A DNA stretch of 64,000 nt from positions 3,472,001-3,536,000 of the forward strand of contig NZ_AP022568.1 of the NCBI RefSeq assembly GCF_010727605.1, in the 5' to 3' direction. This document shows, one piece after another, positions 1 through 64,000 of the stretch. The number at the start of each line of letters is the position of its first letter. Position 1 is the first letter of the stretch. The notes beneath the pieces are model-generated. The model was not told the origin of the DNA. It did no database searches and saw nothing but the letters and a program-made list of their open reading frames with translations. Source of the DNA: Mycobacterium simiae. Its GTDB lineage: Bacteria > Actinomycetota > Actinomycetes > Mycobacteriales > Mycobacteriaceae. The position numbers were made by a program, and so were the translations under genes.

Positions 1-351
1 GTGGACCTGATCTCCAGCGGGGGGCTACCCAAGGGCGACGCCCTCGCGACGGCGCGGGTGGCCGGAATCCTGGCCGCCAAGCGCACCAGCGATCTGATCC
101 CGCTGTGCCACCAGCTCGCTCTCACCGGGGTCGACATCGAATTCAGCGTGGGCGAGTCAGACATCGACATCGTCGCGACGGTCCACAGCACCGACCGTAC
201 GGGTGTCGAGATGGAGGCGCTGACGGCGGTGAGCGTGGCCGCGCTTACGCTCTACGACATGATCAAGGCGGTTGATCGGGCGGCCTGTATCGATGACGTC
301 CGGGTGCTTCGCAAAGAGGGTGGCAAGTCCGGAAATTGGGTGCGGGCATGA
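1..351 (+). CDS. moaC2: Cyclic pyranopterin monophosphate synthase MoaC, 5'-truncated by window edge
   Basis: MoaC works with MoaA to form cyclic pyranopterin monophosphate, the first stage of molybdenum-cofactor synthesis in the cytoplasm. The visible 116 residues carry the family core: [17 protein letters not shown] near the start, the LIPLCHQL segment and [21 protein letters not shown], ending with the basic HKEGGKSG-like tail ([10 protein letters not shown]). Family members are about 160-170 residues, so some 50 N-terminal residues lie outside the window and the GTG at base 1 is not the true start. The stop overlaps the next start (ATGA), so it is translationally coupled to mog. Identification is secure; the '2' follows the syntenic M. 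tuberculosis copy. Confidence 0.93.
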
Positions 352-830
352 GCCCGCGGACCGCCCGGGTGATCATCGCCTCGACCCGAGCCTCCAGCGG
401 GGTGTACTCGGACAAATGCGGCCCAATCCTCGCGGAATGGCTTTCACAGCAGGGGTTTTCGGTCCCAGAGCCGGAAGTGGTCGCGGACGGGAAGCCGGTC
501 GGTGAGGCGCTGCGCGCCGCGCTCGACGACGATGTCGACGTCATCCTGACCTCCGGCGGTACCGGTATCTCCCCGACCGATGCCACCCCGGATCAGACCG
601 TTGCGGTGGTGGACTATCTGATTCCCGGCCTGGCCGACGCCATTCGGCACTCCGGCTTGCCCAAAGTCCCGACGTCGGTGCTCTCACGCGGGGTGTGCGG
701 GGTGGCCGGTCGCACTCTCATCATCAACCTGCCGGGTTCGCCCGGTGGTGTACGGGACGGGCTGGGTGTGCTTGCTGACGTTCTCGACCATGCCCTTGAC
801 CAGATCGCTGGTAAAGACCACAAACAATGA
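348..830 (+). CDS. mog: Molybdopterin biosynthesis Mog/MoaB-family protein
   Basis: MogA/MoaB-family protein that adenylylates molybdopterin before molybdate insertion. The 160-residue product has the signature [11 protein letters not shown] (residues about 67-77), the substrate-binding GGTG loop and the C-terminal [18 protein letters not shown] loop (here [14 protein letters not shown]). The ATG at 348 is preferred over an in-frame upstream start at 336 because it forms the ATGA overlap with the moaC stop, and residues [10 protein letters not shown] match the family N-terminus. It is the middle gene of moaC2-mog-moaE2, all overlapping by 4 bp, consistent with one transcript. Confidence 0.93.
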
Positions 831-1252
831 CGGTCGTGTTGCGCGCGGCGATGACCGAGCAGTCCATCTCCCTGGATGAGCATGAAGAACTGGTGGGCCA
901 TCGGTCGGCCGGTGCCATCGTCGGGTTCGTGGGCATGATTCGCGACCACGACGAGGGACGCCGGGTCGTGCGGCTCGAATATTCTGCCCACCCCTCGGCT
1001 GCCCAGGTCATGGCGGAGGTAGTGGCCGAGGTCGCCGAGAAGTCAGCCGGCGTGCGTGCGGTCGCGGCCAGCCACCGGATCGGCACGCTGCACATCGGGG
1101 AGGCCGCGTTGGTGGCGGCGGTGGCCGCCGATCACCGGCAGGAAGCGTTCGCAACCTGCGCCGCGCTGGTCGACACGATCAAGGCGCGCCTACCGGTCTG
1201 GAAACACCAGTTTTTCGACGACGGAACAGAGGAATGGGTGGGGTCGGCCTGA
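827..1252 (+). CDS. moaE2: Molybdopterin synthase catalytic subunit MoaE
   Basis: Large subunit of molybdopterin synthase. It takes sulfur from the thiocarboxylated C-terminus of MoaD to convert cyclic pyranopterin monophosphate to molybdopterin. The 141-residue protein shows the family segments [27 protein letters not shown], the [13 protein letters not shown] stretch and the C-terminal [12 protein letters not shown] with the conserved lysine. It starts in the stop codon of mog (ATGA overlap). The partner MoaD2 is encoded on the opposite strand at 2654-2941, beyond rpfA, so the synthase subunits are made from two different transcripts. Confidence 0.94.
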
Positions 1253-1278
1253 CGCCAATCCGACCCGCAGCGCGGCGG

Positions 1279-2500
<1,222 letters not shown>

Positions 2501-2634
2501 GTCGACCGCGTCACTTTCTGCGCGACTCGGCGTTTCCGGCGCGGCCGTCCGCGAAAGATGCAGGAACATCAAGGATTTGCGCTGGTCACCACGGCTCGAT
2601 ATCGGGCCGTGTCCGCGCCGTTATCATTCCGTGA

Positions 2635-2650
2635 CGTGAGCTATCTCACA
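2635..2650 (-). promoter_or_regulatory. CRP-type site upstream of rpfA
   Basis: On the minus strand the sequence reads TGTGAGATAGCTCACG, matching the CRP consensus TGTGA-N6-TCACA at 9 of 10 fixed bases. It lies just past the moaD2 stop and about 415 bp upstream of the rpfA start, outside the riboswitch, as expected for a promoter with a long leader. CRP (Rv3676) control of rpfA is established in M. tuberculosis; here the site is inferred from sequence. Confidence 0.8.
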
Positions 2651-2653
2651 GAA

Positions 2654-2941
2654 TCAACCGCCCGCGAACGGGGGTAACACGTCGATCGTGTTACCTGCCC
2701 GCAACGGTTTGGTTGCGTCCCGTACCGCGATGCCGTCGCAGAGATAGGAGCATCGGCTCAACACGGTTGCAAGTCGGGTACCCGAAGCGGCGAGTCTTTG
2801 AACCAACTCGGCCACCGTGGTGCCCGGGCGAAGAACGACGGTTTCCGTTTCGACGCCCGCGGCGGCGCGCGCGGCGGCGAAGTAGCGAACCGTCACCGCG
2901 ATGCCCGCGGTGTCTTCGGTGTTGACGCGAGACTCAGCCAC
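2654..2941 (-). CDS. moaD2: Molybdopterin synthase sulfur-carrier subunit MoaD
   Basis: Ubiquitin-like small subunit of molybdopterin synthase; its C-terminal Gly-Gly is thiocarboxylated and delivers sulfur to MoaE. The protein ends PPFAGG, the diagnostic tail, and contains VTVRYFAAARAAAG near its N-terminus and the TIDVLPPFAGG finish. The GTG at 2941 overlaps the moaA2 stop; a GTG at 2950 is an alternative. Order yccF-moaA2-moaD2 with overlaps suggests one minus-strand transcript ending next to the CRP-type site of rpfA. Confidence 0.9.
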   Translation of the reverse strand: MAESRVNTEDTAGIAVTVRYFAAARAAAGVETETVVLRPGTTVAELVQRLAASGTRLATVLSRCSYLCDGIAVRDATKPLRAGNTIDVLPPFAGG

Positions 2942-4025
2942 CGATCGCACTCATCGGGCGGTCCGGCTGGACGAAGTTCGGGTCGTTGATTCCGTGTCCG
3001 GCGGGCTTGCCCCACATCGCGGCGCGCCACGCTGTCTCGATCGCATCGTCGCCGGCGCCGGCGCGCAGCAGCCCGCGCAGGTCGGTCTCGTCGGTGGCGA
3101 ACAGGCAACTTCGGATCTGCCCGTCGGCCGTTAGCCGCGTGCGGTCACAGGCCGAGCAGAAGGCGTGCGACACCGAGGCGATCACCCCGAACTTTCCGCT
3201 CGGCGTGCCCGGCCCCGTATCGACCAGCCACAACTCGGCAGGCGCCGAACCACGTGGCGCCGGGTCTGGACGCAGCCGGAAGTGCGGCCGCAACGCGGCC
3301 AGCACCTCGTCGGCGGTCAGCGCCGACTCGCGCCGCCATCGATGCCCGGCGTCCAGCGGCATCTGCTCGATCACCCGCAACTGGTAGCCGTGCTCGAGAC
3401 AGAACCCCAACAGCTCGACGACGTCTGCACGGCCGGAGGCGGGATCCAGCACGGCATTCACCTTGACCGGCGTCAGACCGGCCTCCTTGGCGGCCACCAG
3501 GCCGGCTACCACGTCGGCGAGCCGGTCGCGACGGGTGATCGCCTTGAAGCGATCCCGGTTCACGCTGTCCAGTGAGACATTCACGCGGTTCAGCCCTGCC
3601 GCGGCGAGGCCGGCCGCCCGCCGGGCGAGGCCGACGCCGTTGGTGGTCAGCGAAATCTGCGGCCGGGGCCGCAGTTCGGCCGCCGCCGCGACCACCTCTT
3701 CGAGGTGGCGCGACAGGAGCGGCTCACCGCCGGTGAAGCGCACGCTGGTGATGCCCAGCCGGGTGACGGCAATGCGCATCAGCCTGGACAACTCGTCTGA
3801 GCGCAGCAGCTGGTCACCGGGCAGCCAGTTCAGGCCCTCGGCCGGCATGCAGTAATTGCACCGAAGATTGCAACGATCGGTCAGCGATACCCGCAGATCG
3901 GTTGCGGCCCGGCCGTAGGTGTCGCGCAGCGGGCCCTCGGTCGGCATCTCGTCGGCGACCGTGCCAGGGGGCCGGGCCGTCGCGACGCTGGGCATCCTCG
4001 GCAGCCCGAGTGCGGTCGGTGTCAT
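2934..4025 (-). CDS. moaA2: GTP 3',8-cyclase MoaA (radical SAM)
   Basis: Radical-SAM enzyme that starts molybdenum-cofactor synthesis by converting GTP to 3',8-cyclo-7,8-dihydro-GTP. The 363 residues contain the radical-SAM Cys motif CNLRCNYC (about residues 52-59), the SAM-binding FTGGEPLL, the second Fe-S cluster cysteines CSACDRTRLTADGQIRSC and the C-terminal double glycine (SAIGG) needed by MoaA. Length and motifs are complete. The start overlaps the yccF stop by ATGA. It acts with MoaC, encoded at the left window edge. Confidence 0.95.
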   Translation of the reverse strand: MTPTALGLPRMPSVATARPPGTVADEMPTEGPLRDTYGRAATDLRVSLTDRCNLRCNYCMPAEGLNWLPGDQLLRSDELSRLMRIAVTRLGITSVRFTGGEPLLSRHLEEVVAAAAELRPRPQISLTTNGVGLARRAAGLAAAGLNRVNVSLDSVNRDRFKAITRRDRLADVVAGLVAAKEAGLTPVKVNAVLDPASGRADVVELLGFCLEHGYQLRVIEQMPLDAGHRWRRESALTADEVLAALRPHFRLRPDPAPRGSAPAELWLVDTGPGTPSGKFGVIASVSHAFCSACDRTRLTADGQIRSCLFATDETDLRGLLRAGAGDDAIETAWRAAMWGKPAGHGINDPNFVQPDRPMSAIGG

Positions 4026-4426
4026 GCGGGCACTCCGGAAAATTGGGTCGGCGCGCCGACCGGAACGATCTCCTTACCCAGCGGCATCAGCGACACCGGA
4101 ATGAGTTTGAGGTTGGCCAGCGCCAGCGGAATGCCAATGATCGTGACCGCCATGGCCGCCGCGCTGAGCAAATGGCCGATCGCCAGCCAAATACCGAAGA
4201 GCAGCACCCAGATGATGTTCCCGATCAGGGCGCCGGTTCCGGCGGTCGGCTTGTCGACGATGGTCCGGCCGAACGGCCACAACGCATAGGAGGCGATCCG
4301 TAGCGACGCGAATCCGAACGGAATCGTGATGATGAGCAAGAAGCTGATGAGCGCCGCAGCCAGATATCCGAGGGCCATCCAAAGACCACCGAATACGAGC
4401 CAGATGACGTTGAGAACCAGGCGCAT
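4022..4426 (-). CDS. YccF-domain inner-membrane protein
   Basis: 134-residue membrane protein with two YccF repeats: RLVLNVIWLVFGGLW...IPFGFASLRIASYALWPFG (residues 2-53) and LIGNIIWVLLFGIWLAIGH...GIPLALANLKLIPVSLMPLG (68-117). Each repeat holds hydrophobic hairpins. The ATG at 4426 is preceded by GGGAGGTGAA, a strong ribosome-binding site. It is coupled to moaA2 by an ATGA overlap and corresponds in position to Rv0870c. The role of YccF proteins is unknown; linkage to moaA2 may only reflect shared transcription. Confidence 0.85.
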   Translation of the reverse strand: MRLVLNVIWLVFGGLWMALGYLAAALISFLLIITIPFGFASLRIASYALWPFGRTIVDKPTAGTGALIGNIIWVLLFGIWLAIGHLLSAAAMAVTIIGIPLALANLKLIPVSLMPLGKEIVPVGAPTQFSGVPA

Positions 4427-4589
4427 TTCACCTCCCGCGGTACTGCCAGCGTAGCGAGTTAGGAGGAAACGGGGATGCTGGCCGGGCAACCACCCGAGTA
4501 GGATCTGAATCCGCATCGCGTCCTGCACTTGCGGGGCGCTTCTTGTGTGTCCATTCCTAGCTATTTCGTCAGACAAGCAGGTGAGACCA

Positions 4590-5000
4590 GTGCCGACCGG
4601 CAAGGTTAAGTGGTACGACGCCGAAAAGGGATTCGGCTTCCTGTCACAGGAAGACGGGGAGGACGTGTACGTCCGCTCGTCGGCGTTGCCCGAGGGGGTC
4701 GAGGGGCTCAAGACTGGGCAGCGGGTGGAGTTCGGCGTGGCCTCCGGGCGACGCGGCCCGCAAGCGTTGAGCCTCAAGCTGATCGATCCGCCGCCCAGCC
4801 TCGCCCGGGCTCGCCGCGAGCAGACCCCGGTCGAGCACAAGCACAGCCCCGACGAGCTGCACGGCATGGTCGAGGACATGATCACCTTGTTGGAGAGCAC
4901 CGTGCAGCCCGAGCTGCGCAAGGGCCGGTATCCCGACCGCAAGGTGGCGCGCCGAGTCTCCGAGGTGGTCAAGGCGGTAGCCCGCGAGCTCGACGCCTGA
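4590..5000 (+). CDS. cspB: Cold-shock domain protein CspB-like with C-terminal extension
   Basis: 136-residue protein with an N-terminal cold-shock domain (about residues 1-66), including [25 protein letters not shown] with RNP1-like KGFGF and RNP2-like VYV. A conserved helical extension of about 70 residues follows ([14 protein letters not shown]...[11 protein letters not shown]). The GTG at 4590 gives [10 protein letters not shown], the family N-terminus; upstream in-frame starts would add unrelated residues. It probably binds single-stranded nucleic acid. It is divergent from yccF, with about 160 bp between starts. Confidence 0.9.
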
Positions 5001-5085
5001 CGCCACGCCTGAGCGGATCGCCGAGTACCACGCGCCAGTTTGGGTACTCACTGTCTCGCGACAGTCATGTAGCGAGGAGGCTGCG

Positions 5086-7071
5086 ATGGCACAGCAAGCG
5101 CAGGTCACCGAAGAGCAAGCAAGAGCACTGGCCGAAGAGTCCCGGGAAAGTGGTTGGGACAAACCGTCCTTCGCCAAGGAGCTATTTCTCGGTCATTTTC
5201 CGCTAGAGCGCATCCATCCGTTCCCCAAACCGTCCGACGAGAACGAGGCACGTACTCGCGAGTTCCTGGCCAAGCTGCGGGACTTCCTGAAAACGGTCGA
5301 GGGCAGTGTCATCGAGCGTCACGCGCGGATTCCCGATGAGTACGTCAAGGGACTGGCTGAATTGGGCTGCTTCGGGATGAAGATCCCCTCCGAGTACGGC
5401 GGGCTGAACATGTCGCAGGTGGCCTACAACCGGGCCCTGATGATGATTTCGTCCGTGCACCCCAGTCTTGGCGCGTTGCTGTCGGCCCATCAATCGATCG
5501 GGGTGCCCGAGCCGCTGAAGCTGGCCGGCAGCGACGAGCAGAAGCGGCGGTTCTTGCCGCGGTGTGCCGCCGGTGCGATCTCGGCGTTTCTGCTCACCGA
5601 ACCCGACGTCGGTTCCGACCCCGCGCGGTTGGCCTCGACGGCGACGCCGGTCGAGGACGGGCTCGCCTATCAACTCGAGGGCGTGAAGCTGTGGACCACC
5701 AACGGCGTCGTCGCCGAACTGCTGGTGGTGATGGCGCGGGTACCCAAGAGCGAGGGGCACCGCGGCGGAATCAGCGCATTTGTGGTCGAGGCGGATTCGC
5801 CCGGTATCACGGTGGAACGGCGCAACTCCTTTATGGGATTGCGCGGCATCGAGAACGGCGTCACCCGGCTGCACAGCGTGCGGGTACCCAGCGAGAACCT
5901 GATCGGACGCGAAGGCGACGGGTTGAAGATCGCGCTGACAACGCTGAATGCCGGGCGCTTATCGATACCGGCGAACGCGACAGGGTCGTCGAAGTGGGCG
6001 TTGAAGATCGTGCGCGAATGGTCCGGCGAGCGGGTGCAATGGGGCAAGCCGTTGGCTGAACACGAAGCCGTGGCCCGCAAGATCTCGTTCATCGCCGCCA
6101 CCAACTACGCGCTGGAGGCCGTCCTCGAACTGTCGGGGCAGATGGCCGACGAGGGCCGCAACGACATCCGTATCGAGGCGGCGCTGGCCAAACTATGGTC
6201 CAGCGAAATGGCCTGCGTCATCGCCGACGAACTCGTGCAGATCCGCGGCGGACGTGGCTATGAGACGGCGGAATCGCTCGCCGCGCGCGGCGAACGGGCC
6301 GTACCTGCCGAACAGGTGCTGCGCGACCTGCGGATCAACCGCATCTTCGAGGGGTCCAGCGAGATCATGAGACTGCTGATCGCTCGGGAGGCCGTCGATG
6401 CGCACCTCGACGCGGCCGGCGACCTGGCGAAACCCGATACTGGGTGGCGCGAAAAGGCGGCGGCTGCTGTCGGCGCGAGCGGGTTCTACGCAAAGTGGTT
6501 GCCCCAGCTGGCCTTTGGTGAAGGGCAGCGGCCCCGGGCCTACAGCGAGTTCGGCCCCCTGGCGGCGCATCTGCGCTTCATCGAGCGTTGTACCCGCAAA
6601 CTGGCCCGCAATACCTTTTACGGGATGGCGCGCTGGCAGGCCAAGCTCGAGCAAAAACAAGGATTCCTGGGACGCGTCGTCGACATCGGCGCCGAGCTGT
6701 TCGCGATGTCTGCGGTATGCGTGCGCGCCGAGGGCCAGCGTGTGGCCGATCCGACGCAGGGCGAGCAGGCTTACGCGCTGGCCGAAATGTTTTGTCGGCA
6801 GGCAACTTTGCGGATCCAAGCGCTGTTCGATGCGTTGTGGACCAACACCGATGACGGTGATGTGAAACTGACCCGAGAGGTGCTGCAGGGCAGGTACAGC
6901 TGGCTGGAGGACGGGATCGTCGACCAGTCGGAGGGGACCGGGCCGTGGATCGCGCACTGGGACGCGGGCGCGTCGGCCGAGGCCAACCTGGCTCGACGGT
7001 TCCTGACGGCATCGACATCGACATCGACATCGACATCGGCATCGGCATCGACGAGCGCGATGGCCCAGTAG
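5086..7071 (+). CDS. fadE10: Acyl-CoA dehydrogenase FadE10
   Basis: FAD-dependent acyl-CoA dehydrogenase for alpha,beta-desaturation of an acyl-CoA, substrate unknown. The N-terminal helical domain is followed by the beta-domain FAD motif FLLTEPDVGSDPARL (about residues 168-182) and LWTTNGVV, then the C-terminal helical domain with RGGRGYETAESLA and IFEGSSEIMRLLIAREAVD. A roughly 190-residue extension after that core is typical of FadE10. The 661 residues slightly exceed what I recall for M. tuberculosis, mainly because of a Thr/Ser/Ala repeat at the very C-terminus. A GAGGAGGCTGCG ribosome-binding site precedes the ATG. PE_PGRS15, which precedes this gene in M. tuberculosis, is absent. Confidence 0.93.
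   Translation: MAQQAQVTEEQARALAEESRESGWDKPSFAKELFLGHFPLERIHPFPKPSDENEARTREFLAKLRDFLKTVEGSVIERHARIPDEYVKGLAELGCFGMKIPSEYGGLNMSQVAYNRALMMISSVHPSLGALLSAHQSIGVPEPLKLAGSDEQKRRFLPRCAAGAISAFLLTEPDVGSDPARLASTATPVEDGLAYQLEGVKLWTTNGVVAELLVVMARVPKSEGHRGGISAFVVEADSPGITVERRNSFMGLRGIENGVTRLHSVRVPSENLIGREGDGLKIALTTLNAGRLSIPANATGSSKWALKIVREWSGERVQWGKPLAEHEAVARKISFIAATNYALEAVLELSGQMADEGRNDIRIEAALAKLWSSEMACVIADELVQIRGGRGYETAESLAARGERAVPAEQVLRDLRINRIFEGSSEIMRLLIAREAVDAHLDAAGDLAKPDTGWREKAAAAVGASGFYAKWLPQLAFGEGQRPRAYSEFGPLAAHLRFIERCTRKLARNTFYGMARWQAKLEQKQGFLGRVVDIGAELFAMSAVCVRAEGQRVADPTQGEQAYALAEMFCRQATLRIQALFDALWTNTDDGDVKLTREVLQGRYSWLEDGIVDQSEGTGPWIAHWDAGASAEANLARRFLTASTSTSTSTSASASTSAMAQ
7011..7058 (+). repeat. 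Hexanucleotide microsatellite (ATCGAC)n in the 3' end of fadE10
   Basis: Eight tandem 6-bp units: five ATCGAC, two ATCGGC, then ATCGAC. In frame this encodes alternating Ser-Thr then Ser-Ala at the C-terminus of FadE10, just before the stop at 7069-7071. Unit loss or gain keeps the frame, so only tail length would change. Confidence 0.95.
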
Positions 7072-7084
7072 CACAATTGGGCCT

Positions 7085-8089
7085 ATGGCCACCTACGTTG
7101 CCGGCGCCGGCGAATTCACCCGTGACACCAACTACATCACCACCCGCATCACCGCCGACGGCCGCGACGGCTATCCGGTGGAGCCGGGCAGGTATCGGCT
7201 GGTGGTCGCCCGCGCCTGCCCGTGGGCCAACCGCGCTATCATCGTGCGGCGCCTGCTAGGCCTGGAAGATGTTCTTTCCATTGGGTTTTGCGGCCCCACG
7301 CACGACGAACGCAGCTGGACCTTCGATCTCGACCCCGGCGGTGTCGACCCCGTTCTGAAGATCCCACGGCTGCAAGATGCCTACTTCAAACGGGTCCCAG
7401 GCTATTCCAAAGGGATCACCGTGCCGGCAATCGTCGACGTGCCCACCGGCGCGGTGGTCACCAACGACTTCGCACAGATGACGCTGGATCTGTCCACCGA
7501 ATGGGTGGCCTACCACCGCGAAGGTGCGCCCCAGCTCTACCCGGAACACTTGCGTGCCGAGATCGACGAGGTGAACAGGCGGGTCTACACCGAAATCAAC
7601 AACGGCGTCTATCGATGCGGATTCGCCGGTTCGCAGGAGGCTTACGAGGCGGCCTATGACCGGCTATTCACCGCCCTGGACTGGGTGAGCGATCGCCTGT
7701 CAAACCAGCGATACCTAGTAGGCGACACCATCACCGAAGCCGATGTGCGACTGTTCACCACTTTGGCCCGTTTCGACCCGGTTTACCACGGCCACTTCAA
7801 GTGCAACCGCAGCAAGCTGTCCGAGATGCCGGTGTTGTGGGCTTACGCGCGAGATCTGTTCCAGACGCCGGGTTTCGGTGATACCACCGACTTCGTCCAG
7901 ATCAAACAGCACTACTACGTCGTCCATGCCGACATCAATCCGACCGGGATTGTGCCCAAGGGCCCGGACCTGACCGGCTGGCTTTCGGCGCATGGCCGGG
8001 AAGCGTTGGGAGGCAGGCCTTTCGGTGACGGAAGCCCGCCCGGCCCGCCGCCCGAGGGTGAACGGGTCCCGGCCGGCCACGGCGCTTAG
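7085..8089 (+). CDS. Glutathionyl-hydroquinone reductase-like (Xi-class GST) protein
   Basis: 334 residues with the N-terminal thioredoxin-like fold of Xi-class GSTs (ECM4/YqjG family). ARACPWANRAIIVRRLLGLE at residues 42-61 carries the catalytic Cys45 in CPWA. It continues with IGFCGPTHDERSWTF, a cis-Pro-type TVPAIVD and the C-terminal helical domain RYLVGDTITEADVRLFTTLARFDPVYHGHFKCN. Known family members reduce glutathionyl-hydroquinones. Mycobacteria use mycothiol rather than glutathione, so the thiol and substrate are uncertain. The start is only 13 bp after the fadE10 stop, suggesting co-transcription. The C-terminal 25 residues are Pro/Gly-rich. Confidence 0.82.
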   Translation: MATYVAGAGEFTRDTNYITTRITADGRDGYPVEPGRYRLVVARACPWANRAIIVRRLLGLEDVLSIGFCGPTHDERSWTFDLDPGGVDPVLKIPRLQDAYFKRVPGYSKGITVPAIVDVPTGAVVTNDFAQMTLDLSTEWVAYHREGAPQLYPEHLRAEIDEVNRRVYTEINNGVYRCGFAGSQEAYEAAYDRLFTALDWVSDRLSNQRYLVGDTITEADVRLFTTLARFDPVYHGHFKCNRSKLSEMPVLWAYARDLFQTPGFGDTTDFVQIKQHYYVVHADINPTGIVPKGPDLTGWLSAHGREALGGRPFGDGSPPGPPPEGERVPAGHGA

Positions 8090-8173
8090 GTCGGCCAACC
8101 CGTCGGACAACCAACAGCCAGTAGGGCCGCAACCGATGCGGCGTGATGGCGTCTCAACGGCCATACGGGGAAG

Positions 8174-8662
8174 TCAAAAGACCGTCCGCAGCGACCATTC
8201 GGCGTGCGGAACATCGCGCAGTTCGCCCGACGGGTCGACCACCAATGTCAGCAACTGCACCACGATCCCAGTCAGCCGCCCGCGCTGGGCGTCGACCGAC
8301 GGAATGGTGACCGCGAACCGGGTGTTGGGGCGGAACATGGTGGTGGCGGTGTTGGCCGGATCCTCATACACCTGCAACAGTCGCCACGGCGCTCGCGAAA
8401 TCGCCGCCGGCACCGAGAGCTGCACCGGGTAGCGATCGCTGACGTGCAGCTCGCCCTGCGCCTGCGGTTGCTGACAGTCGTTGAGGTTGAGCACATTGCA
8501 GTACAGGTAGGGTCCGACGCGGACCAGCTGCCCGTGCGAATATGCGCTGATCTCGGGTGCCTGCGGGCCGGGCTTGCGCAGCAGCCACCAGGTGCCGAGG
8601 CCGGCGCCGGCAGCCAGCAACAGCACCACCACCGCGAGCGCCGCGGCCACGCCGCGTCTCAC
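8174..8662 (-). CDS. DUF2771 membrane-anchored protein
   Basis: 162-residue protein in the position of Rv0875c. Residues about 5-28 are a single hydrophobic segment (VAAALAVVVLLLAAGAGLGTWWLL), followed by an extracytoplasmic domain with two cysteines in YCNVLNLNDCQQ, likely a disulfide, and a beta-rich C-terminus. It resembles DUF2771; function unknown. Translation appears to start at a GTG inside the last unit of a 12-bp direct-repeat array that also holds the stop of the upstream MFS gene, so the two genes are probably co-transcribed. Confidence 0.75.
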   Translation of the reverse strand: MRRGVAAALAVVVLLLAAGAGLGTWWLLRKPGPQAPEISAYSHGQLVRVGPYLYCNVLNLNDCQQPQAQGELHVSDRYPVQLSVPAAISRAPWRLLQVYEDPANTATTMFRPNTRFAVTIPSVDAQRGRLTGIVVQLLTLVVDPSGELRDVPHAEWSLRTVF

Positions 8663-8726
8663 TCTGGTCTCACTGCGGGTCTCACTGCGGGTCTCACTGT
8701 GGGTCTCAGTATGGATCTCACTGCGG
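8656..8726. repeat. 12-bp direct-repeat array at an MFS/DUF2771 gene junction
   Basis: Six consecutive units of GTCTCACTGCGG-type sequence on the plus strand: one of 11 bp at 8656-8666, then five of 12 bp to 8726. On the coding minus strand each consensus unit contains GTGA, a GTG start overlapping a TGA stop. The array spans both the MFS stop (8718) and the DUF2771 start (8662). Confidence 0.9.
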
Positions 8727-10313
8727 CGCCGCCGCGGTCATGCCGGTGTCCCGGCGCATGCCTTCCTGTTCGACCATCACCGGCCGGTTACCTCCAAGGC
8801 CCGGGATCAACGAGTTGCCGCGGAAGCTGACCACCGTCTGCGCCAACCCCAGAATCAATATCGCGCTGACGGCCGTGAAGCCTACCCACAGCTCGGTGTA
8901 CACCAGAACACCCAGCGCACCGCCCAGCACCCAGGCCAACTGCAGCGTCGATTCGGAGCGGCCAAAGCCCGACGCCCGGGATTCCTCCGGCAGGTCGTCC
9001 TGCAGCGAAGCGTCCAGCGATGCCTTCGCAATCGCGCTGGCCCCCGAGGTGACCAGGGTGGCGATCGTGGCCGCCATCAGGGTGCCGGCCACCGAGGCGG
9101 TCAGCGCCACCGCGCATACCGCCACCGTGCAGCGGACGACGAGCACTGCGGGACGGCCCAGTTTCAGCCGGGCGCTGATGAAGTTGCCGACGAAGTTACC
9201 GATCCCGGCCGCCGCCCCGATGATCCCCAGCATCGCGAGCTGGATCCACCCATTGGCGTCGTGCGCCTTGGCGACGAACGCGGGATACAGAAACAAAAAA
9301 CCGACCATCACCTTGATGGTGCAGTTGCCCCACAGCGACGTGATGATGTTGCGGCCCAGCGGTTGTCGTAACGCCCCGCCGACCTTTTTGACTTCCCGAT
9401 GCCAGCGATGCCGTTGCGGCTCGCTGTCCTGGTGGTAACTCAGGGTGGCGGGAACCTCACCCGCGGTCACCTCCACCCACCGCGGAATTCGCATCGACAG
9501 CATGGCGCCGGCGACCGTGACCGCGACGACGACGAACAATGCCCCGGGCAGTTTGAGCAGGTGCGTGCCGAGGAACTCGACGCCGCCCGCGATTGCACCG
9601 CCGACGATGGTGCCGCCGAGCAGACCGAACATGGTCAGCCGGGCGTTGACCCGGACCAGGTCGATCGTCGGCGGCATGACCCGCGGTGTCACCGCACTGC
9701 GCAGCACGCTGAAGGACTTGGAGAACACCATCATGGCCAGCGCACACGGATAGAGCACCCAGGAGGGGAAGCTGCCGCTCCCGCCGTCGTAGTTCATGAT
9801 CAGCAGCACCGCCAGCGCGGTACGCAGCCCAAACGACATAGCCAGCGCGACGCGGCGGCCGTGCTGCAGCCGATCCAGCGCCGGGCCGATCAACGGGGCG
9901 ATCACCGCGAACGGCGCGATGGTGATCAACAAGTACAGTGCGACCCTGGATTTGCTTTCCCCGCTGGCCGCGGCGAAGAAGAGGGTATTGGCCAGCGCCA
10001 CCGCCATCGCCGAGTCGACCGCGGAGTTCGCGACCACGGGCCAGGTCAGCGCCGTAAGACCGGACTTGTCGGCGCCGTCGGCAGTGGCGGCCCGCTGCAC
10101 CATCCAGTACATCCGCGAACCCATCTCGCGGCTGCGCAGCGCTGCGGCGCGGGTGACGGTGATTCGTTCCCCGGACGGGGGACGACGCGGCGGTGGGGTG
10201 CTGCGGTCCGGTTCCTTATGCCGGCCCAGCGGCGGCAGATAGCGATTGGCGCTGGGCGGAGGTGGCGGGCGGCGGGTGCGTCGGGCTGCGTCGTCGGCGG
10301 GGTAATTGGCCAT
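8718..10313 (-). CDS. Major facilitator superfamily transporter
   Basis: Integral membrane transporter in the position of Rv0876c. After a Pro/Arg-rich cytoplasmic N-terminus (RRPPPPPSANRYLPPLGRHK), about 12 hydrophobic segments follow, including LITIAPFAVIAPLIGPALDRL, an MFS-type loop with a basic cluster, and VLGGALGVLVYTELWVGFTAVSAILILG near the C-terminus. The substrate is unknown. Start is uncertain: ATG at 10313 (MANYPADD) is used, with GTG at 10334 and 10403 as alternatives. It is divergent from the DUF3027 gene. Confidence 0.8.
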   Translation of the reverse strand: MANYPADDAARRTRRPPPPPSANRYLPPLGRHKEPDRSTPPPRRPPSGERITVTRAAALRSREMGSRMYWMVQRAATADGADKSGLTALTWPVVANSAVDSAMAVALANTLFFAAASGESKSRVALYLLITIAPFAVIAPLIGPALDRLQHGRRVALAMSFGLRTALAVLLIMNYDGGSGSFPSWVLYPCALAMMVFSKSFSVLRSAVTPRVMPPTIDLVRVNARLTMFGLLGGTIVGGAIAGGVEFLGTHLLKLPGALFVVVAVTVAGAMLSMRIPRWVEVTAGEVPATLSYHQDSEPQRHRWHREVKKVGGALRQPLGRNIITSLWGNCTIKVMVGFLFLYPAFVAKAHDANGWIQLAMLGIIGAAAGIGNFVGNFISARLKLGRPAVLVVRCTVAVCAVALTASVAGTLMAATIATLVTSGASAIAKASLDASLQDDLPEESRASGFGRSESTLQLAWVLGGALGVLVYTELWVGFTAVSAILILGLAQTVVSFRGNSLIPGLGGNRPVMVEQEGMRRDTGMTAAAPQ

Positions 10314-10453
10314 GCCTGGATGCTCATTCGACACCCCGGTGCGGGTGCGGCGGCCCTGGTAGGGGCCCAACCGACCCGCATCATCACGCCGCTGTCCAGA
10401 CACGAATCAATTCTGTCTCATGGCGAGGGTCAACCGGGCGTGGCTCGCCAACC

Positions 10454-10459
10454 TAGTAT
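10454..10459 (+). promoter_or_regulatory. Candidate -10 element for the DUF3027 gene
   Basis: TAGTAT lies 10 bp before the ATG at 10470, a spacing that would give a leaderless or near-leaderless transcript, which is common in mycobacteria. No convincing -35 element was seen. This is inference from spacing and sequence only. Confidence 0.35.
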
Positions 10460-10469
10460 TGGAGACGCA

Positions 10470-11426
10470 ATGCATGGAGACGAAAGCACGACCGGGCCCG
10501 CCGAGGAATCCGCCGTGGCAACCGTGACCGACTGGCCCGAAGAGTTGGCGGCGGTGCTGCGGGGTGCGGTCGACCTGGCCAGGGCGGCCGTCGTGGAGTT
10601 CAGCGGCCCGGACGCGGTGGGAGATTACCTGGGCGTCAGCTACGAGGACCCGAACACCGCGACGCACCGGTTCCTGGCGCACCTGCCCGGTTACAACGGG
10701 TGGCAGTGGGCCGCCGTCGTTGCCGCCTATCCCGGCGCCGAGCAGGCCACGATCAGCGAGGTAGTGCTGGTCCCCGGGCCGACGGCGTTGCTGGCGCCGG
10801 AGTGGGTGCCGTGGGAGCAGCGAGTGCGGCACGGCGATTTGAGTCCGGGCGACCTGCTGCCGCCGGCCGCTAACGACGAGCGGCTGGTGCCGGGCTACAC
10901 CTCCAGCGGTGACCCCCAGGTCGATGAGACCGCGGCCGAAGTCGGACTGGGCCGGCGGTGGGTGATGGGTCTGTGGGGCCGGGCGGAGGCCGCCGAGCGA
11001 TGGCATACCGGCGACTACGGTCCGGACTCGGCGATGGCGAGGTCGACCAAACGCGTATGCCGCGACTGCGGCTTCTTCCTGCCGCTGGCGGGATCGTTGG
11101 GTGCGATGTTCGGGGTGTGCGGCAACGAGCTGTCGGCCGACGGGCACGTGGTCGACAAGCACTACGGGTGCGGCGCACACTCCGACACGCCGGCTCCGGC
11201 CGGAAGCGGATCGCCGATGTACGAGCCGTACGACGACGGTGTCCTCGACATCATGGAGCCGCCCGCCGAACCGTCGGAGCCGGGCGAGGTGCGCGAGCCG
11301 GCGGTAGAGGCGTCCGAGGCCGCAGACCGGTCCGAGGAATCACCCGAGGCCACGCTTGTGCCGCCGGAGGCGTCCGGGTCGGAGCCCGGGGACACCTCCG
11401 AATCCATCACGGAGTCAACCGACTAG
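10470..11426 (+). CDS. DUF3027 domain protein
   Basis: 318 residues in the position of Rv0877. The N-terminal two thirds form the conserved actinobacterial domain (DYLGVSYEDPNTATHRFLAHLPGYNGWQWAAVVAAYPG; LAPEWVPWEQRVRHGDLSPGDLLPP). A Cys cluster follows (CRDCGFFLPL...GVCGNELSADGHVVDKHYGCGAH), which looks like a zinc ribbon. The last 75 residues are acidic and Glu/Pro/Ser-rich, probably disordered. Function is unknown; the cluster resembles those of RNA- or DNA-associated proteins, but I would not go further. ATG at 10470 is chosen because upstream sequence in this frame lies antisense to the MFS gene. Confidence 0.82.
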   Translation: MHGDESTTGPAEESAVATVTDWPEELAAVLRGAVDLARAAVVEFSGPDAVGDYLGVSYEDPNTATHRFLAHLPGYNGWQWAAVVAAYPGAEQATISEVVLVPGPTALLAPEWVPWEQRVRHGDLSPGDLLPPAANDERLVPGYTSSGDPQVDETAAEVGLGRRWVMGLWGRAEAAERWHTGDYGPDSAMARSTKRVCRDCGFFLPLAGSLGAMFGVCGNELSADGHVVDKHYGCGAHSDTPAPAGSGSPMYEPYDDGVLDIMEPPAEPSEPGEVREPAVEASEAADRSEESPEATLVPPEASGSEPGDTSESITESTD

Positions 11427-11459
11427 CCGTTTTGCGGTGGCGGCCCGCAGCCGGCACCA

Positions 11460-11735
11460 TTAGTTCCGGTCCAGAAACGTCTCCAGGCCGGTCTGCGCGC
11501 CGCGTTCGCCACGGCGCGCTCCGGCGAGCTGTAGCAAGAAGATCGACGTGCCCACCACGCCGGTACCCAGCCCGGCCAGTGCCACCGGACGCCAATTCTC
11601 GAGCGAGGGAACAAGGAACGCGGCGACCGCGACGCTCAGCCAGCCCAAGGCGCCGACGATGATGAACGGCCATACCCGAAGCAGCGCGGGTGGCAGCGAC
11701 GGCGGCTGCGGGCTCGGGCCGGATTCGGCGCTCAT
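11460..11735 (-). CDS. DUF2530 small membrane protein
   Basis: 91-residue protein with two hydrophobic segments (VWPFIIVGALGWLSVAVAAFLV and PVALAGLGTGVVGTSIFLLQLAGA) followed by a basic tail, matching DUF2530 and the length I recall for Rv0879c. The ATG at 11735 (MSAESGPSPQPP) is preferred over an upstream one that adds 25 residues unlike the family. Function unknown. PPE13, expected before this gene in M. tuberculosis, is absent. Confidence 0.8.
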   Translation of the reverse strand: MSAESGPSPQPPSLPPALLRVWPFIIVGALGWLSVAVAAFLVPSLENWRPVALAGLGTGVVGTSIFLLQLAGARRGERGAQTGLETFLDRN

Positions 11736-11861
11736 CGCGATCAATCTACCCAGGTGTCTGTGCGAGCCCGGCGCGGACGTCGCGGTCCCGGCCAATGCGT
11801 GATACGCCACCCTTCGACGTTTCTCAACCCGAATTCTTGCGTTCCGATGTAACCTCGCGCC

Positions 11862-12293
11862 ATGCCTGACAGCGATGCGCGGCTGGCGGCCGATCTGTCA
11901 CTGGCGGTCCTGCGGCTGGCGCGCCAACTGCGGTTTCGAAATCCATCCGCTCCGGTCTCGCTATCTCAGCTGTCGGCATTGACGACTTTGGCCAATGAGG
12001 GCGCGATGACGCCGGGCGCCTTGGCGATTCGCGAACGCGTCCGCCCGCCGTCAATGACCAGGGTGATCGCATCCCTGGCCGATGAAGGCTTCGTGGATCG
12101 CACGCCGCATCCCGTCGACGGTCGGCAGGTGCTGGTCTCGGTGTCCGAGGCCGGCGCCGAATTGGTCAAAGCGGCACGGCGCGCCCGGCAGGAGTGGTTG
12201 GCCGAACAACTCGCGACGCTGGACAGCGACAAGCGCGCCACCCTTCGCGAGGCGGCCGACCTGATGCTGGCGCTGGTCGACGAAAGCCCGTGA
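11862..12293 (+). CDS. MarR-family transcriptional regulator
   Basis: 143-residue winged-helix regulator in the position of Rv0880. The HTH region includes [45 protein letters not shown] (about residues 36-80), followed by the wing [20 protein letters not shown] and a C-terminal dimerisation helix. Its stop overlaps the GTG start of the downstream methyltransferase (GTGA), so they are coupled. The target is unknown; MarR proteins usually bind a local palindrome and respond to small phenolics or redox signals. Confidence 0.9.
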
Positions 12294-13117
12294 GCGCTGG
12301 CCTGGATGTCCAGGACGTCAACGATCCCGACGACCCACGGCTCGACGATTTCCGCGACCTGAACAGCATCGACCGGCGCCCCGATCTGCCGACGGGCAAG
12401 GGCCTGGTGATCGCCGAAGGGGTGCTGGTGGTGCAGCGCATGCTGGCCTCGCGGTTCACCCCGCATGCCTTCCTCGGCACCGATCGCCGGCTCGAGGAGC
12501 TCAAGGACGACCTGGTCCGCGCTGAGGGTCTGGCGGCGCCGTTCTACCGCACTTCCGCGGAGGTGATGGCGCGGGTGGTCGGGTTTCACCTCAATCGCGG
12601 GGTGCTGGGCGTCGCGCGGCGGGTGCCCGAACCGAGCGTTGCGCAGCTAGTCGAACACGCTCGGACCATTGCCGTGCTCGAAGGGGTCAACGACCACGAG
12701 AACCTGGGGTCGATCTTCCGCAACGCGGCGGGTCTGGGCGTGGACGCGGTGGTGTTCGGTAGCGGTTGCGCCGACCCGCTCTACCGCCGCGCGGTCCGAG
12801 TGTCGATGGGACACGCCCTGCTGGTGCCCTACGCACGCTCCGCCGACTGGCCTGCGGACCTCGTCAAGCTGCACGACCGCGGATTTTGGCTGCTGGCAAT
12901 GACTCCGGACGGCAGCGCCCGCCCACTAGTGGAGGCGATGTCGGCCGCGCGCGAGGACCGCATCGCCGTCTTGGTGGGTGCCGAGGGGCCCGGGCTGACC
13001 CCGGCCACGCTGCGGTTGGCTGATGTGCGGGTGCGTATTCCGATGTCGCGGGGCACCGACTCGCTGAACGTCGCCACCGCCGCCGCACTGGCCTTCTACG
13101 AGCGGGCCGCCCGGTGA
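12290..13117 (+). CDS. SpoU/TrmH-family RNA 2'-O-methyltransferase
   Basis: 275 residues corresponding to Rv0881. An N-terminal substrate-binding segment (about residues 1-100) precedes a SPOUT knot domain with the three TrmH motifs: [28 protein letters not shown] (motif 1), [14 protein letters not shown] (motif 2) and [23 protein letters not shown] (motif 3). It probably methylates a ribose in tRNA or rRNA using SAM; the specific nucleotide is not predictable. GTG at 12290 forms a GTGA overlap with the MarR stop; an upstream in-frame start would lie inside the MarR gene. Confidence 0.9.
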
Positions 13118-13163
13118 CGATGTGGGCCGCGGCCCGGCCGGACCGCCGGGTTAGGCTCGCCGA

Positions 13164-13451
13164 GTGAGCGACAAACTCGGCCCACGGGTCCACTCCGTGC
13201 CCTGGGCAACGGGTTTGACGGTGGCGGGGTTCGTCGCCGCGGTGACCGGCGTGGCGATTGTGGTGCTGAGCCTCGGGTTGATCCGGGTGCATGTGCTGCT
13301 CGCGGTGGGGCTCAACGCGGTGGCGGCCGGGGGGCTGGCGCCGACGCTGTGGGGCTGGCGGCGCACGCCGGTGCTGCGCTGGTTCGTGCTGGGCGCGGCG
13401 GTCGGTGTGACGGTCGCGTGGGTGGCGCTGCTCGCGCGGACCCTGACCTGA
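13164..13451 (+). CDS. DUF2537 small membrane protein
   Basis: 95 residues with three hydrophobic segments: TGLTVAGFVAAVTGVAIVVLSLGLI, HVLLAVGLNAVAAGGLAPTLWG and WFVLGAAVGVTVAWVALLA. It matches the mycobacterial DUF2537 family, position of Rv0882. GTG start at 13164. The stop abuts the convergent sepH stop with no gap, so the two 3' ends share no terminator space. Confidence 0.78.
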   Translation: MSDKLGPRVHSVPWATGLTVAGFVAAVTGVAIVVLSLGLIRVHVLLAVGLNAVAAGGLAPTLWGWRRTPVLRWFVLGAAVGVTVAWVALLARTLT

Positions 13452-14249
13452 CTAGCGCTGTCCGCCCGAGCGCACGCCGAGCAGCACGTCCTCCCACGCC
13501 GGAATGACCGGCCTGCCGCGACGGCTGTGTACCGGCTGCTGCCGCTGCTGCGGTTCCTCCGGTGGCTGCTGCACTCGCTCCTTCGCCGGCTGCGCCGCAG
13601 CGGGCGCGGAGGGCTCGGTGAACTCGACGTGGGCCACGGGCGCGAGCGGCCGCAGCGGTCGCTCGAAGTCGGGGTCGATCAGCTCACTGGCCCCGTCGTC
13701 GATGGCGGTGACCGTGCCGCCGTGCGCGCCCGGAGTGAAGTGGAAGTGCGCGAGGTTGTCCGAACGGCCGACTTTGTACGCCAGTTGCACGGTCCACCGG
13801 TTGTCTTCGTTGCGCCATGCGTCCCAGCTGAGGCCGGTGGGGTCCAGGCCGCGGGTCACCATTGCGGCGCTGACGGTCTCCAGCAGCGTCATGACCGCGG
13901 GTCCGTCGGCGAGCATGGGATGCGCGGCGGTTGCCAGCTCGGCGGCGCGGAACCGTTCGAGCAGTACCGGGTGGGCGAAGCGACGCACCCGAGAGATGTC
14001 GGACCCGGAGGCGGCGGCAACCTGCTCGACCGAAGCGCCGGCGCGGATCTTGGCTTGAATCTCCTTGGGGCTCAGCATGTTGGTGACCTCGATATCGAGG
14101 TGCGGCTGCTCAGGCAGGGCCGATTCCTTTCCCAGCAGATCCCGGAGCCGGTCGTTGGCCGCCAGCTTGAATTGTTCCGCGGGATCATCACCTTGGCAGA
14201 TGATGTATTTGCTGTCGGCGTCGAGCCCAACCACTTTGAGTTCCCGCAT
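13452..14249 (-). CDS. sepH: Cell-division regulator SepH
   Basis: 265-residue actinobacterial protein (DUF3071). The N-terminal domain MRELKVVGLDADSKYIIC...FKLAANDRLRDLL contains a predicted helix-turn-helix region around SPKEIQAKIRAGASVEQVAAASGSDISRVRRFAHPV (about residues 59-95). A middle conserved region (GLSWDAWRNEDNRWTVQLAY) and a Gln/Pro-rich disordered tail end in RRGRPVIPAWEDVLLGVR. SepH is known in Streptomyces and M. smegmatis to bind and stimulate FtsZ assembly. The start is followed by a gene-free stretch of about 135 bp before serC. Confidence 0.88.
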   Translation of the reverse strand: MRELKVVGLDADSKYIICQGDDPAEQFKLAANDRLRDLLGKESALPEQPHLDIEVTNMLSPKEIQAKIRAGASVEQVAAASGSDISRVRRFAHPVLLERFRAAELATAAHPMLADGPAVMTLLETVSAAMVTRGLDPTGLSWDAWRNEDNRWTVQLAYKVGRSDNLAHFHFTPGAHGGTVTAIDDGASELIDPDFERPLRPLAPVAHVEFTEPSAPAAAQPAKERVQQPPEEPQQRQQPVHSRRGRPVIPAWEDVLLGVRSGGQR

Positions 14250-14383
14250 GGCTTCTCCTCGCAGGCTTTGCGCAGGTCAGCTTGAATTTCTCCGGACCCG
14301 TCACTCTGCCGCACTCTAGTCCAGCTAACGCCCACAACTGTGCTGACACGCTGGGCGGTTGCGCGTCGATGGCGGGCGAAACG

Positions 14384-15670
<1,287 letters not shown>

Positions 15671-15682
15671 CTAGCTAATTCC

Positions 15683-15718
15683 CGGTACCTGCGGTACCGT
15701 TTGGACATTGCACGTCCA
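15683..15718 (+). promoter_or_regulatory. Paired inverted repeats upstream of the diiron oxygenase gene
   Basis: CGGTACC-TGC-GGTACCG at 15683-15699 is a perfect inverted repeat with a 3-bp spacer. It is followed at 15702-15718 by TGGAC-N7-GTCCA. Both lie 30-65 bp before the ATG at 15748, a position suited to an operator. No regulator is encoded immediately beside it. The call is from symmetry only. Confidence 0.5.
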
Positions 15719-15747
15719 GATGTAAACCTCGTTGGGGAGGCTGGGAT

Positions 15748-16773
15748 ATGGCTAGGACGCGAATGGTTCGACGTTGGCACCGCAAGATGGAGGTGCGCCA
15801 CGACGCGGAGTACGTGAACATGCTCGCCACACTGTCTGAGGGGTCGGTGCGGCGAAACTTCAACCCGTACACCGATATCGATTGGGAATCGCCTGAGTTC
15901 GCCGTCACCGAGAACGATCCCCGGTGGATCCTCCCGGCAACCGATCCGTTGGGCCGCCACCCGTGGTATCAGGGCCAGTCGGAAGAGCGAAAGATCAAGA
16001 TCGGAATGTGGCGGCAGGCCAACGTGGCCAAGGTCGGCCTGCACTTCGAGTCCATCCTGATCAGGGGACTGATGAACTACACGTTCTGGGTGCCCAACGG
16101 ATCGCCGGAATACCGGTACTGCTTGCACGAATCGGTCGAAGAGTGCAACCACACCATGATGTTCCAAGAGATGGTCAATCGGATCGGCGCCGACGTGCCG
16201 GGCATGCCGCGGCTGCTCAAGTGGATATCGCCGCTGGTTCCACTGGTGGCCGGACCGCTGCCGGTGGCTTTCTTCATCGGAGTACTCGCGGGTGAGGAAC
16301 CCATCGACCACACCCAGAAAAATGTGCTGCGGGAAGGCAAGTCGCTGCATCCGATCATGGAGCGGGTAATGGCGATCCACGTCGCCGAGGAGGCGCGGCA
16401 CATCTCCTTCGCGCACGAGTTCTTGCGCCGGCGCCTACCGGAGTTGACCAAGCGACAGCGATTTTTCACCGCTTTGTACCTACCGCTGACCATGAAGGTG
16501 TTGTGCCGGGCAATCGTGGTGCCGCCCAAGCAGTTCTGGCGCGAATTCGACATTCCGCGCGAGGTCAAAAAGGAGCTCTTCTTCCGCTCGCCGGAGTCGC
16601 GCAAATGGCTTTCGGACATGTTCGGTGACGTGCGGATGCTGGCCTATGACACCGGCCTGATGGACAACTGGTCGGCACGGCTGATGTGGCGCCTGTGCAG
16701 GATCAACGGAAAGCCCTCGCGCTACCGCAGCGAGCCGCAACGGCAGCACCTGGCTGCCGTGCCGGCCGCCTGA
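15748..16773 (+). CDS. AurF-like diiron oxygenase
   Basis: 341 residues corresponding to Rv0885. Two helical E/H motifs typical of AurF-type non-haem diiron N-oxygenases are visible: CLHESVEECNHTMMFQE (about residues 125-141) and HVAEEARHISFAHE (about 210-223), with an earlier Glu at LHFESIL (about 101). These would supply the two-iron centre. AurF oxidises an aryl amine, but the substrate here is unknown. The start is preceded by GGGGAGG. It is followed after 17 bp by fprB, a ferredoxin reductase that could supply electrons, so an operon and functional coupling are plausible. Confidence 0.82.
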   Translation: MARTRMVRRWHRKMEVRHDAEYVNMLATLSEGSVRRNFNPYTDIDWESPEFAVTENDPRWILPATDPLGRHPWYQGQSEERKIKIGMWRQANVAKVGLHFESILIRGLMNYTFWVPNGSPEYRYCLHESVEECNHTMMFQEMVNRIGADVPGMPRLLKWISPLVPLVAGPLPVAFFIGVLAGEEPIDHTQKNVLREGKSLHPIMERVMAIHVAEEARHISFAHEFLRRRLPELTKRQRFFTALYLPLTMKVLCRAIVVPPKQFWREFDIPREVKKELFFRSPESRKWLSDMFGDVRMLAYDTGLMDNWSARLMWRLCRINGKPSRYRSEPQRQHLAAVPAA

Positions 16774-16790
16774 GGACCGCGAGTTCCGCT

Positions 16791-18473
16791 ATGCCGCACG
16801 TAATCACCCAGTCGTGCTGTAACGACGGGTCCTGTGTTTTCGCCTGCCCGGTGAACTGCATTCACCCGTCACCGGACGAGCCGGGCTTCGCCACGGCCGA
16901 AATGCTCCACATCGATCCGGACGCCTGCGTGGACTGTGGCGCCTGCGTGAGCGCGTGCCCGGTCGGCGCGATCGTGCCGGACAATCGGCTGGACGCCAAG
17001 CAATTGCCGTTCGTCGAAATCAATTCCGCGTTCTATCCGGAGCGGCCGGCCGCCGTGAAGCTGCCGCCGACCTCGAAGCTGGCGCCGGTGCTGCCGGCCC
17101 CCAAGGTGCACCTGCGCCACCGGCCGCTGACGGTGGCCATCGTCGGCTCCGGCCCGGCAGCGATGTATGCCGCCGACGAACTGCTGACCCAGCACGGCGT
17201 GCGTGTCAACGTCTTCGAAAAGCTGCCCACGCCATATGGTTTGGTGCGCGCGGGGGTCGCTCCCGACCACCAGAACACCAAAACGATCACTAAGCTGTTC
17301 GACCGGGTCTCCCGTCATCGCCACTTCAACTTCTATCTCAACGTCGAAGTCGGCAAGCACCTGAGCCATGCCGATCTGCTTGCCCACCACCACGCGGTGC
17401 TGTACGCGGTCGGTGCGCCCGACGACCGGCGGCTAGACATCGACGGCATGGGAATGCCGGGAACCGGTACCGCCACCGAGCTAGTCGCGTGGATCAACGG
17501 CCATCCCGAGTTTGCGCATCTGCCGGTCGATCTCAGCCACGAAAGAGTCGTGGTCGTCGGCAACGGCAACGTCGCCCTCGACGTCGCCCGGGTGCTCACC
17601 ACTGACCCTGACGAGTTGGCCCGCACCGACATCTCCGATCGGGCGCTGGAAGTGTTCCGCAACTCCACGGTGCGCGAGGTCGTCGTCGCCGCTCGGCGCG
17701 GCCCGGCGTACTCGGCATTCACGCTTCCCGAATTAATCGGTCTCACAACAACATCCGAGGTCGTGCTGGACCCCGGCGATCACGCCCTGGTGGCCCGTGA
17801 CCTCGCGACAACCACGGACACGCTGACCCGCAACAAGCTGGAGATCTTGACCAAGCTCGGCGACAGCTCGGCTGGCGGGGCCCGACCGCGGATCCGGCTG
17901 GCCTATCACCTCACACCCCGGCAGGTGCTGGGCGAGCGGCGCGCCACCGGCGTGGAGTTCACCGTGACCGGCACCGACGAGCTTCGTTCCATCGACGCCG
18001 GCCTGGTGCTCACGTCGATTGGGTACCGCGGCAAGAAGATTCGCGACCTGCCCTTCGACGAAAATGCCGCCGTCGTCCCGAACGAAAACGGCCGCGTCGT
18101 CAACCCCGAGTCCGGTCGGCCGGTTCCCGGGGCTTACGTCGCCGGGTGGATCAAGCGCGGGCCGACCGGATTCATCGGCACCAACAAGTCGTGCTCGTTG
18201 CAGACCGTGCAGGCGCTCGTCGCCGATTTCAACGCTGGAGCACTGACCGATCCACCGGGTAAGCAGGCAGCCCTGGACGAGTTGGTGCGCAGCCGGCAGC
18301 CCGACGTCGTCGACTCCGCGGGGTGGGGTGCCATCGACGCCGCGGAGATCGCGCGCGGCGGCGACGAAGGACGGCCGCGCAACAAGTTCACCGATATCGC
18401 CGACATGCTCGCGGCCGCGGCGAGCGCGCAGCCGGCGCCGCGACGCCGGCTGCTGGCGCGTCTGCTCGGCTAG
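16791..18473 (+). CDS. fprB: Ferredoxin-NADP reductase with N-terminal ferredoxin domain, FprB
   Basis: 560-residue fusion. The N-terminal 7Fe-type ferredoxin domain (residues 1-75) has CCNDGSCVFACPVNCIHP and CVDCGACVSACPVGAI. An adrenodoxin-reductase-like domain starts at VAIVGSGPAAMYAADELL (about 118) with GxGxxA FAD binding, NADPH-binding VVVGNGNVALDVARVL and the C-terminal VAGWIKRGPTGFIGTNK. It transfers electrons from NADPH to iron-sulfur or P450 partners. ATG at 16791 (MPHVITQSC) is chosen as the ferredoxin N-terminus; earlier in-frame starts overlap the oxygenase gene. The 3' end overlaps the convergent VOC gene by 4 bp. Confidence 0.92.
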   Translation: MPHVITQSCCNDGSCVFACPVNCIHPSPDEPGFATAEMLHIDPDACVDCGACVSACPVGAIVPDNRLDAKQLPFVEINSAFYPERPAAVKLPPTSKLAPVLPAPKVHLRHRPLTVAIVGSGPAAMYAADELLTQHGVRVNVFEKLPTPYGLVRAGVAPDHQNTKTITKLFDRVSRHRHFNFYLNVEVGKHLSHADLLAHHHAVLYAVGAPDDRRLDIDGMGMPGTGTATELVAWINGHPEFAHLPVDLSHERVVVVGNGNVALDVARVLTTDPDELARTDISDRALEVFRNSTVREVVVAARRGPAYSAFTLPELIGLTTTSEVVLDPGDHALVARDLATTTDTLTRNKLEILTKLGDSSAGGARPRIRLAYHLTPRQVLGERRATGVEFTVTGTDELRSIDAGLVLTSIGYRGKKIRDLPFDENAAVVPNENGRVVNPESGRPVPGAYVAGWIKRGPTGFIGTNKSCSLQTVQALVADFNAGALTDPPGKQAALDELVRSRQPDVVDSAGWGAIDAAEIARGGDEGRPRNKFTDIADMLAAAASAQPAPRRRLLARLLG

Positions 18474-18928
18474 CCGCTGGCCTGCGCGGCCATCGCGGAC
18501 TGGATCTCCTCGATGCTGACCTCGCGTATCGGCTGCCCCAACGACCACTGGTGCCCGAACGGGTCCGCGACCATGCCGTAGCGGTCCCCCCAGAACTGGT
18601 CGGCCAACGGGGTCACCACGGTGGCGCCCGCGTCCACGGCCCGCTGGAACTTGGCCTCGACATCGGTGACCGTCAAGTGGATCGTCACCGGGGTGCCCCC
18701 CAACGACGTCGGCGTCATCGACTTGCCGCCACACATCTCCGGGAAGTCGTCGTTGAGCATCACCAGGAAACCGTTGATACGCACCGCGGCGTGCACCAGC
18801 TTGCCGTCCGGGCGCGGCACCCGCCCGATCTCCTCGGCTCCAAAGGCCTTGACGTAGAAGTCGATCGCGGCGGCCGCGTCACCGACCACCAGATGTGGGG
18901 ACAAAGCAGGTTCGACGTTGATGGCCAT
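18470..18928 (-). CDS. VOC-superfamily (glyoxalase/bleomycin resistance-like) protein
   Basis: 152 residues, same length as I recall for Rv0887c. Two beta-alpha-beta-beta-beta modules: PHLVVGDAAAAIDFYVKAFGAEE (residues about 11-33) and IHLTVTDVEAKFQRAVDAGATVV...DQFWGDRYGMVADPFGHQW, the PhnB-like signature. The substrate is unknown and metal ligands are not securely assignable. AAGGAGATCCCC precedes the ATG at 18928 and decides this start over an upstream one. Rv0888, which follows in M. tuberculosis, is not present. Confidence 0.85.
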   Translation of the reverse strand: MAINVEPALSPHLVVGDAAAAIDFYVKAFGAEEIGRVPRPDGKLVHAAVRINGFLVMLNDDFPEMCGGKSMTPTSLGGTPVTIHLTVTDVEAKFQRAVDAGATVVTPLADQFWGDRYGMVADPFGHQWSLGQPIREVSIEEIQSAMAAQASG

Positions 18929-19051
18929 GGGGATCTCCTTGCTGTCGGTGTCCGTGACCAGTCCCGACGACTGGCCCACTGTTACTGACTGCACTCGCGA
19001 CACAAACTCATCGTGGCGAAACCCCATTCAAACTCCGGGCGCCGACAAAAG

Positions 19052-20173
19052 TCAGGCGTGGCTGAGAATCCGGTCCCAACCCTCGACCGATTCGGGCCTG
19101 CGTGGGCCTGGGCCTACGTAGATCGCCGACGGGCGCACCAGCTTGCCCAGCCGCTTCTGCTCGAGGATGTGGGCGCACCACCCCGCGGTGCGTCCACAGG
19201 TGAACATCGCCGGCATCATATTCGCCGGTACCTGGGCGAAGTCGAGGATCACCGCGGCCCAGAACTCGACGTTCGTCTCGATGGCTCGATCCGGGCGACG
19301 CTCGCGCAGCTCGGCCAGGGCGGCCTGCTCCAACGCGACCGCGACCTCGTGGCGCGGTGCGCGCAGTCGCTCGGCGGTCGCACGTAAGACCCGGGCCCGC
19401 GGATCCTCCGCCCGGTAGACGCGGTGCCCGAACCCCATCAACTTGTCGCCGCTGTCCAGGATCTTCTTCACCAGGCCCCGCGCATCGCCGGTGCGCTCCA
19501 CCTCTTCGAGCATGGGCAGTACGCGGGCCGGCGCGCCGCCGTGCAGCGGCCCACTCATCGCCCCGATCGCCCCGGACAGTGAAGCGGCGACGTCGGCGCC
19601 GGTCGATGCGATGACCCGCGCGGTGAAGGTCGAGGCGTTCATGCCGTGTTCGGCGGCCGACACCCAGTAGGCGTCGATGGCCTCGATATGCCGAGGGTCG
19701 GGTTCACCTTGCCAACGGGTCATGAAACGTGCTGTCACCGTTCGACATTCGTCGATCACCCGTTGCGGAACGGCCGGCTGATAGATGCCGCGAGCGGACT
19801 GCGCAACGTACGACAGCGCCATCACCGAGGCACGGGCCAGCTGGTCGCGGGCGGTGCCTTCGTCGGTGTCGAGCAGCGGCTGGTAACCCCAGATGGGGGC
19901 CAGCATGGCCAGGCCCGCCTGCACGTCGACGCGCACATCGCCGGTGTGAATCGGCAGTGGGAATGGCTCGGCGGGCGGCAAACCGTGGCCGAATCTACCG
20001 TCGACCAATAGCGCCCAGACATCACCGAAGGTGACCTGTTGATTCACCAGGTCTTCGATGTCCACCCCGCGGTACCGCAGGGCGCCACCGTCTTTATCCG
20101 GCTCCGCGATCTCGGTGGTGAATGCGACCACACCTTCGAGGCCGGGGACGAAATCTTGCGGGACCACAGTCAT
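19052..20173 (-). CDS. citA: Citrate synthase 2
   Basis: Citrate synthase-family enzyme, 373 residues as in M. tuberculosis CitA. Catalytic regions are visible: GALRYRGVDIEDLV, the His of YWVSAAEHGMNASTFTAR, the second His of GPLHGGAPARV and GFGHRVYRAEDPRA, and the aspartate-bearing IETNVEFWAAVIL region. It condenses oxaloacetate with an acyl-CoA, probably acetyl- or propionyl-CoA; specificity cannot be read. ATG at 20173 is the family start. It is divergent from pdxH across 71 bp containing an 18-bp perfect palindrome. Second citrate synthase beside gltA2 in this window. Confidence 0.92.
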   Translation of the reverse strand: MTVVPQDFVPGLEGVVAFTTEIAEPDKDGGALRYRGVDIEDLVNQQVTFGDVWALLVDGRFGHGLPPAEPFPLPIHTGDVRVDVQAGLAMLAPIWGYQPLLDTDEGTARDQLARASVMALSYVAQSARGIYQPAVPQRVIDECRTVTARFMTRWQGEPDPRHIEAIDAYWVSAAEHGMNASTFTARVIASTGADVAASLSGAIGAMSGPLHGGAPARVLPMLEEVERTGDARGLVKKILDSGDKLMGFGHRVYRAEDPRARVLRATAERLRAPRHEVAVALEQAALAELRERRPDRAIETNVEFWAAVILDFAQVPANMMPAMFTCGRTAGWCAHILEQKRLGKLVRPSAIYVGPGPRRPESVEGWDRILSHA

Positions 20174-20205
20174 AGCAAAATTCTCGCACTCCGCCTCCGG
20201 GCCGA

Positions 20206-20223
20206 TGCTACCGGCCGGTAGCA
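20206..20223. promoter_or_regulatory. 18-bp perfect palindrome between citA and pdxH
   Basis: TGCTACCGGCCGGTAGCA is fully self-complementary. It lies 33 bp from the citA start and 22 bp from the pdxH start, and is followed at 20228-20235 by another GCCGGTAG-type half site. The placement between divergent genes fits an operator controlling one or both. The cognate regulator is unknown. Confidence 0.6.
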
Positions 20224-20244
20224 AGCGCCGGTAGCGTTGTCCCG

Positions 20245-20916
20245 GTGGCAGGCCCAGACCCCGTAACCGACCAGGATCACTTGCAGCGGATGCGCGTCGA
20301 GTACGGCTCGGCAGAACGGGACGGTAGTTCGGATCTCGACGCTTCGTGGCTCGACAACGGATGGCTTGCGTTGTTGCGCACCTGGATTGACGACGCCGAG
20401 CGGTTCGGCGTCGCCGAACCCAACGCCATGGTGCTAGCAACCGTCGCCGGCGGCCGGCCGGTCAGCCGCACCGTGCTGTGCAAGAGCGTCGACGATGCTG
20501 GGATCACCTTCTTCACCAACTACGATTCGGCCAAAGGCCTGGAACTGGCGCGCACGCCGTATGCATCGGCGACCTTCCCCTGGTATCTGCTGGGCCGGCA
20601 GGTGCACATTCGCGGCGCGGTGACCAAGGTTGACCGCAAGGCCACCGAGGATTACTGGTCCAAGCGGCCGCGCGGCTCGCAGCTGGGAGCGTGGGCGTCA
20701 CACCAGTCGCAACCGATCGCGTCGCGGGCGGCGCTGGTCGAGCAGCTCGCCGAGGTGACCAACCGCTTCGCCGACTCCGAACAGGTCCCGGTGCCGCCGA
20801 ACTGGGGCGGATATCTGATCGCGCCCGACGTGGTCGAATTCTGGCAGGGGCGGGAAAATCGGTTGCACAACCGGATTCGGGTCGTCGGCGGGAACGTCGA
20901 GCGTCTTCAGCCCTAG
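20245..20916 (+). CDS. pdxH: Pyridoxine/pyridoxamine 5'-phosphate oxidase
   Basis: FMN enzyme that oxidises pyridoxine or pyridoxamine phosphate to pyridoxal phosphate. The 223 residues include [40 protein letters not shown] (FMN and substrate binding), [38 protein letters not shown] and the C-terminal dimerisation region ending [12 protein letters not shown] start. M. tuberculosis has pdxH elsewhere (Rv2607), whereas I recall other mycobacteria placing it beside citA. PLP made here is used by SerC, encoded 5 kb away. Confidence 0.93.
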
Positions 20917-21146
20917 CCCATACCGCCTCCGGAGTGATAATCGCCTCACTGCCGCACCCGCAATCGCCGATTACCCGGGGTGCCACGACCATCAACACCG
21001 CACGATAACGCCGGGTTTACCCGGCGGTGAGCCGCCGACTCAATAGAGGCGACCCCGGGCGGGCGCGCCGCCGCGATAACGACTACCTTCAGCTATACGC
21101 ACCTAGTCAGGGGCAGCCATACCAGCCAGAGCGCAAAGGGGTTCTC

Positions 21147-22439
<1,293 letters not shown>

Positions 22440-22444
22440 CGCGC

Positions 22445-24010
22445 CTACCCGAGCGCGGCCAGCACTGCCATTGCGGCGTTGTGTCCGCCGATGCCTGACA
22501 CGCCGCCACCGCGGCGAGTGCCTGCGCCGCACAACATGATTCGCTGATGGGCGGTGGCCACGCCCCACCGCCGGGCCGCGGTGTCCAGCGCATCGGTTTC
22601 GTCGGCGAACGGCCAGGACAACGCGCCGTGAAAGATGTTGCCGCCCGTCATCGCCAGCGAGCGCTCCAGGTCTTCGGTGGTCGTTGTCTCGATGCACGGC
22701 CGGCCGTGCGCGTCGTTGGTCAACACGTCCTGAATCGGTTCGGCCAGAACAGAATTCAGCGATGCCAGTACCGCCTCGGTGAGCTGGTCGCCGGATATCG
22801 GTGGGTCGGCGGTGAGCAGCGAGTGGGGTGTGTGCAGGCTGAACACCGTCATCGTCTGGGCGCCCGATGCCCGCAGGCCATCCGACAGGATGCTCGGGTC
22901 GGTCAGCGAATGGCAATACGCCTCGCACGGCAACGGATTTGGTAGTTCCGCGGCGTCGGCTCGCGCGTAGGCCGCGTCCAGTTGTCGCCACGTCTCGTTG
23001 ACGTGAAAAGTCCCGGCGAAGGCCTGCCCGGGGCGCACCCCCGGGTCGCGCAGCCGGGGCAGGCGCCGTAGCACCATGTTCACCTTCACCTGGGCTCCCG
23101 GGGCCAGCGGCGGCGGTGTTTCGCCGAGAAGTCCGGCCAGGACCGCCGGTGTCACGCCGGCCAGTACGAACCGGGCGCGCAGCCGCTGTTCTTCGTCGTC
23201 GCGCCGGAAGCACACCAAGCCGTCCGGCTGAATGTGGAAAACCTCTGCGCCAGTGGTTATTTCGGCCCCGTGGCGCACCGCCGCCGCGGCCAGGGCGGCG
23301 GTCACCGCACCCATTCCGCCGATCGGGACGTCCCAATCACCGCCGATCAAGTGATACAGGAAGCAGATGTTCTGCCGCAGCGAAGGCTCGTCGAGACGGG
23401 CGAAGGTGCCGATCAGCGCATCGGTGGCGATCACCCCTCGGACCAGGTCGTCGTGCACCGCGTCGGCGATGGCATGCCCGATCGGTTCCTCGATCATCGC
23501 CTGCCACGCCGCGGCCGCCTCGGGCTCGTTGGCGTCCAGGACGAGTCGGCGCGCGTGCTCGCGAGTGCGCAACGGTTCCAGCAGCGTCGGCCAGAGCCGT
23601 TCGGTCACCAGCCGGCAACGCCGGTAGAACGCTGGGAACCGGTCTTTGTCGGCCGCGGCCCCGATCGCGCCGAACGAACTGTCGTGCGGTCCGATCACCA
23701 GACCGGTGCGACCGCCGTTCGCGGGGTTGGGGGTATACGACGAAAACCGCCGCGGGGCCAGCCGTATCGCGGCGCCCAAATCCGCGACGATGCGGGTCGG
23801 CAGCAGGCTGACCAGGTAGGAGTACCGCGAGACCCGGGCGTCGACCCCCGCGAAGGCCTGCGCGGAGACTGCAGCGCCTCCGACCTGGCCCAGCCGTTCC
23901 AGCAGCCGCACACGCAGGCCGGCGCGGGCCAGGTAGCCGGCCGCGACCAGGCCGTTGTGGCCGCCACCCACGACAACTGCGTCACAGTCGGCCGCGTCAT
24001 CGAGGGGCAT
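22445..24010 (-). CDS. FAD-dependent oxidoreductase (phytoene desaturase/PYROXD2-like)
   Basis: 521 residues in the position of Rv0897c. The N-terminal Rossmann motif [28 protein letters not shown] (about residues 11-38) and the C-terminal FAD segment [28 protein letters not shown] identify a flavin amine oxidase/carotenoid-desaturase-type enzyme. The substrate is unknown; PYROXD2-like proteins are poorly characterised. The gene ends 2 bp after the DUF2630 stop region, in the order DUF2630-oxidoreductase, suggesting co-transcription. Confidence 0.85.
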
Positions 24011-24012
24011 CG

Positions 24013-24276
24013 CTAATTCAGGTAGCCCTCGACCTGATCGCCGGGACGCACCGAGGCCTCTCGCGGGTCACCACCGGTTTCGCGCAGTGCACGCCGCTGC
24101 CGCAGCAGATCCCAACACTGGTCGAGTTCGACCTCGACCCGCCGCAGCCGATCGTTTTCCTCGGACTCGCTGATGTCGCGGTGCTGCAGCTGCGCCCGTA
24201 GCTCCTTTTCCTCGGCGACCAGGGAGCGAATGCGCGCGAGGGTATCGCTATCGGTCGGTTGAGTGCCATCGCTCAT
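24013..24276 (-). CDS. DUF2630 small helical protein
   Basis: 87-residue hydrophilic, predicted all-helical protein: TLARIRSLVAEEKELRAQLQHRDISESEENDRLRRVEVELDQCWDLLRQRRALRETG, with heptad-like spacing suggesting a coiled coil. Matches DUF2630 and the length I recall for Rv0898c. ATG at 24276 (MSDGTQPTDSD) is chosen over an upstream start outside the family alignment. Function unknown. arfABC (Rv0899-Rv0901), expected next in M. tuberculosis, is missing. Confidence 0.82.
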   Translation of the reverse strand: MSDGTQPTDSDTLARIRSLVAEEKELRAQLQHRDISESEENDRLRRVEVELDQCWDLLRQRRALRETGGDPREASVRPGDQVEGYLN

Positions 24277-24359
24277 CGCTCCAGTGTGCCCGATGCACGG
24301 GTTCGCACCCGGGGCCGGGCTATCGGGCAATCGAGATTTGTCGGTCGACGACGACTGCG

Positions 24360-25700
24360 TCAGCAGGGGGCGGGCAGTCGCAGCAGTAGCCGGGCACCGC
24401 CCAGCGGGCTGTCCGCTAGCGAGGCCGTGCCGCCGTGCAGGTTGGCTTGCTGGGCGACCAGCGCCAGACCCAGCCCCGACCCGGAGTGCGATGCCGTCGA
24501 CCCGCGGGAGAACCGCTCGAACACCACGTGGCGTTCACTCTCGGGCACTCCGCTGCCGTTGTCGTCGATGGCGATCTCCACTCCGGCGCGCGAACTGACC
24601 GCCGAGAGCTGGACACGGGTGGCGCCGCCGTGCTTGACGGCGTTGGCGATCGCGTTGTCTACGGCCAGGCGCAGCCCGGCCGGCAAGCCGACGATGATGC
24701 AGGTGGGGGAGGGGACCAGCGACACTTCCAGCCCGGGATAGATCCGCATCGCATCGTGGGCGGCGCGATCCAGCAGCTCGGTGATGTCGACGGGCACATG
24801 GTCGTCGGCGGTGGACAGCTCGCCTTGCGCCAACCGTTCCAGTGCGGTCAGCGTGGCCTCGATCCGGGACTGGGTGCGGATGACGTCGTTGAGCACCTCT
24901 TTGCGCTGATCATCCGGGAGGTCCAAGGTCGACAGCACCTCGAGGTTGGTGCGCATCGCGGTCAGTGGGGTGCGCAGCTCGTGTGAGGACACGGCGGCGA
25001 AGTCGCGGGCCGAGGACAGCGCCTCCTTGGTTCGGTTCTGCTCATCCCAGATGCGCTGCAACATGCCGCGCATGGCCTCGGCGATTTCGACGGCCTCGGT
25101 GGCGCCGTGCACCTCCACCCGCGGTGCCTCGTCACCGGTATCGATCAATCGGGTCTGCTGGGCCAGCTGTTTGAACGGGCGCACCGCGAAAGAGGCCAGC
25201 AGCCAGGCGAAAACCGTCGACGCGAAGATGGCGAACCCACAGATCAGCAGCACCCGGCGATGCAGGTTGTTGGTCTCGGCGAGGGTGGCGTCGTAGGTCG
25301 CGCCCACCGCCAGCGAGGTCGGCTCCGGTCCCGGGATCTCCACGGTGCGCACCCGGTAGCGCACGCCATGGACATAGGTGTCGGCGTAGTCGACGTCCAG
25401 CTGGGGGAGCGTCACGTCGGAATTCGACTTGACCAGGCTGCCGCGCCGAATCGTCATGATGGCGTCGCGGTCGTTGGGCGAACGCGGAATCTCCTCGAGG
25501 CCGCGGGGCAAAAACGGCAGCGCGAATCCGGCGGCCTCATCGAGCCGGCGGTCCAGCCGTTCCTTGCGGTCGTTGGTGATGCCGACCCAGACGACCGCGC
25601 CGACGATGAGCACCGGAATCGCCGCGCCGATGGCTGTCGCAAGTACCACCCGGGTCCGCAGCGAGGGTGTACGGGCCGAGATCCGCGACAGGAATTTCAT
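24360..25700 (-). CDS. prrB: Sensor histidine kinase PrrB
   Basis: 446-residue membrane kinase. TM1 is VVLATAIGAAIPVLIVGAVVWV (about residues 19-40), an external sensor domain follows to about 148, then TM2 VLLICGFAIFASTVFAWLLA and a HAMP domain. The DHp box SSHELRTPLTAMRTNLEVLS carries the phosphorylated His, and the ATPase domain has the N box AVDNAIANAVKHGG, G1 IDDNGSGVP and G2 GSGLGLALV. It phosphorylates PrrA. Length equals the M. tuberculosis protein as I recall it. It lies 14 bp downstream of prrA in one transcript. Confidence 0.94.
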   Translation of the reverse strand: MKFLSRISARTPSLRTRVVLATAIGAAIPVLIVGAVVWVGITNDRKERLDRRLDEAAGFALPFLPRGLEEIPRSPNDRDAIMTIRRGSLVKSNSDVTLPQLDVDYADTYVHGVRYRVRTVEIPGPEPTSLAVGATYDATLAETNNLHRRVLLICGFAIFASTVFAWLLASFAVRPFKQLAQQTRLIDTGDEAPRVEVHGATEAVEIAEAMRGMLQRIWDEQNRTKEALSSARDFAAVSSHELRTPLTAMRTNLEVLSTLDLPDDQRKEVLNDVIRTQSRIEATLTALERLAQGELSTADDHVPVDITELLDRAAHDAMRIYPGLEVSLVPSPTCIIVGLPAGLRLAVDNAIANAVKHGGATRVQLSAVSSRAGVEIAIDDNGSGVPESERHVVFERFSRGSTASHSGSGLGLALVAQQANLHGGTASLADSPLGGARLLLRLPAPC

Positions 25701-25714
25701 GGTGGTGGCCGCAC

Positions 25715-26425
25715 CTACTGCATGCGCAGCACGAACCCCACGCCGCGGACGGTGTGCAGCAGTCTGGGGCCGCCGTTGGCCTCCAGCTTGCGGCGCAGGT
25801 AGCCAATGAAGACGTCGACCACGTTGGTGTCGGCGGCGAAGTCGTACCCCCACACCAGCTCCAGCAGCTGTGCACGGGACAGCACGGCGGTCTTGTGCTC
25901 GGCCAGCACCGCCAGCAGGTCGAACTCGCGCTTGGTCAGGTCAACGTCGACGCCGTTGACGCGGGCGCGCCGGCCGGGAATGTCCACTTCGAGCGGCCCG
26001 ACCGTGATGGTCTCCGAGGAAGACGTCGCGGTGGAACCGCGACGGCGCAACAGCGCCTTGACCCGCGCGACCAGCTCGGCCAACACGAAGGGTTTGACCA
26101 AGTAGTCGTCGGCGCCAGCCTCCAGCCCGGCCACCCGGTCGTCGACCGAGCTGCGCGCCGACAGCACGCAGACCGGCACGTCGTTGTCCATCGCCCGCAG
26201 TGCCGTGACGACGCTGACACCGTCCAGCACGGGCATGTTGATATCGAGCACGATCGCGTCCGGCCGGGTCTCGGTGGCGCTGCGCAAGGCTTCGGCGCCG
26301 TCGACCGCGGTCGATACCTCGAACCCGGACAGGCGCAGCCCGCGTTCCAGGGAGGCGAGCACGTCGGAGTCGTCGTCAACGACCAAAACCCGAGGTGAGG
26401 TGACACCAGAGTCCATGTCGCCCAT
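25715..26425 (-). CDS. prrA: Response regulator PrrA (OmpR family)
   Basis: 236-residue regulator. The receiver domain has the acidic pair in LVVDDDSDV, the phospho-acceptor Asp in [12 protein letters not shown], the conserved Thr/Ser region VCVLSARSS and Lys in YLVKPF. The C-terminal winged helix includes [35 protein letters not shown] and [15 protein letters not shown]. PrrA is reported essential in M. tuberculosis and controls respiration and early infection genes. ATG at 26425 (MGDMDSGV) fits the known length; a second ATG three codons later is possible. Confidence 0.94.
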
Positions 26426-26597
26426 TTTGCCGGATTGTTGGCGTCGGCTGCGGGATGCCGACCGGGTCGGCGCGGTCAGGCCGCCGGTGACCTCGGCAAG
26501 CCGGCACCATCGACTCTCAGGGCAGCGTCGGGGCGTCGGACGCAAAGCCCGCCCATCATCGTGGAGCCAACCGGGACCGAGGCGTTGAGATCAGCCG

Positions 26598-27737
26598 TTA
26601 ACGGCTGCTCAGGCCGCTCAACTGCAGCGCCAGTTGCCGGCGCACCGCGGGCAGCCGTGCGGCCAGGCGCATCCCCGCGTTACGGACCGGACGTAACGGC
26701 CGCGGCAGTGTCGAGACGCGGGTGAGCCGACCGGTGAGCCGCAAAACCTGTTCGGCTCGGTCCCGCTGGAGCGAGCAATAGCGGTCCAAGGCGGTGCCGG
26801 ATCCTCGTGTCACGGCCTCCGAAACGGCTGTCGCCAGACAGATCCCGTCGATGATTCCGAGGTTCATGCCCTGGCCGCCGGCGGGGCTGTGCACGTGGGC
26901 GGCGTCGCCGGCGAGCAGCACGCGGCCGCTTCGATAGCTGTCCGCGACGCGGTGGTGAATGCGGAATCGAGTTCCCCAGAGCAGCTCGGTGACCACTGTG
27001 GCGCCCGGGCCGAACCCCCGGGTGTCCAACAGTGACTGGACGAACTCGAGCGACGGCACTTGCGGTGCTTCCGCCGTCGGCGCGACGACGCGAAAGATGT
27101 TGCCCGGCAATGGCGCCAGCACCGTCAAGCCGTCCCTGGCGTAGAACAGGACCACTTCGTCGCGGGGCGCGTCGCCGGCGAGCCGCACATCAGCCAGCGT
27201 GAAGGATTCGCCGAATTCGCCGCCCCTGAAGCCGATCCCGGCCTGACCGCGGACGGTGCTGTGCATGCCGTCGGCCCCGACGAGGTAGCCGGCCCGAATG
27301 TGGTCGCCGTCGGCGAAGGCGGCCGTTACGCCGTCGGCATCCTGAGCGAAGTGACTCAGGACCTTCGGCCGGATCACCGCACCGCCCAGTTCGTGCAGTC
27401 GCTCCAGCAGTAGCCGCTCGGTCTCGGCCTGCGACAGCATCAGGGTGTAGGGATGATCGGTCGGCAGTCCGCCGAAGTCGACCGGAATCAGGATCTGCCG
27501 GCCCTGCCTGATGGTGAAGCGCGGTGCGATCAACCCGGCTTTCACCATGCGTCGAGACACGTCGAGATGTTCGAGTGCCTCCAGTGTGCGTGCGTTGACG
27601 GCGGCGGCTCGCGAGGTGTTCGCACCCTCGGCCTGCTTGTCGACCACGACCGCGCGCAGGCCGCGGTCGATCAGCGACGCCGCGAGGGTCAGGCCGGTGG
27701 GCCCGGCACCTATCACCAGGACGTCGGTGTCGTTCAT
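26598..27737 (-). CDS. FAD-dependent aromatic monooxygenase (PheA/TfdB family)
   Basis: 379 residues of the p-hydroxybenzoate hydroxylase-like flavoprotein fold: GxGxxG motif VLVIGAGPTGLTLAASLIDRGLRAVVVDK (residues about 5-33), DG motif LVGADGMHSTVRGQAG, and GD motif GRVLLAGDAAHVHSPAGGQGMNLGI. It probably hydroxylates an aromatic or polyketide substrate using NAD(P)H; the lack of a long C-terminal thioredoxin-like domain suggests the shorter subtype. It is divergent from a TetR gene, with two matching 16-bp operator-like repeats between them, so repression by that TetR is likely. Not expected here in M. tuberculosis, where prrA and accD3 adjoin. Confidence 0.88.
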   Translation of the reverse strand: MNDTDVLVIGAGPTGLTLAASLIDRGLRAVVVDKQAEGANTSRAAAVNARTLEALEHLDVSRRMVKAGLIAPRFTIRQGRQILIPVDFGGLPTDHPYTLMLSQAETERLLLERLHELGGAVIRPKVLSHFAQDADGVTAAFADGDHIRAGYLVGADGMHSTVRGQAGIGFRGGEFGESFTLADVRLAGDAPRDEVVLFYARDGLTVLAPLPGNIFRVVAPTAEAPQVPSLEFVQSLLDTRGFGPGATVVTELLWGTRFRIHHRVADSYRSGRVLLAGDAAHVHSPAGGQGMNLGIIDGICLATAVSEAVTRGSGTALDRYCSLQRDRAEQVLRLTGRLTRVSTLPRPLRPVRNAGMRLAARLPAVRRQLALQLSGLSSR

Positions 27738-27770
27738 GGTTCGGCTCCTCTCTCGGAGTTCCGTGTATTA

Positions 27771-27834
27771 GTCAACGCTTGTTGGCATAACGCCATACTG
27801 AAGCTCCGGGGAACGAATGTCAACACATGTTGGC
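27771..27834. promoter_or_regulatory. Two TetR-type operators between the monooxygenase and TetR genes
   Basis: GTCAACGCTTGTTGGC at 27771-27786 and GTCAACACATGTTGGC at 27819-27834 are near-identical 16-bp imperfect palindromes (GTCAAC-N4-GTTGGC), 48 bp apart start to start. A further GTTGAC half site touches the TetR start at 27843-27848. Placement in a divergent intergenic region of 111 bp, with two matching copies, is typical of TetR autoregulation plus control of the neighbouring enzyme. Confidence 0.8.
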
Positions 27835-27848
27835 CTACAATTGTTGAC

Positions 27849-28427
27849 ATGAGACGAAGCTCAGCGCGGACCAAGGCGGCAATCCTGGCGGCGGCCCGGG
27901 AGCGATTCGGGTCGGCCGGCTTCCAGGGGGCCACCATCCGCGGCATCGCCGCCGACGCCGGGGTCGACCCGGCGATGGTGATGCGCTACTACGGCAGCAA
28001 AGACAAACTGTTCGCGGCCGCGGCGGAGTTCGACCTGGGCGTTCCCGACGTCACCGCACTCGACCCGACTCAGCTCGGACTATCGCTGGTCCGGCACTTT
28101 CTTCAACGCTGGCAGGACGATGCGTTGGTCATCCTGCTGCGCTCGAGTGCCACCAACAGCGACGCCGCGCAACGTATGCAGGAAATCTTTCAGGCGCAAA
28201 TCCAACCACTGGCCGCGTCGCTGGTGCCCGAAGCGCAGGCCGCCACCCGGGCCGGGCTGGTCGCGACCCAAATCCTCGGTATGGCCCTGTGCCGGTTCGT
28301 GTTACGGCTCCCGCCGGTCGTCGAGCTGAGCGACGACGAGGTCGTGGAGTGGCTCGGCCCGACGATCCAGCGTTACCTCGGGGCGCCGGAGGACGACGAT
28401 GCGGCGGGCAACCCGATGTTGCGATAG
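27849..28427 (+). CDS. TetR-family transcriptional regulator
   Basis: 192 residues. The N-terminal HTH (RTKAAILAAARERFGSAGFQGATIRGIAADAGVDPAMVMRYYGSKDKLFAAA, residues about 7-58) is classic TetR; the C-terminal domain resembles TetR_C ligand-binding folds. ATG at 27849 is directly after an operator half site. It likely represses itself and the divergent monooxygenase. The 3' end overlaps the convergent accD3 coding sequence by 55 bp, which is unusually large and may mark the junction of an inserted segment. Confidence 0.9.
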   Translation: MRRSSARTKAAILAAARERFGSAGFQGATIRGIAADAGVDPAMVMRYYGSKDKLFAAAAEFDLGVPDVTALDPTQLGLSLVRHFLQRWQDDALVILLRSSATNSDAAQRMQEIFQAQIQPLAASLVPEAQAATRAGLVATQILGMALCRFVLRLPPVVELSDDEVVEWLGPTIQRYLGAPEDDDAAGNPMLR

Positions 28428-29875
28428 CGCCGCAATCGCGCGGCCATCCGCTCCTCGCCGGGGATATCGCGCAGCGCCTTGACCTCCGTGGCGATCGCGC
28501 GCGACAGCCGCTGCGAGAACTCGATCGGTTCCTCGGCCGCGTCGGGATGCTCGGGCACGATGGCATCGATGATTCCCGAGCGCAGCAAATCGGCGGATCG
28601 AATACCTTGGGCCGCAGCGAGTTCGGGAGCATGTGCCGTGTCGCGGAAGACGATCGCGCTCGCGCCCTCCGGCGGCAGCGGAGCCAGCCAACCGTTCAGA
28701 GCGGCCAGCACGCGGTCGGCGGGCACCATCGCCAACGCCGGCCCGCCGCTGCCCTGGCCGAGCAGCACGGACACCGTCGGCGTGTTCAACGTCACCAATT
28801 CGGCGACGCATCGGGCGATCTGACCGGCCAGCCCGCCCTGCTCGGCTTCGGCGGACAGTGCCGGGCCGGCGGTGTCGATCACCAGCACCAGCGGCAGCCG
28901 CAGCTCGGCGGCCAGCGCCATGCCGCGGCGGGCCTCCCGCAACGATGCGGGCCCGACGAGCCCACCGGTGACACGCTGCTGACCGAGGACCACCGCCGGT
29001 TGACCGGCGAACCTGGCCAGCGCCAACAGCGTAGTGGCCGCCTCCCCGCTGCCGGTGCCCGACAACAACACCCGGTCGGTGGCGCCGTGCCGTAGCAAAT
29101 GCCCGACGCCCGGACGGTCCGGACGCCGCGACGCGATCACCGAATCCCACGCCGGCACATCGGGAATCGACTCGCCGTGCTGGGGTGCGAGGAGCGTCTC
29201 CGGGGCATCGGCGATGACCTTCAGCGCACGGTCCGTCGTGTGGCGCAGTTCGTCAATGGACACCACGCCATCGATCACGCCGTGGCGGTGCAAATTCTCC
29301 GCGGTCTGTATGCCCTTGGGAAAGGGCTCACCGTAGAGCTGCTGGTACACCCGCGGTCCCAGGAAGCCAATCAGCGCGCCGGGCTCCGCCACGGTCACGT
29401 GCCCCAGCGACCCCCAGGACGCGAAAACCCCACCGGTGGTGGGGTTTCTCAGGTAGACGAGATACGGCAGGTGTGCTTGCTTGTGCAGGGTGACTGCCGC
29501 GGCGATTTTCACCATCTGCAGGAACGCGACGGTGCCCTCCTGCATCCGAGTACCGCCGGAACTCGGCGAGGCTAGCAACGGAAGACGTTCGGCAGTGGCC
29601 CGCTGGACCGCGTTGGTGATCCGCTCGGCCGCAGCGACGCCGATCGACCCGCCGAGAAATCCGAACTCACACACCACCAGTGCCACTCGACGCCCGAATA
29701 TGCGCCCCTCGCCGGTCAATACGGCTTCGTCGAGGCCGGTGGCGGCTCGGGCGCCGGCGAGCTCCTGTGCATAGGCCTCGCTGATTGGTATTTCGAGCGG
29801 TGCACTGTCCCAGCTCACGAAGGAGCCGTCGTCCAGCACCGCATCACGTAGTTGTTTGGTCTTGATGCGACTCAC
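28373..29875 (-). CDS. accD3: Acyl-CoA carboxylase carboxyltransferase subunit AccD3
   Basis: 500-residue biotin-dependent carboxyltransferase. The N-terminal crotonase half contains LLASPSSGGTRMQEGTVAFLQMVKIAAAV and PTTGGVFASWGSLGHVTVAEPGALIGFLGPRV. The C-terminal half contains LVLVIDTAGPALSAEAEQGGLAGQIARCVAEL, PTVSVLLGQGSGGPALAMVPADRV and EGASAIVFRDTAHA. It would carboxylate an acyl-CoA with a biotinylated AccA partner encoded elsewhere; the substrate is unknown. The last 18 codons lie antisense to the TetR gene. It is divergent from echA6 with only 26 bp between starts. Confidence 0.9.
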   Translation of the reverse strand: MSRIKTKQLRDAVLDDGSFVSWDSAPLEIPISEAYAQELAGARAATGLDEAVLTGEGRIFGRRVALVVCEFGFLGGSIGVAAAERITNAVQRATAERLPLLASPSSGGTRMQEGTVAFLQMVKIAAAVTLHKQAHLPYLVYLRNPTTGGVFASWGSLGHVTVAEPGALIGFLGPRVYQQLYGEPFPKGIQTAENLHRHGVIDGVVSIDELRHTTDRALKVIADAPETLLAPQHGESIPDVPAWDSVIASRRPDRPGVGHLLRHGATDRVLLSGTGSGEAATTLLALARFAGQPAVVLGQQRVTGGLVGPASLREARRGMALAAELRLPLVLVIDTAGPALSAEAEQGGLAGQIARCVAELVTLNTPTVSVLLGQGSGGPALAMVPADRVLAALNGWLAPLPPEGASAIVFRDTAHAPELAAAQGIRSADLLRSGIIDAIVPEHPDAAEEPIEFSQRLSRAIATEVKALRDIPGEERMAARLRRYRNIGLPAASSSSGAPR

Positions 29876-29901
29876 GCCATGAGGCTATATAGGGTGGCGC
29901 T

Positions 29902-30633
29902 ATGATCGGTATCACCCAGGCAGAAGCCGTTATGACCATCGAGTTGCAGCGCCCGGAGCGTCGCAACGCCCTCAATTCGCAACTGGTCGACGAACTGCGT
30001 GAGGCCGTGCTGAAGGCCAGTGAGGGGTCCACCCGAGCGGTCGTTCTCACCGGCCAGGGCACGGTGTTCTGTGCGGGCGCGGACCTGTCCGGCGATGCCT
30101 TCGCCGCGGACTACCCGGACCGACTGATCGAGCTGCACAAGGCTCTCGACGCGGCTCCTATCCCGATAATCGGCGCCATCAACGGCCCCGCCATCGGCGC
30201 GGGCCTGCAGCTCGCCATGCAGTGCGATCTCCGTGTCGTCGCGCCGGACGCATTTTTTCAGTTCCCAACGTCGAAATACGGTCTTGCCCTTGATAACTGG
30301 AGCATCCGGCGGCTGTCATCGCTGGTCGGGCATGGCCGGGCCCGGGCGATGTTGCTGGCCGCCGAGAAGTTGACCGCCGAAACGGCACTGCAGACGGGAA
30401 TGGCTAACCGGATCGGAACACTGGAAGACGCCCAAGCGTGGGGCACCGAGATCGCTGGGTTGGCGCCGCTGGCTATCCAGCACGCCAAACGGGTACTCAA
30501 CGACGACGGCGCGATCGAGGAGGCCTGGCCGGTGCACAAGGAACTGTTCGACAAGGCCTGGGCCAGTCAGGACGTGATCGAAGCGCAGGTTGCCCGGGTT
30601 GAGAAGCGACCACCGAGGTTTCAGGGGGCCTGA
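29902..30633 (+). CDS. echA6: Enoyl-CoA hydratase-family protein EchA6
   Basis: 243-residue crotonase-fold protein very close to M. tuberculosis EchA6. It has [17 protein letters not shown], the oxyanion segment [21 protein letters not shown] and the second oxyanion region [20 protein letters not shown], followed by [22 protein letters not shown]. The catalytic Glu positions of true hydratases are not obvious; EchA6 is known to bind acyl-CoA and feed fatty acids into mycolate synthesis rather than hydrate them. ATG start, 5 bp gap to the MBL-fold gene, so co-transcribed. Confidence 0.93.
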
Positions 30634-30638
30634 CCGCG

Positions 30639-31757
30639 ATGGCGCCCGCAGCTCTGCGCTTGGCCGCCGGCACGCTCACGCTTGCCGCGGGCGGGTGGGC
30701 GCTGCGTGCGCTGCGCGGAGCGCCGGGCGCCCTGGGGGCCGATCCATCGTCGATTCGGGCGGTCACCCGGCATTCGCCCCATTGCCGCGACGGGGTGTTC
30801 GTCAACCTGGAGGCCCCGTCGAAGGACAACGTGAACCGCGAGCAACTTGCGCTGATCGCGTGGGAGTTCCTCGGCGCGCGGGGTCGCAGTCGGCCGTCCG
30901 GCTTGATCCCGTTGGCGGCGCCGGGCACCTTCGACCCCGACCCCAGCCGTCTGGCGGTCAGCTGGCTCGGCCACTCTACGGCGTTGCTGGAGATCGACGG
31001 TTACCGCATTCTCACCGATCCGGTGTGGAGTCATCGGTGCTCGCCGTCGCACCTGGTCGGCCCCGAGCGGCTGCACCCGCCGCCGGTGGCACTCGAGGCG
31101 TTGCCCGCGGTCGACGCCGTGGTGATCAGCCATGACCACTACGACCATCTGGACATGGACACGGTCTTGGCGCTGGCCCGCACCCAGCGGGCCCCGTTTT
31201 TCGTGCCGCTCGGCGTAGGCGCCCACTTGCGCGCGTGGGGCGTCCCCGGGCGTCGTATCGTCGAGCTCGACTGGCACGGAAGCGGCGATATCGACGAACT
31301 GTCGCTGATTTGTCTTCCCGCGCGGCACTTTTCGGGTCGATTCACCGACCGCAACACCACCCTGTGGGCCTCCTGGGCAATCATGGGTCCCACCCGTCGC
31401 GTCTACTTCGGCGGGGACACCGGGTACACGAAGAGCTTCGAGCAGATCGGCGTTGACCATGGACCGTTCGACGTGACCCTGTTGCCGATCGGCGCCTACA
31501 ACCCCGCGTGGCCGGACATCCACATGAATCCTGAGGAAGCGGTGCGGGCCCACCGGGATCTCACCGCCGCCCGATCCGGGCTGATGATGCCCATCCATTG
31601 GGGCACCTTCCGGCTGGCGCCGCATCCGTGGGCCGAGCCGGTCGAACGGCTGCTCGCGGCCGCGCAAAGCGCCGATGTCAGGGTCGCTGTCCCCGCCCCC
31701 GGGCAGCGCATCGATGTCGCCGGGTCAGCGCGGCTGGACCCGTGGTGGCGGATGTAA
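30639..31757 (+). CDS. MBL-fold metallohydrolase (NAPE-PLD-like)
   Basis: 372 residues matching Rv0906 in length as recalled. An N-terminal hydrophobic stretch (LRLAAGTLTLAAGGWALRAL) may anchor it. The metallo-beta-lactamase motif is ISHDHYDHLDMDT (about residues 166-178), with further metal ligands in LPARHFSGR, YFGGDTGYTKSF and MPIHWGTFRLAPHPW, the order of the NAPE-PLD/UlaG-like branch. It may hydrolyse a phosphodiester in a lipid, but the substrate is unproven. Its last 33 bp overlap the convergent Mug-type gene. Confidence 0.88.
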   Translation: MAPAALRLAAGTLTLAAGGWALRALRGAPGALGADPSSIRAVTRHSPHCRDGVFVNLEAPSKDNVNREQLALIAWEFLGARGRSRPSGLIPLAAPGTFDPDPSRLAVSWLGHSTALLEIDGYRILTDPVWSHRCSPSHLVGPERLHPPPVALEALPAVDAVVISHDHYDHLDMDTVLALARTQRAPFFVPLGVGAHLRAWGVPGRRIVELDWHGSGDIDELSLICLPARHFSGRFTDRNTTLWASWAIMGPTRRVYFGGDTGYTKSFEQIGVDHGPFDVTLLPIGAYNPAWPDIHMNPEEAVRAHRDLTAARSGLMMPIHWGTFRLAPHPWAEPVERLLAAAQSADVRVAVPAPGQRIDVAGSARLDPWWRM

Positions 31758-32315
31758 CCGCCGCGGACCGGATTGTTCTAATGCGCAGCGTAATTCGGTG
31801 TAAGCACGGACGAGATCGTCGAGCGCAAAGGCTCTGTTGAGGCCGCTCGGGTTTGGCAGCACCCAGGCATTGGTGCCGGCAAACCCGGGGGCGTAGCGGC
31901 CCCAGCCGATTCCCGGGTCTCCGGTCATTGCGGTCACGGCACGTTTGCCGAGGAACGCGATCGCCCGTGGCGAATAGCGTCGCATCTTCGCTTCGAATTC
32001 GGGCCGCGCGCGCCTAAATTCCGCCGCGGACACATCGCTTGCCCGCCTGGTCGGCCGGTCGACGACCGCCGTGATGCCGCACCCGTAGTCGAGCAGGCGG
32101 CGTTCATCTGCCGGTAGCAATCGGGTGTCGGTGAAACCGGCCAGTTGCAGGACCGACCAGAATCGGTTGCTGCGGTTGGAGAAGTTGTGGCCGTCGACGG
32201 CAGCCGTCGACGCCGGGTTGATGCCGCAGAAGACCACATCGAGACCTCGGGCGAGGACATCCGGGCGGTATCCGACCAAATCGATGCTCCTGGCTGCGGT
32301 GAGGTGGCGCGCCAC
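31725..32315 (-). CDS. mug: G/U mismatch-specific DNA glycosylase (Mug family)
   Basis: 196-residue uracil-DNA-glycosylase-fold protein. Motif 1 is VVFCGINPASTAAVDGHNFSNRSNRFWSVLQLAGFTD, with the GINP active-site loop of Mug/TDG. The intercalation-loop motif is ATNAWVLPNPSGLN-like (GTNAWVLPNPSGLNRA). It would remove uracil or ethenocytosine opposite G. GTG start at 32315 is tentative; no strong ribosome-binding site was seen. The C-terminus extends antisense into the MBL gene. It is not between Rv0906 and Rv0907 in M. tuberculosis as I recall, so it is an addition or an ancestral gene lost there. Confidence 0.85.
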   Translation of the reverse strand: MARHLTAARSIDLVGYRPDVLARGLDVVFCGINPASTAAVDGHNFSNRSNRFWSVLQLAGFTDTRLLPADERRLLDYGCGITAVVDRPTRRASDVSAAEFRRARPEFEAKMRRYSPRAIAFLGKRAVTAMTGDPGIGWGRYAPGFAGTNAWVLPNPSGLNRAFALDDLVRAYTELRCALEQSGPRRLHPPPRVQPR

Positions 32316-32359
32316 CAGAGCGCGTCCATCGTAGGTGCGGCGCGCTAGAGTCTGCGAAC

Positions 32360-33952
32360 ATGACGAAACGCGCTGCGTTTGCCGTCGTCATGGCGATGGT
32401 ATCGGCGCTGGTGGGATGCGGGGCCGGACGGCCCGTGTCGAGTCCGCCGTCCGCACTGTCCCAGGCGCCCCCCAACGAGGTGTCCGGTCTGGACATACCG
32501 CCCGGGCGTATTGACGATGCCATCGCCAAGGTTGATGGCTTGGTCGGTGACCTGATGCGCAGCACCGGCGTCCCCGGAATGTCGGTCGCCGTTGTCCGGG
32601 GTGGTAAAGCGGTGTACGCAAAGGGTTTCGGCGTCAAGGACGCCAGCAAGGGCAACGGCAAGGATAACCGGGTCGACGCCGACACAGTGTTCCAGCTGGC
32701 GTCGGTGTCGAAGTCGGTGGGCGCGACGGTGGTTGCGCATGCAGTGACCGGCAACCTCATCTCGTGGGACACCCCCGTCGCGGCCGAACTGCCGTGGTTC
32801 GGGCTGTCCGATCCCTACGTCACCAGCCATGTGACCGTTGCCGATCTGTATTCGCATCGCTCCGGGCTGCCCGACCATGCCGGTGACAAGTTGGAGGATC
32901 TGGGCTACGACCGGCGGCACGTGCTGGAGCGATTGAAGTTCTTGCCGCTGGCGGCTTTTCGAAGCAGCTACGCCTACACCAATTTCGGCTTGACCGCCGC
33001 CGCCGAAGCGGTGGCCGGTGCCGCGGGTAAGTCCTGGGAAGACCTGTCCGAAGAGGTGCTGTACCGCCCGCTGGGGATGGCGTCGACGAGTTCCAAATAC
33101 GCCGACTATCTGGCCAGGCCCAACCGTGCGGTGCTGCATGTCAAGGCCGGCGACAGATGGGAGCCGCGCTTCCAGCGTGATCCCGACGCGCAGACGCCCG
33201 CCGGCGGGGTGAGTTCGTCGATCAACGACATGGCGCGCTGGCTGGCCATGGTGATGGCCGACGGCACGTACCACGGTCAGCGGATCACCGCACCGGAAGC
33301 GCTGCTGCCCGCGATCACTCCGCAGGTCGTCTCGATGCCCGCATCGTCGCCAAAAGCCCGCGCCGGCACTTACGGTCACGCCTTCAACGCCACGGTGACC
33401 TCGTCGGGGCGCACCCAGTACAGCCACTCCGGTGGCTTCTCGTCGGGCGCGGCGACCAACTTCGTAGCGCTGCCGTCGGAAGACATCGGCATCATCGCGC
33501 TGACGAATGGGGCGCCGTACGGTATTCCAGAGGCGCTGACCGCCGAGTTCATGGACCTGGTGCAATACGGCCAACTCCGGGCGGACTGGCCGGCGCTGTA
33601 CAACCACGCCCTCGGCTGGATAAACAACCCGCAGGGCTCGCTGGTCGGCAAGCAGCCACCCGCCAACCCCACCCCGGCCCGACCGCTCATCGACTACCTC
33701 GGCGTTTACGCCAACGACTACTGGGGACCGGCCGTCGTCACCGAGAACAACGGGCACCTCGAGCTCGCGCTGGGACCGAAGAATCGGACGTTCCCCCTCA
33801 ATCACTGGGATGGCGACACCTTCACCTTCTCGATAACAGACGAAAACGCGCCGCCTGGAACGATTTCCAAGGCCGTGTTTTCCGGGTTCCCCGGGGCCAG
33901 CCTGAACCTCGAGTACTACGACACCGACAAGCTGGGAACGTTCACCCGATGA
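32360..33952 (+). CDS. Serine beta-lactamase-like lipoprotein
   Basis: 530 residues in the position of Rv0907. A lipoprotein signal with lipobox LVGC (about residues 16-19) suggests attachment outside the membrane. The class-C/penicillin-binding fold has SxxK as SVSK in [11 protein letters not shown], YxN as YTN in YAYTNFGLT, and HSGG in [12 protein letters not shown]-terminal lipocalin-like region follows (from about residue 430). It may be a peptidase or esterase acting on cell-wall or D-amino substrates. It overlaps ctpE by ATGA, so it is translationally coupled. Confidence 0.88.
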
Positions 33953-36354
33953 CTCGCCCCGCCGCCGCAGGCCTCACCGATGCCGAGGTGGCGCAGCGGG
34001 TGTCCGACGGGCAGAGCAACGCGCTTCCGCCGCGCGCCACCCGCAGCATCGGGGATATCGTGCGCGCCAACGTGTTCACCCGGATCAACGCGATCCTGGG
34101 TGTACTGCTGATGATCGTGGTGGCGACGGGTTCGCTCATCAACGGCTTGTTCGGGCTGCTCATCGTCGCGAACAGCGTCATCGGCATGGTCCAGGAGATA
34201 CGCGCCAAGCAGACGCTGGACGCGCTGGCCATCGTTGGCCAGGCAAAACCGTTGGTGCGCAGACAATCCGGTACGCGCACACTGTCGCCCGCCGAGGTGG
34301 TACTCGACGACATCATCGAACTGGGCCCGGGAGACCAGATCGTGGTTGACGGACAGGTGGTCGAGGGGGACAACCTGGAAGTCGACGAATCGCTGCTGAC
34401 CGGGGAGGCCGACCCGATCGGCAAGCATCCCGGCGATGCGGTGATGTCGGGAAGTTTCGTCGTCGCCGGCGCCGGCGCCTACCGCGCCACCAGGGTGGGC
34501 GCGGCGGCCTATGCGGCCAAGCTCGCAGCGGAGGCCAGCAAGTTCACTCTGGTGAAATCCGAACTGCGCAACGGTATCAACCGAATCCTGCAGTTCATCA
34601 CCTACCTCCTGGTGCCGGCCGGCTTGCTGACGATCTACACGCAGTTGTTCACCACCCACGCGGACTGGCGCCAGGCGGTGTTGCGCACGGTGGGCGCGCT
34701 GGTGCCGATGGTGCCCGAGGGGCTGGTGCTGATGACATCGATCGCGTTCGCGGTCGGGGTCGTCAGACTTGGCCAACGTCGTTGTTTGGTACAGGAACTG
34801 CCGGCCATCGAGGGATTGGCCCGCGTCGACACGGTGTGTGCCGACAAGACCGGCACCCTGACCGAAAGCGGTATGCGGGTCGCCGAGGTCGTCGAACTCG
34901 CCGGTGATCGTCCGGCCGCGGTGGCCGATGCGCTGGCCGCAGTGGCCGCGGCCGACGCACACCGTAACGCGAGCATGCAAGCGATCGCCGACGCCTTCAG
35001 CCGGCCGCCCAGCTGGACCGTGACGGCGCGGGCGCCGTTCAAGTCGGCCACCAAGTGGAGCGGGGTGTCCTTCGGCGAGCACGGCAACTGGGTGATCGGT
35101 GCACCCGATGTGCTGCTCGACCCGGCGACATCGGCGGCCGCGCAGGCCGAACAGATCGGGGCCCGTGGATTGCGGGTGCTGCTGCTCGGTGCCGCCGACG
35201 TCGCAGTGGGGGACCCGGCCGCGCCCGGGCGGGTGACCCCGGCCGCGCTGGTGGTGTTGGAGCAAAAGGTTCGGGCAGACGCCCGCGCCACACTGGAGTT
35301 CTTTGCAGCCCAGCATGTTTCGGTAAAGGTGGTCTCCGGAGACAACGCGGTGTCGGTCGGTGCCGTCGCGGCCGAACTCGGCCTGCACGGGGAGGCGCTG
35401 GACGCGCGCAAACTGCCCGCGGACCCCGACGGCTTGGCCGACACGCTGGACACCTACACCACCTTCGGGCGGGTGCGCCCGGATCAGAAGCGCGCCATTG
35501 TGCATGCCCTGCAAGCGCATGGGCACACCGTGGCGATGACCGGCGACGGCGTCAACGACGTGCTGGCACTCAAGGATGCCGACATCGGCGTGGCGATGGG
35601 CTCCGGTAGCCCGGCTTCGCGAGCAGTAGCCCAGATAGTGTTGTTGGACAATAAGTTTGCCACGCTTCCCTACGTGGTGGCCGAGGGTCGGCGGGTGATC
35701 GGCAACATCGAGCGCGTTGCCAATCTGTTCTTGACCAAGACGGTGTACTCGGTGTTGTTGGCGCTGTTGGTCGGTCTTGAATGCTTGTTGTCCACACCGC
35801 TGCGGGCCGACCCGCTGCTCTACCCGTTCCAGCCAATCCACGTCACCATCGCCGCGTGGTTCACCATCGGAATTCCGTCGTTCATCCTGTCGCTGGCGCC
35901 CAACAACGAGCGTGCCCACCCCCACTTCGTCCGGCGCGTGCTGAGCTCGGCGGTGCCGTCCGGATTGATAGTCGGCACCGCAACTTTCGTCTCCTATCTG
36001 GTGGCCTACCAGGGCCGGCACGTGAGCTTCGCCGAACAGGACCAAGCGTCGACGGCAGCACTGATCACGCTGCTGGTGACCGGGCTATGGGTGCTGGCCG
36101 TGGTCGCGCGTCCCTACCAATGGTGGCGGGTGGCGCTGGTGGCCGGCAGCGGGTTGGCCTACATTGCGATTTTCAGCATCCCGCTGGCACAACAGAAGTT
36201 TCTGCTGGACCCGTCGAATCCGGGGGTGACTGCCACCGCATTGGGGATTGGGGCTGTGGGCGCCGCGGCCATCGAGGCGACCTGGTGGATCCGGGCCAGG
36301 ATTTTGCGAATCCAGCCGCAACTGTGGCAGCCGGCGGCAGACCGGGGTGATTAG
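33949..36354 (+). CDS. ctpE: P-type ATPase CtpE (calcium transporter)
   Basis: 801-residue cation-transporting P-type ATPase. It has the actuator-domain LLTGEADP (TGE), phosphorylation motif [13 protein letters not shown], the hinge [30 protein letters not shown], and about 10 TM segments, four before the phosphorylation domain including [16 protein letters not shown] and [17 protein letters not shown] replaces a classic PEGL-type motif with VPEGLVL. CtpE is reported in mycobacteria to import Ca2+ and to affect cell-surface integrity. ATGA overlap with the beta-lactamase-like gene upstream. Confidence 0.93.
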
Positions 36355-36439
36355 GGCCACACCGACCTCGCCAAGTAGGGTTCTGCCAGCAAGAAGGATC
36401 GCCGGCGGCCCCGGCTGATCCGCGGGGAAGGGATAACAA

Positions 36440-36625
36440 ATGGGATTCCTGGACAAGGCGAAAGACCTGTTGGCGCAGCATGCCGACGAGGTCGAGACAG
36501 CGATCGACAAGGCCGGCGAGTTCGTCGACGACAAGACGCAGGGCAAATATTCCGACACCATCCACAAGGTGCAGGAGGAGGCCAAGAAGGCGGCCGACTC
36601 CGCCAAGGGCGACCAGCACAACTAG
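36440..36625 (+). CDS. Antitoxin of Rv0909/Rv0910-type toxin-antitoxin pair
   Basis: 61-residue highly charged helical protein: [53 protein letters not shown]. It matches Rv0909 closely in size and sequence as I recall. GAAGGGATAACAA upstream gives a ribosome-binding site. The stop is 4 bp before the toxin start. Rv0909/Rv0910 has been reported as a functional toxin-antitoxin pair, but the antitoxin has no recognisable DNA-binding domain and also resembles CsbD/MT0933-like stress proteins, so the label is tentative. Confidence 0.85.
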
Positions 36626-36629
36626 GCAC

Positions 36630-37103
36630 ATGGCGAAACTCTCCGGATCCATCGACGTCCCCCTGTCACCAGAGGAGGCGTGGAAGCACGCCTCCGACCT
36701 GTCCCGCTACAAGGATTGGCTGAGCATTCACCGGGTCTGGCGCAGCAAGCTGCCCGACGACCTGCAAAAAGGCACGGTGATCGAATCGATCGTCGAGGTC
36801 AAAGGCATGCTCAACCGGATCAAGTGGACGATTGTGCACTACAAGCCGCCGGAGGCGATGACCCTCAACGGCGACGGTGTCGGTGGTGTCAGGGTCAAGC
36901 TGCTGGCGAAGGTCAAGCCAAAAGGCGACGGCTCGGTGGTCAGCTTCGACGTGCATCTCGGCGGCCCGGCGCTGTTCGGGCCTATCGGCATGATCGTCGC
37001 CGCCGCGCTGCGCAGTGACATCGACGAGTCGCTGGAAAGATTCGTCACCGTGTTCACCGGCGCCGACCCCGGCATGAACGGAGCGCGCGGCCTCGGCCAC
37101 TGA
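36630..37103 (+). CDS. SRPBCC-fold protein, Rv0910-type toxin
   Basis: 157 residues with a START/SRPBCC (polyketide cyclase-like) fold: MAKLSGSIDVPLSPEEAWKHASDLSRYKDWLSIHRVWRS at the N-terminus, the central strand region and a long C-terminal helix ALRSDIDESLERFVTVF. Such proteins bind hydrophobic ligands. The M. tuberculosis homologue Rv0910 is listed as a toxin, which is unusual for this fold. The ATG at 36630 is chosen from the conserved N-terminus and its 4-bp spacing from the antitoxin gene. Confidence 0.85.
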   Translation: MAKLSGSIDVPLSPEEAWKHASDLSRYKDWLSIHRVWRSKLPDDLQKGTVIESIVEVKGMLNRIKWTIVHYKPPEAMTLNGDGVGGVRVKLLAKVKPKGDGSVVSFDVHLGGPALFGPIGMIVAAALRSDIDESLERFVTVFTGADPGMNGARGLGH

Positions 37104-37179
37104 CCCAGCGCCGGGCTTGCGCCCACCCGGGTCTGCGTGGCGCACGATGGCCGGTCTGACGGCCTATTAAGGTCGCACC

Positions 37180-37614
37180 ATGACCCGCCGCCTGCGCCCC
37201 GGATGGTTGGTGGCGCTGTTTGCCTTGGTGGTCGCCGCCAGCGTTTGGCTGCCCTGGCTCACCACCTCGGCCGGTGGCGGCGGCTGGGCCAGCGCAATCG
37301 GGGGTAGACACGGCAGCCTCCAACTGCCCACGGGCTTCGGGGCGGGCCAGCTCATCACCTTGCTGGCCTCGATGTTGCTGGTGTCCGGTGCGATGCTGGG
37401 CCGCGGCTTGTCGGTTCGGCTTGCTTCGGTTGCGGCGCTGGTCATTTCGCTGCTGATCGCGGCTCTGGTGGCGTGGTACTACAAGCTCAACGTCCACTCG
37501 CCAGTGTCGGCGGAATATGGTCTCTATGTCGGCGGGGTCGCGGCGGTCTGTGCGGTGGTGGCTTCGGTGGCGTCGCTGATCGTGGCCCTTGTGTCCAGTC
37601 GTGCCGGCCGGTGA
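37180..37614 (+). CDS. Small four-TM membrane protein
   Basis: 144 residues, most likely the Rv0912-position membrane protein. Four hydrophobic segments: GWLVALFALVVAASVWLPWLT, LITLLASMLLVSGAMLG, LASVAALVISLLIAALVAWYY and LYVGGVAAVCAVVASVASLIVALV. No catalytic motif is visible and no function can be assigned. ATG start; 76 bp after the SRPBCC gene. Its stop is 3 bp from the convergent VOC stop. Confidence 0.75.
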   Translation: MTRRLRPGWLVALFALVVAASVWLPWLTTSAGGGGWASAIGGRHGSLQLPTGFGAGQLITLLASMLLVSGAMLGRGLSVRLASVAALVISLLIAALVAWYYKLNVHSPVSAEYGLYVGGVAAVCAVVASVASLIVALVSSRAGR

Positions 37615-37617
37615 GGC

Positions 37618-38109
37618 TCAGCCGCCCGGAAATTCATGTTTGCCGGACACCGCGCTGTCACTCGGCTCGTTGACCCCGAACACGAAAGGCGCGAACACCA
37701 CCTCCCGGCCGTCGGGGTCGCGGAAAGTGACGGCACCCGTCGCCGCCCAGTACGGGTGTTGCTGCGCTTGCGGTGCTCCTGCGGCCTGCAGGCGCGCGAT
37801 CGCGGCCTGCTGAGCCTGCCGATTCGGGAAGTACAGGCACAACTGCTCGTGGGCGTCGACCGCGACCCCGTCGTCGAGGGCCTCCACGATCTCCATCGTC
37901 AGGTTCCAGCTGGGCAAACCGAAGATCGCGCCGTTGCTGCCGTAGCTGCCCTCGAACGTCTCGAATAGCGGCAACCCGACCAGTTCACGGTAAAACCGCA
38001 CTGTCTCTTCGAAATTCGCCGATCGGCGGGCAAAGCGAATCGCACCGATCGGCGCCAAGTGTATGGGCCAATGCGTACTCCGTCGGGATTCGGGGGAGTT
38101 CATCGCCAT
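37618..38109 (-). CDS. VOC-superfamily (glyoxalase-like) protein
   Basis: 163 residues with two VOC modules: IRFARRSANFEETVRFYRELVGLPLFETFEG (residues about 24-54) and the second with CLYFPNRQAQQAAIARLQAAGAPQAQQHPYWAATGAVTFRDPDGREVVFAPF, the typical dioxygenase/glyoxalase ending. The substrate is unknown. ATG at 38109. It runs opposite to the glyoxalase-type gene Rv0911 that I recall here in M. tuberculosis, so it may be a different family member. Confidence 0.83.
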   Translation of the reverse strand: MAMNSPESRRSTHWPIHLAPIGAIRFARRSANFEETVRFYRELVGLPLFETFEGSYGSNGAIFGLPSWNLTMEIVEALDDGVAVDAHEQLCLYFPNRQAQQAAIARLQAAGAPQAQQHPYWAATGAVTFRDPDGREVVFAPFVFGVNEPSDSAVSGKHEFPGG

Positions 38110-38140
38110 GTAATGGTGACGTAGCGGTCGAACACGGGGT

Positions 38141-39667
38141 TCACAGCGCTATCGCGGCGGCCGCCGAGTCGCTGGTGCGCCAGCGCCGCAACTTTTCACC
38201 CGGTGCCCACGTCGAATGGGTACCGCTGGAAATGCGTTCGGGCAGTTGGAGTTTGCACACCGGCCCGTCGGCGATCCCGGCGGCGTCGAATACCACGCAA
38301 TAGGAGGCGTCGGTGTTCATGTCGGTGGTCAGGGTGACCAGATAGCCGTCGTCCTCGCCGGCCGCGCCCACCCGCGGTGCCATTGCGGTCTCACTGCCGT
38401 ACACGCCGTCGCCGAACGAGAAGCCCTCCTGGCCGCCGGTGCGCACATCGTGTTTGACCAGTCCGTCGAACAAGAACCAGCCCGGCTTGCCGGTCGCGGC
38501 GTAGGTGTAGCGATAGCTGCCGCCCGCGTAGTCGGAGTTGATGGTGCCGAATTCGGTGATCGAGTCCGACAGCTGTTCCTCTTTGACCGCGCCGGTGACC
38601 AGATTGAAGCGCCACCGGTGCAGCCGTGCCTGCAGCCGATCCAGTGCGAGGAAGCGAAACAGCTTCTCCCACTTCGTTCCTCCAGTGTCCAGCGGCTGTG
38701 GATCGCTCTCGAAGAAACCGTCCAACACGATCTCGTCGCCGTCCTCATAGGCGTTGGTGAAGTGCAGTACGAAGGTGGGGTCAGCCTCGAACCAGCGGAT
38801 GTCGGTGGACGAGCCCCGACGCGGGACCACCGCGAAGCGCGACGGGAGGTCGGGATAGAAGCGGGGCAGGTGTACGTCGCGCTCCAGCAGGCGCGGGTCC
38901 CAGAACAATGGGAAATCATTGAGGATGGCATAGTTTTTGGTGAATGCCATGTCGTGCGGGAGACGTGGGCCGGGTAGCGGGATGTCGACGTAGTGGGCCA
39001 GCTCGTTGTTTTCGTCGACGACGCCGTAGCGCATGTACGGGTCTTGCTTGCTGTAGTTGAAGAACAGCAGCTCTCCGGTTTCGTTGTCGACCTTCGGATG
39101 CGCGGACACACCCCAGTTGGTGGGGAAGCGTCCATTCCAGCTTTCCTTGCCCAAGTTGTCCGCCGAATACGGGTCTACCCGGTACAGGTCGCCGCATTGG
39201 TAGAAACTGGTCAGGGCGGTGCCGCGGTGCACGACGACGTCGGTGCTCGACGCGTCCTTCATCCGGGTGCGCGCACCCCAGCCGTGCTCGCGCACCGCTA
39301 ACTGCACGGGTTCGGCCAGCCCAGGCCACAGCGGCCGGCCGGCGTCGTTCTCGGCGAGAAAACCGTCAGTGCGAATAAAGCGGTTGCGGTAGAAGGCTTT
39401 TCCGTCGCGGAAGCCGACTATGTGGATCATGCCGTCGCCGTCGAACGGATGATAGGTCTGCAACGCCGGGTGCAGCGGGTTCTCGGTGTTGCGAAGGTAG
39501 ACGCCATCCAGGTCGACGGGAATCTCACCCTCTACTGCGACCAAGTTGTCAGCATCCCACTCCGTGGTCTGCGGCCGCCATGGGCCGGTGCGGTACGGGT
39601 GGTCGTCGTCTTCGGGCAGCGTCGACAGGAACTTGCCCACGGCAGCCACGTCGCTGCGGATAGCCAT
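38141..39667 (-). CDS. Carotenoid cleavage oxygenase-family dioxygenase
   Basis: 508 residues in the position of Rv0913c. Non-haem Fe(II) carotenoid-oxygenase features are visible: RNTENPLHPALQTYHPFDGDGMIHIVGFRDGKAFYRNRF, TNWGVSAHPKVDNETGELLFFNYS, HYVDIPLPGPRLPHDMAFTKNYAILNDFP and the C-terminal ERISSGTHSTWAPG; the histidines in these blocks supply the four iron ligands. It likely cleaves a double bond in a carotenoid or stilbene; substrate unknown. Its start is only 3 bp from the upstream thiolase stop, so both are one transcript. Confidence 0.9.
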   Translation of the reverse strand: MAIRSDVAAVGKFLSTLPEDDDHPYRTGPWRPQTTEWDADNLVAVEGEIPVDLDGVYLRNTENPLHPALQTYHPFDGDGMIHIVGFRDGKAFYRNRFIRTDGFLAENDAGRPLWPGLAEPVQLAVREHGWGARTRMKDASSTDVVVHRGTALTSFYQCGDLYRVDPYSADNLGKESWNGRFPTNWGVSAHPKVDNETGELLFFNYSKQDPYMRYGVVDENNELAHYVDIPLPGPRLPHDMAFTKNYAILNDFPLFWDPRLLERDVHLPRFYPDLPSRFAVVPRRGSSTDIRWFEADPTFVLHFTNAYEDGDEIVLDGFFESDPQPLDTGGTKWEKLFRFLALDRLQARLHRWRFNLVTGAVKEEQLSDSITEFGTINSDYAGGSYRYTYAATGKPGWFLFDGLVKHDVRTGGQEGFSFGDGVYGSETAMAPRVGAAGEDDGYLVTLTTDMNTDASYCVVFDAAGIADGPVCKLQLPERISSGTHSTWAPGEKLRRWRTSDSAAAAIAL

Positions 39668-39670
39668 GCG

Positions 39671-40906
39671 TCACCTACCTTGCGTGCTCGCGACGACGAA
39701 ACTGATCGTCGTTGCGGTACTGCCGCCGAAATTCAATGTGCCGAACGTCTTTGCATCGTCGACCTGATACTCGCCGGCGCCGCCGCTGACCTGTTTTGCC
39801 GCATCGAGCAGCATCCGCACGCCGGTGGCCCCGACGGGATGGCCGCCGCCGATCAGCCCGCCACTCGGGTTGATCGGCAGCCGGCCGCCGATTTCGATCT
39901 CCCCGTTTTCGATCGCCTTCCACGACTCGCCCGGGCCGGTCAGGCCGATGTGGTCGATGGCGAGGTACTCGCTGGGCGTGAAGCAGTCGTGGACCTCGAA
40001 ACCGTCGGTGTCGTCGAGGGTCACCTGGGCGCGACGCATCGCGTCGAGCGCCGCTGACCGCACATGTGGCAACAGGTAGGGGTCTCGGTCGTCGGACTTG
40101 GCGCGGTCCAGCTTCTGTTGCAGCCCGAGCCCGACGGTGCGATGTCCCCAGCCCGCGATGCGGGCGATCGGGCGCGCGGCGGGGTGGTCCTGTAGGTAGC
40201 CGTCGTTGACGAACACCAAACCCACACCGCCGTCGGTCATTTGGCTGCAGTCAAGGCGCCGCAGCCGGCCTTCGGTGATCGGGTTGGTCACGTCGTCGTC
40301 GGTGATCGGGTCGGGGACCGTCCAGCCGCGGGTTTGGGCGTTGGGGTTGCGTCGGGCGTTAGCGAAGTTCAGTTGTGCAATCGCACGCAGGTGGGTGTCG
40401 TCCAAGCCGTAGCGGCGGTCGTACTCGTCGGCGACTTGGGAGAACATCGACGGCCAAGGGTAGCGGGCGCCGGCGCCTTCGTGTCCGGTCCACGCCGCGG
40501 CACCCAGATGCTGCGCGGCGGTGTCGCCGGGCACCGTCTTTTCCAGCTCGATGCCCAGCACCAGCGCGGCGTCGTACGCCCCTGACCGCAGATCGGCCAT
40601 CGCCGCGAGGGCCGCGACGCTGCCGGACGCGCACGCGGCTTCGTGCCGTGCCGCCGGGGTGTCCCACAGTCCGTCACACACCGTAGCCGGCATCGCCCCG
40701 AGGTGACCCTGGCCGGCAAAGGGCTCGCCGAAAGCATTCGCGACGTGGACGACGCCGATGTCGGCGGCGTCCAGCTTGGCGGCGGCGACGGTGCCGTCCA
40801 CTACCTCCGCGGTCAGCGCGGCAAAATCGCGTCCCTCTCTGGCGAGGTTGCGCGCAAAATCACTTTGGTAGCCGCCGAGAATCCACACCGATGCTGGGCT
40901 GTCCAT
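39671..40906 (-). CDS. Thiolase-family protein (acetyl-CoA acetyltransferase/lipid-transfer type)
   Basis: 411 residues, length as I recall for Rv0914c. Thiolase folds are visible: EAACASGSVAALAAMADLRSGAYDAALVLGIE (nucleophile Cys in the EAACASGS context), HDCFTPSEYLAIDHIGL and NPSGGLIGGGHPVGATGVRMLLDAA with the catalytic His of GHP. The C-terminal Cys motif CxGGG of canonical thiolases is replaced by TLNFGGSTATT, typical of the SCP2/lipid-transfer thiolase branch, so classical thiolytic activity is doubtful. Transcribed with the downstream dioxygenase. Confidence 0.88.
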   Translation of the reverse strand: MDSPASVWILGGYQSDFARNLAREGRDFAALTAEVVDGTVAAAKLDAADIGVVHVANAFGEPFAGQGHLGAMPATVCDGLWDTPAARHEAACASGSVAALAAMADLRSGAYDAALVLGIELEKTVPGDTAAQHLGAAAWTGHEGAGARYPWPSMFSQVADEYDRRYGLDDTHLRAIAQLNFANARRNPNAQTRGWTVPDPITDDDVTNPITEGRLRRLDCSQMTDGGVGLVFVNDGYLQDHPAARPIARIAGWGHRTVGLGLQQKLDRAKSDDRDPYLLPHVRSAALDAMRRAQVTLDDTDGFEVHDCFTPSEYLAIDHIGLTGPGESWKAIENGEIEIGGRLPINPSGGLIGGGHPVGATGVRMLLDAAKQVSGGAGEYQVDDAKTFGTLNFGGSTATTISFVVASTQGR

Positions 40907-40934
40907 ACCAGCGCACGCTACTCCTGCGGCGACC

Positions 40935-40979
40935 CGAAAATAGCGGACCCGTCGGCTCTCGGGCTGAACCGACGGGACC
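40935..40979 (-). terminator. Candidate intrinsic terminator downstream of the MHS transporter
   Basis: On the minus strand GGTCCCGTCGG and CCGACGGGTCC form an 11-bp stem (one mismatch) with a 13-nt loop, followed by GCTATTTTCG. It lies about 155 bp beyond the transporter stop and before the thiolase start, where a terminator would isolate the two minus-strand units. The T run is short, and an operator for the thiolase gene is an alternative reading. Confidence 0.45.
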
Positions 40980-41134
40980 TAGATGGACGCCCCGGCCGGC
41001 CGAGCACGTCCACCCTGTTGGGGCATTACCATCCGTGCGGGCAGGCAAACGTGGCGACACCACATTGATGCCGAGGCTATTTCGTCGCCCCGTCGACGCG
41101 ACCGGCGTTTTTGCCTGTTCAGCGCGGCATCCGG

Positions 41135-42508
41135 CTAGACGGCGCCTTCGACCACCAGCGGCTGGGCGCCGTGGGCGCCGACGCGGTCCAGGTCGGCCAG
41201 ATCGACGCCCTTCGTCTCGCGGGCGGCCAGTGCCGCCACGGCACTCACCGCGGCGGCCGCCGCCAGATACCAGGCGATCGGCACCGAGGACTGGTAAATC
41301 TCGAGCAGGCGGACCGCGATGATCGGTGCCAGCGATCCGGCCACGATCGACGTGACCTGGTAGCCCAGCGAAATTCCGGAATAGCGCATTCGAGTCGGGA
41401 ACATCTCGGCCATGATCGCCGGCTGGACCGCGTACATGAGCCCGTGGAACACCAAGCCGATGACGACCGCGGACATGATGATCGCATTGTTTCCGCTGTT
41501 CATCATCGGGAAGGCGAAGAATCCCCATGTTCCGGCGGCCAGCGAACCGGCGAAATAGACTGGGCGCCTGCCGAATCGGTCGCTGAAGCTACCGAACAGC
41601 GGAATGACCGCGAAGTGCACCGCGTTTGCGGCCAGCAACCACCACAAAATGGTTTTGGTGTCCGCGTGTACGTGCACCTTGAGGTAGGTGATCGAGAAGG
41701 TGACCACCAGGTAGTACATGATGTTCTCGCCCACCCGTAGTCCCATGGCAGTCAAAATGCCCCGGGGATAACGCTTTATCGCCTGGACCACCCCTACCTG
41801 CTCGTCTTTCGTGCGCTCCGCTTCTTGCTGAGCCGCCAAGAAGATCGGCGCGTCGGTGACCTTGGTCCGGATGTAGTAACCGATCACTACCACCACCGCG
41901 GACAACCAGAAGGCCACCCGCCAGCCCCAGCCGAGGAACGCCGCGTCCGACAGCGTCGACGTGAGTACTAGCAGCACCGCGGTGGCCAACAGGTTCCCGC
42001 CCGGCACACCGGATTGCGGCCAACTCGCCCAGAAGCCGCGGCTGGCGTTGCGGCTGTGCTCGGCCACCAACAGCACGGCGCCGCCCCATTCACCGCCGAC
42101 GGCGAAACCCTGAATGAACCGCAACACCACCAACAGCGTCGGCGCCCAGTATCCGATCTGAGCGAAGGTCGGCAGACAGCCCATCAGGAACGTCGCGACG
42201 CCCACCAAGACCAGGCTCAGCTGCAGCAGCTTCTTGCGCCCGTATCGATCTCCGAGTTGGCCGAACACGATGCCGCCCAGCGGGCGCGCTGCGAAGCCCA
42301 CCGCGTAGGTCACGAACGCAGCGAAGATGGCGTCGAGGTCGGTGCCGCCCTTGGCGAAGAAGACCTTCCCGAACACCAGCGTGGCGGCGGTGCCATAGAG
42401 GAAAAATTCGTACCACTCGACGATGGTGCCTGCCATGGATGCGGCGACGACTCGGCGAAGATAGGCACGTCCGGATCGGTTCGGCCGCAGGGTGTTATCG
42501 ATGCTCAC
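41135..42508 (-). CDS. MHS-family MFS transporter (metabolite:H+ symporter)
   Basis: 457 residues with 12 TM segments. The MHS subfamily signature is clear: EWYEFFLYGTAATLVFGKVFF, GFAARPLGGIVFGQLGDRYGRKKLLQLSL, RFIQGFAVGGEWGGAVLLVAEHS, and FGSFSDRFGRRPVYFAGS in the second half. Related carriers take up dicarboxylates, shikimate or osmolytes; the substrate here is not predictable. GTG start at 42508 with AAGGAGGACGACCG before it. First gene after M. tuberculosis-like order ends. Confidence 0.9.
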   Translation of the reverse strand: MSIDNTLRPNRSGRAYLRRVVAASMAGTIVEWYEFFLYGTAATLVFGKVFFAKGGTDLDAIFAAFVTYAVGFAARPLGGIVFGQLGDRYGRKKLLQLSLVLVGVATFLMGCLPTFAQIGYWAPTLLVVLRFIQGFAVGGEWGGAVLLVAEHSRNASRGFWASWPQSGVPGGNLLATAVLLVLTSTLSDAAFLGWGWRVAFWLSAVVVVIGYYIRTKVTDAPIFLAAQQEAERTKDEQVGVVQAIKRYPRGILTAMGLRVGENIMYYLVVTFSITYLKVHVHADTKTILWWLLAANAVHFAVIPLFGSFSDRFGRRPVYFAGSLAAGTWGFFAFPMMNSGNNAIIMSAVVIGLVFHGLMYAVQPAIMAEMFPTRMRYSGISLGYQVTSIVAGSLAPIIAVRLLEIYQSSVPIAWYLAAAAAVSAVAALAARETKGVDLADLDRVGAHGAQPLVVEGAV

Positions 42509-42848
42509 CGGTCGTCCTCCTTGGCGGACCGTCCACCCGGGGCGCCCGGACCGTGCTGACCCAGGAGCGATTGGGGGTGCGGCGGATCACAGCCTAAGCG
42601 GCAAACTGCCCGGGGGGCGGCAGCGCGCAAAGGGTGACTACGGTGCTTGTCTTTGCGGTGTCGCCCTGCCGTCGGGCCGCTGACTGGGTGCGACAGACCG
42701 GGGCTCGACGAAGGGCCTAGCAAATCTGACGTGGCAGCGTCGGAAGCCTCGGTTTCGACACGGTCACGGATGCATACCTATTAGCTGATGAGTGGTCCCA
42801 CAAGTCCCGTTGATCACTATCGTCACATGAGCCAACGCGAACGTCAAT
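42509..42848. other. 340-bp intergenic region without a supported gene
   Basis: The region separates the divergently transcribed transporter and DUF4185 genes. Apart from the transporter ribosome-binding site at its left end I see no convincing coding frame, palindrome or RNA. Promoters for both flanking genes must lie here, but none could be placed with confidence. Confidence 0.6.
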
Positions 42849-44384
42849 GTGGCGTTTCGCTACTGGAAGGGTATGACTTTGTCGGGGATTCTTCGGACCA
42901 TGTCGCTAGCGGTGGTGCCGGTGGCCGCTATTGCCTACATCGTCGCGGCAGGACCCGCGCCGTCAGCAAATGCCACGCCGTGCGGTGCGGCGGAGGCCAA
43001 TGTCGACCCTCCCGCTGCGCCGCCGGCCATGCCTGCCCCGCAGCCGGTCGTCCAACCACCGACCGGGCGAAGGCCGTCCCACGCGAATGACCAAGCGCCG
43101 CTGCCCAAATTGGGGCCGCTGATCTCCTCGTTGCTCAAACCCAGCACCGGCGCGCAGCGGTACTCCGCGCCGATGGTTCCGCAGGCCGGCGTCGTGCCGC
43201 CGCCCGCACCGAATCCGCCCACGCCCGGCCTGCCGCAATCGCCGAATGCCACGCCGTTGCGGCCGAACGCCGCCCCGCCGGGGGCCCAGCCTGCACCGCA
43301 ACCGGCGCCCGACGCCGCGCCGCCACCACCGGCGCAAATTGCGGGCTCACCGACGTCGCTGGTCGACTGGGTTACCGGGCCGAACGGTCCGAACAAGACG
43401 CTACAGCGCTTCGGTATTTCCGGGACTGACCTCGGGATCATCTGGGACAACGGCGATCCCGCCAATCGCCAGGCGTTGATGGCTTTCGGTGACACCTTCG
43501 GCTACTGCAAGGTACGCGGCCAGCAATGGCGGTACAACGTGCTGTTCCGCAGCAATGATCATGACCTGTCGCAGGGAATCCACATTGCCGACGGGGTGCC
43601 CAACAACAACTATTCCGGCTCACCGGTTTGGACCAACGGCCTTTCCAAGCAGGTCGTCAACACGATTCACAAGGCGACCCACGAGACGGGAATCATTCCT
43701 ACGTCGGCCATTGCCATCGGGCGAACGCAGTACATGAGCTATATGTCGATTCGGCACTGGGGCCGCGACGGCGAATGGTCGACGAACTACTCCGCGATCG
43801 CCAGGTCCAACGACAACGGCCAGAACTGGGGGATCTTCCCCGGCTCCATCCGCACCGCCGCGCCCGACACGGTGCCCGGCGTCGGGTTCACCCCGGGCAA
43901 CGAGAACTTCCAGATGGGCGCGTTCATGAAGGGGCAGGACGGCTATCTGTACAACTTCGGAACGCCGTCGGGTCGTGGTGGCGCGGTGTTCCTGTCGCGT
44001 GTTCCGCCGAATCAGCTGCCGGACCTCACCAAATACCAATACTGGAACGGCGACAACGGCGGACGCTGGGTGCCGGCGAATCCGGGCGCGGCAACCCCGC
44101 TGTGGCCGGGACCGGTGGGCGAGATGTCGGCTCAATACAACAACTACCTCAAGCAGTATCTGGTGCTCTACACCAACGGAGGCAGCAACGACGTCGTGGC
44201 CCGGACCGCGCCGACGCCCTCGGGACCGTGGAGTGACGAGCAACCGCTGGTCTCGTCGTTCCAGATGCCCGGCGGTATCTACGCGCCGATGATCCATCCG
44301 TGGTCGTCGGGTCGGGACCTGTACTTCAACCTGTCGCTGTGGTCGGCATACGACGTGATGTTGATGCATACGGTGTTGCCGTAG
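42849..44384 (+). CDS. Secreted DUF4185 protein (GH183-like, possible D-arabinan hydrolase)
   Basis: 511 residues. An N-terminal signal segment (ILRTMSLAVVPVAAIAYIVAAGPAPSANA, residues about 14-42) precedes a Pro/Ala-rich linker to about 165, then the DUF4185 five-bladed beta-propeller-like domain: SGTDLGIIWDNGDPANRQALMAFGDTFG, RSNDHDLSQGI, YMSIRHWGRDGEWSTNYSAIARSNDNGQNW and GGIYAPMIHPWSSGRDLYFNLS. The acidic residues of GTDLGIIW/FGDTFG are candidates for catalysis. DUF4185 proteins have been assigned to glycoside hydrolase family GH183 with endo-D-arabinanase activity on mycobacterial cell-wall arabinan. Activity here is inferred. Start GTG 42849; ATG 42873 is an alternative. Confidence 0.85.
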   Translation: MAFRYWKGMTLSGILRTMSLAVVPVAAIAYIVAAGPAPSANATPCGAAEANVDPPAAPPAMPAPQPVVQPPTGRRPSHANDQAPLPKLGPLISSLLKPSTGAQRYSAPMVPQAGVVPPPAPNPPTPGLPQSPNATPLRPNAAPPGAQPAPQPAPDAAPPPPAQIAGSPTSLVDWVTGPNGPNKTLQRFGISGTDLGIIWDNGDPANRQALMAFGDTFGYCKVRGQQWRYNVLFRSNDHDLSQGIHIADGVPNNNYSGSPVWTNGLSKQVVNTIHKATHETGIIPTSAIAIGRTQYMSYMSIRHWGRDGEWSTNYSAIARSNDNGQNWGIFPGSIRTAAPDTVPGVGFTPGNENFQMGAFMKGQDGYLYNFGTPSGRGGAVFLSRVPPNQLPDLTKYQYWNGDNGGRWVPANPGAATPLWPGPVGEMSAQYNNYLKQYLVLYTNGGSNDVVARTAPTPSGPWSDEQPLVSSFQMPGGIYAPMIHPWSSGRDLYFNLSLWSAYDVMLMHTVLP

Positions 44385-44411
44385 TAGCCACCTCGAGCAC
44401 CAGGCTTCACC

Positions 44412-45110
44412 TCAGGTGTCGGCCCGCCAGGCCCTGCGGATCGCGCCCCACAACGGCCCGTCCTTGTCGGCCTTTCTGGACAGTTCCAGGGCGTCGTCGC
44501 TGACGAACAACATCTCGTCGCCGGCTTGCAGCACATCACCGGGTTGCGGAACTATCACCTCGTCGCCTCGAAGCACGGTGACCAGGACGGTGTTTTCTGG
44601 CAGCTCCAATTCGCGCATTTGCTGACCGACCAGCGGATTACCTTCGGGCAGCGTCAGTTTCGTCAGGGCCGCGCGCCCTTCGTGCAGTGCCATCAATCGC
44701 ACCAGGTGTCCGACGTCGATGGCGCCCTCGATTCCGGCGACCATCGCGTCCGGCGTCGATACCGCGACGTCGATGCCCCAGGTCTGAGTGAACAGCCACG
44801 CGTTGCGGACGTCGTTGATGCGCGCCACTACCCGGGGCACCCCGAATTCGACTTTGGCCAGCAGTCCGACCACCAGATTGGATTTGTCGTCCCCGGTCGC
44901 GGCGATCACCACATCACATGTCTGCAGGCCCGCCTCCTGCAACGCGCTCAACTCGCAGGCGTCGGCATTCAACCAGTCCGCGCCGGGAACGGTGTTCGGT
45001 TCGAAGTTGCTTCGCTCGCGTTCAATCAACAAAATCTTGTGGCCGTTGTCCAACAATTCGCCCGCGACCGAACGGCCGATCTTGCCCGCACCGGCAATCC
45101 CGATTCGCAT
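44412..45110 (-). CDS. TrkA-type RCK potassium-channel/transport regulator
   Basis: 232 residues. The RCK_N Rossmann domain MRIGIAGAGKIGRSVAGELLDNGHKILLIERE (residues 1-32) with GxGxxG binds NAD(H) or ATP, and ATGDDKSNLVVGLLAKVEFGVPRVVARIND is typical of TrkA/CeoC. The RCK_C domain is from about 140 (LTLPEGNPLVGQQMRELELPENTVLVTVLRGDEVIVPQPGDVLQAGDEMLFV). It resembles M. tuberculosis CeoC as a paralogue. ATG at 45110 is the Rossmann start; upstream in-frame starts at 45125 and 45143 would add a short tail. It is divergent from a CPA1 antiporter that also carries an RCK_C domain, suggesting joint K+ control. Confidence 0.87.
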   Translation of the reverse strand: MRIGIAGAGKIGRSVAGELLDNGHKILLIERERSNFEPNTVPGADWLNADACELSALQEAGLQTCDVVIAATGDDKSNLVVGLLAKVEFGVPRVVARINDVRNAWLFTQTWGIDVAVSTPDAMVAGIEGAIDVGHLVRLMALHEGRAALTKLTLPEGNPLVGQQMRELELPENTVLVTVLRGDEVIVPQPGDVLQAGDEMLFVSDDALELSRKADKDGPLWGAIRRAWRADT

Positions 45111-45167
45111 TTTTCGCTTAGCCACCCAGTCATTTTGTCTCATCGACGGGGTAGCGCCCGCGTCCTT

Positions 45168-45179
45168 CCCCGGCCGGGG
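45168..45179. promoter_or_regulatory. 12-bp perfect palindrome between divergent K+ genes
   Basis: CCCCGGCCGGGG lies 58 bp from the TrkA-like start and 114 bp from the antiporter start. It is fully symmetric, but GC-only palindromes arise by chance in this genome, so its role as an operator is uncertain. Confidence 0.3.
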
Positions 45180-45293
45180 TGAGCGAACGTCGAGGCGGTA
45201 CTGATTTACTGGCAGCACGCCAATCGCGGCCCCTTGTCGTAGCTGAGTGCTGATCCGGCGACCGCTGCCGGGACGTGTCCGAACGGGAATGTA

Positions 45294-46790
45294 ATGAGCT
45301 TGCAGCAGCTGTATCTGGCGTTGCTGATCGGTGGCCTGGTCCTGCTGGCCAGCATCGTCGGCACTCGCGTGGCAAGCCGGGTCGGGTTTCCCAGTCTGCT
45401 TTTCTTCCTGCTTGTCGGAGTGGTACTCGGCGAGGATGCGCTAGGTCTTCAGTTCGATGACGTGGAACTGGCCCGTAACGTCGGCACCGCGGCGCTGGCC
45501 CTGATCCTGATCGAAGGCGGTTTGACGACCCGCTTCAGTGACATTCGCAAGGTCCTGGCACCCGCGGTCGCGTTGGCCACGGTCGGCGTCGTCATCAGCA
45601 CGATGGTTACGGGCTGTTTGGCCTACCTGCTGCTCGGCGTCGACTGGCAGCTCGCCTTGTTGCTGGGAGCCATCGTGTCCTCGACCGACGCCGCGGCGGT
45701 CTTCTCCGTCCTGCGGGTGCTCCCGCTTCCCCGTCGGGTCGCCGGACTGCTGGAGGCCGAGTCCGGGTTCAACGACGCCCCCGGTGTGATTCTGGTGCTG
45801 CTGTTCAGTGTGGTGCCCTTCGTGTTCGAACCGCAGGGTGCAGTGGTCGACCTGGTCAAGGAGCTGTTCGGCGGTGCGGCGGCTGGGGTGGCCGTGGGGT
45901 ACCTGGGCGCTTTCGCGCTGCGGCGCATCGCGCTGCCGGCATCCGGGTTGTACCCGATCGCGACGTTCGGCTTGGGACTCGTTGCCTTCGCTGCCGCCGG
46001 CGAGGCCCACACGAGCGGATTCATCGCCGCATATCTGTCCGCGGTGGTGCTGGCCAACTCGGGGCTCCCACACCGTTCGGCAACCCGGTCGTTCGCCGAA
46101 GGGGTCGGCTGGCTGGCGCAGATCGGACTGTTCGTGCTGCTGGGTCTGCTGGTCAACCCCAGTGACCTGACGGACGACGTGGTCCCGGCAATCGTCGTCG
46201 GGACGGTCCTACTGCTGGTCGCCCGGCCGCTCTCGGTGATCGGCTCACTCGTGTGGTTCCGCATTCCCTGGCGTGAGCAGATTTTCCTCTCGTGGGCTGG
46301 CCTGCGGGGCGCGGTCCCGATCGTGTTGGCGACCTTCCCGGTCGTCGCCGGGGTGGCCGGCAGCTACCGGCTGCTGAATATCGTCTTCTTGCTGGTGGTG
46401 GTATTCACCCTGGTGCAGGGTCCGAGCCTGCGCCCGGTGGCGCAGCGGCTGGGACTGATCTCGCGGGAAGCGACCCGGGAAATCCAGGTCGAGGCGGCGC
46501 CCCTGGACATGCTGGACGCGGAGCTGTTGACGATGACCGTGCAGGCGCCGTCGCGGCTGCACAATGTCACCATCCTCGAACTCCGGTTGCCTGATCCCGC
46601 GGTGATCACGCTGATCATTCGTGATGGCCATACCTTCGTCCCGATTCCCGATACACGCATCGTGACCGGTGACGAATTGCTGATCGTCACCACCAGCAAA
46701 ACGCGGGCCGCGGCCGAATCCAGGCTCCGCGCGGTGAGCCGGCGTGGCAAACTCGCCTACTGGTTCGACGAGTACGGAGAAGTCGAATAG
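45294..46790 (+). CDS. CPA1-type potassium/proton antiporter with RCK_C domain
   Basis: 498 residues. About 12 TM segments occupy residues 5-385, with LASIVGTRVASRVGFPSLLFFLLVGVVLGEDALG, IEGGLTTRF, GAIVSSTDAAAVFSVLR and the exchanger motif EAESGFNDAPGVILVLL (the ND pair of NhaP-type antiporters). The cytosolic C-terminus holds an RCK_C/TrkA_C domain (ILELRLPDPAVITLIIRDGHTFVPIPDTRIVTGDELLIVTT). This is the NhaP2/CvrA potassium/proton type. Such RCK_C domains bind c-di-AMP in some bacteria. ATG at 45294 follows CGGGAATGTA. Confidence 0.9.
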   Translation: MSLQQLYLALLIGGLVLLASIVGTRVASRVGFPSLLFFLLVGVVLGEDALGLQFDDVELARNVGTAALALILIEGGLTTRFSDIRKVLAPAVALATVGVVISTMVTGCLAYLLLGVDWQLALLLGAIVSSTDAAAVFSVLRVLPLPRRVAGLLEAESGFNDAPGVILVLLFSVVPFVFEPQGAVVDLVKELFGGAAAGVAVGYLGAFALRRIALPASGLYPIATFGLGLVAFAAAGEAHTSGFIAAYLSAVVLANSGLPHRSATRSFAEGVGWLAQIGLFVLLGLLVNPSDLTDDVVPAIVVGTVLLLVARPLSVIGSLVWFRIPWREQIFLSWAGLRGAVPIVLATFPVVAGVAGSYRLLNIVFLLVVVFTLVQGPSLRPVAQRLGLISREATREIQVEAAPLDMLDAELLTMTVQAPSRLHNVTILELRLPDPAVITLIIRDGHTFVPIPDTRIVTGDELLIVTTSKTRAAAESRLRAVSRRGKLAYWFDEYGEVE

Positions 46791-46817
46791 CGCGGGTGGC
46801 CGGGGCAGCAAAAGGTC

Positions 46818-48044
46818 TCAAGTGAGGCGGTCAAGCAAGACCCGTGCCAGCGCGGCGACCCGGGCGCGATCGAAGGTGATCGACATTTCGTAGCGCCGAT
46901 CGTCGTCACCGCCCGGGCCGCACGCGGGATACGCCCGCTCGCGCGCGACGAGCGCCGCGGCGGTGTCGGGGCCGAGCACCAGCACGGTCGACTCGTATGC
47001 CAATGGATCGTCGGGGTCAAGGAGCACCTGCCTGATGCGGGGGGCCAGATCCGACGGCAGGTCTTTGCCGAAAATGGCTACCAGCGGCGATCTTTCGGCA
47101 ATCGCCGCGAGCTTTCGTCTAGCTTGCTGCCGAACCTCGTCCGAGTCTTTCAGCGCCACCAGAACGATTGGTGGGGTTTCGGCTCTGATGGCCATCCGGG
47201 CGAGATGTCGGCCGAACTCGGTGATGGTCTGTTTGCGGACGATGCGTGTCGTCGGAACGGACGCGGCCAGGCCCAGGCTCGCCGGGTCGATTTTCGTGGG
47301 CGGCTCAGTTGTTGTCATGGGCCACGCGAACGCGCGTGGTGCGATCGGAAGTTTCCCGGGGGCGCCGAACCGGATGCCCTGACCGAGCGTGGCGCCGTAC
47401 GCCAAAGCCTGTTCGAGATGATCGTCGGTTTCGATGCCTTCCGCGCAAATGATGGCGCCGGTCCGTTCGTGGTGTGCCGTGATAGCTGCGACGGTGCGGG
47501 CCTGCATCCGATCCGGTTGGCGCTGGATCAGTCCCATGTCGAGTTTCATGATCTCGGGGGCTAGTAGGTCGAGCAGCGCCAGCGAATCGGGGTGTGAGCC
47601 GATATCGTCGAGCGCGATCGCGAATCCGAGCGAACGTAGCGCGGCGACCTTGCGAAGCAGGGCACGCGGATTGAGCAGCAAGCCCCGTTCGGTGATTTCG
47701 AAGGTGACCCGGAAACGCGAGGCCGCGTGCATCAGCTCGTGGTCCTCGTCGGGGTGGACATATCTGGTCGCAGGTTCGCAATTGACCAAGAGCAGCATTC
47801 CAGGCGTGGAGCTGCCTTGCAGCGCCCCGCGTGCCGCGGCTCGAATGCACGCGCGGTCAAGGGTATTCAAGCGGCCGGTCTGGCCAGCGCGCGCGAAGAT
47901 GTCGGCCGGAGCGGGATTGTTCAGCGCCGGCCAACGCGCCAGCGCTTCGTAGCCGACCACTGTTTCGCTAGGTAACGCCACTACCCGTTGGAATGCTGCG
48001 ACCAGCCCTTTACCGGCGACGGCTTCATCAAGCACGCGAGTCAT
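46818..48044 (-). CDS. EAL-domain c-di-GMP phosphodiesterase-like protein with C-terminal DICT-like domain
   Basis: 408 residues. The EAL domain is at about 14-245: EAL in GYEALARWP (33-35), the ExTE-type metal site FEITERGLL, LDDIGSHPDSLALLDLL, a Lys in IMKLDMGLI and AEGIETDDHLEQALAYGATLGQG. Most catalytic and metal residues therefore appear present, so c-di-GMP hydrolysis is possible. The C-terminal 150 residues (RIVRKQTITEFGRHLARMAI...LVAIFGKDLPSD) resemble a DICT sensory domain, a tentative call. Convergent with the antiporter gene, separated by 27 bp. Reports of EAL-DICT architecture in actinobacteria exist but the signal is unknown. Confidence 0.82.
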   Translation of the reverse strand: MTRVLDEAVAGKGLVAAFQRVVALPSETVVGYEALARWPALNNPAPADIFARAGQTGRLNTLDRACIRAAARGALQGSSTPGMLLLVNCEPATRYVHPDEDHELMHAASRFRVTFEITERGLLLNPRALLRKVAALRSLGFAIALDDIGSHPDSLALLDLLAPEIMKLDMGLIQRQPDRMQARTVAAITAHHERTGAIICAEGIETDDHLEQALAYGATLGQGIRFGAPGKLPIAPRAFAWPMTTTEPPTKIDPASLGLAASVPTTRIVRKQTITEFGRHLARMAIRAETPPIVLVALKDSDEVRQQARRKLAAIAERSPLVAIFGKDLPSDLAPRIRQVLLDPDDPLAYESTVLVLGPDTAAALVARERAYPACGPGGDDDRRYEMSITFDRARVAALARVLLDRLT

Positions 48045-48500
48045 AGCCGACGCTCGATCACGGACTACTGAGACAAAAATCGGGCGCGCATGGATTCACG
48101 GTAACTGGTCCGACGGGTATTTCGTAGGGCTACCACCCGATTTCCGGCGCCCGGCCACCGCGGTACCCCGCTGGCGTAGGCGTTCCTGTTGCCGACGGCG
48201 GCGGCCGGTGTCGGGCGGATGGGCCATTTCCGCGTGCGGCGCGTCGGCATCGTGGGCGGTGGCATCGGTTACCGCAAAAGCCCGAACTGCAACGGGTTTG
48301 ATAGCGATTGCTGGGACATGTCAGGCCGAACGCGCCCGGGAACGCGGTGGTAATCCCGACGCGCCGCGTCCCCGGGTCGGCCGGCGCTGCCCGTTAACCG
48401 GCGTCGGCGCAGCGGATTTCGTCGGCAAAGAGGAGCCGACGGCTGGGGCAGAAGCTATCAGCTCGGAGCATCTCTGTCGCAGCGCATCGCCAAACCAACC
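48045..48500. other. 456-bp intergenic stretch, probably decayed coding DNA
   Basis: No intact gene is visible. A short plus-strand frame near 48230-48265 reads VRRVGIVGGGIG, like the start of a Rossmann-fold oxidoreductase, but it is interrupted by unrelated sequence within 20 codons. Together with the globin remnant that follows, this suggests a deletion-scarred region. Codon structure is weak. Confidence 0.45.
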
Positions 48501-48722
48501 TTGAATATCGCTCAGGTGACTGACAGCTCATCAAGCATTTACGCCGAGATCGGCGGGTACGAGGCCATCGAGGGTGTCGTCGACGACTTTTATGCCCTGG
48601 TGCTCGCTGACGACGAACTGTGCGGCTTCTTCACCGGAATCAACATGAACCGCCTGAAAGGCAGGCAGGTCGAGTTCTTCTCGGTCGCCCCGCTGGCCGA
48701 CGAGCTCACCTCGGGCGGTTAG
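48501..48722 (+). pseudogene. Group I truncated haemoglobin (glbN-like) remnant with internal deletion
   Basis: The 73-residue frame starts like Glb[50 protein letters not shown] covers helices A-E, including the B10 tyrosine region DDFY. It then jumps to [13 protein letters not shown], which resembles the segment just after the proximal histidine (VAGHLADALTAAG-like in GlbN), and stops. The intervening part, including the proximal His and the HQGRG region, is missing, so haem ligation is lost. Start is TTG 48501 or GTG 48516. Read as a deleted gene copy; a functional mini-protein is unlikely. Confidence 0.8.
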
Positions 48723-48736
48723 CCGGAGCCAGCCGC

Positions 48737-49090
48737 TTAGGTGCACAGGGAAGGCGCGTCGCACACGTTGCCCGGGCAGTAAGTCGAGTGCGCCGCGTTG
48801 ACCATGGTTCCGACGTCCAACAACGTCACGCCCCGCTTGTTCAAGTGGGCGTGCACGTCGTCGGCGATCTGCTGTGGTGTCCAACCCCAGGAGAGGTCGT
48901 AGCAAATGAGGTGGGCCTCCCCGATGAGCGCCTCCTCGGTCCGGGGCGGCCAGATTAGGCCGACCGCCCGCAGCTGGGCAAGGTAGGCGTCATCTTGCGG
49001 AGTTGCGGTCGCGGTCGCGGTACCACCGACGAGGGCGGCACCAACCAGCATTGGTACGGCCAGCCAGCGGCCTGAGAGCTTAGCCTGCAT
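48737..49090 (-). CDS. DUF732 secreted small protein
   Basis: 117 residues. A signal peptide (AVPMLVGAALVGGTATATA, residues about 10-29) is followed by a DUF732 domain: QDDAYLAQLRAVGLIWPPRTEEALIGEAHLICYDLSWGWTPQQIADDVHAHL. Cysteines in ICYD and the C-terminal YCPGNVC...SLC may form disulfides. The family is common and secreted in mycobacteria, function unknown. AAGGAG lies 8 bp before ATG 49090; a GTG 9 bp upstream in frame is less likely. Confidence 0.85.
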   Translation of the reverse strand: MQAKLSGRWLAVPMLVGAALVGGTATATATPQDDAYLAQLRAVGLIWPPRTEEALIGEAHLICYDLSWGWTPQQIADDVHAHLNKRGVTLLDVGTMVNAAHSTYCPGNVCDAPSLCT

Positions 49091-49210
49091 CGGCTGCACT
49101 CCTTCTCTTTCGGTGTGACGATTTCTCTCGGTCTGGCGCCTTCTTTCGATATGGCGATGCCGTCAGTGTGCGTCAGCGGGCGGGCCGGCGCTCGACGAAC
49201 CCGCGAGAGT

Positions 49211-49900
49211 TCATCGACCGCTGGGCGCGAGCCGAGCCGTCGGTCGTGGCTGCGCTGCGCGGCGGTCACGGGGGCGGCTGGCGAACTGGCGCAAGTAGTT
49301 CACTGCGAAGGTCAGCGCGTCGCGATCCGGCCAGGTCTTGCCGTACGCGCGAGTCATCAGGCCGCCGCCCTCATGAGCGGTCACCAATACGTTGGCCAGA
49401 ACGCCGGGATTGGCGGACTCGACGAGCAACCCGTTCTTTTTCATTCGCGTCAAGCCGCGGCGTAAGAGCGCCGTCCACTGCCGGTAACCATCGGCCAGCA
49501 GTTCACGCGTCTGCTCATCCTGCTTTCCCAGTTGGCCGGCCAGCATTCCGAATGTCGGTAACGCTCGGCGGCGATTTTGCCGCCGACTCGACATCAAGGT
49601 GAGCTCGACCCACTTCTCGAAGTCCTCGAAGGTGTCCAGGTTGTTCAATGCGGCCTGTCGATGAAAGTCGAGCAGCACCTCGGTCTGCCGAGCGATTACG
49701 GCTCGTACCAGCGCGGCCTTGTCAACAAAGTAGTGCGACAGTTGTGAGCCGCTGACCGAGGCGGCTTGCCGTACCCGATCCTGACTGACCGCGGAAACCC
49801 CTTCGGTGACAAACAGCTCCGCGGCACAGCTGATAATGCGGTCGCGCGTTGCTCGTCCGCGACGTGTCACCGGCAGCTCCGAGGCGTCCTGGTGAGACAT
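49211..49900 (-). CDS. TetR-family transcriptional regulator (copy 1)
   Basis: 229 residues. The N-terminal HTH is GRATRDRIISCAAELFVTEGVSAVSQDRVRQAASVSGSQLSHYFVDKAALVRAVI (about residues 15-69). The C-terminal domain, including LTRMKKNGLLVESANPGVLANVLVTAHEGGGLMTRAYGKTWPDRDAL, is closely similar in layout to the second TetR at 51277-51951 (shared AASVSGSQ and AHxGGxLxxxT segments), so they are paralogues. A palindrome sits 30 bp upstream of the start, possibly its own operator. Ligand unknown. Confidence 0.88.
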   Translation of the reverse strand: MSHQDASELPVTRRGRATRDRIISCAAELFVTEGVSAVSQDRVRQAASVSGSQLSHYFVDKAALVRAVIARQTEVLLDFHRQAALNNLDTFEDFEKWVELTLMSSRRQNRRRALPTFGMLAGQLGKQDEQTRELLADGYRQWTALLRRGLTRMKKNGLLVESANPGVLANVLVTAHEGGGLMTRAYGKTWPDRDALTFAVNYLRQFASRPRDRRAAQPRPTARLAPSGR

Positions 49901-49929
49901 GCGATCAGATTACCGGCTTAACGCCAGTA

Positions 49930-49945
49930 TGGGGCCCACGCCCCA
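49930..49945. promoter_or_regulatory. Inverted repeat upstream of TetR copy 1
   Basis: TGGGGC-CCAC-GCCCCA; in the minus orientation the surrounding bases read TACTGGGG-N6-CCCCATA. This resembles the palindrome at 51174-51191 (TACTGGGG-N6-CCCCAG). It is located 30 bp upstream of the TetR start, so autoregulation is likely, although a hairpin terminator for the GNAT gene is possible. Confidence 0.5.
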
Positions 49946-49956
49946 GTAGGGTCGGC

Positions 49957-50556
49957 TTAAGCCGAGGCCGGTGCACAGGCCGGCTCCGGTAAATCCAAGT
50001 CGGCCTTGCTGAGGCGGTAAATCTCCAGGAACAGCTGGTAGTACTTGTCGGTCTCGCCGACCCATTCCATCCCTACGCGCCGCGCTGTTGCCACTCCGCG
50101 GTGGTTCCCGGGCCGCACGACCGCGAAGACTTCGCTGATACCCACATTTGTGAATGCTTGATGGGCCACGGCATGACCGGCTTCCGCACCATAGCCGTAA
50201 CCCCACCGCGTGGGTGCGACCTGCCATCCGATCTCGATATCGGTACAGCCAGGCGGAAGCGGCAGCAGCGCGACTCCACCGATCAGGTCACCGCAAGCGC
50301 GGTCGGTGATTGCCCAGCGACCCAGGGGCAGGCCCGCTGCGTCGCTCTGGGTGATCCATGTGGCGAGCAGTCGGCGCATGTGTGCTTCGTCGGTGACCGG
50401 CGGCAGGGCGGGAGATAACCAGCGTGAAACCTCCGGCGCGCCGTATATCCGATAGCCGGCGATGGCGTCCTCGAGTTGCCACGGGCGCAATAGAAGTCGG
50501 CTCGTATAGATGTGGCGCGTGTCAGGGTCCCACTCGACGTGGCGATGCCCGTCCAT
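49957..50556 (-). CDS. GNAT-family N-acetyltransferase (RimJ/RimL-like)
   Basis: 199 residues with the RimJ-type layout: HIYTSRLLLRPWQLEDAIAGYRIYG at the N-terminus, the acetyl-CoA region IEIGWQVAPTRWGYGYGAEAGHAVAHQAFTNVGISEVFAVVRPGNHRGVATARRVGMEWVGE, and the substrate segment before it. Arg/Gln-x-x-Gly-x-Gly/Ala is represented by RWGYGYGAEA. The acceptor is unknown (protein N-terminus, amine or drug). AGGAGGCGAC before ATG 50556 decides the start over an upstream one. Confidence 0.87.
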   Translation of the reverse strand: MDGHRHVEWDPDTRHIYTSRLLLRPWQLEDAIAGYRIYGAPEVSRWLSPALPPVTDEAHMRRLLATWITQSDAAGLPLGRWAITDRACGDLIGGVALLPLPPGCTDIEIGWQVAPTRWGYGYGAEAGHAVAHQAFTNVGISEVFAVVRPGNHRGVATARRVGMEWVGETDKYYQLFLEIYRLSKADLDLPEPACAPASA

Positions 50557-50653
50557 GTCGCCTCCTGTGGTTTTCTGGGGCATTTGGCCCACTAAGCGGC
50601 AGCATTGCAAGGTTGTGGTGTTTGGTGTAACCGGCGGACGGCGAGACGCGGGT

Positions 50654-51172
50654 TCACCAGCCTCCCGAATTGGCGTGCAGGCGCCTCAGCGGAAGTCGGA
50701 GGTTGGCCACCGGTGCTTGTGCGGTCAAGGTAATTCCACCGAAGTTGTGAAGCAGCGCAACACTGAATTCGCCGGTAAGGGCCGTCGCTTCCAGGCGGAC
50801 TTGCAGCGACAGGGCTGCCGGTTGATCGATCCCGTTGACACGAATCACAACCCTGGGATCGCCACTGAGAGCATCGAGGCGGACGGGGTGAGTGTCCATC
50901 TCAAGACCGCGCTGGTGCGAATCGTTGACATCGCTCAGGGAGATCTCTTGGCAACTGGCCAGGAGTAAGGTGATGTCACCCAGCACCTGAGCCGCGACCG
51001 TGATGGACACCAGCGCAGTGGACCTCGGCTGCCGCCCGATGGCGGCCATCATCGCCGTCGCGCGCCGCAATACCAGCGCAGTGGGCATAATCATCGGTGA
51101 CGGCCTTGGTTTGGGAATGGTGCCCACGACAACCGCCTCGTCTTCAGCGCGGCGATCACGGGTGGCATTCAT
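50654..51172 (-). CDS. Hypothetical protein, weak support
   Basis: 172-residue frame. The C-terminal half (DTHPVRLDALSGDPRVVIRVNGIDQPAALSLQVRLEATALTGEFSVALLHNFGGITLTAQAPVANLRLPLRRL) alternates hydrophobic and polar residues as a beta-rich domain would, while the first 60 residues look non-natural. The frame begins next to a perfect 8-bp-arm palindrome, which supports a real promoter. I do not recognise the family. An internal ATG near residue 28 is an alternative start. The opposite-strand frame over this region looks like a shadow. Confidence 0.4.
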   Translation of the reverse strand: MNATRDRRAEDEAVVVGTIPKPRPSPMIMPTALVLRRATAMMAAIGRQPRSTALVSITVAAQVLGDITLLLASCQEISLSDVNDSHQRGLEMDTHPVRLDALSGDPRVVIRVNGIDQPAALSLQVRLEATALTGEFSVALLHNFGGITLTAQAPVANLRLPLRRLHANSGGW

Positions 51173-51173
51173 A

Positions 51174-51191
51174 CTGGGGTAGATACCCCAG
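51174..51191. promoter_or_regulatory. Perfect-arm palindrome upstream of the hypothetical gene
   Basis: CTGGGGTA-GA-TACCCCAG: 8-bp perfect arms with a 2-bp centre, directly before the start at 51172 and about 85 bp downstream of the TetR copy 2 stop. It matches the site upstream of TetR copy 1 in the TACTGGGG...CCCCA core, suggesting a shared regulator. The call is from symmetry and similarity only. Confidence 0.6.
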
Positions 51192-51276
51192 AATAAAACT
51201 GGTCGGTTCGGTCGTCAACACTGTCGGGCGCGGCGAGAGGCTATTGGCAGCGTTGCAAGCGATCCTCGCTCGCCAG

Positions 51277-51951
51277 TCAGCGCGCGCGATCCGCTCTTGT
51301 CGTCCGGCGGGCCGCCGCGGTCGACGGTTGGGTCGCGAACGAACGGACGTAGTCGACAGCGGCATTGAGTGCGTCGCGCAGCGGATTGATGGAGTCAGTC
51401 GTCTGGCTGAGCAGCGATCCGCCTTGGTGCGCGGCAACCAGCGCCCGAGCAAGGTGTAGCGGGTCGGCGTCGGCGCGCAGCTCGCCGCGCTTGCGCATGC
51501 GGGCCAAGGCGGTGCGGAACAGTGCGATCCATTCCTCATAGACGGCGCTGATGTCGCTGCGGATGTCGTCCTCGGGTGGGATTAGCTCGCCTACCAGCGA
51601 ACCAAATGCACATCCGCCCACGCAGTTCAGGTCGATTTGTTTCTGGACGTTGAGGTCCGCCCATTTCTGCAGGGCCGCGAAACTGTCCAACGTGGACAGC
51701 TCCCCCGAGGTGTGAAACGTGACCATTTCATTACGTCGCCAAGCGATGATGGCGCGGACCATGGAATGCCTGTCTTTGAGGTAATGGGTCATTTGCGACC
51801 CGCTCACGGAGGCCGCCTTGCGCACATCGCTCTCGACGGTGTTGCGGAGCCCGTGTTTGTAGACCAGATCGGCGGCTGTGCCAACGATCCGCGCATAGGT
51901 GGCCCGGCCCCGGGGGGTTAGTCCGGCTGCGGCGTCATCAGTCATGTCCAA
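51277..51951 (-). CDS. TetR-family transcriptional regulator (copy 2)
   Basis: 224 residues. HTH: GRATYARIVGTAADLVYKHGLRNTVESDVRKAASVSGSQMTHYLKDRHSMVRAII (about residues 14-68). The C-terminal domain has CVGGCAFGSLVGEL, a motif found in TetR_C subfamilies with two cysteines three residues apart (about residues 113-117), which could be redox-active. Paralogous to TetR copy 1. An imperfect palindrome lies 28 bp upstream. Nearest regulator gene to the 43-bp element at 52131. Confidence 0.88.
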   Translation of the reverse strand: MDMTDDAAAGLTPRGRATYARIVGTAADLVYKHGLRNTVESDVRKAASVSGSQMTHYLKDRHSMVRAIIAWRRNEMVTFHTSGELSTLDSFAALQKWADLNVQKQIDLNCVGGCAFGSLVGELIPPEDDIRSDISAVYEEWIALFRTALARMRKRGELRADADPLHLARALVAAHQGGSLLSQTTDSINPLRDALNAAVDYVRSFATQPSTAAARRTTRADRAR

Positions 51952-51978
51952 CCATCGCAGAGAGTTTGAAGGCGGTGC

Positions 51979-51992
51979 GCCAACTAATTGGC
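51979..51992. promoter_or_regulatory. Inverted repeat upstream of TetR copy 2
   Basis: GCCAA-CTAA-TTGGC, 28 bp upstream of the TetR copy 2 start. It would suit an autoregulatory operator. It does not share sequence with the TACTGGGG-type sites or with the 43-bp element. Confidence 0.45.
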
Positions 51993-52130
51993 TAGCGATT
52001 GTACCGGCAACGACATGTCAGAACATGACGCTACCCGACCATCTTCGGCCTCGTTTCCTGTGTTGGGCAGGACACCCCAATCTCCTGGCAACTGCGACGT
52101 ATGCCACGGCCTAGCGTCCGGCGCCGGGTC

Positions 52131-52173
52131 TCACCCGGGGTGAAATCGCGCCGGGGTGATGACGGCTCACCCC
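52131..52173 (+). promoter_or_regulatory. 43-bp bipartite element, copy A (upstream of SDR operon)
   Basis: In gene orientation: TCACCCGGGGTGA (palindrome, one extra G), 9 bp, then GGGGTGA-N7-TCACCCC. Total 43 bp, ending 133 bp before the SDR start at 52307. Same architecture as copies B, C and D in this window. See findings. Confidence 0.8.
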
Positions 52174-52306
52174 AGCCATCAGCAGACTGGCGCCAGTTCA
52201 ACGTCGGCGTGCGTGCCACAGCGGGTGTCGGCGGGGCCTCAACTGTGCTGCCGGGCAACGGGCCCGGCGGGAGTCGCCCGAGAATGAGCAGCGGAAGGAT
52301 CTCGCC

Positions 52307-53077
52307 ATGCACTTCGGTTCCAAGAAGGTCATCGTCGTTGGGGGCAGCGCCGGAATGGGCCGACAGGTCGCTGCTGACGTCGTGCGGCACGGCGGCAGTG
52401 CGGTGATAATCGGCCGGTCGAAGCAGCGGGTCGACGATACCGTCGCCGAATTGAACAGCGGAGGCGGTCAAGCTTGGGGGATCACCGCCGAGTTGACCGA
52501 CCGCGGCGCGGTCGCCGACGTTCAGCGGACACTCGCCGAACAGCACGCCGATGCGACGCTACTGGTCAATGCGGCCGGATTCTTCATCCCCAAGCCATTT
52601 CTCGAGTGCGACGAGCGGGTTTACGACTCGTACATGGAGCTCAACTACGCTCTGTTCTTCCTGACCCAGACCGTGGTTCGCGGCATGATCGCCAAGGCGC
52701 AGGGCGGGGCGATCGTCAATATCGGCAGCATGTGGGCGCACCAAGCGATCGGTGCGACACCATCCTCGGCGTATTCGATGCAAAAGGCCGGCCTGCATGC
52801 CCTCACCCATAACCTGGCCATCGAACTCGCCACCCACCAGATCCGGGTCAACGCGGTAGCCCCAGCCGTCGTGAAGACACCGCTCTACGAGGGCTTCATC
52901 CCGAAGGACGAGATCGACGCCACATTACAGACTTTCGCGCCGATTCATCCGCTGGGACGTGTCGGCACTGCGGCCGACGTGGCCAACGCAGTAACTTACC
53001 TGCTCTCCGACGAGGCAAGTTGGGTTACCGGCGCGATCCTCAACGTCGACGGCGGCGTGATGGCTGGACGCAACTAG
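52307..53077 (+). CDS. Short-chain dehydrogenase/reductase
   Basis: 256-residue classical SDR. The cofactor motif is [19 protein letters not shown] (residues about 8-26), VNAAGFF corresponds to NNAG, and the catalytic Ser and Tyr-x-x-x-Lys occur in [24 protein letters not shown]. The [15 protein letters not shown] and C-terminal [15 protein letters not shown] ([15 protein letters not shown]) regions complete the fold. Substrate unknown. GGAAGGATC before the ATG. First gene of a likely operon running to the NDH-2 gene at 58957; preceded by a 43-bp element. Confidence 0.9.
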
Positions 53078-53146
53078 TCAAACGACGTCAAACGCGCCGA
53101 AATGCCAATGGCATCGGCATAAACGTGCGTCAACGAAGGAGATCAG

Positions 53147-53608
53147 GTGTCACACCAATACCGCAGGGATCCCGCCGCGGTCGAATCGCTTAGCACCGCG
53201 CAGTACCACGTCACCCAGGAGAACGGGACGGAGCTTCCTTTCACAGGTGAGTACTGCGACAACCATGAGCCCGGTATATACGTCGACATTGTCTCCGGCG
53301 AACCGCTTTTCGCTTCGGTGGACAAATTCGATAGCGGAAGTGGCTGGCCCAGCTTCACCAGGCCCATCGGCGCGGATAGCGTTGTCGAGCGGCAAGATCG
53401 CAGCCACTTCATGGATCGGGTAGAGGTGCGCTCGGTCCACGCGGACAGTCACCTCGGGCACGTCTTCCCGGACGGCCCAACAGAAGCCGGGGGATTGCGT
53501 TACTGCATCAACTCGGCGTCGTTGCGATTCATCCACCGCGACGACCTGGAAGCCCAGGGCTATGGGCGCTTTCTGCACTTGTTCGCCAAGGACGGGCAGC
53601 AGTCATGA
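53147..53608 (+). CDS. msrB: Peptide-methionine (R)-S-oxide reductase MsrB
   Basis: 153 residues. MsrB reduces the R epimer of methionine sulfoxide. Substrate-binding [16 protein letters not shown] (about residues 63-78) and the catalytic Cys in [12 protein letters not shown] (about 121-132), together with [10 protein letters not shown], are conserved. The zinc-binding CxxC pairs of many MsrB proteins are absent (SGEPLFAS replaces CGxxLF), so this is the zinc-free type. GTG start after GAAGGAGATCAG. Overlaps msrA by ATGA. Confidence 0.93.
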
Positions 53609-54162
53609 ACGGCCACAACAAGGTCGCCATTCTCGCGGGTGGGTGCTTTTGGGGTATGGAAGAGCTATTCCGTGAGCGACCCGGGGTCGTGTCGACCCGA
53701 GTCGGCTACACCGGCGGCAGGAACACGCATCCCACCTACCGCAATCATCCCGGCCACGCCGAGGCACTCGAAATCACCTATGACCCAGACGAGACCGATT
53801 ATCGGGCGCTGCTGGAATTCTTCTTCCAGATCCACAACCCGACCACCAAGGATCGTCAGGGCAACGATGTCGGAAGCAGTTACCGGTCGGCTATTTATTA
53901 TCTCGACGAGGAGCAAAAGCAAATCGCAGCGGACACCATCGCCGACGTCGAGGCTTCAGGGCGATGGCCTGGCCCCGTCGTCACGGAGGTCAATCCGGCC
54001 GGCGAGTTCTGGGAGGCCGAACCCGAACACCAGAAGTATCTGCAACGCTACCCATCCGGCTACACCTGCCACTACATCCGGCCGGAATGGTCGTTGCGCA
54101 ACCGCGACGGCGGTGTCGACACACCGGCAGTCACGGCGCAGCATGCCAAGCCCTCCCAGTAA
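53605..54162 (+). CDS. msrA: Peptide-methionine (S)-S-oxide reductase MsrA
   Basis: 185 residues. The catalytic GCFWG motif is at about residues 13-17 ([29 protein letters not shown]). Further conserved regions are [22 protein letters not shown] and [19 protein letters not shown]. It reduces the S epimer of methionine sulfoxide; with MsrB both epimers are covered. The recycling cysteine is probably the one in GYTCHY. ATG overlaps the msrB stop, so the two are translationally coupled. Confidence 0.95.
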
Positions 54163-54222
54163 CGACGTCGGTTCGGCCACGCCGGACGGGGGCGTTCTTC
54201 GACGACGATTGGCGGCGACCCG

Positions 54223-55311
54223 ATGACGCAGAATCTCAATCTGGCCGCACTCTCCGCTGCGGGGGTGTCGATCTGGCTCGATGACTTGTCCCGCACCCTG
54301 CTGCAATCCGGCAAGCTACGGCGACTCATCGACACGAGAAGCGTTGTCGGGGTGACCACCAATCCGTCCATCTTTGAGCGCGCACTCACCCACGGGCGCG
54401 CCTACGATAACCAGATCGCCGAGCTGACGGCCCGCGGTATCGATACCGAAACCGCGGTCCGTACGGCGATCACCGACGATGTTCGGGCGGCCTGCGACGT
54501 GCTGCGCCCGCAGTGGGAGGACTCCGACTGCGTCGACGGAAGAGTCTCCATCGAAGTCGACCCGACGTTGGCCGACGACACCGATGCGACCGTGTCGCAG
54601 GCCATCGAGTTGACCAAGGTCGTCGACCGACCCAACGTTTTCGTCAAGATACCGGCCACTGCGGCCGGGTTGCCCGCGATCACCGCCGCGCTGGCCACAG
54701 GTATCTGCGTCAACGTGACCCTGATCTTTTCTGTCGAACGCCACCGGGCGGTGATGGACGCCTACCTAGCCGGTCTGGAAACCGCTCGGCGGGGCGGGGT
54801 AGACATTTCCCAGATACATTCAGTCGCATCACTTTTCGTGTCCCGCCTGGATGTCGAGGTTGACAGACGACTCGAGGAGATCGGCACCGACGCGGCGCTC
54901 AGGCTACGAGGACAGGCCGGTATCGCCAACGCGAGATTGGCCTACGAGGCCTACCGGCAAGTCTTCGATACAGCGCCGCGATACGCGGCACTGCGCGCGG
55001 CGGGTGCGCGCGTGCAACGCCCGCTGTGGGCCTCCACCGGCGTAAAGAATCCGGGTTACCCCGACACGCTGTACGTCACCGAGCTGGTGGCCGCCAATAC
55101 GGTCAGCACCATTGCCCAGCCGACCCTGGAGGCGGCGGCCGACCACGCCGTCATCACCGGTGACACGCTGTCCGGGACGGCCGCACAGGCGCGGGAAGTG
55201 TTCGACCGACTGGCCGCGGTGGGCATCGATATGCCAGACGTGTTCGCCGTACTCGAACACGAAGGCGTGTCCAAGTTTCAGGCGTCCTGGTCGCGCGCTG
55301 TTCGACGTTGA
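54223..55311 (+). CDS. tal: Transaldolase
   Basis: 362 residues of the mycobacterial transaldolase type. The N-terminus [40 protein letters not shown] contains the conserved [22 protein letters not shown] holds the Schiff-base lysine; INVTLIFS-like [19 protein letters not shown] and [14 protein letters not shown] complete the barrel. It links fructose 6-phosphate, erythrose 4-phosphate and sedoheptulose 7-phosphate in the non-oxidative pentose pathway, supporting NADPH supply. Probably a second copy, as the housekeeping tal lies elsewhere in M. tuberculosis. Confidence 0.92.
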
Positions 55312-55358
55312 CGAACCAAGCGGCAGTTCGAGTTTCACTCATCTAGGAGATCCAGCCA

Positions 55359-57074
55359 ATGTCCACATCGGCACCCCCGTTGCAGGAGCTGCGGGCCAGC
55401 CGGCCATTTCCGGAGCGTGCCGGCCCCGCGGGTACCTTGATCTACCGGCTGATCACGACCACCGATCACAAGACGATCGGAACGATGTACATCGTCGCGT
55501 GTTTCGCGTTCTTTTTCATCGGCGGATTCATGGCCCTGCTGATCCGTGCCGAGCTAGCTGCGCCCGGGTTGCAGTTCCTGTCCAACGAGCAATACAACCA
55601 GCTGTTCACCATGCACGGCACGGTCATGCTGCTGTTTTATGCGACTCCGATCGTCTTCGGATTCGCCAACCTGGTGCTGCCCCTGCAAATCGGGGCCCCC
55701 GACGTCGCCTTCCCGCGACTCAACGCAGTCTCGTTCTGGCTCTTTGTGTTCGGTGCATTGATCGCCCTAGGGGGCTTCATCGCGCCCGGCGGCCCCGCCG
55801 ACTTCGGTTGGACTGCCTACAATCCGCTTTCCAACGCCGTGCATTCCCCGGGACCGGGAGGCGACTTATGGATCCTCGGCCTCATCGTCGGCGGGTTGGG
55901 TACCATCCTGGGCGGTGTCAACATGATCACCACCGTGGTGTGCTTGCGGGCGCCCGGCATGACGATGTTTCGGATGCCGATTTTCACCTGGAACATCCTG
56001 GTCACCAGCATCATGGTGCTGGTGGCCTTCCCGCTGCTGACGGCCGCGCTGTTTGGGTTGGCCGCCGACCGTCACCTCGGGGCGCATGTGTTCGACCCCG
56101 CCAACGGTGGAGTCTTGTTGTGGGAGCATATGTTCTGGTTCTTCGGGCACCCCGAGGTCTACATCATCGCGCTGCCCTTCTTCGGGATTATTTCCGAAGT
56201 CATCCCGGTGTTCTCGCGCAAACCGATGTTTGGTTACTCCACCATGGTGTACGCCACCATCAGCATCGGGGCGCTATCGATCGCGGTGTGGGCCCACCAT
56301 CTGTATGCCACCGGTGCCGTGTTGCTGCCGTTCTTTTCGTTCATGACCTACATGATCGCCGTCCCCACCGGGATCAAGTTCGTCAACTGGATCGGGACCA
56401 TGTGGCGCGGACAGCTGACCTTCGAAACTCCGATGCTGTTCGCGGTGGGGTTTTTGGTGACCTTTCTGCTCGGCGGCCTGTCGGGCGTGCTACTGGCCAG
56501 CCCGCCGGTGGACTTCCACGTCACCGACACATATTTTGTGGTGGCTCACTTCCATTACGTGCTGTTCGGCACCATCGTGTTCGCGACGTACGCGGGGGTG
56601 TACTTCTGGTTTCCCAAGATGACTGGGCGGCTCCTTGATGAACGCCTGGGCAAGCTGCACTTCTGGTTGACGCTAATCGGTTTCCACACAACGTTTTTGG
56701 TACAACACGTGCTGGGCAACGAGGGTATGCCGCGACGCTACGCCGACTACCTGCCGACCGACGGCTTCCAGGGCCTCAACATCATCTCGACGATCGGGGC
56801 GTTCACCCTAGGGGCTTCGATGCTGCCGTTTGTGTGGAATGTGTTCCGCAGCTGGCGCTATGGCGAGCCAGTCACCGCCGACGACCCGTGGGGTTATGGC
56901 AACTCCTTGGAGTGGGCCACCAGCAGCCCGCCCCCGCGGCATAACTTCACCGAACTGCCCCGCATCCGCTCCGAGCGGCCCGCCTTCGAGTTGCACTATC
57001 CGCACATGGTCAACCGGATGCGCAACGAGGCACATGTTCAACGGGGACGAGAGAAGAAGCGGAGGCGGCACTGA
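55359..57074 (+). CDS. ctaD: Cytochrome c oxidase subunit I (aa3-type) CtaD paralogue
   Basis: 571 residues, 12 TM segments. Haem and copper ligands are complete: [22 protein letters not shown] (low-spin haem His), [20 protein letters not shown] (CuB His and the cross-linked His-Tyr HPEVY), [10 protein letters not shown] (CuB pair) and [14 protein letters not shown] (haem a3/a ligands). Proton-channel residues also appear present. It is very close to the M. tuberculosis CtaD I recall but ends in a short basic tail (GREKKRRRH) instead. Probably an additional copy embedded in a stress-type operon. Downstream gene starts at its last base (TGATG). Confidence 0.93.
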
Positions 57075-57514
57075 TGGGGATTTCCGAATTCGACGATGTG
57101 CAGGCTCATCTGCTCGGACCAGAAGAGAGTTTGGACTCCGAACAGACCGGCATCGATTTCGATGAGGGCTACTCACCCCCGGAGCGCCCGCGTGAATTGT
57201 GGGCGTGGGGCCTGACCGCCTGGGAAGCGCGTACCCATGAAAGTCTGGCTCGCCGACTGGCCCGTGAGGTGCCCGAGGTGACCGATCAGGACGACGGCGA
57301 TGGAATCGGCGATAGCGCCGACAGCGCCGGTGACCCAATCGACGATCAGGTCGGCGACATGCGCGCAGGCCGGCTTGTCGCGGTGGACATCGACCCCGCA
57401 TATCCAGGGTTGGATTATCTCGCCCGCGACGTCGGCATTGACGGGGGCGCCGCCTCGGCCGAGGAGGCCGCAATGCACATCGTCGTCGCCGAAGACACCG
57501 GCGACGGCGAGTAG
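57074..57514 (+). CDS. DUF5709 acidic protein
   Basis: 146-residue strongly acidic soluble protein. DFDEGYSPPERPRELWAWGLTAWEARTHESLARRLAREVPEV (about residues 28-70) matches the DUF5709 pattern (SPPER then ESL-x-x-RLA-x-E), followed by a Gly/Asp-rich acidic linker and a C-terminal AEEAAMHIVVAED that is shared with many DUF5709 proteins. Function unknown; such genes are widespread in actinobacteria. It begins at the last base of the ctaD stop (TGATG), indicating re-initiation coupling. Confidence 0.85.
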   Translation: MGISEFDDVQAHLLGPEESLDSEQTGIDFDEGYSPPERPRELWAWGLTAWEARTHESLARRLAREVPEVTDQDDGDGIGDSADSAGDPIDDQVGDMRAGRLVAVDIDPAYPGLDYLARDVGIDGGAASAEEAAMHIVVAEDTGDGE

Positions 57515-57589
57515 TAGCACTCTCGATGGCGCGTCAGCCATCGTCGCCCCGGCCCCCTGTGGACCCTAAATACAGACTGGAGCACCGAA

Positions 57590-58957
57590 TTGAACACGGT
57601 TCCCCGTTTCCGCCAGCCGCATAAGAGCAAACCTGCCACCTCGGTTGTCATCGTTGGCAGCGGATTCGCCGCTTTCGAATGCGCGCGTCGACTGACTCGA
57701 TCGTTAGACAGGGCGCGGGCCTCCCACGTGACGGTGACGATCATTTCCCCGGTCGATTACTTGCAGTACTCCCCATTGCTGGCTGACGTCGCCGGTGGGC
57801 TGGTCGACCCGCGGTTTGTCTGTGTCCCGCTAGCCGGAACGCTCAGGGGCGTGCGGGTGGTGCGTGGCCGTGTCGATCGCGTTGACCTCGATCGGCATGT
57901 GCTCTCGTTCACCGATCCCGAGGGCGGGGTGGGCACGCTGTCCTGGGATCGGCTGGTCTTGACGCCGGGCTCGGTGACCCGACTATTCGATACGCCGGGA
58001 TTGACCGACTACGCGCACGGGCTGAAGTCGACGGCCGAGGCGCTGTACCTGCGTGATCGGGTGATCGAGCAGTTGGAGCTGGCTCAGGTCGACGAAGACG
58101 CGGCGCGCGCGGCGGCGCGACGCACGATTGTTGTTGTCGGAGCGTCGTATTCGGGTTCCGAACTGACGGCGCAATTGCGCGCGCTTGCCGACGCGGCGGC
58201 AAAACAGATGGGCTTTGACCGGACCTCGGTGCGGTTTGTCCTGCTGGATTTGGCCGACCGCGTCATGCCGGAGCTGGGTGCAAAGCTCGGCGACGCGGCG
58301 ATGCGCGTTCTGCGCTCTCGCGGGATCGACGTGCGGTTGCGCACGACCGTGACGGAGGTACACGCTGACCATGTTGTGCTCAGCGATGATTCGCGTGTCG
58401 ACACTTACACGGTAGCGTGGGTGGCGGGCGTGACACCATCACCGCTGATTGCCACGCTGGGCCTGGGAACCGAGCGGGGTCGGCTCAAGGTGCAGACCGA
58501 TTTGCAGGTCCCAGGTCACGCGGATGTGTTCGCCGCGGGCGACGCTGCCGCCGTTCCCGACCTGACTCAGCCGGGCAGGATCGCCCCGCCCACCGCCCAG
58601 CACGCGGTCCGGCAAGGTAGGACGTTGGCCCGCAACGTCGCCGCGAGTCTCGGCTACGGCAAACCGAAGGCCTACCGCCATAGCGACAAGGGTTTGGTCG
58701 TCGACCTGGGGCCGCGCTACGCCGTCGCCAACCCGCTCGGAGTGCACCTGTCCGGTTATCCCGCCAAGATTGTCACCCGCGCCTACCACCTCTACGCGAT
58801 TCCCCGGCTCGTCAACCGCTGGGCGGTCGCAATCGCATATTTCACGGATGTCTTCTTCACCCGCACCGTGTTGTCAATGGGTTTCGTTTGCGGTCCCGAT
58901 ACCCAACTCATGGCCGGCGAAGCCATCCAGTTACCAAAGGCTGCAGGGGCAGAATAG
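57590..58957 (+). CDS. Type II NADH dehydrogenase (NDH-2) family protein
   Basis: 455 residues with two Rossmann motifs: VVIVGSGFAAFECARRLTRSL for FAD (about residues 17-37) and IVVVGASYSGSELTAQLRAL for NAD(P)H (about 180-200). ADVFAAGDAAAVPD closes the FAD site, and a C-terminal membrane-associated helix AIPRLVNRWAVAIAYFTDVFF follows. It would oxidise NADH and pass electrons to menaquinone without pumping protons. FAAFE instead of FGGL/FAGL in the first motif marks it as a divergent paralogue of Ndh. TTG start at 57590; upstream AGACTGGAG is the best ribosome site. Confidence 0.88.
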   Translation: MNTVPRFRQPHKSKPATSVVIVGSGFAAFECARRLTRSLDRARASHVTVTIISPVDYLQYSPLLADVAGGLVDPRFVCVPLAGTLRGVRVVRGRVDRVDLDRHVLSFTDPEGGVGTLSWDRLVLTPGSVTRLFDTPGLTDYAHGLKSTAEALYLRDRVIEQLELAQVDEDAARAAARRTIVVVGASYSGSELTAQLRALADAAAKQMGFDRTSVRFVLLDLADRVMPELGAKLGDAAMRVLRSRGIDVRLRTTVTEVHADHVVLSDDSRVDTYTVAWVAGVTPSPLIATLGLGTERGRLKVQTDLQVPGHADVFAAGDAAAVPDLTQPGRIAPPTAQHAVRQGRTLARNVAASLGYGKPKAYRHSDKGLVVDLGPRYAVANPLGVHLSGYPAKIVTRAYHLYAIPRLVNRWAVAIAYFTDVFFTRTVLSMGFVCGPDTQLMAGEAIQLPKAAGAE

Positions 58958-58989
58958 AGTCACCGAATGCGGCGTCCCTCGCTGGGTCC

Positions 58990-59032
58990 TCGCCCGGGTG
59001 AAATGAGCGGGCGGATGAAGACGTCTCACCCC
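58990..59032 (+). promoter_or_regulatory. 43-bp bipartite element, copy B (upstream of RidA-like gene)
   Basis: In gene orientation: TCGCCCGGGTGA, 10 bp, then CGGATGA-N7-TCACCCC; total 43 bp. It ends 127 bp before the RidA-like start at 59160. See findings for the comparison of the four copies. Confidence 0.8.
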
Positions 59033-59159
59033 CGGCGGGCGAATAGTGGTCGTTGATCCAAACAGCTTCACCCGCAGGCACGGTCCGACCAGTCTTCGGG
59101 ACAGGTGTTCAGGCGCAACGACTTTAGCTCAACCGATCAATGATGAGAGGAACCCGCAG

Positions 59160-59588
59160 ATGGCCACGCTCGAATTTTTTGATACCCCCGGATACGGCGA
59201 GATCGCCCGTACCCGCAACCGATACCGGCAAGCCTTGCGCATGGGTGACCGCGTCGAGATCTCCGGTCAAGGTGGCTGGGAGGCGGACTTCACTATGTCG
59301 ACCACTTCCCTGCAGGAGGAGATCGTCAAGGCGTGCGACAACGTCGAAAAGACGCTCGCCGAAGCGGGAGCCAGCTTCAGCGACGTCGTGAGCGTCCACT
59401 CCTATCATGTGTCGGCCGGTGACGACTGCATTGGCGAGGAACATATGTCGGCAATGGTCGACCAGTTCCGCGAGCGGTTCGGCGAGAATGTGCCACTGTG
59501 GACCGCGGTGGGGGTCAAGGCGCTGGCACTGCCTGAGCAGCGTGTCGAGATCGAAGTCGTCGCTATCGTCGGATCCGGCGGCAAGTAG
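59160..59588 (+). CDS. RidA/YjgF-family protein lacking the usual catalytic arginine
   Basis: 142 residues of the YjgF/YER057c/UK114 fold: RYRQALRMGDRVEISGQGGWEADF at the N-terminus, DNVEKTLAEAGASFSDVVSVHSYHV in the middle and VPLWTAVGVKALALPEQRVEIEVVAIVG at the end. Canonical RidA enamine/imine deaminases carry Arg in the PxRxxV position; here it is VPLWTAV, so the enzyme activity is probably absent and another ligand-binding or chaperone role is possible. ATG at 59160 follows GAGAGGAACCCGCAG. RidA of E. coli becomes a chaperone after chlorination, noted as context only. Confidence 0.88.
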   Translation: MATLEFFDTPGYGEIARTRNRYRQALRMGDRVEISGQGGWEADFTMSTTSLQEEIVKACDNVEKTLAEAGASFSDVVSVHSYHVSAGDDCIGEEHMSAMVDQFRERFGENVPLWTAVGVKALALPEQRVEIEVVAIVGSGGK

Positions 59589-59635
59589 ACGTCGGCAGCG
59601 CCGGGCCGCGCCGTGGGCCCCGGACGGAGACACGC

Positions 59636-60214
59636 GTGGACCGAATATTCCATGCCCTGGTTGGTGACGCGCCCGCCGCGATCGACGCCGCCGTCAAAGC
59701 CGCTGCGCTGTTCCTCACCGCTGCGGTCCTATTCCGATTCATGGAGCGTCGCACCCTCGCCGAATTCGCGCCGTTCGACTGGATCGCTGCAGTGGCCACG
59801 GGCGCCATCGTCGGACGGGCCGCGACCGCCAGCGACACCTCGTGGCTCAGCGCGACGACGGCGCTCGTTTGTCTGCTTGTCGCCCACGCCGTATTAGCGA
59901 GATTGCGCTTCATTCCGGCGATTCGGCGCTTCATCGACCCGCCGCTGAGAGTGCTGATCCGGGACGGAAACCTCGATCGGCGTAACCTGCGTCGGTGCGG
60001 TCTGACCACCGCCGACCTCGAGGCGGTACTGCGAGAGCACGGACACGAGAGCCCCGACCGTGTTCACCTCGCCATTTTCGAAGCCAAAGGGGTCATCTCG
60101 ATCCTGGAACGGCTGGAAACCGACGACGAAAGCGACTGTCTGGATGCACCTCGCAAAGTGCGCCCGCATGGGCCTGAAAGCCGGCAATGCGGCGGTCATC
60201 AACTCGGCCCCTAG
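59636..60214 (+). CDS. DUF421 (YetF-type) membrane protein
   Basis: 192 residues. Three TM segments (AAALFLTAAVLFRFMERRT..., FDWIAAVATGAIVGRAAT, TTALVCLLVAHAVLARL) precede the DUF421 soluble domain: DPPLRVLIRDGNLDRRNLRRCGLTTADLEAVLREHGHESPDRVHLAIFEAKGVISIL. This is the YetF/YdfR-type arrangement. Function unknown; some family members are linked to spore or envelope stress. GTG start, 47 bp after the RidA-like stop, so it may share its promoter and the 43-bp element B. Confidence 0.85.
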   Translation: MDRIFHALVGDAPAAIDAAVKAAALFLTAAVLFRFMERRTLAEFAPFDWIAAVATGAIVGRAATASDTSWLSATTALVCLLVAHAVLARLRFIPAIRRFIDPPLRVLIRDGNLDRRNLRRCGLTTADLEAVLREHGHESPDRVHLAIFEAKGVISILERLETDDESDCLDAPRKVRPHGPESRQCGGHQLGP

Positions 60215-60305
60215 CACTCGGCCGACCGTGCCAAGCGGCATGATCCAACACACTGGGCCCTGAAACAGGCCGTACGCCACGAACGCAGAGACGCCTGGGA
60301 GACGC

Positions 60306-61310
60306 CTAGGATTCGGCGCGTTGAGAGGCCAAGGCCGACACAAAGTGCTCAATGACCATGACATTGCGCGCGACGTCAGCGACCGCGTGTGCCGTGGGAG
60401 TCGGGATATGAATTGAACCGGGGACATCGGCGGCGCCGACGACTACCACGTTTGATCCCTTCTTCAGAAGATCGTCCGCCAGTGCGGACAAGGCGGCATC
60501 ACCGGGACGACCCGAACCAAAAAGGATCGCGGTGAGTTGGGCGTTTGCGCGGCGCACGACGCTGGGCAGACTCCGCTCCCCGATGTGTCCCTGGGCGTCG
60601 ACCCCCGTCATGTCATTCGTCAGCAATGCCGCGTACAGAGCGACGGCGGCATGCTCATTGAATCCGATGTAGGCCAGGCGCGAACCCTGCTGGGCGGCCA
60701 CGCCTGCGGCGACTTTGCGAAGTTCTCTCGGCAAGGTCGCTGTCGCGACAATATCCGCGGTAGCGGCGACATCGTCATTGTCTTCATTGAGGATCATCGA
60801 GGCGACGTAGTCGTGGGCTATCAGCGCGTTCAAAAACCCTGTCGGACTTCCCGATGCCCCGCTACGTAGCAGAACTTCACAGTCACAGACAGCGGCCAGG
60901 GGACTGGCCATGTCATCGGTAATGGCGACCACCGCTGCCGGTGTCACGGTGCGGCCGAGCTCATAGGTCAAAGCTCGCACCCGTGCGCTGCAACCCGACC
61001 GCGATGTGACGACCAGCAGCGAGTCGGACGTGAGTTGTTGCGGATCCTCCAACAGATCCTTCGTATCGATCCACCAAGCCGCTTCGCCCGCCGCCACGAG
61101 CCGCCGCCAACTCGGCAAGGCCGCGATATGCGATGCGCCCATTCCCGTGAAGAAGACGCGGCGCCGGTGATCACGAAGTATTGGGTACAAGCCCAGCGAG
61201 ATCGGAGCTCGGTTGAACTCGAGCAACGACCGGGCCTGAGCCCGCGCATCAACCCGAAGCCGGGGGACCGAGCGCCTATCGCAAAGTAGCAGCGCCGTTC
61301 TGGGGTTCAC
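60306..61310 (-). CDS. Two-domain SIS (sugar isomerase) protein
   Basis: 334 residues. Two SIS domains: FFTGMGASHIAALPSWRRLVAAG ... LLVVTSRSGCSARVRALTYEL (about 50-135) and RLAYIGFNEHAAVALYAALLTNDMTGVDAQGHIGE (about 210-250). The arrangement resembles the isomerase half of GlmS or AgaS-like proteins but without a glutaminase domain. It may isomerise or deaminate an aminosugar phosphate, or sense one; the conserved GlmS C-terminal loop is not obvious. GTG start at 61310 with AAAGGGG upstream. A 43-bp element lies 77 bp before the start. Confidence 0.85.
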   Translation of the reverse strand: MNPRTALLLCDRRSVPRLRVDARAQARSLLEFNRAPISLGLYPILRDHRRRVFFTGMGASHIAALPSWRRLVAAGEAAWWIDTKDLLEDPQQLTSDSLLVVTSRSGCSARVRALTYELGRTVTPAAVVAITDDMASPLAAVCDCEVLLRSGASGSPTGFLNALIAHDYVASMILNEDNDDVAATADIVATATLPRELRKVAAGVAAQQGSRLAYIGFNEHAAVALYAALLTNDMTGVDAQGHIGERSLPSVVRRANAQLTAILFGSGRPGDAALSALADDLLKKGSNVVVVGAADVPGSIHIPTPTAHAVADVARNVMVIEHFVSALASQRAES

Positions 61311-61386
61311 CGGTTCATACCCCTTTGTGAGTCGTTCGACGTGGCTGTTCAGCTACGGGCGTTGACTAATGAGCGTGCCGCACACT

Positions 61387-61429
61387 CGGGTGAGGTGTCA
61401 TCACCCGCGCGTGCTATTCACCCGGGTGA
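61387..61429 (-). promoter_or_regulatory. 43-bp bipartite element, copy C (upstream of SIS gene)
   Basis: On the minus strand: TCACCCGGGTGA (perfect 12-bp palindrome, 61418-61429), 10 bp, then CGGGTGA-N7-TCACCCG (61387-61407). It is the most symmetric of the four copies. It lies 77 bp before the SIS start on the same strand. Confidence 0.85.
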
Positions 61430-61483
61430 TGGCCAACGCGGGTAGGCCCGACGACGGTGAGGTCGAAACGTTCCGGGTCAAAG

Positions 61484-62719
61484 CTAGCTTGTGCCAACGC
61501 CTTCCAGGACCACCGCTACCGCCTGGCCTGAGCCGATGCACACCCCGATGACCCCATAACGGGCGCCTCGTTCACGCAACTCGGTCGCCAGCGTCAGCAG
61601 ATAACGAGTTCCCGTAGCCCCGAAGGGGTGGCCGATCGCGACCGCGCCACCGTTAGGAGTCAGCTTGTCATCGGGTACCACGAAACCGTGTAGCTGGTTT
61701 GGTAGTTCCCGCAGCACGCCCAGGGCTTGTGCGCTGAACGCTTCGTGCACCTCCCACACGTCAATCTGCCCGGGAGCAAGTCCTGCCCGGTGGATCGCGG
61801 CCGGGATTGCCCATGCGGGGGCCACGCCCATAATGAGGGGGTCGATGCCATACACCGCACTCGATACCACCCGGGCTAACGGCTGGATACCGAGTTCGTC
61901 GGCTCGCTCGCCGGAAGCGATGACGACAGCACTGGCACCATCGCTCAACGGTGAGGAGTTGCCTGCCGTCATCTGGGTGGTGCCGGGCTGGGCCGGTAAA
62001 GCGGCCAGCGCTTCGGTGCTGGTATCGCGGATGAACTCGTCGTGTTCTGCCAGCCGGGTAGGTGTCCTCTTATCGCCCGGAATAGGTACGGGCATGATCT
62101 CTTTGGCGAGTCGACCTCGATCTCGTGCGTTCTTGGCCCGTTGCTGGGATCGCAGTGCGAAGGCGTCGATCTCCTCGCGCGTCAGTGAGTACCGGTCGGC
62201 CACGTTTTGCGCGGTCTCGATCATGCTCAGGTAGGCATTGCGGGCTACCAGTACCGGGTTGGGTGGGCCTCCGGCGCCGCTCCACATGGTGTCGAGCATG
62301 AGAATCGGCCCTCGGGGGCTGAACGCGGCGTCACCCTTTGGCAGTGCCCAGCCCGATCGAGACATCGACTCGACCCCGCAGGCGATGCCCAGGCCGAGAT
62401 CGCCGGCCTTGATCGCGTGACTGATGCTCACCGCCGCGCTCAATGACGATCCACAAAATCGGTTCACGGTGACACCGGCTGCGGTGTCGGGAAATCCGGC
62501 GGCCAACGCTGCCCATCGGGCGATGTCGCCCATGCCCTCGTGCGCAGGGTTCACGCAGCCGGCGACGATATCTTCTACGGCGTCGAGGGGCACACCCAGC
62601 CGATCGCAGGCGCCCTTCATCGTCATTCCCAGCAAGTCATCGGTCCGAATACCCGACAGCGTGCCCCCGTAGCGGGTGAACGGGGTTCGTGTGCCTCCCA
62701 AAACGTAAGCCTCGGTCAT
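61484..62719 (-). CDS. Acetyl-CoA C-acetyltransferase-type thiolase
   Basis: 411 residues of the canonical degradative thiolase type. Nucleophile Cys is in VTVNRFCGSSLSAAV (about residue 89), NEAF is replaced by HEAFSAQALGVL, the catalytic His is in GGAVAIGHPFGATGTR, and the second Cys is in GVCIGSGQAVAVVLE. All catalytic residues are present, so it can cleave or condense acyl-CoAs. It starts 42 bp after the stop of an unknown gene, so both are probably transcribed together from the region of element D. Confidence 0.93.
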   Translation of the reverse strand: MTEAYVLGGTRTPFTRYGGTLSGIRTDDLLGMTMKGACDRLGVPLDAVEDIVAGCVNPAHEGMGDIARWAALAAGFPDTAAGVTVNRFCGSSLSAAVSISHAIKAGDLGLGIACGVESMSRSGWALPKGDAAFSPRGPILMLDTMWSGAGGPPNPVLVARNAYLSMIETAQNVADRYSLTREEIDAFALRSQQRAKNARDRGRLAKEIMPVPIPGDKRTPTRLAEHDEFIRDTSTEALAALPAQPGTTQMTAGNSSPLSDGASAVVIASGERADELGIQPLARVVSSAVYGIDPLIMGVAPAWAIPAAIHRAGLAPGQIDVWEVHEAFSAQALGVLRELPNQLHGFVVPDDKLTPNGGAVAIGHPFGATGTRYLLTLATELRERGARYGVIGVCIGSGQAVAVVLEGVGTS

Positions 62720-62761
62720 TGCGGCGCTTTGGAATACGTCAGGTCGAAGACTTTGACTGGG

Positions 62762-63253
62762 CTAAATCGCATCGCATTGCTGCAATCGGATGACGGCCAG
62801 CATCATGTGCAACTGTGGCTCCTCTGGGCTGCCGGCATAGCCGCTCAGCCAGCTGGTCAGCTTTGACAGTGTGGCTTGCGGCAGCGCAATCCGGTTGGAC
62901 AGGATCGCGGCGAAGATGTGTTTGATCGCGAGAAGGCTTTCTTCGCAACCGAGTTCGACGAAGACAACGGTACGTTCGTAGCCGGTCAGATACGATTTCA
63001 CCGCTTCGACCAGTGACCACGCCATGTCTTTGTCGGAAATTGTCGACCGGTCGTGGCGGTGGCGCGATGGCGAGATCGAAGCGCGACTCGCGAAGGTTAG
63101 TGCCATCGCCGGCAGCGAACGCCGCACGGCCCGGTCGATGGCTGCAGTGCCGTTCCCGCCGACGGCATCGTTCCGGGACGGGGGCCGCACGGCGGTAGTG
63201 CCACCGCCACCCGCTATCTGGTCGCTAACCCTGTAGGCATGTCCTGGTTCCAT
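62762..63253 (-). CDS. Hypothetical protein of the oxidant-response-like cluster
   Basis: 163 residues, family not recognised. The C-terminal 87 residues (MAWSLVEAVKSYLTGYERTVVFVELGCEESLLAIKHIFAAILSNRIALPQATLSKLTSWLSGY...LHMMLAVIRLQQ) look like a compact helical domain; the N-terminal 76 are Arg/Ser-rich. ATG at 63253 follows GGCAAGGAACC; ATG at 63025 is the alternative if the N-terminal part is not real. The position of element D, 141 bp before 63253, favours the longer form. Probably co-transcribed with the downstream thiolase. Confidence 0.55.
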   Translation of the reverse strand: MEPGHAYRVSDQIAGGGGTTAVRPPSRNDAVGGNGTAAIDRAVRRSLPAMALTFASRASISPSRHRHDRSTISDKDMAWSLVEAVKSYLTGYERTVVFVELGCEESLLAIKHIFAAILSNRIALPQATLSKLTSWLSGYAGSPEEPQLHMMLAVIRLQQCDAI

Positions 63254-63394
63254 CCCGGTTCCTTGCCGTGCTGGGCCATGGTCTCATGGCTGTCATCTTG
63301 ATCGGTTCAACTCGTAGCGCGGAATGGGACTACGTACTGTCACATGCTCCGGAGTCCACCGATATCTGCTCGTCCAGTGAGGCTGCGCCTGCAT

Positions 63395-63437
63395 GGGGTG
63401 AATTGTCGCCACCCTGGACGTCTTTTCGCCCGGGTGA
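63395..63437 (-). promoter_or_regulatory. 43-bp bipartite element, copy D (upstream of unknown gene/thiolase)
   Basis: On the minus strand: TCACCCGGGCGA (63426-63437), 10 bp, then AGGGTGG-N7-TCACCCC (63395-63415). It lies 141 bp before the unknown gene start and 95 bp after the DUF417 stop, so it is placed to control the unknown gene and thiolase rather than DUF417. Confidence 0.78.
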
Positions 63438-63531
63438 TTCACGCGACTACTGCTGGGGCGCGACGATTCGTGACCGAACAAGATGTAGTTGCACCCGATC
63501 ACCGATCGGATGCCGCGCGGTCACCGGGGAT

Positions 63532-64000
63532 TCAGTCGGTGCTCTCGCGAAATATCGCGCGCAGCGTCGCCTGTCTGCGGGCTGCGTCAATCGCGTCCAC
63601 CAGCAGCCACAACGCCAGACCGAGGAGCGCGATGTCCTTCATCAAGAACTCCCCATCGGCGGACAAAACAGGAAAGCCGCCAGCCGACGCCTCACCGGTG
63701 CCCGGTGTCGTGATCATGAAGCTCAGCGTGGTGAGGAAGAATAGTGAGGCGAACACCCCGCCCACCACCGACGCCTTTGGCAACCATGGCTTGGCGGCTA
63801 GTAGTGCCGCGGTGACCAATTCTACCGTTCCGTTCAATCGACCAAAGGCGTCGATGGACATGGTGCTGTAGACCCAACCCAGGAAGGGGCTGTTAGCCAC
63901 CCAATGTGAAATGCCTTGTGATTCATAGTGAGTGAATTTCATGGCGCCGAACCAAACCAGGACTATCACCAAACCATACCTTGCGACCAAAGGCGCGACG
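63532..64000 (-). CDS. DUF417 (YkgB/RclC-type) membrane protein, 5'-truncated by window edge
   Basis: At least 152 residues visible. RYGLVIVLVWFGAMKFTHYESQGISHWVANSPFLGWVYSTMSIDAFGRLNGTVELVTAALLAAKPWL matches the DUF417 signature (K-F-T-x-Y-E and the NSP-W-Y pattern), with four hydrophobic segments. The frame stays open to the window edge, and the family usually has about 20 more N-terminal residues, so the start lies outside. E. coli RclC, a family member, is induced by and protects against reactive chlorine species. Confidence 0.85.
   Translation of the reverse strand, partial: VAPLVARYGLVIVLVWFGAMKFTHYESQGISHWVANSPFLGWVYSTMSIDAFGRLNGTVELVTAALLAAKPWLPKASVVGGVFASLFFLTTLSFMITTPGTGEASAGGFPVLSADGEFLMKDIALLGLALWLLVDAIDAARRQATLRAIFRESTD

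Follow-up and report, generated by a model that had tools for sequence, protein, structure and literature searches.

A predicted composite promoter with four MalT-like half-sites and its probable MalT-type activator in a mycobacterial chromosomal island

Regulons under the control of MalT-type proteins are already known, one of them in Actinoplanes. In Actinoplanes sp. SE50/110, a LuxR regulator of the MalT kind whose gene lies within a 51-gene region is described as activating 40 of these genes, but no genes for maltose (PMC7567727). The same report gives GGA(T/G)GA as the published core of the MalT box and describes GGATGA-type sites that overlap the -35 box at 17 starts, whereby the distance between the end of the motif TCATCC-5nt-GGATGA and the start is 34.4 +/- 1.0 nt (PMC7567727). 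Escherichia coli MalT is described as a protein of STAND architecture that oligomerises upon ligand binding and uses its boxes in multiples, with four MalT sites at malPp800 (PMC10427625, PMC6468293). From mycobacteria, IniR (Rv0339c, MMAR_0612) is described as a MalT-like STAND activator that has iniBAC as its only target and trehalose as its signal (PMC5760070). IniR is the one mycobacterial MalT-like STAND activator that was found in the literature searched.

The repeated element and its predicted promoter

Here, we analyzed a stretch of 64,000 nucleotides from Mycobacterium simiae (the window), in which an element of 43 bp occurs four times:

52131-52173, plus strand: element A, upstream of the SDR-msrB-msrA-tal-ctaD-DUF5709-ndh run
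58990-59032, plus strand: element B, upstream of the RidA-like and DUF421 genes
61387-61429, minus strand: element C, upstream of the SIS-domain gene
63395-63437, minus strand: element D, upstream of the gene without Pfam match (62762..63253) and the thiolase gene

The genes in this part of the window are as follows:

51277-51951, divergent from the SDR gene: TetR-family repressor gene
52307..53077, plus strand: short-chain dehydrogenase (SDR; Pfam adh_short_C2)
53147..53608, plus strand: MsrB (Pfam SelR)
53605..54162, plus strand: MsrA (Pfam PMSR)
54223..55311, plus strand: transaldolase, tal (Pfam TAL_FSA)
55359..57074, plus strand: cytochrome oxidase subunit I, ctaD (Pfam COX1)
57074..57514, plus strand: DUF5709 protein
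57590..58957, plus strand: NDH-like pyridine nucleotide-disulphide oxidoreductase
59160..59588, plus strand: RidA-like protein (Pfam Ribonuc_L-PSP)
59636..60214, plus strand: DUF421 (YetF) membrane protein
60306..61310, minus strand: SIS-domain protein
61484..62719, minus strand: thiolase
62762..63253, minus strand: protein without Pfam match (gene D)
63532..63990, minus strand: DUF417 (RclC-related) protein, cut by the window end

The SDR protein is closest to that of M. sherrisii (93%). When plasmid records were searched, the match among the best 20 of 54 records fell on ctaD in 18, on no feature in one and on an unannotated record in one, and none of these 20 covers 80% of the query.

Each of the four copies was confirmed with the sequence and layout given in the original prediction, which had considered their conservation to be beyond chance. 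In agreement with this, a template scan with at most two mismatches over the fixed positions yielded exactly four matches in the window and none in any of 60 surrogates (third-order Markov sequences); with up to four mismatches, there were again four in the window, at a surrogate mean of 0.017 and a maximum of 1. The claimed polarity also holds, as 4/4 copies are oriented to the downstream gene, and the distance to the start codon, put at 76-141 bp before, was recomputed as 77-142 bp (A 133, B 128, C 77, and D 142 bp). The length of exactly 43 bp applies to the four copies of the window but not throughout the relatives: of 179 distinct elements there, 23 have one base less between the palindrome and the proximal repeat.

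We built a promoter profile from these 179 distinct elements, which fall into 66 clusters from related mycobacteria, with positions counted from the palindrome start. The profile predicts a -35 box aTGACA and, 18 bp on, a -10 box xAnnnT, in which A at position 54 has a weight of 58.4/66 and T at position 58 one of 59.4/66. Conservation therefore runs past 43 bp to these two bases, which is a second correction to the original prediction. The GAC in the spacer of the proximal repeat is conserved as claimed, and is now reread as part of the -35 box. Since the proximal repeat straddles this box and the spacer GAC belongs to it, the element is, judged from its sequence, the upstream part of a shared promoter and not a free-standing operator. 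A -10 box usually begins with T, whereas at position 53, the first base of the -10 box, T has a weight of only 1.0/66 (binomial p 7e-5 at 17% background). A54 and T58 are found in all four copies of the window, for which the register of the 66-cluster profile predicts the following boxes and putative starts:

52159..52164, plus strand: element A, predicted -35 hexamer ATGACG
52183..52188, plus strand: element A, predicted -10 hexamer CAGACT, putative start near 52195
59042..59047, plus strand: element B, predicted -10 hexamer AATAGT, putative start near 59054
61372..61377, minus strand: element C, predicted -10 hexamer CACGCT, putative start near 61365
63380..63385, minus strand: element D, predicted -10 hexamer CAGCCT, putative start near 63373

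The half-sites in the element are ordered TCACCC-GGGTGA-11-GGRTGA-7-TCACCC, whereby GGGTGA is commoner than GGATGA, and ndh promoters no longer have the fourth half-site. The proximal GGRTGA at positions 24-29 overlaps aTGACA, and its end is some 36 bp away from the predicted start. This corresponds to the trait of MalT regulons, a GGA(T/G)GA-like box that overlaps the -35 box about 35 nt before the start, with the start being a predicted one here. Going by the published description of sites and region, both the Actinoplanes system and the present one have the regulator inside its own region and a GGATGA-type site overlapping the -35 box, with ends at about 36 bp (predicted start) and 34.4 nt, respectively; unlike the single inverted pair described there, the mycobacterial element consists of four half-sites (PMC7567727). 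The E. coli malP-malT intergenic DNA contains TCATCC, GGAGGA, and GGATGA, but the mycobacterial box is GGRTGA and not GGA(T/G)GA, its arrangement is unlike that of the malP-side sites, and the site spacing differs from both E. coli and Actinoplanes. The motif had been held to resemble that of no familiar mycobacterial regulator; this no longer stands, as GGRTGA is near the MalT box core as published (PMC7567727) and a candidate regulator can be named.

Distribution in relatives and the candidate regulator

The original prediction depended on conservation at orthologous promoters and on the element being no common sequence, and both were found. The element is present at the orthologous promoters of SDR in 16/16 loci, of SIS in 7/7, of gene D in 3/4, and of RidA in 10/14 (absent in 4), while the DUF417 promoter is without it in 3/15 loci. 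No element precedes the operon-internal genes msrB (0/18 loci), tal (0/20), ctaD (0/10), and DUF421 (0/16). These counts drop loci without 400 bp of room, partial matches, and orthologues below 60% identity (45% for gene D). Across the sample, 54 of 396 genomes are element-positive, and a reversed control pattern gave one match in 396 genomes. The order-level sample contained seven matches, two of which (G499, G612) were judged to be chance-like, and two genomes with only the ndh paralogue had no element. Five genomes were inspected closely; their 7, 5, 13, 7, and 7 listed matches all lie in one gene cluster, with the matches spanning 23-46 kb in four of them and being on two contigs in the fifth (G005). 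A single cluster is not the rule everywhere: in G193, the elements are spread over three contigs and separated by more than 150 kb. The island group includes M. colombiense and M. scrofulaceum.

A co-occurrence with one regulator gene, as the original prediction would have it, was found for an island-encoded LuxR/STAND MalT-like regulator. This protein has a match at E<=1e-100 in 45/396 genomes, and all 45 are element-positive (Fisher p 1e-50). The match reaches the DNA-binding end in 42 genomes, which have a median of 8 elements (2-16), whereas the other 12 element-positive genomes have 1-2. G037 has a sensor-less regulator copy in two frames. Eight element-positive genomes lack a close regulator (1-2 elements each). 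In six of them, nothing matches the regulator at E<=1e-20; the other two are G067, with a fragment of 54 residues, and G081, with a homologue of 36% identity. Among element-free genomes checked at E<=1e-20, one of eight (G019) has a 32% homologue. In 4/45 genomes, the best regulator match contains stop codons. Co-occurrence alone does not prove binding, because the same pattern would be expected of every gene that is passed on together with the island, and a 163-residue protein without assigned function is also common to the four islands.

The position of the regulator gene was assessed for the 25 copies with listed elements. Among the places listed, at most 10 per genome, an element starts 27-685 bp past the regulator match on the same strand in 20/25 copies, and 5/25 have no same-strand element within 685 bp downstream. 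For these exceptions, the next listed element is at 1.1 kb (G002), 1.5 kb (G005), 3.8 kb (second G082 copy), 3.1 kb upstream (G252), and 134 bp in divergent orientation (G322, C60 copy). In G310, the regulator is present twice on one contig (near 0.20 Mb and near 4.33 Mb), and each copy has elements next to it. In four relatives examined, the regulator gene is upstream of the DUF417 gene. The window ends just short of this place and does not contain the gene, which would be expected beside it, beyond base 64000.

Sequence comparison relates the candidate to MalT. In blastp alignments of 431-663 residues, the proteins of four islands are 29-34% identical to E. coli MalT, and within the DNA-binding domain the identity is 42-45%. 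The STAND nucleotide-binding/winged-helix core is homologous to MalT (PDB 8bob_C, E=1.9e-62, residues 158-574) and a C-terminal LuxR/GerE helix-turn-helix is present (GerE 47.3 bits versus a cut-off of 23.5, residues 834-886), while the TPR_MalT match (36.2 bits, E=5e-9) is below its cut-off of 45. Variants without the TPR-like sensor part occur in four genomes. With 400.8 bits versus a cut-off of 537 for the NCBIfam MalT equivalog PRK04841, the protein is related to MalT but is not classified as MalT itself. Compared with the E. coli maltose regulon as far as described, STAND architecture and multiple boxes are alike (PMC10427625, PMC6468293), but no maltose genes are among the identified island genes and the PRK04841 cut-off is missed. 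By description, it can be likened to IniR, a mycobacterial STAND regulator with ATPase, MalT-domain-III-like, and LuxR-type DNA-binding domains; unlike IniR, described as controlling only iniBAC, it is part of an island in which up to 16 elements occur (PMC5760070).

Other candidates for the common factor

The islands also encode LuxR-type regulators of a second type, tandem AAA-ATPase LAL proteins with about 935 residues, but it is very unlikely that the activator is one of these. They have a C-terminal GerE domain, E183 has three of their genes in tandem, and 36 of 59 LAL-bearing genomes are element-positive, but 23 of the 59 are without element, and G001, G152, G158, G310, G322, and G365 have the MalT-like regulator and 5-11 elements with no LAL at E<=1e-100. 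In blastp, the alignment of LAL with MalT is confined to the C-terminal helix-turn-helix end. It is highly improbable that the box pair is recognised by an ECF sigma factor encoded in the island instead of by sigma-A with an activator. Some islands do have an ECF sigma gene that is itself preceded by an element, and a -10 box without the usual first T could be counted for this; yet the island ECF sigma (at least 71% identity) occurs in only 21/54 element-positive genomes, and G001 with its 7 elements has ECF homologues of only 60% (outside the island) and 45%. ECF sigma promoters have GGAAC and GTT boxes, which the boxes of the element do not resemble.

Slightly less probable again is a local TetR-family repressor binding the palindromes. 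Such binding is typical of TetR proteins, and the divergent TetR gene is adjacent in the window and in M. sherrisii. Close TetR homologues (80-90%), however, are present in only 2/36 loci (L002, L010), and none was found at E<=1e-10 in the M. triplex, E183, and M. colombiense stretches, all of which are element-rich; the missing first T of the -10 box also fits activation over repression. LAL, ECF sigma, and TetR were rejected as the common factor. Transposition of a mobile or non-coding repeat, as several near-identical copies in one region might suggest, is an extremely improbable origin of the copies; this reading is refuted by the flanks, which differ among copies, by the copies at orthologous promoters such as that of SDR, by the orientation of all window copies to the next gene, and by the -10 box at a near-fixed distance from the element.

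Proposed regulon and its meaning

Taken together, a MalT-type activator encoded in the island probably drives a redox and methionine-sulfoxide repair regulon via a composite promoter of about 60 bp, of which the element would be the activator-binding and -35 part. Of the original proposal, one shared regulator and the regulon are well supported; what changes is that the element is part of a promoter. The two dimer sites of the original prediction are still a proposal; MalT itself occupies several sites as an oligomer. The MalT-like activator, with ATPase core, putative TPR-like sensor, and C-terminal GerE helix-turn-helix, is encoded on the same chromosomal island as its candidate promoters and would bind the four GGRTGA-type half-sites. 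It might be monomeric and silent until a ligand binds, then oligomerise on the half-site array and hold sigma-A RNA polymerase on the -10 box, which without its first T should be weak alone. All island promoters would then fire together and supply MsrA/MsrB, flavin disulphide reductases, NDH-like and quinone reductases, RidA, DUF417, and others, an output that may serve the repair of oxidant damage and damaged methionine.

The enterobacterial response to reactive chlorine involves RclABC and MsrPQ. Like it, the islands have MsrA, MsrB, DUF417, disulphide oxidoreductases, and a molybdopterin enzyme weakly like MsrP, but the RclC, MsrP, and RclA models score far below their cut-offs on island proteins, which are relatives and not members. 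The DUF417 protein of the window, cut by the window end, is not RclC by model (82 bits versus a cut-off of 275).

As far as searched, the four-site geometry, the T-less -10 box, and the mycobacterial island are new. No description of the element was found among the papers listed on mycobacterial LuxR/MalT/STAND regulators, MalT boxes, and Msr/chlorine responses, with subscription journals mostly outside the searched literature, and the palindrome string appeared there only in an unrelated Newcastle disease virus cloning context. As a tentative joint reading, which we regard as possible but doubtful, the island might be self-contained, with a dozen or so promoters of one obligate-activator design, in which a four-box MalT-like array is fused to the -35 box and T is barred from the first base of the -10 box so that no promoter leaks. 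The array could then be an all-or-none switch read by a STAND oligomer that senses an oxidant-linked metabolite, and the sensor-less lineages would be cut to two promoters.

With this finding, the regulator, operator, and promoter of a large redox/methionine-repair island in a mycobacterial group become open to testing. As the 60-bp design is fixed, recurs up to 16 times in a genome, and is accompanied by natural sensor-less regulators, it is a good system to study how a STAND factor assembles on DNA, and it is suited to asking how a regulon shrinks once its sensor is lost.

Conservation of the element at orthologous promoters

The four copies described in the original prediction (A and B on the forward, C and D on the reverse strand) were found at the claimed places and strands of the window sequence (G+C content 65.8%), where the start codons follow 77–142 bp past the element end. 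Scanning with a two-part template at ≤2 mismatches yielded exactly four matches in the 64 kb and none in 60 surrogate sequences. The NDH-like protein of the window matched 36 loci in a species genome collection, and the element is present at 21 of them, including loci from Mycobacterium sherrisii, M. triplex, M. scrofulaceum, M. interjectum, M. colombiense, and M. tilburgii. The other 15 loci carry an NDH-like paralogue (69–73% identity); 13 of these gave no match when scanned for the element, and two gave one match each at the 6-mismatch limit.

Counting only loci that have the orthologue and enough flank, the element precedes the SDR gene in 16/16, the SIS gene in 7/7, the RidA gene in 10/14, the DUF417 gene in 12/15, and the unknown gene following copy D in 3/4 loci. 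No upstream element was detected for genes that are operon-internal as placed in the window (msrB 0/18, tal 0/20, ctaD 0/10, DUF421 0/16 loci). DUF5709 (9/18) and the thiolase gene (3/11) have one in part of the loci only, and the NDH-like gene in 19/34, with all 14 paralogue loci tested and locus L002 lacking it. Thus, the element is neither common without relation to gene starts nor missing from orthologous promoters, the two findings named beforehand as speaking against the prediction.

A chromosomal island

Whole-genome searches of five genomes showed all listed matches sitting together: G001 has seven in a 33-kb stretch of a contig of 5.9 Mb; G002, G003, and G004 have five, 13, and seven, respectively; and G005 has seven on two contigs. 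Two genomes with only the paralogue had no match, nor did a control pattern in these searches. Within the genus, the element occurs in 54 of 396 genomes (a sample from a larger group), where a reversed control pattern gave one match in total; an order-level sample yielded matches in 7/397 genomes, two of which look like chance. The element is part of a chromosomal island, and some genomes are less tidy, with element groups at two places (near 0.2 and 4.3 Mb, G310) or spread over three contigs (G193). By our reading of the translations, the island neighbours vary, being an aconitase gene in Mycobacterium strain E183, ftsEX-like genes in M. colombiense, and an antiporter gene in M. sherrisii and the window. 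Third-position G+C of called genes is 0.70–0.83, mostly <0.79, in window positions 49200–64000 and mostly 0.75–0.89 before 49200, a drop that fits an island of other origin. Among the 20 plasmid matches listed (H1–H20), ctaD (window 55359–57074) has homologues with 78–83% DNA identity on plasmids of Mycolicibacterium, Mycobacterium, Rhodococcus, Gordonia, and Tsukamurella, which suggests that this oxidase subunit is mobile.

Promoter architecture and a candidate MalT-like regulator

Two alignments, one of 111 elements of one spacing class and one of 179 distinct elements in 66 clusters grouped by their variable parts, both showed conservation beyond base 43. Counted from the palindrome start, positions 29–34 read aTGACA, position 54 is A in 58.4 and position 58 is T in 59.4 of the 66 clusters; these are the predicted −35 and −10, 18 bp apart, of a promoter. 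The pattern fits all four window copies, with leaders of 55–120 nt, to which one nt is to be added for copy A, if the predicted start is taken 7 nt past the −10, and AnnnT occurs in at least one member of 63/66 clusters when a −10 one base closer is permitted. The first −10 position is usually T in sigma-A promoters; here it is T in only 1.0 of 66 clusters (p 7e-5). The GAC noted earlier as conserved is indeed conserved and belongs to the −35 box.

The element comprises four MalT-type boxes. The STAND activator MalT forms oligomers upon inducer binding and then occupies several GGA(T/G)GA boxes (PMC10427625, PMC6468293, PMC7567727). The third box overlaps the −35 and ends ~36 nt before the predicted start, compared with 34.4 ± 1.0 nt for the Actinoplanes MalT site (PMC7567727). 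A MalT-like regulator would activate at the −35, and the T-less −10 may keep the promoters silent without the activator. Because the ndh promoters have lost the fourth box and retain the first three and the −35, the fourth looks dispensable.

Among the regulators recognised, one is common to the islands of E183, M. triplex, M. colombiense, and M. sherrisii. It has 860–924 residues, and in the E183 protein a STAND core is followed by a TPR_MalT-like middle part and, at the C-terminus, a GerE domain; identity to E. coli MalT is 29–34% over the core and 42–45% in the DNA-binding domain. In all four islands an element and the DUF417 gene follow downstream of its gene, with one further gene between regulator and DUF417 in M. 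colombiense; the window stops within the DUF417 gene, upstream of whose counterpart the regulator is found. At E ≤ 1e-100 the regulator was matched in 45/396 genomes, every one of which belongs to the 54 element-positive ones, and in none of the 342 element-free genomes; at E ≤ 1e-20, one of eight element-free genomes tested has a 32% homologue. In 42 genomes the match extends through to the DNA-binding end, although four of these matches are interrupted by stop codons; these 42 have a median of eight elements, and the other 12 element-positive genomes have one or two each. Four of the 12 carry two elements each and a regulator copy of ~500 residues that keeps the DNA-binding domain and lacks the sensor part (gap from about residue 530–560 to 814–833):

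L130, short regulator copy of genome G114
L131, short regulator copy of genome G065
L132, short regulator copy of genome G291
L133, short regulator copy of genome G037 (two frames)

Genomes G093, G122, G249, G272, G275, and G284 have one or two elements each and no regulator match at E ≤ 1e-20; their leftover elements are perhaps relics, or head genes borrowed by another factor.

Other factors that might act on the element track it more poorly than the MalT-like regulator. AAA-type LALs occur in 59/396 genomes, 36 of which have the element; of the 54 element-positive genomes, 21 carry the ECF sigma factor of the islands; the TetR gene of the window was found in just two of the 36 loci. E183 carries three tandem AAA-type LAL regulators (L072:10033-18598, 932–935 residues), which are not in the M. 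triplex island, where a different LAL is found.

Novelty and possible role

Control of an island regulon by a MalT-like protein whose gene lies inside the island is already known from Actinoplanes (PMC7567727), and IniR is a known mycobacterial STAND activator (PMC5760070). As far as the literature searched shows, the four-box geometry fused to a −35, the T-less −10, a mycobacterial island regulon of the MalT-like kind, and natural sensor-less regulators are new.

The window genes encode MsrA, MsrB, RidA, and DUF417, and the E183 island a molybdopterin enzyme with weak resemblance to MsrP, an NAD(P)H-quinone dehydrogenase that scores above its cut-off, a nitroreductase, cupins, and a DUF326 protein. 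Since island proteins did not reach the cut-offs of the RclC, MsrP, and RclA models, a chlorine response is only a suggestion; the gene content suggests a role in oxidant and electrophile defence. In part of the islands the ECF sigma gene (G003:C160:105810-106681) is headed by its own element, which would add a second regulatory tier.
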